This document shows positions 1 through 20,588 of a stretch of 20,588 nucleotides of DNA, piece after piece. The translations under genes were made by a program, and so were the position numbers. Position 1 is the stretch's first letter, and every line of letters begins with the position of its first letter. This DNA comes from a virus, in the IMG/VR virus record IMGVR_UViG_3300043436_002024, positions 1 to 20,588 of that record; one strand, 5' to 3'. The notes beneath the pieces were generated by a model, which saw only the letters and a list, made by a program, of their open reading frames with translations, did not search any database and was not told where the DNA came from.

Positions 1-558
1 TATAATGAGGTAGACGCTGAAATGGATACCGATAAGATGGAGAAGATTAAGGAAGCGAATGATTTTAGCAATCACTATGACTATACATACCGTCTACAAG
101 ATGGTAATTGTATTAGGATTAATCCTGAAACACAAGAAAGAGCAAAAGTACACCATTCATATTGCAAACATTTGCAAAAAGAAATGCAAACTAATGTAGC
201 AGAAGAAGGTCAAATGAATGAAATGGTTGACGTTTCTTGGGAAGCAGTTGCAGCAGGTATGGCAGCTATGGGATTAGCACCTCTTGCTATTGATAAAATG
301 CATAAGTGGTGGCAGAAAAAATATCCAAAAAGCTTTAAGAAGGCTCAAGGACTTAGCGGTGCTATAGACAAACAAATGGGAGGTAATACACCTGGTCAAG
401 GACATGGCGTTGATACAAAAAAATCTTTTGGTCCACAAAATGAAAAAGATAATTTAAAAGAGTATGAAAATGACGATTATAGAGTAGTAAACGGTGAATG
501 TCGTAGATACAACGACGAACATGAATATGTAGTAGTTAGTATGTCTAATTGCCGTTAA
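1..558 (+). CDS. Unrecognised protein with duplicated Cys module, 5'-partial
   Basis: I do not recognise this gene. The frame is open to the left edge, so the true start may lie outside the window; the first in-window ATG is at 22 and gives 178 aa. Numbering from that ATG, two short similar modules flank the protein. The first (about residues 21-48) has YRLQDGNC and a second Cys at 48. The last (about 152-177) has YRVVNGEC and a second Cys at 177. Each module pairs two Cys separated by 16-17 residues, with an Arg and Asn just after the first. Between them lie a small hydrophobic, Ala/Met-rich helix (about 74-90), a Trp/Lys-rich stretch (95-107), and a Gly-rich linker near 119-130. It ends 43 nt before the tail tube gene, so a structural or virion-assembly role is possible, but this is only context. 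Confidence 0.6.
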   Translation, partial: YNEVDAEMDTDKMEKIKEANDFSNHYDYTYRLQDGNCIRINPETQERAKVHHSYCKHLQKEMQTNVAEEGQMNEMVDVSWEAVAAGMAAMGLAPLAIDKMHKWWQKKYPKSFKKAQGLSGAIDKQMGGNTPGQGHGVDTKKSFGPQNEKDNLKEYENDDYRVVNGECRRYNDEHEYVVVSMSNCR

Positions 559-577
559 TAAGTTTTGCATTAGTAGA

Positions 578-585
578 TATTTATA
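578..585 (+). promoter_or_regulatory. TATTTATA motif ahead of tail tube gene
   Basis: TATTTATA lies 16 nt before the tail tube ATG, in the 43-nt gap. The core TATTTAT recurs 16-22 nt upstream of the genes at 1543, 2588 and 18727. It could be a phage-specific (for example late) promoter core or an mRNA leader element. It is AT-rich, so chance cannot be excluded. Confidence 0.3.
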
Positions 586-601
586 TTAAACAGAGAATAA
601 A

Positions 602-1087
602 ATGCCAGTATTAGATCCAAATGAAATTATGTTTACGGCCTTTGAACCAACCGTTCAGAACCGTTTCATCATGTATATTGACGGTATACCTTCATTTATG
701 ATTAAAAGTGCAACTGCACCAAACATCAACTTAAACGAAGTTAAAATCGACCATATTAACGTTTACCGTAAGATTAAAGGTAAAGCTGAGTGGCAAGATA
801 TGACTTTGAACTTATATAACCCAATCTCTCCTTCCGGTCAACAAGCTGTAATGGAGTGGGTTCGTTTATCACATGAATCAGTAACTGGACGTGACGGTTA
901 TTCTGACTTCTATAAGAAAGACTTAAACTTATCAATCCTAGGTCCAGTAGGCGACGTAGTATCAGAGTGGATTATTAAAGGAGCTTTCGTTAAGACATCG
1001 AATTTCGGTTCTTACGACTGGTCTAACCAAGATGCTATCACAATTGAATTACAAATTGGAATGGATTACTGTATCCTTAACTACTAA
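602..1087 (+). CDS. Tail tube protein, T4 gp19-like
   Basis: This is the predicted major inner tail tube subunit of a contractile tail, which stacks as hexameric rings inside the sheath. Its 161 aa are close to the 163 aa of T4 gp19. The gp19-like fold is suggested by the N-terminal NRFIMYIDGIPSFMIKSAT, the following VYRKIKGKAEWQDMTL strand region, and the C-terminal FGSYDWSNQDAITIELQIG strand. All four Arg codons are CGT, whereas neighbouring tail genes use almost only AGA; this fits a very highly expressed structural gene. The ATG follows an A-rich stretch (cagagaataaa) with no Shine-Dalgarno. A strong terminator 18 nt downstream closes the transcript. The family call is from recognised sequence pattern, not a search. 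Confidence 0.88.
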   Translation: MPVLDPNEIMFTAFEPTVQNRFIMYIDGIPSFMIKSATAPNINLNEVKIDHINVYRKIKGKAEWQDMTLNLYNPISPSGQQAVMEWVRLSHESVTGRDGYSDFYKKDLNLSILGPVGDVVSEWIIKGAFVKTSNFGSYDWSNQDAITIELQIGMDYCILNY

Positions 1088-1105
1088 TCGATCAAGAATA
1101 TTGAG

Positions 1106-1130
1106 AAAGCCGCCTTTTGGCGGTTTTTTT
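1106..1130 (+). terminator. Intrinsic terminator after the tail tube gene
   Basis: The stem AAAGCCGCC pairs with GGCGGTTTT around a TTTT loop (nine pairs including one G-U), followed directly by a T run to 1130. This is a canonical factor-independent terminator and the only convincing one in the window. It isolates the tail tube transcript from the membrane-protein cassette that follows. Confidence 0.9.
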
Positions 1131-1141
1131 ATGTAAAAAAG

Positions 1142-1172
1142 TTGCTAGACTGAGAAAAACTCCTTATATTTA
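1142..1172 (+). promoter_or_regulatory. Bacteroidota-type promoter for the membrane-protein gene
   Basis: TTG at 1142-1144 (in AAGTTGCT), exactly 20 nt, then TATATTTA at 1165-1172. This matches the Bacteroidota -33 TTG / -7 TAnnTTTG consensus except for the last base. The same AAGTTGCT and the same 20-nt spacing occur at 12501 and 14285. The predicted start site is a few bases after 1172, leaving a leader of roughly 12-15 nt before the ATG at 1191. Confidence 0.75.
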
Positions 1173-1190
1173 GAGATAAAAATAAAAGTT

Positions 1191-1505
1191 ATGTCAACGT
1201 TCTTATCCTTCATTTTACTGTTAGTTTGCTTAGGGATTCTCATAAGAATCTTCTGGATACAGTTAGCATTCATAGGAGCTATCCTATTAATTCTCTTAGG
1301 GATTATAGTATGTGCTGGGGTAACTGCAATTACCTTTGAAATGATACATGCAATGTGTACAGACGGTACTTGGACAGGATTTTCTACGTATTTTAAGTAT
1401 GCTTTTGCATTTTATACATTTATGACAGTAGTGTATATGCTTATTATAGGAGAAATAACAAAAATGATTCTAAGTACGTTAAGAAAATTTATAAGAAAAA
1501 ATTAA
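1191..1505 (+). CDS. Small three-helix membrane protein, moron-like
   Basis: I do not recognise the family. The 104-aa protein is mostly hydrophobic, with predicted membrane segments at about residues 4-22, 25-47 and 69-88. A polar loop containing Cys56 and Trp61 separates the last two. The C-terminus is basic (KMILSTLRKFIRKN), which by the positive-inside rule should be cytoplasmic. The gene has its own terminator in front (1106-1130) and its own promoter (1142-1172), although it sits between two tail genes. That layout is typical of a moron, a transcriptionally autonomous accessory gene. Superinfection exclusion or another envelope-modifying role is plausible. A holin is an alternative, since three segments and a basic tail fit, but no endolysin gene is adjacent. 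The function is inferred only. Confidence 0.75.
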   Translation: MSTFLSFILLLVCLGILIRIFWIQLAFIGAILLILLGIIVCAGVTAITFEMIHAMCTDGTWTGFSTYFKYAFAFYTFMTVVYMLIIGEITKMILSTLRKFIRKN

Positions 1506-1513
1506 ACTCTATA

Positions 1514-1520
1514 TATTTAT
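1514..1520 (+). promoter_or_regulatory. TATTTAT motif ahead of the gp26-like gene
   Basis: TATTTAT lies 22 nt upstream of the ATG at 1543 in a 37-nt AT-rich gap. It is the same core seen before the genes at 602, 2588 and 18727, at similar distance. It could drive the tail operon after the moron-like insertion. The evidence is recurrence and position only. Confidence 0.28.
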
Positions 1521-1542
1521 CAATATATAACAAATTAAGATT

Positions 1543-2295
1543 ATGGCAGAAAAGTTCACACTTCCTACAGAGATGATTGAATTACCTTCAGAAGGTAAAG
1601 TTTACGACTTAACTAATCCCCTTTCTTCTGGTACTATTGAAATGAAGTACATGACAGCAAGAGAGGAAGACATCCTTACAAACGTTAACCTATTAAGACA
1701 AGGTGTAGCAATCGAAAAAATGTTGCAATCCATTATTAAATCCCCTATTAAGTACGAAGACTTACTGTTAGGCGATAGAAACTCATTATTAATTGCAGCT
1801 CGTATCTTAGCTTACGGTTCTGCTTATAGTTTCGAGTATTACGACTCAGAGTCAGAGACTAAAGAGATTATTAATATTGATTTAAACGAATTAAAGAATA
1901 AAGAAGTAGATCATTCTTTATATACTAATAAAAACGAATTTACATACGTTCTACCTCACTCTAAAAACACTATAACTTTTAAGTTACTTACAGTAGGCGA
2001 CGAGAAAGCAATTGAAGCCGAAGCAAAAGGTATGAAAAAGGCTAATATTGCTGTAGGAGAGGTTACATCTCGCTTAAAACATCAGATCTTATCTATAAAC
2101 GGTAATTATGAACGAAAAGACGTTAGAGATTTTGTAGATAACTACTTAATCGCTAAAGATTCTAATCCACTACGATCCTATATTACAAGTATATCACCCG
2201 ATATCGACCTTACAATCAATTTTACCTTATCAAACGGTAAAGAAATCACACAAAGTTTGCCATTAACGGCGGAATTTTTTTTTCCCGGGACCTGA
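1543..2295 (+). CDS. Baseplate hub / tail assembly chaperone, T4 gp26-like (zero-frame product)
   Basis: The 250-aa zero-frame product resembles the T4 gp26 baseplate family in its N-terminal half: an ELPSEGKVYDL strand near residues 13-23, TIEMKYMTAREEDIL near 31-45, and a helical LLLGDRNSLLIAARILAYG near 74-92. Related proteins often carry a Cys-rich knuckle after this helix; here only SFEYYDSESETK is present. The zero frame ends PGT-stop just after a run of nine T. The next frame continues the protein sensibly for about 90 residues. The gene sits directly before the tape measure, where lambda-type phages place the frameshifted G/GT chaperone pair. A chaperone role with two products is therefore likely. 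The start is ATG in the context agattATGgca, with no Shine-Dalgarno. Confidence 0.75.
   Translation: MAEKFTLPTEMIELPSEGKVYDLTNPLSSGTIEMKYMTAREEDILTNVNLLRQGVAIEKMLQSIIKSPIKYEDLLLGDRNSLLIAARILAYGSAYSFEYYDSESETKEIINIDLNELKNKEVDHSLYTNKNEFTYVLPHSKNTITFKLLTVGDEKAIEAEAKGMKKANIAVGEVTSRLKHQILSINGNYERKDVRDFVDNYLIAKDSNPLRSYITSISPDIDLTINFTLSNGKEITQSLPLTAEFFFPGT
2275..2284 (+). other. Putative frameshift site (T9-CCC)
   Basis: In the zero frame the codons are TTT TTT TTT CCC GGG ACC TGA. A +1 slip at TTT-C or CCC-G, or a -2 slip on the T run, moves the ribosome into the frame that stays open to 2554. The +1 product would be 336 aa and the -2 product 337 aa. RNA polymerase slippage on T9 or an indel error would give the same reading. 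A T8 tract would fuse the frames with no slip. Confidence 0.7.
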
Positions 2296-2554
2296 GTACA
2301 GACAAATCTATAAAAGAGAAGTTTTTGAGCTTACTTACCACGGTGGAGGAGGTTTTTCATGGTCTGAAGTCATGCAAATGCCTATCCGTGAGAGAAGGCT
2401 CAATATACAGTTCATTAATGAACACCTAGAAAAGCTTCAAGAAATTCGAAGTGACCAACAAACGGTAACCGCTAACAAGCCTCTAACTACTAAGCCTAAT
2501 ATTAAGGCTGCAAACGATACTCCCACCTATACATCTAAGGTAAAAAGGAAGTAA
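2282..2554 (+). CDS. Frameshift extension of the gp26-like chaperone (T-like domain)
   Basis: This frame has no good start of its own but reads straight on from the gp26-like gene: FPGPEYRQIYKREVFELTYH, then a GGGGFSWSEV turn, MPIRERR, a helix to about LEKLQEIRSDQ, and a Lys/Thr-rich, likely disordered tail ending KVKRK. A Gly-Gly-Phe turn followed by a Met-Pro-x-x-x-Arg-Arg helix is familiar from small proteins encoded just before phage tape measures. Residues upstream of the first ATG in this frame (2366 or 2372) are clearly protein-like, so internal initiation would discard conserved-looking sequence. I read it as the C-terminal half of a two-frame chaperone, analogous to lambda gpT within gpGT. 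A separate short protein starting at 2372 is the alternative. Confidence 0.65.
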   Translation, partial: FPGPEYRQIYKREVFELTYHGGGGFSWSEVMQMPIRERRLNIQFINEHLEKLQEIRSDQQTVTANKPLTTKPNIKAANDTPTYTSKVKRK

Positions 2555-2559
2555 ATAGC

Positions 2560-2566
2560 TATTTAT
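2560..2566 (+). promoter_or_regulatory. TATTTAT motif ahead of the tape measure gene
   Basis: TATTTAT (context agcTATTTATttg) lies 21 nt before the tape measure ATG in a 33-nt gap. Spacing and core match the sites before 1543 and 18727. The role is unknown; a late promoter core is one possibility. Confidence 0.28.
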
Positions 2567-2587
2567 TTGTATAATAGTTGATTTAGT

Positions 2588-4870
2588 ATGGCTACACGTA
2601 ATAATCCACAAGATACTCAAGATTTAGAAAATGCAAGACAGCAGACTGGTGCTATAGATGAACAAGCTACTAGTTTAAGCAATGTCTTAAGCTTAAAAAT
2701 GCAAGCCAATAAAGCTGCAAGAGAAGAGCTTGATCTTAGAGGTAAGATAGCTAAACTAGGACAGGAAGAAGCTAGAAATGCTATAGATTATAAAAATGTC
2801 ACAAATGCTATTAAGGAAGCTCAAAAACAACTTATAGTAGCACAAGCTTCAGGAAATAGAAGTAGAACAAGAGATCTTAAAGCAGAAATTTTAGCAGCAC
2901 AGCGAGTACAGGAAGAACAAAAAAAGACAGCAGGCGGTGCTTTAATGGCTATAACCTTAGAGGCTAGAAATAAGAAAATTGCATTACAAGCCGAAAGGCA
3001 GTTGATTAAAGATATTAATAAAGAAAGAGGTATTGGAGCTAAGTTAACAGATCTATTTAGAACAAAAGAAGCAAAACAGAGATCAATAGATATAGCACGT
3101 GCGAAAGTAGGCGGCGGCACAAATACAGGGCCAGGAACTGCTTCGAGTAAAGGCTTAGTAGACTCTTTTAAAGAAAGTAAACTAGGACAAGGTTTATCAG
3201 GAGCAATGGGCGGCCTAGTTGCAGGTGCTAAAGCAGCGATGGGCCCGATAAAGGAATTGGGTAATCAAATGAAGGCAGGATTAACATCTTCTTTAGCAGG
3301 AGCAGCTAATCTACTTACTGGTGAAGATTACGGAATGGGAGGCGGTAAAGCTAATGCATCTGGTGCGACTAGTATTTTAGGAGGCTTGAGTAGTATATTA
3401 AAAACAATTCCTCTTGTAGGAGGTATACTAGGTGGCGTAGTGGATATGTTTAAAGCTATGCTTGATGCTGTTTTAGGTGTAGAGCAAGCTAACTTTAGAG
3501 TAGGAAGAGCATTAAATATTTCTGCTGGAGCAGCTGACAATATGAGAGGTCAGTTTGATAAAATTGCAGCGTCTAGCGATAATATAGTAGTTAACTCTAC
3601 TAGAATGTTACAATCTCAAATAGAGATTAGTAAGCAGCTAGGTACCAATAAACAGTTAAGTGCTGATATTCTAGTAAACGACGTAAAATTAAGAGATGTT
3701 TTAGGTTTAGAGGCAGAATCAAGACAGAAAATTGCTGAGTCATCTATTGTAACAGGTAGAAATGCAGCTAAACTAACTCAAGGTATAATAGGCACGGTAG
3801 GTGCTTTTAATAAATTAGTAGGAACCAGTTTTAAGTTTAATGATATTATAGGAGAAGCTTCAAAGATGAGCGGTGTAATGGGATTAACATTTGCTAAGTA
3901 CCCAGAAAAGCTTACTAAAGCTATTCTCTCAGTAAAAACTCTTGGATTTGATTTAAAGCAATTAGATAGTACAGCAGAAAGTTTTTTAGACTTCGAAGGA
4001 AGTATTTCTAAAGAGATGGAAGCGCAGGTATTGACAGGTAAGGAAATGAACCTTACAGCTGCAAGAGAGGCTGCTTTAAATAACGATAATGCAAAGCTTG
4101 CATCAGAGATTACCAAGAATGTAGGTGATGCAAACACCTACTTAAAGATGAATAGAATCCAACAAGAGGCAATTGCACAGTCTGTTGGTATGTCGAGAGA
4201 TAGTCTTGCAGATGTTTTAAAGAAGCAAGAAATGTATTCTAAGCTAGGCGCTACAGACGTAGCTACCTTTAATAAAAAAATAGAGTTATTAGAAAAGCAA
4301 GGTAAGACGCAGGAGCAAATTAGCGCTATGATCGGTAAAGACGCTTATAATACCTACACACAGGTAAGTACAGCAGAAAAGTTATCTGAAGTAATGGAGA
4401 GAATTAAAAAAACTTTCGTAGACTTCTTAAGAAACTCAGGACTGTTTGAATTTATTACCGATCCGGTAAAAATAAATAACTTTATTAAAGGAATGGCCGA
4501 TAAACTTGCAAGTACGATTAGTATGATTGGCGATATCATAGCGACTATGCTTGAAGGTGTTAGCCACTTACCTTTTACAGATACAGACAAGTGGCAGGGA
4601 ATGGCTGCATCAGTTAGAATGGGATCAGAAGGCTTGTCTACTAGTATCAGAGCTACTACAAACTCTCTCGGAGGTGCTCCTGCAGGGTCTATCAGCAGTA
4701 ATGTCGAAAAAGGAACTAAACAAGAAAACAGCTACAAAGCAATATCATCTACTACTAATGCAGGAGCTGAAAAACCTATTCAAAACAATATCTATGTGAC
4801 GGTAGACGAAACAGCTATAGCTAAAGCTTCTACAAAAAATATGCATCTCATTCCAGGTCAAACTAAGTGA
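2588..4870 (+). CDS. Tail tape measure protein
   Basis: The 760-aa protein is the largest helical gene of the tail run and directly follows the frameshifted chaperone, the diagnostic tape-measure position. Residues 1-175 are charged and heptad-like (coiled coil; Ala, Glu, Lys, Gln rich). Residues 185-300 are Gly/Ala/Ser rich and hydrophobic, with a probable membrane-active segment around 262-297 (GGLSSILKTIPLVGGILGGV). Residues 300-600 are mainly helical. A second amphipathic/hydrophobic region lies at about 607-657, and the tail past 690 is Ser/Thr rich. Tape measures run inside the tube, set tail length and are ejected toward the host membrane. The common rule of about 0.15 nm per residue would suggest a tail near 110 nm. 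Arg codons are nearly all AGA. Sequence similarity is not the basis; composition and position are. Confidence 0.85.
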   Translation: MATRNNPQDTQDLENARQQTGAIDEQATSLSNVLSLKMQANKAAREELDLRGKIAKLGQEEARNAIDYKNVTNAIKEAQKQLIVAQASGNRSRTRDLKAEILAAQRVQEEQKKTAGGALMAITLEARNKKIALQAERQLIKDINKERGIGAKLTDLFRTKEAKQRSIDIARAKVGGGTNTGPGTASSKGLVDSFKESKLGQGLSGAMGGLVAGAKAAMGPIKELGNQMKAGLTSSLAGAANLLTGEDYGMGGGKANASGATSILGGLSSILKTIPLVGGILGGVVDMFKAMLDAVLGVEQANFRVGRALNISAGAADNMRGQFDKIAASSDNIVVNSTRMLQSQIEISKQLGTNKQLSADILVNDVKLRDVLGLEAESRQKIAESSIVTGRNAAKLTQGIIGTVGAFNKLVGTSFKFNDIIGEASKMSGVMGLTFAKYPEKLTKAILSVKTLGFDLKQLDSTAESFLDFEGSISKEMEAQVLTGKEMNLTAAREAALNNDNAKLASEITKNVGDANTYLKMNRIQQEAIAQSVGMSRDSLADVLKKQEMYSKLGATDVATFNKKIELLEKQGKTQEQISAMIGKDAYNTYTQVSTAEKLSEVMERIKKTFVDFLRNSGLFEFITDPVKINNFIKGMADKLASTISMIGDIIATMLEGVSHLPFTDTDKWQGMAASVRMGSEGLSTSIRATTNSLGGAPAGSISSNVEKGTKQENSYKAISSTTNAGAEKPIQNNIYVTVDETAIAKASTKNMHLIPGQTK

Positions 4871-4875
4871 TAATT

Positions 4876-5106
4876 ATGGCAATATTAAATCAAATAAAGA
4901 ACTCTCAGCTAAGTAAGCAAGGTAAAACTAGCCCTACAGGACAGTTTGAAGGTACTCCTCAAAACGTAACGACAGTATTGAGAGGCTCTTCTGTTCCTTT
5001 AGCTTCTTCTGTAATCCCTGTAAGTCAAAATCCAATAGACGTTACCTATGGTGCAAAACCACAACCGACCTATTTAGATTTTCTAAAAGCTTCTAATAAA
5101 TCATAA
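4876..5106 (+). CDS. Small hypothetical tail-operon protein
   Basis: I do not recognise this 76-aa protein. I prefer the ATG at 4876 (context aattATGgca, like several other starts here) over the GTG at 4867, which would overlap the tape measure stop. The protein is polar and probably largely disordered: it is Gln-, Ser- and Thr-rich, with a hydrophobic patch near residues 36-46 and a C-terminal PTYLDFLKAS. It sits between the tape measure and a large baseplate gene, with one base before the next ATG, so it is translated with the tail operon. It could be a small baseplate or tape-measure-capping component, but nothing in the sequence shows that. Confidence 0.65.
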   Translation: MAILNQIKNSQLSKQGKTSPTGQFEGTPQNVTTVLRGSSVPLASSVIPVSQNPIDVTYGAKPQPTYLDFLKASNKS

Positions 5107-5107
5107 G

Positions 5108-7054
5108 ATGCCGTTAATTAATTTCAAGACGAATTTTACTAGCTTACGATTTGGCATGGATCAACCTGGAGGCGGTGATAGCGGTCAGCCATTCATTCAG
5201 AGTCCTATTGAAGACGCTAATACCCCTACGGATATTAAGAACTTTTATGAACTTAATAGAACTAGCTTAGACTACCCAATAAGAGGGGGAGCGATAAGCT
5301 CTCTAGTAAATGGAACATATACTACTAAAGCAGCAATAGTAGATATGGATCGTATTAAGAAGTTTTTTAACTCTGCACCTCAAGGAACCGCTTTTATACA
5401 GAAACAAAAAGGCTTACAGTTATCTAACCCTAGAACACAGGTACCAAATTCATTACAGTTTGTAGGATTATCCTTAGATAATGCAGTTATTCCTACAACA
5501 CAGGTTTACGACCCATTTAACACTCTTATACAAGTAGGTGTTCAGGGAACAGGCGCACACTATAATAGACATGGAGTAGTTCCTACAATCTACGAAGGGG
5601 TAAGAACAACTTATCAGTACGTTGCAGGAGCTCCTCAAAATAATACAGAGGTTACTAATAGATTAGCTATTTTACGAGCTTTAAAACTAATACAGAATAC
5701 AAATTTTCTTGTAAACCCAGATATGACATATGCAGCCGGCATTGACCCTTCCTTAACGGACAGAATGGGCATATCACCTCTACAAAATCAAATCTTTAAT
5801 TACTCAGGAGGACCAGGATCTGTATACGGAGATGGTTTTACAAGGATTTTTAGAACTACTAATACAGACGCTACCTACTTAAGTATAACTAACCCTGATC
5901 CTAACTTCACTGCTAATGGAAACCTAGCTCAACCGTACTCTACAATAGCTTTTACTTATCAGCAAATTGCAGATCAAAACACTCAAATCAATAAGACGCC
6001 TGTAGGAGCAACAGTACAGGATTTTAGACAGCAATTACCTGCAGGAAGTCCTCGATCTAATTATGCAGTACAGAATATAAATACCCGAATAGGAGTAGGA
6101 TATCCAGGTGCACCTAATGCTAGAGATAACTACGTAAGTTACGGTACTAGAGTAGGAGAAGACTCACTAAATCTGCAAGGACCTTTTTATTATAACGGTG
6201 CTAGCGGACAGACCCCTTGGAGTAATGAGTCGGCTTATACTGAGGATATGATCAAGTTTGCATTCGAGTGTTTAGACAACAACAATACCGCTCAAGATGC
6301 AGCTCTAGTATTTAGAGCTTTTTTAGAAGGTGCTATTAGTGATTCGAATACTGCAGAGTATAATACTTTTAAGTACTTAGGTAGAGGTGAAACTTTTAGA
6401 ACTTATCAAGGATTTGATAGAAGCATTAGCTTTAGTTTCAAAATGTATGCACAGAGTAGACAAGAAATGCTACCAATGTATCAAAAACTAAACCAACTTA
6501 TCTCTCAAGTATATCCAGACTACTCCCCTGGATATAATTTAATGCGCGGAAATGTTGTTAAGTTGACAATTGGTGATTATCTTTATAGAGTGCCAGGCTT
6601 TTTAGAAAATGTAAATGTAACTATTGACAACAGTAATACCCCTTGGGAAATTGTATTAAGAGAACTTCCAGAAGAAGACGTAAGACAGTTACCTCACATG
6701 GTAACAGTACAGTGTAGTTTCAAACCTATTATGGATATTCTACCAAGAAAACAGGATTATGCTAATCAATTTGTACCGTTAATTGTTAATAAAGATCACT
6801 TCTTAGATCCATTAGCAACAAATCAAATACTAAGGAATATACCTAGTGCTAATCCTGCTGTAACGAAAGATTCGAGTCAAGCAGCAAATGATAATATATT
6901 CACATCAATAGCAAATCCATTAGCAGTAGCTACTGCCGATCAAGTTCCTGATGAATTGCCTTTTGGAGATCTATCACCACTGCCCGTCCTTTCTATTGAT
7001 CTTCTTCCTGAAGCTGTAAAGAATCAGACCTCTAAAAAGAAAAAGAAAAAGTAA
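5108..7054 (+). CDS. Baseplate/tail-tube initiator-type protein (gp48/gp54-like C-terminus)
   Basis: The 648 aa have a recognisable C-terminal third. About residues 420-450 read GRGETFRTYQGFDRSISFSF. Residues 453-475 form a helix ending in QKLNQLISQVYPDY. Residues 480-500 carry RGNVVKLTIGDYLYRVPGF. Residues near 528-541 read LPHMVTVQCSFKPI. This order (tube-like strands, a GD-Y-PG turn, a final Ser/Phe-x-Pro-Ile strand) is that of tube-fold baseplate proteins such as T4 gp48 and gp54, which cap the baseplate and nucleate the tube. The N-terminal 400 residues are Asn/Gly/Thr rich and unrecognised, with an early SLDYPIRGG motif. T4 gp48 and gp54 are roughly half this length, so one protein may do both jobs or carry an added domain. 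It ends in six lysines. Neighbours are tape measure and gp53-like, which agrees with a central baseplate role. Confidence 0.65.
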   Translation: MPLINFKTNFTSLRFGMDQPGGGDSGQPFIQSPIEDANTPTDIKNFYELNRTSLDYPIRGGAISSLVNGTYTTKAAIVDMDRIKKFFNSAPQGTAFIQKQKGLQLSNPRTQVPNSLQFVGLSLDNAVIPTTQVYDPFNTLIQVGVQGTGAHYNRHGVVPTIYEGVRTTYQYVAGAPQNNTEVTNRLAILRALKLIQNTNFLVNPDMTYAAGIDPSLTDRMGISPLQNQIFNYSGGPGSVYGDGFTRIFRTTNTDATYLSITNPDPNFTANGNLAQPYSTIAFTYQQIADQNTQINKTPVGATVQDFRQQLPAGSPRSNYAVQNINTRIGVGYPGAPNARDNYVSYGTRVGEDSLNLQGPFYYNGASGQTPWSNESAYTEDMIKFAFECLDNNNTAQDAALVFRAFLEGAISDSNTAEYNTFKYLGRGETFRTYQGFDRSISFSFKMYAQSRQEMLPMYQKLNQLISQVYPDYSPGYNLMRGNVVKLTIGDYLYRVPGFLENVNVTIDNSNTPWEIVLRELPEEDVRQLPHMVTVQCSFKPIMDILPRKQDYANQFVPLIVNKDHFLDPLATNQILRNIPSANPAVTKDSSQAANDNIFTSIANPLAVATADQVPDELPFGDLSPLPVLSIDLLPEAVKNQTSKKKKKK

Positions 7055-7057
7055 TTA

Positions 7058-7366
7058 ATGCAATCAAGATATCAAAACATACCGACTACTAAGCTAAACG
7101 CAACAGGAAGTACTTACTATGAAACTAATACGTACCCTGAAATACAGCCAACTAATAACGATTATTATGTTATTACAACTGTAGATGATAGATTAGATTT
7201 AATAGCTCTTGATTTTTACCAAGATTCAAGTCTATGGTGGATTATTGCATCAGCAAACGCATTACCAGGTGATTCTATTTACCCTCCTATCGGAGTACAG
7301 TTAAGAATTCCTACTGACATAACGACGATTTTAAGTAATTATAATTTAATAAATAATGGCTATTGA
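7058..7366 (+). CDS. Baseplate wedge protein, gp53-like with LysM-type fold
   Basis: The 102-aa protein has the small LysM-like module seen in T4 gp53 and related baseplate proteins. About residues 36-60 read YYVITTVDDRLDLIALDFYQ, then SSLWWIIASANAL (58-69) and a closing PPIGVQLRIP turn and strand (76-85). The pattern of a D-R-L-D-x-I-A helix, a WW-I-I-A helix and an L-R-I-P strand is very characteristic. It likely links hub and wedge parts of the baseplate. It is shorter than T4 gp53 (196 aa), so only the core module is kept. The gene overlaps the hub ORF by 11 nt, implying translational coupling. Confidence 0.8.
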   Translation: MQSRYQNIPTTKLNATGSTYYETNTYPEIQPTNNDYYVITTVDDRLDLIALDFYQDSSLWWIIASANALPGDSIYPPIGVQLRIPTDITTILSNYNLINNGY

Positions 7367-10300
7367 TAGTAACGTAAAGTTATCCAATGTTATAGGAGCT
7401 CCATTTAGCGATTATGTTTTGTTACAACTTTACCAAAGAGCTGCACATAATAGTACGCTTAATAGATCAAACGAAGAGGTTTTATTTTTAGCTAATAAAA
7501 CAGCGTGGGCACGACTTGTATCTTCTGTTAACATTACTAACGATACACTTGGATTAGTTTATAAAGACTTAGGAGTAAATTATAGCACGCCAGATGGCTT
7601 AGCAAAGAATTGGATACTAGAGGCAGGTACCTCTAAACAAAAAGGAAACGGAATCGAACTAAGGTACGGCATCGGTCCAGACGGAGCATACGGACTAGGG
7701 GGCACAGATGAATTAGGATACAGACCAATGCCCGGATTAACTTCAGTTCAAATAGAAACCACAGGGCGTCTAGGATCTCTAAGACAAGCCACAATTCAAT
7801 TTAAGGTTTGGAACATGGACCAACTAGATGTAGTTGAAGCTCTCTATTTTAGACTAGGGTATTCAATGTTACTTGAGTGGGGACATACACAGTATTTTGA
7901 TAATAAAGGCGGATTCGAACGTATTGCTTACGGAATTAACGATCCATTTAAGCCTCAAAGGAGAAAAGAACAAATACAGCAAGAGATTGCATTTAAAGCT
8001 CGAAATAGTTTCGGTAATTACGACGGTATGTTAGGGGTCGTCTCTAACTTTACCTGGGCTATGAATCAAGATGCAGGATATGATTGTACTGTTAAGTTAG
8101 TAGGATTGGGAGCTGTAATGGATTCTATGAGGATTAACCAGTCATACAAACTTCCTGAAGGAACATTAAAGCAGTACAAAAAAGATAAAGATGCTTTAGC
8201 TCGGCTAGCTGAAGAACAAGCAGCCCTAAAAAAACAACTGGAGTTCTTAAAAAACAATCCGCCGGTTGTTGTTGCCGGTAGTGCTGCATCTACAGGAACA
8301 CCACCTCCTCCGACACCTAAAACTATAGAAGAACTGTATCAAAGGTACGTAAATTACGACGGATACAAAGGAACTTTTGAAGAGTTTAGAAATACTTCAA
8401 CCGGGTTTGCTATCCCTCGATGGCCTTTCCCGGCTAACTTTAATACAGCAACAAAAACACCTGAAAGCTTTTTTTCATACTACGCTCCTTTTAAAAATTC
8501 AAGCTATGTAGCTTCTGCACAGAGCTTTGTAATAAGCAACTATCAAGGACTTTATTTAAATATAAGCGGTGCAGGAGGGTTTAAAAGAGTGCCTCTTAAC
8601 GATCCAAGTACAATATTAGGGATCAATGTAGCTACATTAGATGAAGCTGCAAGATCCGGAATTTTCGACGGAATATACAGTAATTCAACTTTTAGATACG
8701 GGTTATCAGAGGTTAATGCGGAAGTAGCAAAGGGAAATATTCCAAAACCCTACGGACAATTTGGGATAAGTAAAATTTTCGATCTTGGTGCTCGTTTTAC
8801 TCGAACCGGTGGCGGTCCAAATGGCGCAGGATCACCGGCCTATCTACCGTTAACTAGTCCGTTAGTAATAGGAACCGACACATTCCCTTCAACTCCTATA
8901 AGCTTTACCGTACCTGTAAAGACTACTGTTAAAGATTACGATACTACTTTTCAGATTACTGCAAAAATTAACTCGGATCCAAAAGATTTATATTTTCAAC
9001 CGTCTAGACAGACAGTAATTGATGCACTAGATTTAGCATTAAAAAATCCTTCTTTTGGAATAAGTAATGTAAGAATTAGTTCTCCTTTTCTTTCTAGAAT
9101 TCAAATAGCGGGAGACTTTAATGTTACAGGCGTTGAAGTACCGTATAGTGGACCAGCAGATAAGAAAGCTCAAGTAGTAGCTAGTAATAACGACGCTAAT
9201 GCAAGAAATAACGGAGAATCAAGAGTAGTACCTTTTAACTTCACCTTTACAACAGACAATCCAGGATTTATTAGTTCAGTTGGTGCAGTAGCACCTCCTT
9301 CTACACCCGCTAAAACAGAAACAGGAACCGGTAATACCGGAGATACAGGTGGAACTGTAAATAAAGCTAGCACTGAACAGCAAGATGCAGCATCAGGCTT
9401 TGCATCGGCGTTACAGGCTATGTTAATTACCGTACAAGCTTCTGCACAAGCTAAAAGAGCTAATAGCGGCAAGTCTTACCTAATGGTAGATATTAGCGAG
9501 GCGACAAGTAAGTTTTTCCAAGAAGGTATTATGAACGGAATTCTAGATACAAAAGGTGTTCCTAGTAAGATCCCTAATCCTACTACGTCAGAGTTTAACC
9601 TACTTCAATATGCAGCCAAAGGATTCAACAGTCAGTTAATGATCGACCCTACCCTGTATAACGACGTACTTTCAGTGCAATTTGATAAACTATGTAAAGC
9701 TTTTATAGTAGCTTACAACCAAGGAGGAGCTGATGCCGAATCTACTAAGTTACGAGCGCCAGTGTATATTTCATTTGGATATCTACTAGCTTTCTTAAAT
9801 AATATGTGTTTAATTTACGATTCACCGGAGTCTAAGTTACCGACAAATAATAATCCGGCTACAGGCACTCCAAAACGTCCGTACGTCTATATAGATTTTA
9901 ATCCAGAGACTAATTTTTGCTTAACTTCCCCGCAACAACTATCGATCGATCCTACTACCTGTTTAATTTCATTTCAAGCAAATCAAACCGACTATAAGAC
10001 TATCTTTCCTGAAGATATAATAAAAAGCTGGAGTAATAAAAAAGACGGACCTCTTTTCGATCCTGGTTCAGGAGTTAACGCAATTTCAAGCGAATTAAAC
10101 CGAGCGGGATTTTCTTTTAAAGGAGAAAATGCTTATCAAGGTAAGATAATGAACGTAATGTTAAACATCGATTACTTACTTGGATTAATAACAAGCTTTA
10201 CAGGATCAGATCCTGAACATGCCGTTAGGTTAGAGGCTTTCTTACAGAAAATTCTAGCAGATGTTAATAAAGCATTAGGCAATACTAATAGTTTTAGAGT

Positions 10301-11840
10301 AGCTTATAGAGACGATTCAAATACCGTACAGATTCAAGACGACCAGTGGATACCAAGCCTGGTAAAAGAGACTAATATGCTTCAAGCAAGCGTATATAAC
10401 TCTAAATTAACCGAAATAGGTACAGGAAAGCTTTCAGGACTAATACCCGTTTCTAGCGATCCAAAAGAACTACCAGTAGCAGGACAATTAAGCTTAGCTA
10501 GACAGTTTCAGTTAAGATCTGTAATGTCTACTAAACTTGCAAGTATGATAGCAATATCTGCACAAGCAGCAACAGGATCAGTTAACGCAACAGACCATTC
10601 CTCCCTTAGCTACTTAAATCAGAATTTCCAAGATAGGTATAAGCCTTATATACAAGATGCTTCTAACGGTAATGCAGGTACGAATGTTAATACTAAAAAT
10701 AACGAACCGAGCAACGATCAAAAAGCAGCTCAAATGTTTAATACCCATGTTACTACTATCTACTCTAACCTTCTTCTTAACCCAGATTATATCGACCTCA
10801 CTAAAAACTACTATATTGAGAGAATGTCTAAGGTTAAATCAGGAGATCCGATCGTATCTGCAGCTCCTTTTATTCCTGCTGAGTTAGAAATGACCTTAGA
10901 CGGTATTAGCGGTATTATAATGGGCAATGCCTTTACCGTACCGCAAGATAGGTTACCTTTATCTTTAAGAGGTAAAAACGGACTTGCAAAGATAGCTTTC
11001 ATCGTTACTGGCCTTACTCACACAGTTCAAAACAATGAGTGGTTGACTAAGATAAAAGGGCAAATGATTAAATTAAGAGGAAAAGCTGAAATAGCAAAAG
11101 CTGCAGATATTGTAGGTAAGATAATTGATTACGGTGCTGATTCTCTACCGTCTACTAGCGGAGGAACCGGTGGAGGAGCTAGCGGAGGAACTGATTATCA
11201 ACTTTCAAGTTACGGAGGGCCTGTCAAAATCGGCAGTATTACAGTTTGTCCAGGACAGTATCCAGGAGCAGGCAATAAGTACTCTTGTGCTCGTCAAGTA
11301 AAAACTATAATGACTCAAGAAGTCTTCGATAAGCAATACGGATATACGTTTGTAAAAAATAAATCGGATATTAATTTAAATAAAGCAGGCTTGACTCCTT
11401 TAACAGAGTCAGAAATCGACAAGACAATTATGAAGGAAAAAAATCATTTTGATCAAGGAACTATGCCAAGTCCCGTACAAAACTTCGTAATACACCATAC
11501 CGCTGGACGCGGAACTGCTAAGGGCGTTGTCGGCACGTTTCAAAACAGAGGGTATCCTGCACAGTATATAATTGATAGAGACGGTATAATACACCAGTAC
11601 ATGCCAAACGGCGCATTTGCATGGCATGCAGGAAGTTACAATAGACGCGCTATGGGAGTAGAAGTAATAGGTGACAACGATAAAGACATAACTAAGAAAC
11701 AGATTGAAGCAGCAGTACGTCTTGCACAGTACCTAGGCTTTAGTAGAGATCAAATTATAGGACATGGACAAGTGCCTGGTGCAGATAAAGCAGCAGATGA
11801 AGGTAAAACTATTACGGACTATATAAAAACTTTAGTGTAG
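7356..11840 (+). CDS. Baseplate hub fused to C-terminal peptidoglycan amidase
   Basis: The 1494-aa protein is modular. Residues about 120-260 form a gp27-like hub segment: GLTSVQIETTGRLGSLRQAT, an LDVVEALYFRLGY helix, and MLLEWGHTQYFDNKG. A short coiled coil (about 268-300) and a Pro-rich linker (about 313-322) follow. Residues 330-640 and 700-1230 are further hub or insert regions, separated by a Gly/Thr linker near 650-672. The last hub part includes PAELEMTLDGISGI and an IAFIVTGLTHTV strand. After a Gly-rich linker (about 1265-1280) comes a zinc amidase (about 1375-1494, Amidase_2/PGRP type): IHHTAG with His1380, AWHAG with His1424, GVEVIGD, and GHGQVPGADKAADEG with His1470, Lys1478 and Asp1481. 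His1380, His1470 and Asp1481 are the likely zinc ligands. It should cut the MurNAc-L-Ala bond during injection. T4 instead uses a separate gp5 lysozyme on gp27. Confidence 0.85.
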   Translation: MAIDSNVKLSNVIGAPFSDYVLLQLYQRAAHNSTLNRSNEEVLFLANKTAWARLVSSVNITNDTLGLVYKDLGVNYSTPDGLAKNWILEAGTSKQKGNGIELRYGIGPDGAYGLGGTDELGYRPMPGLTSVQIETTGRLGSLRQATIQFKVWNMDQLDVVEALYFRLGYSMLLEWGHTQYFDNKGGFERIAYGINDPFKPQRRKEQIQQEIAFKARNSFGNYDGMLGVVSNFTWAMNQDAGYDCTVKLVGLGAVMDSMRINQSYKLPEGTLKQYKKDKDALARLAEEQAALKKQLEFLKNNPPVVVAGSAASTGTPPPPTPKTIEELYQRYVNYDGYKGTFEEFRNTSTGFAIPRWPFPANFNTATKTPESFFSYYAPFKNSSYVASAQSFVISNYQGLYLNISGAGGFKRVPLNDPSTILGINVATLDEAARSGIFDGIYSNSTFRYGLSEVNAEVAKGNIPKPYGQFGISKIFDLGARFTRTGGGPNGAGSPAYLPLTSPLVIGTDTFPSTPISFTVPVKTTVKDYDTTFQITAKINSDPKDLYFQPSRQTVIDALDLALKNPSFGISNVRISSPFLSRIQIAGDFNVTGVEVPYSGPADKKAQVVASNNDANARNNGESRVVPFNFTFTTDNPGFISSVGAVAPPSTPAKTETGTGNTGDTGGTVNKASTEQQDAASGFASALQAMLITVQASAQAKRANSGKSYLMVDISEATSKFFQEGIMNGILDTKGVPSKIPNPTTSEFNLLQYAAKGFNSQLMIDPTLYNDVLSVQFDKLCKAFIVAYNQGGADAESTKLRAPVYISFGYLLAFLNNMCLIYDSPESKLPTNNNPATGTPKRPYVYIDFNPETNFCLTSPQQLSIDPTTCLISFQANQTDYKTIFPEDIIKSWSNKKDGPLFDPGSGVNAISSELNRAGFSFKGENAYQGKIMNVMLNIDYLLGLITSFTGSDPEHAVRLEAFLQKILADVNKALGNTNSFRVAYRDDSNTVQIQDDQWIPSLVKETNMLQASVYNSKLTEIGTGKLSGLIPVSSDPKELPVAGQLSLARQFQLRSVMSTKLASMIAISAQAATGSVNATDHSSLSYLNQNFQDRYKPYIQDASNGNAGTNVNTKNNEPSNDQKAAQMFNTHVTTIYSNLLLNPDYIDLTKNYYIERMSKVKSGDPIVSAAPFIPAELEMTLDGISGIIMGNAFTVPQDRLPLSLRGKNGLAKIAFIVTGLTHTVQNNEWLTKIKGQMIKLRGKAEIAKAADIVGKIIDYGADSLPSTSGGTGGGASGGTDYQLSSYGGPVKIGSITVCPGQYPGAGNKYSCARQVKTIMTQEVFDKQYGYTFVKNKSDINLNKAGLTPLTESEIDKTIMKEKNHFDQGTMPSPVQNFVIHHTAGRGTAKGVVGTFQNRGYPAQYIIDRDGIIHQYMPNGAFAWHAGSYNRRAMGVEVIGDNDKDITKKQIEAAVRLAQYLGFSRDQIIGHGQVPGADKAADEGKTITDYIKTLV

Positions 11841-12497
11841 ATGCCATTAAAATACTACCCTTTAACGAGAATAAAGACTGACTTGTATACAAGAGGCGAT
11901 GAGTATGTAACTATAGACGGTGAAGCTTATTCTGGACGTTATTACACTACTTACGATAATAAAGCTTTTACAGGGACAAATCCTGTATTAGGTGAAAGCA
12001 AGGTATTAATCTCTTTCCTTACTGACACACCTCACCCGAGCTTAATTTCTGAAAAACAAAAAGCTGCTGCAAAACTTGGACCTTTAGATTTCTTATCCGC
12101 AACACAGGCACAGGCTCAAGATTACTTTAGTAGAGACTTAACAGAATTAGTACCTTATTATCCTGTCCCTTTAGATTCTGACTATGCCCGAGGCTATTTT
12201 ACAAGGTATTTTGCTAAGACCGTTAGCGGTCCTGGCTATGTAATTGAAATATCGGAGCTTGATTGGACTAAGATACAAAACGGTAATGTTAGCAATACAG
12301 TATTAGGGTATGAAACTATGGATATGCTTTGGCAGTTAACTGGTCCATTAAATGATACGAGAAAATCTCAATACCAAATTGTAGGAGGAGTCTTTAGTAC
12401 AAATAAACGCGTAACAGAAGCAAAGCAAAAAAGTTTTAGAGGTATTGTAGAGTTTATTGGCGGTGATTACGTTAAGTATGCAAGAATAACCTCGTAA
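11841..12497 (+). CDS. Hypothetical tail/baseplate-associated protein
   Basis: I do not recognise this 218-aa protein. Its ATG abuts the hub stop (TAGATG), so it ends the tail operon and is probably translationally coupled. The first 55 residues are Tyr/Thr/Gly rich and beta-like (YTRGDEYVTIDGEAYSGRYY, then NKAFTGTNPVLG). A helix around 68-100 (EKQKAAAKLGPLDFLSATQA) follows, then a Tyr/Pro segment and a mixed alpha/beta end with FRGIVEFIGGDYVKYA. There is no signal peptide or membrane segment. Position suggests a minor virion or baseplate component; no function can be read directly. Confidence 0.75.
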   Translation: MPLKYYPLTRIKTDLYTRGDEYVTIDGEAYSGRYYTTYDNKAFTGTNPVLGESKVLISFLTDTPHPSLISEKQKAAAKLGPLDFLSATQAQAQDYFSRDLTELVPYYPVPLDSDYARGYFTRYFAKTVSGPGYVIEISELDWTKIQNGNVSNTVLGYETMDMLWQLTGPLNDTRKSQYQIVGGVFSTNKRVTEAKQKSFRGIVEFIGGDYVKYARITS

Positions 12498-12500
12498 AAG

Positions 12501-12530
12501 TTGCTTCTTTAAAAAGAGTTACTTATTTTA
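12501..12530 (+). promoter_or_regulatory. Bacteroidota-type promoter opening the replication region
   Basis: TTG at 12501-12503 (in AAGTTGCT), 20 nt, then TATTTTAC from 12524. It shares the AAGTTGCT box, the spacing and the preceding ACT with the site at 14285. It lies exactly at the junction between tail genes and the DNA polymerase gene. The predicted start site is around 12534-12538, so the polymerase leader would be only about 8-12 nt. Confidence 0.7.
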
Positions 12531-12545
12531 CTGTAAATAAATGTT

Positions 12546-13841
12546 ATGTACTTCATTATCGAAACCGAGGAGCAATTAGCACAGCTTCCTAGACCGGAAA
12601 AGTGTTTTATTGAGTTAATGTCGATGTCTGAACATACTCATCCTGCTTTAACTACACCGTGCGTCTTATATTATAATGATTTTGAAAAAGGATACATTAT
12701 TCCAATTAACCACTCAGAAGCCTTTTCCCTTTCTATTGATCAAATTCAGACCTTTTTAAGAGGTATTCCTAAAATCTACTTATTAGATAAGAAGTGGCAT
12801 TCCTACTTCTTAAATTTACCTAACGGAATTGATTTATACTTTACTCTACTCGATATAGAAGGTAAGATTCCAGACATACAATGTTATACACCAGTACACC
12901 TAGACTATTACGAGAAGTTTAAGTACTCTCCTACAGTTAATAACTACATTCCAATTTCTAAGCATTATGAAAGATGCGAATGTATGTTTGAAATGGTTAA
13001 AGACTACGTAGGAAGAGAGTCAAATACTGAATGGCAGAACAAATATACAGAAGTTTACAAATGGGTAGAAGAGCAGGGAATCTTAGTAGATGAAAAGCTC
13101 TTTGATAAGTACTTTGAGACTCCTTGGAAAGGGAGATCTCTAAGGGATAGTAAGGTTTATTCAAGTTATAACCTATATAACATTACCTCACGTCCCACTA
13201 ATGCATTTAATAGCATAAACTTCCTTGCTTTTAACAAAGAAAACGGTTCTAGAACGGCTTTTATCCCAGAAAACGATGCTTTTATAGAGTTTGATTTTGA
13301 CGGATATCATTTAAGGCTAATTGCCAATAAAATGGGAACTGAAATACCGCAAGATGAGTCGATTCATCAGTACTTAGGTAAGCAGTACTTTAAAAAAGAC
13401 GAATTAACACTTGAAGAATACCAAGAAGCTAAGAAAATTACGTTTAGACAGATGTATAACGGAGTAGAAGACGAGTATAAACATATTGAATTCTTCGAAG
13501 ACGTAGCAATTGCAGTAGATGCTATGTGGACTGCCTATAAAAGTAGCGGTTTTTTAGAGTTACCGAATAGAAGAAACCTTATATTAGAGAACGCTAATCC
13601 TCAAAAGCTATTTAACTACTATATTCAGTGCTTAGAGACAGTAAATAACATTAAAAAGTTAAATAAGCTAAAAAACTATCTTCAAGATAAACAAAGCAAA
13701 GTGCTTTTAGTTGTATACGATTCAATACTAATCGATTACGCAGCATCAGACGGAAAAGGTACCTTATCTCACATTAAAGACATCTTAGAAGCCGGTAGAT
13801 TTAAGGTAAAAGCTAAAAAAAGCAACAACTATAACTTTTAA
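12546..13841 (+). CDS. Compact family A DNA polymerase with vestigial exonuclease domain
   Basis: All three polA motifs are visible. A T-x-R (214-216) and RTAFIP lead into motif A, FDFDGYHLRLIA, with catalytic Asp250. Motif B is AKKITFRQMYNG with Lys296, Phe300 and Tyr304. Motif C is LLVVYDSILID with catalytic Asp392. Aligning by eye to E. coli Pol I, the steric-gate Glu710 is His255, Arg754 is Tyr292, His881-Asp-Glu883 is Tyr391-Asp-Ser393, and Phe762 is kept. Residues 1-125 follow the layout of the Klenow 3'-5' exonuclease, including KGYIIPINH like the Pol I YIPVAH strand. The DxE, N-x3-D and final Asp positions are not conserved, so proofreading is probably absent. At 431 aa it is much shorter than a 605-aa Klenow fragment. 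T4 uses a family B enzyme in this place. It is likely the phage replicase, working with the SSB and helicase downstream. Confidence 0.85.
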   Translation: MYFIIETEEQLAQLPRPEKCFIELMSMSEHTHPALTTPCVLYYNDFEKGYIIPINHSEAFSLSIDQIQTFLRGIPKIYLLDKKWHSYFLNLPNGIDLYFTLLDIEGKIPDIQCYTPVHLDYYEKFKYSPTVNNYIPISKHYERCECMFEMVKDYVGRESNTEWQNKYTEVYKWVEEQGILVDEKLFDKYFETPWKGRSLRDSKVYSSYNLYNITSRPTNAFNSINFLAFNKENGSRTAFIPENDAFIEFDFDGYHLRLIANKMGTEIPQDESIHQYLGKQYFKKDELTLEEYQEAKKITFRQMYNGVEDEYKHIEFFEDVAIAVDAMWTAYKSSGFLELPNRRNLILENANPQKLFNYYIQCLETVNNIKKLNKLKNYLQDKQSKVLLVVYDSILIDYAASDGKGTLSHIKDILEAGRFKVKAKKSNNYNF

Positions 13842-13863
13842 TACTCAGAACCAACTATTTATT

Positions 13864-14283
13864 ATGGAATTTATACAGTTAACACAAGATCAATTGAAGA
13901 ATAAGTTATTTTGCACATTCTCTCCTAAAGATAAGTTGGAAGAGGTTTTAGATACGATTAAATCCGAATATGTTATTATGTACGGAAAGATATTTGTATT
14001 GGAATCTGAGGAATCTGACGAGTTTTTGTGTACTTACAATATTGAAGTTCAAAGTACTAACACAAAAGTACTTCCAAATACGATACTTTTACATAGAAAG
14101 AAGGAAACTAATACGTTATACACGATTAACAGTTTAAACCTTCTAATTAAATCCCTAAACGAGGGAATCTTAGACACGTCCTTTAGAGTAGAATGGCAAA
14201 ATTACAGAAATACTGTACTTTTAACTCAAGGCGATGATCTAAGAAAACTTTCTACAAAAATCCACAAAATAGTTACTATTTAA
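13864..14283 (+). CDS. Hypothetical protein between polymerase and SSB
   Basis: I do not recognise this 139-aa protein. It is mixed alpha/beta, with an amphipathic N-terminal helix (residues 6-16), strands around SEYVIMYGKIFVLE (34-47) and a FLCTYNIEV strand. A C-terminal half carries TNTLYTINSLNLLIKSLNEG (about 82-101) and ends FRVEWQNYRNTVLLT. It has two cysteines and no signal or membrane segment. It follows the polymerase by 22 nt, with TATTTAT immediately before the ATG (13856-13862), and precedes the promoter of the SSB gene. In T4 the SSB gene is flanked by the small regulators gp59 and gp33, so a replication or transcription accessory role is possible, but I see no sequence match to either. 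Confidence 0.75.
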   Translation: MEFIQLTQDQLKNKLFCTFSPKDKLEEVLDTIKSEYVIMYGKIFVLESEESDEFLCTYNIEVQSTNTKVLPNTILLHRKKETNTLYTINSLNLLIKSLNEGILDTSFRVEWQNYRNTVLLTQGDDLRKLSTKIHKIVTI

Positions 14284-14284
14284 G

Positions 14285-14315
14285 TTGCTAATTCGGATTT
14301 TTCTACTTACATTTC
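14285..14315 (+). promoter_or_regulatory. Bacteroidota-type promoter for the SSB gene
   Basis: TTG at 14285-14287 (in AAGTTGCT), 20 nt, then TACATTTC at 14308-14315, a match to TAnnTTT. It is the third copy of the same box pair with identical spacing. It sits in the 67-nt gap before the gp32-like gene, a gene expected to need high expression. The predicted leader is about 30 nt. Confidence 0.75.
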
Positions 14316-14350
14316 CTTATAAAGTAATTTTTAAACTAAAACAATAAGTT

Positions 14351-15160
14351 ATGGCAATGGACCTTAGTGCGATTAAGTCGAAACTTAGCTCGCTACAAAA
14401 CCAAAAGTCAGGCGGTCAAAAAAGAGACATGTCTTTGATTTTATGGAAACCTACTGTGGGTAAACACAGCGTTCGTATCGTTCCTGCAACATGGGACAGA
14501 ACAAATCCTTTTAAAGAGATACTAGTACATTACGGTATTGGTAACCGTACTATGATTTCATTAGTTAACTTCGGTGAAAAAGATCCAATCGTTGAATTTG
14601 CTAAGCAATTAGCTACAGCAGGGGATAAGGAAAACTGGGTTATGTCTAAGAAGTTAGAACCTAAGATGCGTGTATTCGCTCCTGTCATCGTTAGAGGTGA
14701 AGAAGAGAAGGGCGTACGCTTATGGGAGTTTGGTAAGCAAATTTATGCTGAATTATTATCACTAGCCGACGATCCTGATGTAGGAGATTACACAGATGTA
14801 ATTCAAGGCCGTGATATTACGATTGAAACTACCGATGCAGCAACTAACGGTACCGGTTATAATCAATCTAAAGTACGTGTCCGTACTAAAACTACTCCTT
14901 TATCAGAAGATGCAACAGAAGTTGATAAGTGGTTAAACAATCAACCAGAGGTATTCACTATCTTTAAGAAATATTCTTACGATGAGATGAAAGAATCTTT
15001 GTTAAGTTGGTTACACCCTGAAGCAGCTACTGACGAACCAGCAGCTCCTGCAGCACCTGTAGTAGAAGCACCAGCTCCTGCTAATAAACCAGCATCATTT
15101 GCTTTAAACGCTAAACCTAAAGCAAGCATTGACGACGAGTTTGACGAATTATTTAAATAA
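14351..15160 (+). CDS. Single-stranded DNA-binding protein, T4 gp32-like
   Basis: The 269-aa protein resembles T4 gp32 in layout. A basic N-terminal segment for cooperative binding (residues 5-25) precedes the DNA-binding core starting near MSLILWKPTVGKHSVRIVP (27-45), then HYGIGNRTMISLVNFGEKDP and VIVRGEEEKGVRLWEFGKQI. A Pro/Ala-rich flexible linker (about 228-249) leads to an acidic tip, DDEFDELF (261-268), the usual docking site for replication partners. There are no cysteines at all, so the zinc ribbon of T4 gp32 (His64, Cys77, Cys87, Cys90) is missing. Of ten Arg codons seven are CGT/CGC, unlike the AGA-rich neighbours, which suggests high expression. It has its own promoter. It coats unwound template and recruits UvsX, helicase and polymerase. 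Confidence 0.85.
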   Translation: MAMDLSAIKSKLSSLQNQKSGGQKRDMSLILWKPTVGKHSVRIVPATWDRTNPFKEILVHYGIGNRTMISLVNFGEKDPIVEFAKQLATAGDKENWVMSKKLEPKMRVFAPVIVRGEEEKGVRLWEFGKQIYAELLSLADDPDVGDYTDVIQGRDITIETTDAATNGTGYNQSKVRVRTKTTPLSEDATEVDKWLNNQPEVFTIFKKYSYDEMKESLLSWLHPEAATDEPAAPAAPVVEAPAPANKPASFALNAKPKASIDDEFDELFK

Positions 15161-15168
15161 ACAAATAC

Positions 15169-16245
15169 ATGGCAAAAGGAACTAAAGCTTCTCTTAATGA
15201 GAGTATAGCTGGTGCCCTAAAGGGTACCTTTAATCTAGATAGCTTCAAAGAAGCAAAGAACTTATCTAGTACATCGATTAAGATGAAAGAACAAAAATGG
15301 ATACCTTTGTCAAAAGCCTTTCAAGACTGTTTATCTATACCTGGCATCCCACAAGGCCATATTACACTACTCCGCGGTCACTCTGACACCGGTAAAACAA
15401 CAGCTCTATTAGAAGCAGCAGTAAGCGCCCAGAAAATGGGCGTCTTACCTGTTTTTATTGTTACTGAGATGAAATGGAATTGGGAACATGCTAGGTTAAT
15501 GGGATTAGAGTATGAAGAAGTAGCTGATGAGAATGGAGTAGTTAAAGATTATAAAGGATTTTTCTTATATATTGATAGAGAAAGATTAAATAGTATTGAA
15601 GACGTAGGTGCATTTATTGCAGATTTATTAGACGAACAGAAAAACGGTAAGCTACCTTATGACTTATTATTTTTATGGGATTCAGTAGGTAGCATACCTT
15701 GTGAAATGTCTATAACATCTAATAAAAATAATAACGAATGGAATGCAGGTGCTATGTCTAAGACATTTGGCAACTTTATTAACCAAAAAATCGTATTATC
15801 ACGTAAAGAAAGTCAACCCTATACTAACTCAATGCTAGCAGTTAATAAGATCTGGGTAGCTAAAGCAGAAAACATCATGGCACAGCCTAAGATGAAAAAC
15901 AAGGGCGGAGATACGATGTATTTTGACGCTTCGTTAATTGTTACTTTTGGTAATGTTACTAGCTCAGGTACAAATAAAATTAAAGCTACAAAAAATGGCA
16001 AGGATGTAGAGTTTGCAAAGAGAACTAAAGTTAGCTGTGATAAGAATCACGTTAACGATGTTACTTCTGCCGGTAGAGTTATTATGACTGCACACGGTTT
16101 TATTGACGATACTAAGCAAGCTATTGATGCTTATAAGAAAGAGTATTCAAAGGGCTGGTTAAAGACTTTAGGTACCACTGACTTTGATGTAATAATAGAA
16201 ACCGACGACGACAGTAAGGATATTTTTGACGCTTCAGAAGAATAA
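15169..16245 (+). CDS. uvsX: RecA-like recombinase, UvsX
   Basis: The 358-aa protein is a RecA/Rad51-fold ATPase. It has a Walker A GHSDTGKT at residues 70-77, a likely catalytic Glu100 at the end of a FIVTE strand, and a Walker B DLLFLWD (165-171) followed by SVGSIP. A mobile-loop-like region follows near 183-197 (TSNKNNNEWNAGAMS). The C-terminus is very acidic (ETDDDSKDIFDASEE), as in T4 UvsX. It catalyses strand invasion for recombination-dependent replication and repair, on filaments formed with displacement of the gp32-like SSB encoded 8 nt upstream. Length is close to T4 UvsX (about 390 aa). No UvsY-like loader is visible here. The start is ATG with no Shine-Dalgarno (aacaaatac upstream). 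Confidence 0.9.
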   Translation: MAKGTKASLNESIAGALKGTFNLDSFKEAKNLSSTSIKMKEQKWIPLSKAFQDCLSIPGIPQGHITLLRGHSDTGKTTALLEAAVSAQKMGVLPVFIVTEMKWNWEHARLMGLEYEEVADENGVVKDYKGFFLYIDRERLNSIEDVGAFIADLLDEQKNGKLPYDLLFLWDSVGSIPCEMSITSNKNNNEWNAGAMSKTFGNFINQKIVLSRKESQPYTNSMLAVNKIWVAKAENIMAQPKMKNKGGDTMYFDASLIVTFGNVTSSGTNKIKATKNGKDVEFAKRTKVSCDKNHVNDVTSAGRVIMTAHGFIDDTKQAIDAYKKEYSKGWLKTLGTTDFDVIIETDDDSKDIFDASEE

Positions 16246-16249
16246 TAAC

Positions 16250-17287
16250 ATGAATACAGACTATAGAAAAATGTTTACGGAAATGGAAAATGAACCGGTA
16301 ACGACCCTGCATAAAGATAGCAGGGTTCTTATTGTGGATTCGTTAAATACGTTTTTACGTAGTTTTGTAGCAATACATCACGTAAATCCAGCAGGTAACC
16401 ACGTAGGAGGTTTGGGAGGTTTTTTAAAATCAGTCGGTGCTGTAATAAAACAAATACAACCTACAAGAGTTATTTTAGTTTTTGACGGTGTTGGTGGTTC
16501 AACAAATAAGAGATACCTATATCCAGAGTATAAAGCTAATAGACATATTACTAAAATATCAAACTGGGATGCATTCGATAATCAAGAAGAAGAATCTGAG
16601 TCTATTACCAATCAAATCTTACGTTTAGTTTCTTATTTAAAGTGCTTACCTGTTGATTTAATTGCAGTAGATAAAATTGAAGCAGATGACGTAATTGGAT
16701 ATCTTGCAACTAGGTTTCCCGAAAAGGTAACTATATTATCTACTGACCAAGATTACCTACAACTCGTATCAGATAAAATATCTGTATATTCACCAGTTAA
16801 GAAGATAATCTATGACCCGGCTAGAGTAGTAAAAGAGTACGGAATTACACCTCAAAACTTTTTAGTAGGTAAAGTTATACTAGGAGATAAAGGCGATAAT
16901 GTACCTGGGGTAAAAGGTATTGGTGCAAAGACATTAATAAAGCTTTTTCCTCAATTAAAAGAAGAAGAGAAATTTAGGCTCTTAGTTTTACTAGAACATG
17001 CAAAGCAAAATATAACAAAAAGTAAGCATTACGGTGATATACTTAATTTTTCTTACCAATTAGATATAAACAGAAAATTAATGGACTTACATAGTCCAAA
17101 TATACCTCAAGAAGATAAGATTACAATAGATCACCTATTAAATAACCCGAATAATGAATACGACCCTACTAGGTTTGTAAAATTATACAACGAAGACTTG
17201 TTAGGTAAGACTCTACTTAGTCCTCAAATATGGTTAAGTGAAACTTTTGCAAAATTAACACAGTATAAGTTGAAAGATCAAGAATAG
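16250..17287 (+). CDS. 5'-3' exonuclease / flap endonuclease (T4 RNase H type)
   Basis: This 345-aa nuclease has all the metal-binding motifs of the FEN/PolA 5'-nuclease family. These are LIVDSLNTFLRSF with Asp30, VILVFDG with Asp79, then KRYLYPEYKANR (arch base), IEADDVIGYLA with Glu144/Asp146/Asp147, ILSTDQDYLQLV with Asp166/Asp168, and GDKGDNVPGVKGIGAKT with Asp213/Asp216, leading into the helix-hairpin-helix. It should remove RNA primers and 5' flaps on the lagging strand, the role of T4 rnh. I choose the ATG at 16250, four bases after the uvsX stop, over an upstream TTG that would overlap uvsX. About 25 residues precede the first motif, more than usual, and a 7-bp hairpin lies in that stretch. 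The polymerase here lacks a 5'-nuclease domain, so this gene supplies it separately. Confidence 0.9.
   Translation: MNTDYRKMFTEMENEPVTTLHKDSRVLIVDSLNTFLRSFVAIHHVNPAGNHVGGLGGFLKSVGAVIKQIQPTRVILVFDGVGGSTNKRYLYPEYKANRHITKISNWDAFDNQEEESESITNQILRLVSYLKCLPVDLIAVDKIEADDVIGYLATRFPEKVTILSTDQDYLQLVSDKISVYSPVKKIIYDPARVVKEYGITPQNFLVGKVILGDKGDNVPGVKGIGAKTLIKLFPQLKEEEKFRLLVLLEHAKQNITKSKHYGDILNFSYQLDINRKLMDLHSPNIPQEDKITIDHLLNNPNNEYDPTRFVKLYNEDLLGKTLLSPQIWLSETFAKLTQYKLKDQE
16304..16326 (+). other. GC-rich hairpin at the start of the 5'-nuclease gene
   Basis: ACCCTGC (16304-16310) and GCAGGGT (16320-16326) pair perfectly around a 9-nt AT-rich loop, inside codons 19-26. It stands out in an AT-rich region. It lacks a proper T run, so it is not a clear terminator; it may slow translation or protect a processed mRNA end, or be chance. 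Confidence 0.4.
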
Positions 17288-17319
17288 TTTACTACATTAA
17301 AGAATAAAGAGAATTAGTT

Positions 17320-18696
17320 ATGGCAGTTTTAAATCAGTTGAATCAATACGGAGTAGGCTTTCAGGTAAAGGTGATGTCGAGCTTACTAAAGCATAAAGAA
17401 TTTTTACAAAATATACACGACATATTAGAAGAGGAGTATTTTGATAATCCAGCACATAAATGGATTGTAGAGGAAATCTTAAAATACCATTACAAGTACC
17501 ATACTACACCTTCTCTTGATGCATTACAGGTAGAGGTTAAAAAAATTGATAATGAGGTATTAAAAGTATCTGTTATCGAGCAATTAAAAGAAGCTTATAA
17601 AGCATCTAACGAAGATCAAGAGTATGTAGAGCAGGAGTTTGCTAACTTCTGTAAAAACCAGCAGTTAAAAAAAGCATTATTATCTTCAGTTGATTTATTA
17701 GAGAAAGGACAATACGATGACATTAGGTACTTAATCGATTCAGCATTAAAAGCTGGTATGGATAAAAATCTAGGTCATGAATACGAAAAAGATACTGAAT
17801 CTCGTTATAGAGCAGAAGATAGAAATCCTATACCAACACCTTGGCCTCATGTTAATGAATTATTACAAGGAGGATTAGGATCAGGCGATGTTGGAATTAT
17901 ATTTGGCAATCCAGGCGGAGGTAAGAGTTGGATGCTAACAGCCTTAGGTGCTATGCCTGTGTCATTAGGATATACTGTAGCTCACTATACCTTAGAGTTA
18001 TCAGAAGGGTATATGGGCAGAAGATACGATGCTACCTTTACAGGACTTAAAGTACAAGAATTAGGTTTACATAGAACAGAAGTAAATGAGATGATTGATA
18101 AACTTAAAGGAAAGTTAATCATTAAAGAATTCTCAATGGGTAAAGCATCTATATCAAGCATCGAAGCTCATATTCAAAAAATGACAGACCTTGGAACTAA
18201 GCCGGATCTAGTTATTATTGACTACGTAGATTTATTAAAATCAAAACGTAAATCTACTGATAGAAAGGATGAGATTGACGATATATACATTTCTACTAAA
18301 GCTCTAGCAAGGGATCTTAAACTTCCGATATGGACCGTATCTCAAGTAAATAGAGCTGGTGCAAAAGACGATGTGATTGAAGGAGATAAAGCAGCTGGTT
18401 CATATAATAAAGTTATGATTGCAGATTTTGCAATGTCTTTATCGAGAAAAAGGTTAGATAAGATGAACGGTACTGGAAGAGCACATATTATGAAGAATCG
18501 ATATGGCGGCGACGGTATGACGTATCCGGTAAAAATTAATACTGAAAACGGTAATATAGAAATTTTAGATAGAGAGATGGAGGAAGGGGAATTTACCGTA
18601 GAAAATGGTAATCAAGGACCTAAGGCTCCGACTACTAATTTTAGTGCAGAAGAGAGGAATTATTTGCAGCAAAGATTCTTTGAATTAGGAAAATAA
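17320..18696 (+). CDS. Replicative DNA helicase, DnaB/T4 gp41-like
   Basis: The 458-aa protein is a hexameric 5'-3' helicase of the DnaB/gp41 family. Residues 1-150 form the helical N-terminal domain that contacts primase. After a linker, VNELLQGGLGSGDVGIIFG opens the RecA-like motor. Walker A is GNPGGGKS (196-203), the catalytic Glu is in LELSEG (Glu226), Walker B is LVIIDYVDLL with Asp301, the sensor is SQVNRAG (Gln342), and the arginine-finger region is KNRYGGDG (Arg394). The acidic C-terminal tail has a plausible partner-binding role. It unwinds the fork with the SSB and polymerase encoded upstream. No primase (gp61) or loader (gp59) is in the window. It follows the 5' nuclease by 32 nt; the ATG context is agttATGgca, with only a weak agag upstream. 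Confidence 0.92.
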   Translation: MAVLNQLNQYGVGFQVKVMSSLLKHKEFLQNIHDILEEEYFDNPAHKWIVEEILKYHYKYHTTPSLDALQVEVKKIDNEVLKVSVIEQLKEAYKASNEDQEYVEQEFANFCKNQQLKKALLSSVDLLEKGQYDDIRYLIDSALKAGMDKNLGHEYEKDTESRYRAEDRNPIPTPWPHVNELLQGGLGSGDVGIIFGNPGGGKSWMLTALGAMPVSLGYTVAHYTLELSEGYMGRRYDATFTGLKVQELGLHRTEVNEMIDKLKGKLIIKEFSMGKASISSIEAHIQKMTDLGTKPDLVIIDYVDLLKSKRKSTDRKDEIDDIYISTKALARDLKLPIWTVSQVNRAGAKDDVIEGDKAAGSYNKVMIADFAMSLSRKRLDKMNGTGRAHIMKNRYGGDGMTYPVKINTENGNIEILDREMEEGEFTVENGNQGPKAPTTNFSAEERNYLQQRFFELGK

Positions 18697-18699
18697 TGC

Positions 18700-18706
18700 T
18701 ATTTAT
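18700..18706 (+). promoter_or_regulatory. TATTTAT motif ahead of the 70-aa ORF
   Basis: TATTTAT (context tgcTATTTATtac) lies 20 nt before the ATG at 18727. It matches core and spacing at 1543 and 2588. Unlike those it is in the replication region, which argues against a strictly late role. Confidence 0.25.
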
Positions 18707-18726
18707 TACTACAAAAGGTATTTAAT

Positions 18727-18939
18727 ATGAGTTTAACTGATTTATACAACGAAAAAAAGACAGCACTTGCGCCTCCTGCAAATCAAACCACCTATGAAGA
18801 GTTTGTATTTGAGATGGAAAAAGACGGTACTAACGATTTAGTAGAGAGAAATATGGTAGATCCTACCTTTAGACCTCCTGCTGCTGGAACCTCATACCTT
18901 GAGACAGTCTTCCAAGACGGTCTAAACAAAAACCTGTAA
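18727..18939 (+). CDS. Small hypothetical protein before the reductase
   Basis: I do not recognise this 70-aa acidic protein. It has a short N-terminal helix (LTDLYNEKKTAL), a Glu-rich middle (TYEEFVFEMEKDGTNDLVE) and a Pro-rich C-terminal part (DPTFRPPAAGTSYLETVFQ). It has no cysteine, so it is not a glutaredoxin-type partner of the reductase that follows. One of the few purine-rich sites that could act as a Shine-Dalgarno, AAAAGG, lies about 8 nt upstream. The reading frame is clean and co-directional with both neighbours. The function is unknown. Confidence 0.65.
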   Translation: MSLTDLYNEKKTALAPPANQTTYEEFVFEMEKDGTNDLVERNMVDPTFRPPAAGTSYLETVFQDGLNKNL

Positions 18940-19028
18940 ATTTAACTAATTAGGTTATAGACCTAACGACGGTGCTAAAACCCTCGAATGAATAACGTAT
19001 CTTTAAAATTATAAAAAACGACGAAAAA
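18940..19028 (+). other. 89-nt leader of the reductase gene with a hairpin
   Basis: This is the longest gap between genes after 1191. TTAGGT (18950-18955) pairs with ACCTAA (18961-18966) around a 5-nt loop, without a T run. TATCTTTA at 18998-19005 resembles a -7 box, but the best upstream partner (GGTGCT at 18971) is 23 nt away, not 20, so a promoter is doubtful. I see no B12-box. Confidence 0.35.
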
Positions 19029-20588
19029 ATGGACATTTCACAGAGCATTTTAAGCGACATTACGGTATATATGAAGTATGCCAAATTTAATCCCGAAGTA
19101 CAGAGAAGGGAAACATGGAAGGAGTTAGTGGATAGAAACAAAGCAATGCACTTGAAGAAATTTCCAAAGTTACAGAAAGAAATTGAAAATGCTTATCAGT
19201 ATGTTTACGATAGAAAAGCATTACCTTCAATGCGCTCTATGCAATTTGCAGGTAAACCTATTGAAATTAGCCCTAACCGTATCTACAACTGTGCTTATCT
19301 TCCAATTGATGATTGGAGAGCCTTTGGAGAAACGATGTTCTTATTATTAGGCGGTACTGGGGTTGGTTATTCAGTACAGAAGCATCACGTTGATCAATTA
19401 CCTGAAATTAGAAAACCAGATCCGAAGAAGACTAGACGTTTTTTAATTGGTGATTCTATTGAAGGATGGGCTGATGCAATAAAAGTACTAGTTAGATCTT
19501 ATTTTGAAGGTGGATCATCTCCAGCATTTGACTTTTCAGATATTAGAGCTAAAGGAGCTGCCCTAATTACTACAGGCGGTAAAGCACCTGGACCTCAACC
19601 ATTAAAAGAATGCTTAATTAAGATACAAGGTATTTTAGATAGCAAAGAAAATAACGATAAATTAACTTCTATTGAAGTACACGATATAGTTTGCCATATT
19701 GCAGATGCAGTATTAACAGGCGGTATTAGAAGAGCTGCTTTGATTAGCCTCTTTAGTGCGGATGACGATGATATGATTTCAGCTAAGTCAGGCGCATGGT
19801 GGGAACTTAACCCACAACGCGGAAGAGCTAATAATTCAGCAGTATTATTAAGAAATAAAGTAACTGAAGAATTTTTCTTCGGCTTGTGGGACAAAATTAA
19901 GGCAAGCGGTGCTGGTGAACCTGGCATTTACTTATCTAACGATAAAGATTGGGGAACTAATCCTTGTTGCGAAATTGCTTTACGTCCTTTCCAATTCTGT
20001 AACTTATGTGAAGTAAATGTTTCTGATGTTGTAGATCAAGATGACTTAAATGCAAGAGTTAAAGCTGCTGCATTTATTGGTACCTTACAAGCATCTTATA
20101 CTAGCTTCCATTATTTACGTCCAATATGGCAGAGAACAACTGAAAAAGATGCTTTAATAGGTGTAGGAATGACAGGTGTTGGTTCTGGTAAAGCTCAACA
20201 GTTAGATCTCAAACAAGCAACTAAGATTGTTAACGAAGAAAATGAGAGAGTAGCTAAATTATTAGGAATTAATAAAGCAGCTAGAACTACTACTGTAAAA
20301 CCTTCAGGAACTTCATCTCTTGCATTAGGAACTTCATCAGGAATTCATGCATGGCATAATGACTTTTATATTAGAAGAATTAGAGTAGGTAAAAATGAAC
20401 CTATATACACATACTTAGCAATCAATCATCCAGAGCTTATCGAAGACGAATATTTTAGACCTCACGATACAGCAGTTATCTCTGTACCACAAAAAGCTCC
20501 AGTAGGATCTATCCTAAGACATGAATCTGCTTTAGACTTACTTGAGAGAGTTAAGTATGTTTATCAAAACTGGGTTAAACCAGATCAT
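19029..20588 (+). CDS. Class II (adenosylcobalamin-dependent) ribonucleotide reductase, 3'-partial
   Basis: The gene starts at ATG 19029 and is open through the right edge (520 codons seen). It matches monomeric ribonucleoside-triphosphate reductase (RTPR type). Early signs are SMRSMQFAG (67-75), NCAYLPIDD with Cys88, the LLLGGTGVGYSVQKHHV loop (106-121) and TTGGKAPGPQPL (181-192). The active-site loop is NPCCEIALRPFQFCN, with Cys313 (thiyl radical site), Glu315 and Cys324. Cys313 to Cys324 has the same 11-residue step as Cys408 to Cys419 in the Lactobacillus leichmannii enzyme, and Cys88 would be the partner of Cys324. VKPSGTSSLALGTSSGIHAWH (424-443) is the phosphate-binding region. It makes dNTPs from host NTPs and depends on B12 but not on oxygen. 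About 200 further residues are expected beyond the window. No intein or intron interrupts the visible part. Confidence 0.9.
   Translation, partial: MDISQSILSDITVYMKYAKFNPEVQRRETWKELVDRNKAMHLKKFPKLQKEIENAYQYVYDRKALPSMRSMQFAGKPIEISPNRIYNCAYLPIDDWRAFGETMFLLLGGTGVGYSVQKHHVDQLPEIRKPDPKKTRRFLIGDSIEGWADAIKVLVRSYFEGGSSPAFDFSDIRAKGAALITTGGKAPGPQPLKECLIKIQGILDSKENNDKLTSIEVHDIVCHIADAVLTGGIRRAALISLFSADDDDMISAKSGAWWELNPQRGRANNSAVLLRNKVTEEFFFGLWDKIKASGAGEPGIYLSNDKDWGTNPCCEIALRPFQFCNLCEVNVSDVVDQDDLNARVKAAAFIGTLQASYTSFHYLRPIWQRTTEKDALIGVGMTGVGSGKAQQLDLKQATKIVNEENERVAKLLGINKAARTTTVKPSGTSSLALGTSSGIHAWHNDFYIRRIRVGKNEPIYTYLAINHPELIEDEYFRPHDTAVISVPQKAPVGSILRHESALDLLERVKYVYQNWVKPDH

Follow-up and report, generated by a model that had tools for sequence, protein, structure and literature searches.

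The window, by which we mean the whole 20,588-nt stretch of DNA that was analysed, is part of the genome of a T4-like myophage; its relative Flavobacterium phage immuto is in culture (with Flavobacterium sp. LMO8). The genomes compared are A+T-rich (34-36% GC). Its genes and signals are collected in Table 1. The predicted membrane protein downstream of the tail-tube gene shares 31% identity with its 105-aa counterpart at the equivalent place in relative G007, where the homologous cassette carries its own copy of the promoter-like element described below. The segment at 1101-1135 is predicted to fold at -18.3 kcal/mol into a 13-bp stem leading into TTTTTTT. A 760-aa ORF sits at the tape-measure position of immuto (compared with immuto gp037). 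Immuto gp001, the counterpart of the PolA-like protein, matches PF00476 (DNA_pol_A, 4.6e-11), and a Pfam search with the window protein itself gave no match; an Rfam search also gave none.

Table 1. Genes and signals in the window (positions in nt from its first letter).
Feature	Position	Strand	Remarks
Class L motif, TATTTATA	578-585	+	ahead of tail-tube gene (602)
Intrinsic terminator	1102-1131	+	between tail-tube gene and site 1; T tract
Class E site 1	1139-1172	+	AAG-TTG(1142)-N20-TATATTTA(1165-1172); serves the 104-aa membrane protein
Predicted membrane protein, 104 aa	1191-1505	+	cassette between tail tube and baseplate hub
Class L motif, TATTTAT	1514-1520	+	ahead of baseplate hub gene (1543)
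Class L motif, TATTTAT	2560-2566	+	ahead of 760-aa ORF (2588)
Class E site 2	12498-12530	+	AAG-TTG(12501)-N20-TATTTTA(12524-12530); ahead of PolA-like gene
PolA-like protein, 431 aa	12546-13841	+	37% identity over its length to immuto gp001
Possible class L motif, uncertain	13856-13862	+	very near ATG at 13864
Class E site 3	14282-14314	+	AAG-TTG(14285)-N20-TACATTT(14308-14314); ahead of ssb
gp32-type single-stranded DNA-binding protein	14351-15160	+	PF08804 3.6e-11; phrog_1192 2.1e-21
Class E site 4	17267-17298	+	AAG-TTG(17270)-N20-TACATT(17293-17298); ahead of replicative helicase
DnaB-type replicative helicase	17320-18696	+	PF03796 5e-19
Possible class L motif	18700-18706	+	ahead of ORF 18727-18939

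A sequence-only reading of the window had proposed three promoters of Bacteroidota type, in short intergenic gaps and with TTG exactly 20 nt from a TAnnTTT box. The window holds exactly three copies of the 8-mer AAGTTGCT that opens sites 1 to 3, all on the plus strand, and the sites are real: TTG begins where it had been placed, 3/3 have TA at a distance of exactly 20 nt, and all three -7 boxes fall in gaps, although the box has to be relaxed, since site 2 fits TAnnTT and not TAnnTTT. The -33 elements of sites 2 and 3 lie 2-4 nt past the preceding stop codon, and CTTA, with its C two bases ahead of TA, is common to all three. On its own the 8-mer is not significant (3 occurrences vs 1.1 expected; at least 3 in 13/100 shuffles), but in combination with the fixed gap and TAnnTT it is, with three occurrences against 0 in the gaps of 400 order-2 Markov sequences. 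TTG-N20-TAnnTT has 7 sense matches in the window, 4 of them in gaps, with gaps accounting for 7% of the sequence; the fourth site, at 17270-17298, had been overlooked, and its -33 element lies within the 3' end of the exonuclease gene. Immuto 149735 was considered as the orthologue of site 1 and dropped, as comparison of the tail-tube/hub slot ties site 1 to the membrane-protein cassette and shows a separate late motif for the hub.

We scanned the gaps between ORFs called in this analysis for sense-strand TTG-Nk-TAnnTT, with k from 14 to 26, in the window, immuto, relatives G001, G003 and G007, and pooled relatives. Immuto yielded 47 intergenic sites at k=20 against 0-3 at each other k, and the same spacing, which defines what we term class E, stood out in G001 (16 vs 0-3), in G007 (13 vs 0-5) and in the pooled relatives (244 distinct sites vs 9-61). 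The peak was missing in G003 in the same scan, as well as in the Flavobacteriaceae phages FCL-2, phi14:2, P12002L and part of PTm1, so the rigid spacing is not simply the host's demand on every phage. The sequence-only reading had named hits as frequent inside genes as between them as the outcome that would speak against it; 47/68 sense matches in immuto were intergenic, in gaps covering 6% of the genome, and this check did not count against the proposal. Moreover, an unbiased gapped-trimer scan placed class E at the top for immuto 1-80 kb (TTG-N16-TTC, z about 18), and not for 80-160 kb. Class E occupies the early and replication regions of immuto, with 39 sites below and 8 above 79 kb as against 9 and 17 for the late motif (Fisher p = 6.6e-5), and the stretch of small genes at 60-79 kb has 13 of its sites per 10 kb. 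As with T4-like early promoters, the copies are many, in sense orientation, in gaps and dense before early-region and novel small genes; the sites belong to a widespread class of presumed early-gene start signals in flavobacterial T4-like phages.

The element is conserved before the same genes. TTG-N20-TAnnTT was present upstream of ssb in 59/68 distinct sequences (1.9 expected), of pol in 33/52 distinct relatives (2.2 expected) and of dnaB in 31/58 (2.0 expected), and for the operon-internal genes exo and uvsX it was present in 1/61 and 0/72 distinct upstreams, respectively. After clustering, 36/44 ssb upstreams had k=20, with at most 5 at other spacings. The exact N20 is kept even where the SSB proteins are only 38-45% identical and the spacers share no sequence. 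The distance from site to ATG before ssb varies from 14 to 53 nt, so class E is not a start-codon signal. It is also very improbable that the element is some other conserved intergenic signal, such as a 5' leader, a terminator or a replication or protein-binding site, given its known two-box Bacteroidota geometry, its single orientation and its position before operons rather than within them. Such a signal would fit the 15/47 immuto spacers that fold into hairpins stabler than shuffles (z < -2), several of them terminator-like, but these hairpins are missing in the window lineage (0/4 spacers in the window, 2/16 in G001, 0/13 in G007), and spacer-nested terminators were accordingly dropped as a class trait, being a feature of immuto that the window does not share.

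Bacteroidota promoters carry TAnnTTTG at -7 and TTTG at -33 (PMC7366714, PMC9723704), with a spacing described as variable in length in B. thetaiotaomicron (PMC7366714). All class E sites have TTG-N20, and host TTG-TAnnTTTG pairs, examined in F. bernardetii, peak about equally at 19-20, a distribution broader than that of the phages (the window's own host may differ). TAnnTT is retained and the final G is not: the box ends in TTTA, with a host-like G in 0/80 sites of immuto, G001, G007 and the window, and in 5/244 (2%) of the pooled relatives. With both boxes and their distance within the host range and the genomes A+T-rich, the sites could be read as a plain host-type sigma-A set with nothing phage-specific, its spacing and final A arising from A+T richness and common descent. 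We regard this as highly doubtful, since in pooled Flavobacteriia loci TAnnTTTG is enriched in sense over antisense (119 vs 49), whereas TAnnTTTA is not (153 vs 143), and since N20 persists before ssb despite the diverged proteins and unrelated spacers.

Beyond the two boxes, the GCT after TTG that had been taken as a shared extension did not hold up as a class feature: CT follows TTG in 12/47 immuto, 2/16 G001 and 4/13 G007 sites and is absent at the fourth window site. Given this composition and the spacing (>13 nt), a MotA-like middle promoter was discarded as a reading. The C two bases before TA, likewise claimed, is borne out in immuto (42/47) and only in part in nearer relatives (7/16 and 6/13), and occurs in 6/42 host-type sites. 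In G001, conservation extends to the bases that follow TTG (TTGgTAGATTGA), and its top unbiased pairs include TTG-N3-GAT and TTG-N6-TGA. These bases could be an activator site, and, with a spacing much stricter than the host's and a consistently changed -7 base, would suit a phage factor acting on the host polymerase (a co-activator or anti-sigma, as with MotA/AsiA in T4 middle transcription, or a modification of the enzyme) that imposes the 20-nt geometry and final A, such that phage promoters outcompete those of the host. We consider this unlikely, as the densest sites precede small, seemingly earliest genes, whose transcription must precede the synthesis of any phage protein, barring one that is injected, and as neither the MotA-box spacing nor TGCTT is matched; the MotA profile PF09114 had no match, which weighs little because control searches were silent too. 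Tentatively, class E might be a phage-specified grammar of rigid N20 and TTTA that a phage-modified polymerase favours over host TTTG promoters, allowing selective shutdown of host transcription while phage early and replication genes remain active.

The structural genes of immuto carry a second motif, TATTTATA, in place of class E and with no TTG partner. The window carries both class E and this class L, and the latter was found before the hub gene in 5/5 relatives examined. A gp55-like sigma of the phage is the probable reader of class L, with the immuto gp118 family as the candidate. Its model (pLDDT 77) has the fold of sigma region 2 and aligns with T4 gp55 (chain 7d7c_F) at Z 10.0 over 129 residues, almost all other rows listed being sigma factors, and 12/26 family members touch PF04542 (best E 0.01). 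Foldseek alone gave no hit with E <= 0.001 for this model, hhalign of the family against T4 gp55 and against host RpoD was not significant, and phrog_234 matched at E 0.008 in a genome search and 0.5 in a library scan; the candidate would be only a distant relative of gp55. Class E was not found upstream of gp118-type genes (3/69 at k=20). In immuto, a match at 78009 falls within gp119. G007 gave a sigma-70 match short of the cut-off (PF04542, E 7.7e-4), which was dropped, as it falls on a glycosyltransferase-like ORF.

Taken together, we think it likely that the four window sites form one early/middle promoter class, a phage-specific and rigid version of the promoters that host RNA polymerase recognises through the Bacteroidota primary sigma, and that the same holoenzyme transcribes from them. 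With TTG at about -33, an exactly 20-nt spacer and a TAnnTT(T)A box at about -7, class E would be bound by host polymerase carrying a sigma of the sigma-A/sigma-ABfr type, without any phage sigma, and would drive host-takeover, nucleotide and replication genes, which in the window would be the membrane protein, the PolA-like gene, ssb-uvsX-exonuclease and the helicase. The structural genes would be turned on later from TATTTATA, most likely via a phage gp55-type sigma. Use of the host sigma factor is plausible; sigma-70 region 4 had no match in immuto or the five relatives searched, and the DxDGD signature of RNA polymerases was not found in immuto, G001, G003, G006 or G007. The final A in place of the host G and the broader host spacing count against this reading. 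Of the phage-tuned promoters originally envisaged, the Bacteroidota geometry, exact spacing and early or replication placement thus survive without the GCT extension, and the fourth site, a last -7 base off the host consensus and a separate late class, all previously missed, are added.

A search of one open-access library found no account of promoter classes for T4-like phages that infect Bacteroidota, which is weak as evidence. With a sharp two-class grammar (E, TTG-N20-TAnnTTTA; L, TATTTATA), the early, replication and structural operons of a large, uncultured group of aquatic phages could be told apart directly by sequence, and the way in which these phages exploit or alter the unusual Bacteroidota sigma factor becomes testable. 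Class E resembles Bacteroidota primary-sigma promoters in its two-box geometry, with a TTG upstream box and a TAnnTT core about 20 nt apart, and differs from them in a spacing fixed at 20, in A for G as the last -7 base and, in the window's clade, in G rather than T before TTG (AGTTG). The TTGCT of three window sites and the replication genes downstream recall T4 middle promoters (MotA box (a/t)3TGCTTtA-N11-13-TataAT), but the CT is not conserved, the distance is longer and MotA was not found, in searches whose controls were silent as well. Class L, like T4 late promoters (TATAAATA, gp55), is a short single-box A+T motif before structural genes, accompanied by a gp55-like protein, but it reads TATTTATA on the sense strand and its candidate sigma would be only distantly related to gp55. 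Finally, although class E belongs to another host phylum, has another consensus, also stands directly before ssb, pol-like and helicase genes and has no known polymerase modification, it shares with T4-like early promoters (PMC1524935) a phage-tuned host primary-sigma consensus with extra conserved bases, and numerous copies ahead of host-takeover genes and small novel ones.

The window holds the three promoter-like sites proposed in the sequence-only reading, before the genes for a membrane protein, a PolA-like protein and SSB (sites 1 to 3): each has a TTG exactly 20 nt ahead of a TA, and CTTA is common to all. The N20 spacing is kept throughout, although the proposed TAnnTTT box is incomplete at site 2, which reads TATTTTA and lacks the third T. 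The originally proposed 8-mer is by itself a weak signal; the full pattern did not occur once in the gaps of 400 order-2 Markov sequences. We found a fourth site of the same geometry before the DnaB-type helicase gene, with TTGAA where the others have TTGCT. The GCT claimed to follow TTG is a frequent variant rather than a general feature. The C two bases before TA, also claimed as shared, is strong in Flavobacterium phage immuto (42/47) but only moderate in nearer relatives. We refer to these putative early/middle promoters as class E.

Coordinates of putative promoter sites and associated features
Feature	Genome, record	Position	Remarks
Site 1	window	1142 (TTG)	before membrane-protein gene
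Site 2	window	12501 (TTG)	before PolA-like gene
Site 3	window	14285 (TTG)	before ssb
Site 4	window	17270 (TTG)	before helicase gene
Membrane protein	window	1191-1505	own class E promoter
Membrane protein	G007 (uncultured relative)	8834-9151 (reversed record)	own class E promoter
PolA-like protein	window	12546-13841	
PolA-like counterpart	immuto, L003	1-1326	
7-deazaguanine pathway and DNA transglycosylase	immuto, L003	28-37 kb	annotated QueD/E/F, FolE, DpdA
gp118	immuto, L004	28174-28872	annotated hypothetical; at border of the two genome halves
Class E TTG at deposited gene start	immuto, L004	64499, 66953	
Class E spacer hairpins	immuto, L003-L006	22069, 25489, 37295, 64499, 69174, 69567, 104391, 160363	and others

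T4-type genes in the window, a 20.6-kb fragment, include those for the tail tube and baseplate hub as well as for a gp32-type SSB, a UvsX-like recombinase, a 5'-3' exonuclease and a DnaB-type helicase. Closest among annotated phages is immuto (160 kb; host Flavobacterium sp. LMO8), whose recombinase shares 62% identity with that of the window; by extension we infer a host among the Flavobacteriia. For comparison we used complete immuto, 80 loci of uncultured relatives, and longer stretches of four of these (G001, G003, G006 and G007). Immuto also carries a 7-deazaguanine pathway with a DNA transglycosylase, which points to modified phage DNA.

Counting sense-strand TTG-Nk-TAnnTT in gaps between our own simple ORF calls, with k from 14 to 26, gave 47 occurrences at k = 20 in immuto against 0 to 3 at each other spacing. 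The same spacing stood out in G001 (16 vs 0-3), G007 (13 vs 0-5) and the window (4 vs 0-1), as well as in 160 pooled loci of relatives after removal of duplicates (244 vs 9-61, own ORF calls); G006 had only 3. When all gapped trimer pairs were scanned without bias, class E ranked first in the initial 80 kb of immuto (z ~18), but not in the late half. By eye, 43 of the 47 immuto -7 boxes lie inside gaps of the deposited annotation; in two of the four exceptions the -33 TTG coincides exactly with the first codon of the deposited gene, a hint that these starts were misplaced. Both genes have a better ATG further downstream. Four other flavobacterial phages had no N20 peak, nor did the gaps of G003 across the same range of k. 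The 183-kb G003 (L224-L233) carries 23 intergenic copies of the late motif described below; given the missing class E peak, its early promoters must differ.

The element also recurs before orthologous genes, in 59/68 distinct sequences upstream of ssb (1.9 expected), 33/52 upstream of the PolA-like gene (2.2 expected) and 31/58 upstream of dnaB (2.0 expected), compared with 1/61 and 0/72 for the operon-internal genes exo and uvsX. Before ssb it is kept even at an SSB identity of about 40% and with spacers that have no common sequence, at a variable 14 to 53 nt from the start codon. This pattern of presence and absence is that expected for promoters heading operons. The PolA-like protein itself is a short, divergent relative of family A polymerase with only putative activity; immuto additionally encodes a full-length family A polymerase, gp199.

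At roughly one in three class E sites of immuto, the 20-nt spacer folds together with flanking sequence into a terminator-like hairpin with a T tract, and the upstream gene's terminator thus seems to be nested within the next promoter.

Site 1 lies between the tail-tube and hub genes, a slot of variable content. Its occupant is a membrane protein of 104 aa in the window and a counterpart with 31% identity in G007; G001 has an HNH-like gene there, G003 a different gene, and G006 and immuto none. Both genomes that encode the membrane protein pair it with a class E promoter. A strong terminator precedes site 1, and a late motif lies upstream of the hub in the window and all five relatives, so site 1 would serve a mobile cassette expressed separately from the surrounding tail genes. 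We can only guess at an early role for the membrane protein, such as superinfection exclusion.

The late-type motif (class L) is a single box. Of the 34 genes with a gap in immuto's structural half, 17 are preceded by TATTTATA, where 0.56 would be expected; the motif has 30 copies on the sense strand, 26 of them intergenic. In the window, all five sense-strand copies of TATTTAT fall in gaps, including those before the tail tube, baseplate hub and tape-measure-position genes. The two classes partition the immuto genome, with 39 class E and 9 class L sites below 79 kb and 8 and 17 above it (Fisher p = 6.6e-5). A candidate reader of class L is gp118, which weakly matches gp55 and Sigma70_r2 profiles and whose predicted model best matches sigma factors (T4 gp55, Z 10.0 across 129 residues). 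Its family is widespread in IMG/VR, with region 2 conserved (relatives L363-L442). We consider gp118 likely, rather than shown, to be a gp55-type late sigma factor, because profile comparisons with T4 gp55 and host RpoD were not significant.

The simplest explanation would be that host polymerase, equipped with its primary sigma, recognises class E as soon as infection begins, and that a phage sigma recognises class L later. The published Bacteroidota consensus pairs TTTG near -33 with TAnnTTTG spanning -12 to -5 (PMC7366714, PMC9723704). Scans of 800 kb from F. bernardetii and of 80 pooled Flavobacteriia loci showed host TAnnTTTG enriched on the sense strand, with a TTG partner at 19 or 20 nt. 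Given its rigid spacing and altered final base, class E could also depend on a phage factor or a modified polymerase. Class E shares TAnnTT with host promoters but ends in A where they end in G; a final G occurs at 0 of 80 sites from four genomes and at 2% of the 244 sites from relatives.

Follow-up and report, generated by a model that had tools for sequence, protein, structure and literature searches.

A single tail gene in the stretch of viral DNA analysed here (the window; 20,588 nucleotides, positions 1-20,588 of IMG/VR record IMGVR_UViG_3300043436_002024, a viral metagenomic contig) very probably encodes both a 250-aa short chaperone and a 336-aa long chaperone, the latter predicted to carry a C-terminal extension, by means of a programmed +1 ribosomal frameshift in which P-site tRNA-Phe slips at UUU_Y. 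The production of two tail-assembly chaperones from one gene is the best explanation of the data as a whole, with a chaperone function and a product ratio that we infer from the analysis. The original prediction, made from the DNA alone, had proposed a +1 or -2 frameshift yielding a two-product tail chaperone, and a programmed +1 shift with a short and a long product is now the best reading of a frame break that recurs in 113 of 123 clusters of related loci and in cultured phages. The prediction also withstood the refutations it had set for itself.

In the mechanism we propose, most ribosomes would stop at the TGA at 2293 and release the short form. A fraction would slip forward by one base with tRNA-Phe in the P site on a UUU of UUU_UUU_UUU_CCC, the tRNA re-pairing with UUU or UUC, and would then continue in the +1 frame (..FFF-PGPEYR..). 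Translation would end at the stop at 2554 and yield the long form, whose C-terminal domain is predicted to be helical. If the parallel with lambda G/GT holds, the tape measure protein may be coated by several short forms together with a few long ones, which would recruit tail tube subunits.

The position of the gene fits this proposal. It lies between the tail tube gene and the tape measure gene (Table 1), as is the case for two-product chaperones of the G/GT type. Flavobacterium phage immuto has annotated counterparts of both neighbours: its tail tube shares 64% identity with that of the window, and its tail tape measure protein is homologous to the window's (29% identity over 373 columns, E=8e-29), which bears out the earlier claim that the gene directly precedes the tape measure. 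The 0-frame protein scores 40.9 bits against the T4_baseplate model PF12322, above the curated cut-off of 24.5, and its PHROG match is a baseplate hub family. It was modelled by AlphaFold2 with a pLDDT of 92, and Foldseek matched this model to T4-like baseplate hub assembly proteins; a fold search of the PDB returned no significant match, with the HK97 chaperone 2ob9 reaching a Foldseek probability of only 0.21. Between the tail tube and chaperone genes, positions 1191-1505 encode a 104-aa hydrophobic protein for which a family search gave no convincing match.

Table 1. Features of the putative two-product chaperone locus in the window.
Feature	Position	Strand	Basis
Tail tube protein (gp19-like)	602..1087	+	PHROG 4542 tail tube protein, E=1e-22
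Short tail-assembly chaperone (TAC-N / gp26-like), putative; 0-frame product, 250 aa	1543..2295	+	PF12322, PHROG 150
Candidate shift site UUU_UUU_UUU_CCC	2275..2286	+	UUU in the 0 frame with U or C as the next base in each of the 113 +1 clusters
+1-frame extension of 89 codons and a stop codon; putative C-terminal domain (TAC-NC / gp51-like) of the long form	2285..2554	+	
Tape measure protein	2588..4870	+	Homologue of phage immuto tail tape measure

At the frame break, nine T residues (2275-2283) are followed by CCC (2284-2286) and GGG (2287-2289), and the 0-frame protein ends in ...AEFFFPGT*. The 0 frame had been described as closing four codons after the entire T9-CCC-GGG tract; a TGA does follow soon after, but it is the fourth codon after T9 itself (CCC GGG ACC TGA). 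The +1 frame is free of stops from 2267 to 2551 (95 codons in all, of which 89 follow the slip), in keeping with the roughly 90 residues predicted. It reads ..FFPGPEYRQIYKREVFELTYHGGGGFSWSEVMQMPIRER.. and encodes the protein FFPGPEYRQIYKREVFELTYHGGGGFSWSEVMQMPIRERRLNIQFINEHLEKLQE... The claim that this frame is protein-like upstream of its first ATG likewise stands: that ATG, at 2372, falls inside the domain, the conserved core begins before it, and no ATG, GTG or TTG was found between the upstream +1 stop and the core in either the window or its clade. When a profile built from 93 extensions, all from outside the window's clade, was searched against the six frames of the window, the sole significant match was this +1 open reading frame (E=2e-17); the profile also matched the proteins of five split-gene relatives discussed below (E ~5e-20 or better) and nothing else significantly. 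Comparison of the window with its close relatives counted 91/38/280 substitutions at positions 1, 2 and 3 of the +1-frame codons. Because of this profile match and this codon-position pattern, the extension is, judging from its sequence, not a chance open reading frame. Folded separately from the 0-frame part, it is predicted to form three helices (pLDDT 77), and a fold search with the predicted structure gave no significant match.

The break is kept at the same place among relatives. Searching IMG/VR with the 0-frame protein returned 80 relatives and a second search with an alignment returned 80 more; together with cultured phages, this gave 167 loci that formed 123 clusters at 90% identity. 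An automatic frame table placed the extension in the +1 frame in 115 clusters, in the 0 frame in two and in the -1 frame in one, and left five without a call. Reading the junctions showed that five clusters (L020, L030, L109, L114 and L115) have two genes that start at separate ATGs, and the count after this reading is a +1-frame extension in 113 of 123 clusters, these being metagenomic clusters that are not independent of one another. Among the finished genomes, Flavobacterium phage immuto and Microcystis phage Mel-JY01 have the same break. Their annotations call the extension as separate small reading frames, which in immuto amounts to a 36-aa hypothetical protein, and existing annotation thus misses the long form. 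Two further cultured phages drew our attention: Xanthomonas phage XacN1 (L085:4730-4990) has a possible frame change of -1 appearance after its gp26-like gene, and Streptococcus phage GXN1 (L084:4690-5020) has one of +1 appearance at UUU_C, where a plausible start is also present. Neither extension was significant in a search with the 93-extension profile, and both were left out of the counts.

The sequence at the frame change follows a simple rule, in that every +1 cluster has a UUU in the 0 frame with U or C as the next base. The commonest site, TTT TTT TGG CCT, was tallied automatically in 68 clusters, with TTT TTT TTT CCC (the site of the window) and TTT TTT TAY CCT in 12 clusters each; others include TTC TTT TTT CCC, TTT CTT TGG/TAC, TTT CTT CTC and TTT CTA TTC. 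The tract thus ranges from T9-CCC through T7 and T6 down to T3-CTT/CTA, and the codon entering the A site is in each case a sense codon (CCC, UGG, UAY or CUN). Information content at the third bases of the two Phe codons is 1.66 and 1.93 bits, compared with less than 0.7 bits for most other third positions within the final 50 bases of the 0 frame. Outside the site, TTT accounts for about 81% of the Phe codons in these genes, versus 224 of 235 counts at the site, a tally that includes a few misassigned neighbours and clusters that are not independent. All three UUU codons of the window permit the +1 shift and give the same peptide, FFFPGPEY. At sites with no T-run longer than three, +1 re-pairing is still possible, by tRNA-Phe moving from UUU to UUC or by tRNA-Leu moving from CUU to UUU. 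We found no strong and conserved downstream hairpin over the family (mean fold z -0.8; window +0.9), no Shine-Dalgarno-like stimulator at the sites and no match in an Rfam search. The efficiency of the shift could therefore be low, since no strong stimulator was found. A -1 shift at a heptamer of the form X_XXY_YYZ was set aside for this clade, its extension being in the +1 frame.

How the two frames are joined could in principle be explained differently. Slippage of RNA polymerase on the T9 run would generate T8 transcripts in which both frames are fused. Runs of nine are within the range able to slip, and T9 is kept throughout the window's clade of 12 clusters. A long A or T run is not present at every site, however: the frame change persists in eight clusters with no T-run longer than three (TTTCTTTGG, TTTCTTCTC, TTTCTATTC), among them the isolate phage immuto (AGC TTT CTT TGG) and the huge-phage locus L086 (AAC TTT CTA TTC), and in nine others with T6. 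Because of those eight clusters, slippage is disfavoured as the family-wide mechanism, and we consider it an improbable account of the window. The T9 of the window is long enough that polymerase slippage could add to the shift, although we infer from the sites that the event in this phage is ribosomal rather than transcriptional. The -2 ribosomal shift left open in the original prediction would produce a long form with one extra Phe (FFFFPGPEY). Perfect -2 re-pairing is available on U-runs of six to nine, and phage Mu is said to use such a shift (PMC5009743). The sites without a T-run longer than three argue the other way, as UUU_CUU_UGG, UUU_CUU_CUC and UUU_CUA_UUC permit +1 but not -2 re-pairing, and a -2 event is thus very unlikely.

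There is a similarly slim chance that the extension is a separate protein, made from an internal start or by re-initiation after the stop. Five relatives are arranged in this way, with an ATG of their own, and the annotators of immuto and Mel-JY01 called small separate reading frames. This explanation would nevertheless leave the conservation of UUU_Y unaccounted for. No stop interrupts the +1 reading frame across the slip site in any of the 113 +1 clusters; in 57 of these no start codon occurs anywhere in it, and a start with a Shine-Dalgarno-like site occurs in only six. For the window's clade, separate initiation was rejected on the absence of a start before the conserved core. Finally, there is a negligible likelihood that the break reflects sequencing error or a decayed gene, for although homopolymers are error-prone and the window is a metagenomic contig, the break recurs across 113 clusters drawn from many metagenomes, as well as in the finished genomes of isolates, with differing tract sequences and purifying selection on both frames. 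This indicates that it is real, and its conservation rules out sequencing error.

The relatives with two genes merit closer consideration, as the original prediction had taken relatives encoding two properly initiated proteins to speak against programmed slippage. Such relatives do exist, but they number only five, belong to one subclade and in four of five cases have a TTT run partly replaced by TTC, so that the Phe codons are broken up. Their two genes have their own ATGs and lie in mixed frames, as expected if both parts must be made in another way, and the second protein has a short extra N-terminus ahead of a PLFPGPEYR-like start. In an unrooted tree of the 0-frame protein, the subclade adjoins the clade of the window and is mixed with +1 members, and two to four changes of state between the split and +1 forms are needed. 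This arrangement suggests that the +1 form is old and that splitting came later, the direction not being provable from an unrooted tree. The split relatives also show that covalent joining of the two parts is not needed in every phage.

T4 gp26 and gp51, both hub assembly chaperones, match PF12322, the same model as the 0-frame protein, gp51 being a paralogue of gp26 that is extended at its C-terminus. T4 therefore also has a short and a long form, but from two genes and with no frameshift, whereas the window has one gene. In T4-like cyanophages the short form is likewise followed by an out-of-frame extension, as in the gp26 and small gp51 of S-RIM8 (Kyanoviridae), but the extension lies in the -1 frame after an invariant U_UUU_UUC (69 of 70 clusters) rather than in the +1 frame after UUU_Y. 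The small annotated gp51 of S-RIM8 begins inside this -1-frame extension, and gp51-type -1 extensions after a U_UUU_UUC ending gp26 are also seen in the wider set of T4-like cyanophages, Aeromonas phage 65.2 and phage SRB7757 (L186-L265, L099-L101). Profile comparisons gave probabilities of 99% for the cyanophage fused profile against full-length T4 gp51, 97% for the cyanophage extension profile against the gp51 C-terminus and 93% for the window-type fusion against the cyanophage fusion profile. The window-type extension matched cyanophage extensions at 72-82% (E ~1e-5; 82% against a set of cyanophage extensions plus gp51), and its direct match to the gp51 C-terminus was weak (8%). The extension of the window may thus be linked to the C-terminus of T4 gp51 by way of its cyanophage homologues. 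The -1 sites would also explain the published oddity of cyanophage gp51 being without the first 200 residues while resembling the C-terminus (PMC3037559). We therefore think it likely that PF12322 has arrived at four solutions for making a short and a long form: +1 at UUU_Y (the window's clade), -1 at U_UUU_UUC (cyanophages and Aeromonas phage 65), duplication (T4) and a two-gene split.

Tailed phages are known to make two-product chaperones by shifts of -1, -2 or +1 (PMC5009743). The window shares with lambda G/GT and other such systems a place before the tape measure and a short and a frameshifted long product; the shift in lambda is -1 and that in the window +1, and comparison with lambda-type chaperones gave no significant sequence or fold match. 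A parallel, judged from its description, is the chaperone of the haloarchaeal myovirus HSTV-2, likewise a tail-chaperone gene of a contractile-tailed virus, which is reported as very likely using +1 (PMC5009743). The +1 sites of E. coli RF2 and Yersinia YopN-TyeA similarly involve a one-base P-site slip on CUU_U or UUU_Y (PMC5009743), but RF2 depends on a stop codon together with an internal Shine-Dalgarno sequence, whereas the A-site codon in the window's clade is a sense codon.

In a 2016 review, the G/GT frameshift is described as conserved among long-tailed phages, with T4 as the exception (PMC5009743). According to papers citing Vladimirov, Gautam and Davidson (Virology 2022), that study identified the chaperone genes of T4-like phages (PMC10885494, PMC12846349); one of these describes a short gene and a long fused gene in some T4-like phages (PMC10885494) and the other poly-T -1 sites in short-form genes (PMC12846349). 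The assignment of T4 gp26 and gp51 as short and long chaperones, and the cyanophage -1 site, thus appear to have been published earlier (Vladimirov 2022). The link between T4-type and lambda-type chaperones put forward in the original prediction is accordingly right, but as a novelty it appears, from these citing papers, to have been anticipated. What seems to be new is the +1 form in a large T4-type clade, which none of the sources consulted describes.

The gp26/gp51 family would thus include a large T4-type clade with a frame change in the direction opposite to the usual one, and with its +1, -1, duplicated and split forms PF12322 offers a natural comparison set for the gain, switch and loss of recoding. 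If our reading is correct, few known sets of natural +1 sites with a sense A-site codon are as large as that of the +1 clade. The site itself is simple, consisting of UUU_Y with a sense A-site codon and lacking a clear stimulator. The hosts include Flavobacterium and Microcystis, which fall outside the usual E. coli models. Elsewhere in the window, the tail gene region includes a 1494-aa protein (7356-11840) with a C-terminal N-acetylmuramoyl-L-alanine amidase domain (residues 1372-1479), and the tail genes are followed at 14351-20588 by T4-type replication genes, namely those for a gp32-like single-strand binding protein, a RecA-like protein, a 5'-3' exonuclease, a DnaB-type helicase and ribonucleotide reductase.

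Follow-up and report, generated by a model that had tools for sequence, protein, structure and literature searches.

A predicted thumbless, family A-related polymerase with a histidine at the steric gate in T4-like aquatic phages

What role can a family A-type polymerase of 431 residues play in a T4-like phage? The question is raised by the IMG/VR virus record IMGVR_UViG_3300043436_002024, of which we analyzed positions 1 to 20,588 (hereafter the window, a 20.6-kb fragment). Its gene content is T4-like, with tail genes on the left, and genes for a gp32-like single-strand DNA-binding protein (SSB), a UvsX-like recombinase, a 5'-3' exonuclease and a DnaB-like helicase on the right. A first-pass annotation of the sequence had described one of its genes as a minimal family A polymerase with a changed steric gate and a dead proofreading domain, and had predicted from this either unusual sugar selectivity with low fidelity, or a proofreading subunit encoded elsewhere. 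The features discussed below are listed in Table 1.

Table 1. Features of the mini-polymerase gene and its surroundings (positions in the window)
Feature	Position	Strand	Remark
Conserved upstream gene, 218 aa, after tail/amidase genes, probably virion-associated	11841..12497	+	role suggested by its place
Promoter-like element TTG-N20-TATTTT	12501..12529	+	upstream of mini-polymerase
Mini family A-like polymerase gene	12546..13841	+	431 aa, ATG start, frame open
Degenerate 3'-5' exonuclease-like domain, residues 1-135	12546..12950	+	putative register of exonuclease motifs
Place of deleted thumb, residues 178-208	13077..13169	+	30 residues vs 115 in E. coli Pol I
Motif A DFDGYHLR: catalytic Asp250, Asp252, gate His255	13293..13316	+	profile alignments
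Motif B Y292..K296..F300..Y304, Tyr292 as Arg754 equivalent	13419..13457	+	profile alignments
Asn357/Gln361 (Asn845/Gln849 equivalents) and invariant Glu364-Thr365	13614..13640	+	profile alignment
Motif C Tyr391-Asp392-Ser393	13716..13724	+	profile alignments
139-aa conserved partner gene	13864..14283	+	one family across three clades
gp32-like single-strand DNA-binding protein	14351..15160	+	PF08804, E 3.6e-11
UvsX/RecA-like recombinase	15169..16245	+	phrog_97, E 2.7e-15
5'-3' exonuclease, flap nuclease type	16250..17287	+	PF02739, E 3.7e-32; in-frame ATG 16250 chosen as start over TTG 16226
DnaB/gp41-like replicative helicase	17320..18696	+	phrog_19, E 1.4e-75

Taken alone, the window protein had no trustworthy match in Pfam, PHROG or PDB sequences. 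Its homology to family A was borne out by its relatives, since PF00476 was matched by 43 of 80 aligned sequences at E <= 0.1 (best 6.7e-13), and by the Pol I fold of its AlphaFold2 model (80-row alignment, pLDDT 94.5, pTM 0.91). The best Foldseek match of the model in the PDB was E. coli Pol I (8oo6_A, E 7.6e-18, TM 0.75 on the query). VIA-align placed 405 of the 431 residues on the Bst Pol I fragment 3hpo (Z 26.9, rmsd 3.6), with model residues 1-431 running against chain residues 300-874, a stretch that, judging from domain borders, we take to include Bst's own inactive exonuclease domain. As the alignment extends over the whole model, the Klenow exonuclease layout previously proposed for the N-terminus is upheld, and the predicted fold is that of Pol I/Klenow over the full length, degenerate exonuclease domain included.

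Searching viral contigs with tblastn, we confirmed relatives in 539 stretches with the window protein as query, in 312 with the protein of Flavobacterium phage immuto, and in 109 with that of Microcystis phage Mel-JY01; 80 loci per query were kept from these sets, which may overlap. A viral scan with the LR756508.1 protein gave nothing useful. The family comprises 185 distinct sequences in three clades (window-, immuto- and Mel-type), with identities down to about 22%. Across the 50,697 records of the phage collection, the mini-polymerase was present in six: four immuto records, Mel-JY01 and LR756508.1. Weaker matches in this collection covered part of the query only, and the annotated ones were mostly ordinary PolAs. 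The immuto protein (gp001, YP_010114413.1) is about 37% identical to the window protein, lies in the same cassette and is annotated as "DNA polymerase family A"; the Mel-JY01 protein is annotated as "hypothetical protein". A search of 84,980 bacterial and archaeal species genomes identified the gene in one MAG contig, in a bin that also has a large PolA, probably reflecting phage contigs binned alongside a bacterium. The phages that carry the gene come from lakes and the sea. In the open-access PMC literature (titles and beginnings of abstracts) we found neither a paper describing the mini-polymerase nor a second, thumbless family A enzyme. The available text of PMC12619734 gives three polymerase groups for "moraphages", and that of PMC9069017 mentions no second PolA.

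To place the active site, we mapped the protein onto E. coli Klenow by two profile alignments (hmmsearch and hhalign), which agreed. Residues 250-257 of the window protein are Asp250, Phe251, Asp252, Gly253, Tyr254, His255, Leu256 and Arg257. Both alignments put His255 on Glu710, Tyr292 on Arg754, Lys296 on Lys758, Phe300 on Phe762, Tyr304 on Tyr766, Asp392 on Asp882 and Ser393 on Glu883. The hmmsearch alignment also puts Asn357 on Asn845 and Gln361 on Gln849, the latter replacing a by-eye reading that had given this place to Lys354. A different alignment that would restore Glu at the gate is ruled out, because hmmsearch and hhalign agree on His255.

Eleven residues (Asp250, Asp252, His255, Tyr292, Lys296, Phe300, Tyr304, Lys354, Tyr358, Gln361 and Thr365) are kept in all 185 sequences, Asp392 and Tyr391 in 181 of 181 (with four gaps), and Asn357 in 184 of 185. 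With His255, Tyr292, Asp250, Lys296 and Tyr304 invariant, and Asp392 so wherever it is covered, the conservation is not due to chance. The kept catalytic aspartates and motif B Lys, Phe and Tyr, the His at the gate, the Tyr at the Arg754 position and the YDS of motif C were all read correctly in the first-pass annotation. We compared the family with a control set of 30 sequences (29 bacterial PolAs and T7 gp5, E. coli being kept apart). At the gate, 27 controls have Glu, three have Asp and none has the His found in every mini-polymerase; Arg754 is present in 30 of 30 controls, and replaced by Tyr in 185 of 185 family members. The change in motif C is less telling. Position 393 is Ala in 125 of the 185 sequences and Ser in 56, and Ser393 is unremarkable given that Ser occupies position 883 in two of the 30 controls and, as reported in the available text of PMC9324360, in the active and characterized PolA of Thermus phage Tt72. 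YDS by itself is not evidence for low activity.

The largest change, missed in the first-pass annotation, is the deletion of the thumb. Most sequences (124) have 30 residues from Gly178 to Tyr208, the span that corresponds to Gly544-Tyr659 of E. coli Pol I (115 residues); a further 60 have 12, and one has 28. Among the 29 measurable sequences of the control comparison, E. coli included, this span is of 111-122 residues in 28 and 189 in the other. The model has a short helix at 183-189, and then no helix of four or more residues until 235. The fingers are also shortened, with 53-57 residues from Tyr304 to Asn357 versus 79.

The first-pass reading of a dead proofreading domain is supported. The N-terminus alone gave no significant profile match (hhalign probability 0.15%, E 0.39), so the register of the motifs is tentative, although sensible: the invariant His56 would fall on Klenow YIPVAH (382-387), and the likewise invariant Lys83 and Asp96 near LKYD (421-424) and DTM (441), respectively. 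In this putative register, positions 25 and 85 (opposite Glu357 and Asp424) are hydrophobic or His, with no acid among the commonest residues listed. Position 23 (opposite Asp355) still has Glu or Asp in 108 rows, and position 145 (perhaps opposite Asp501) has Glu or Asp in 150. The set of four acids required by DEDD 3'-5' exonucleases would thus be incomplete, and a working two-metal site is unlikely, given the residues opposite Glu357 and Asp424.

Is this protein then the replicase of the phage? We searched for other polymerases in 20 records, namely every record of at least 80 kb among the mini-polymerase-carrying loci of the three tblastn searches, plus the three phage records (immuto counted once), requiring PF00476 over its cut-off in a frame of about 770-800 residues for a full-length PolA, and PF00136 for PolB. 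One or the other was found in 19 of the 20; in the remaining record, of 114 kb, we found no other PolA and no PolB. Shorter records, outside this count, were mixed: of those of 33-54 kb, six were without PF00476 and two had it, and a PolB was found in one of the three records of 73-78 kb. In immuto-type phages the second polymerase is a PolA of about 770 residues, complete in immuto itself (gp199, 777 aa). Across 64 such large PolAs, the equivalents of D355, E357, D424 and D501 are kept in 63 or 64, Glu710, Arg754 and the catalytic aspartates in all 64, and Tyr766 in at least 63, with Leu at 762. The same residues are kept in the five large PolAs of window-type records (L092-L096), one of which is cut before motif C. 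In Mel-type phages and LR756508.1 the second polymerase is a PolB. In LR756508.1 (260623-266900, near L087) the PolB matches are divided between two frames, of 1022 and 625 aa, and this gene may therefore be split or interrupted.

Conversely, the mini-polymerase is present in 14 of 18 long contigs with a large PolA. The other four are probably fragments, as they also lack the cassette helicase. Since the window record spans just 20.6 kb, we infer the replicase of the window phage itself from its relatives; the closest long one (L005, 90.4% DNA identity over 12138-20588) carries a large PolA in its 88.8-kb contig. The mini-polymerase is not the phage's replicase, and the separate proofreading subunit suggested in the first-pass annotation is not needed.

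We considered that the gene may be a broken or truncated PolA, and ruled this out from its steady length within clades, purifying selection and distance from the large PolA. Most of the 185 sequences are of near-uniform length within each clade, with a few cut by contig ends. The dN/dS ratios against three relatives were 0.064, 0.125 and 0.097 (a fourth comparison was saturated), with values of 0.02-0.12 in the cassette neighbours; the mini-polymerase is under purifying selection. Against the large PolA of the same phage, the best blastp E-value was 0.52, showing no recent copy.

The genomic context links the mini-polymerase to replication and recombination genes. In all three clades, the cassette runs from the upstream virion-side gene through the mini-polymerase, the 139-aa partner, gp32 SSB, UvsX/RecA and the 5' nuclease to DnaB, with two further genes ahead of SSB in the Mel-type, and two extra ORFs separating the mini-polymerase from the small ORF in LR756508.1. 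Several genes of these phages deserve separate mention. In the window, the 1494-aa tail-region protein (7356-11840) carries a C-terminal N-acetylmuramoyl-L-alanine amidase domain (residues 1372-1479, PF01510, E 1e-19). Mel-JY01 has an additional S-adenosylmethionine lyase-like gene (L086 16886-18172, PF23780, E 4.4e-10) between the small ORF and SSB, and its gene labelled "DNA polymerase I TIGR00593" (L086 20273-21313) aligns with the window 5' exonuclease (37% over 343 residues) and occupies its place in the cassette; the label is misleading. In Immutovirus (NC_055915.1 18607-37015, L082), annotated QueC/D/E/F, FolE and DpdA constitute 7-deazaguanine DNA modification genes.

The partners of the three clades form a single family, with 232 ORFs versus 249 mini-polymerase ORFs in the loci searched, and is found in the same six records of the phage collection and in no others. 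Its model was of moderate confidence (pLDDT 86.5, three of the five models being near 61-65) and revealed no meaningful PDB match: the top Foldseek hit had an E-value of 0.26, and the top VIA hit, to polyomavirus origin-binding domains, a Z of 4.6, which is too low to be meaningful. The best PHROG match (E 0.0052) was to a family of unknown function.

Upstream of the mini-polymerase, the element TTG-N19-21-TANNTT, which we take to resemble the Bacteroidota -33/-7 promoter, is present in 41 of 43 regions of the window-type, in 52 of 54 of the immuto-type and in 12 of 49 of the Mel-type, related regions not being independent, and about two are expected in each clade set from shuffled regions. 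An immuto-type region also has a strong, terminator-like hairpin (z -4.37) that includes a T run, with similar sequence in the 13 regions listed. The short leader stretch of window-type phages showed no notable fold (z -0.35). Since a promoter-like element of its own and, in the immuto-type, a terminator-like hairpin precede the gene, the mini-polymerase is set apart from the virion genes, and is probably the first gene of the replication operon and not the last of the virion operon. Elements of the form TTG-N20-TANNTT with AGTTGCT context occur in the window at 1142, 12501 and 14285, preceding the genes at 1191, 12546 and 14351, and are likely to be one class of promoters in this phage. In comparison with close relatives, DNA identity is patchy in the tail genes, at about 68-83%, and about 90% in the replication cassette; this jump, near 12138, suggests a recombination boundary near 12.1 kb.

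We propose, with a probability of about 0.55, that the mini-polymerase is an active, proofreading-dead accessory polymerase of low processivity, a family A homologue working beside a proofreading replicase. This reading is supported by the conservation of the active-site residues, the purifying selection, the predicted full-length Pol I fold, the thumb deletion, the presence of a second polymerase, and the shared cassette order and promoter-like element. The palm and fingers chemistry would be retained through its pair of catalytic aspartates, the lysine that binds the nucleotide, the Phe and Tyr of the O-helix and the Asn/Gln of the Q-helix. With the duplex-gripping thumb lost, the fingers shortened and proofreading lost, the enzyme would grip the primer-template weakly and add only short stretches. 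It would probably act on the same replication and recombination intermediates as the gp32, recombinase and 5' nuclease of its cassette; candidate tasks are the filling of gaps left by removed primers, the extension of recombination intermediates and lesion bypass. One candidate for a subunit that would keep it on DNA is the 139-aa neighbour. With His255 at the position of the Glu that normally excludes ribonucleotides, the choice of sugar would probably be loosened or altered, and the unusual selectivity predicted earlier is a plausible prediction. Speaking against an accessory polymerase are the Tyr at an Arg position invariant in the controls, and the possibility that a thumbless enzyme may not hold duplex. 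The earlier alternative, in which the protein is the main replicase and proofreading resides in another subunit, fits a gene that is the polymerase-like member of the main replication cassette; it is largely refuted, and very improbable, given the PolA with intact exonuclease residues or the PolB in 19 of 20 long records, and the poor suitability of a thumbless enzyme as replicase.

The loss of the thumb and the change of the gate in every member would also suit an end-making enzyme, acting on single strands by template-free addition or by making or extending short primers, perhaps with ribonucleotides, as the His gate suggests. Thumbless Abi reverse transcriptases bind single strands and work template-free (available text of PMC9508834). 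We regard this as unlikely: the equivalents of Arg668, Asn845 and Gln849, which in Pol I contact the minor groove of the primer-template, are kept, and Immutovirus has a DnaG-like primase of its own (gp091, PF08275, E 6.7e-6). A pseudo-polymerase, which would have no catalytic role and would serve the true replicase or helicase as scaffold or loader, with a parallel in the inactive half of eukaryotic Pol epsilon, would account for the loss of thumb, proofreading and the Arg754 and Glu883 equivalents in a gene tightly linked to replication genes, and there are precedents for inactive polymerase modules that are essential as scaffolds (PMC7544198, available text). We consider this reading improbable as well, since metal-binding aspartates and motif B Lys/Tyr invariant in three clades are more than a scaffold needs, and Ser at the Glu883 position is compatible with activity in Tt72 PolA. 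Beyond the accessory polymerase that we favour, it is possible, though rather doubtful, that these proteins and their 139-aa partners represent a thumbless, His-gate class derived from family A, with a mode of synthesis beyond that of known family A enzymes, sharing the work permanently with the proofreading PolA or PolB replicase. Examples would be ribonucleotide-tolerant short-patch synthesis, or end synthesis that needs no template, carried out on single strands or at recombination ends.

Many uncultured T4-like aquatic phages thus encode two polymerases. Of one, little but the palm and short fingers is left, and nature here provides a test of why family A enzymes need a thumb, a Glu gate and Arg754. 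The cultured representative, immuto on Flavobacterium, makes gene removal and biochemistry feasible. As a caution, the label "DNA polymerase family A" in such genomes need not denote the replicase.

Compared with known systems, the mini-polymerase is predicted to share the fold of E. coli Pol I Klenow, the Bst fragment and T7 gp5 over its full length, exonuclease-like domain included, and it has the equivalents of Asp705/Asp882, Lys758, Phe762, Tyr766, Asn845, Gln849 and Arg668 of family A enzymes. Unlike these, it is without a thumb, has shorter fingers, carries His for Glu710, Tyr for Arg754 and Ser/Ala for Glu883, has lost exonuclease acids, and is the second polymerase of its own genome. 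Immuto gp001 is a direct relative, yet its genome also encodes the complete PolA gp199. Tt72 PolA is, like the mini-polymerase, a phage family A enzyme with Ser at the Glu883 position (available text of PMC9324360), but it still has the Glu at its gate, a thumb and strong proofreading. Group 2.2 jumbo phages, as described in the available part of PMC7824862, have a minimal, split Pol III alpha together with PolB, similarly a reduced second polymerase beside a T4-type replication set; that enzyme, however, belongs to the Pol III alpha family and consists of two proteins, while the mini-polymerase belongs to family A. Finally, AbiK and Abi-P2 resemble the mini-polymerase in having palm and fingers but no thumb (PMC9508834, available text), and differ in being defence proteins of the reverse transcriptase family, with a helical domain in the thumb position.
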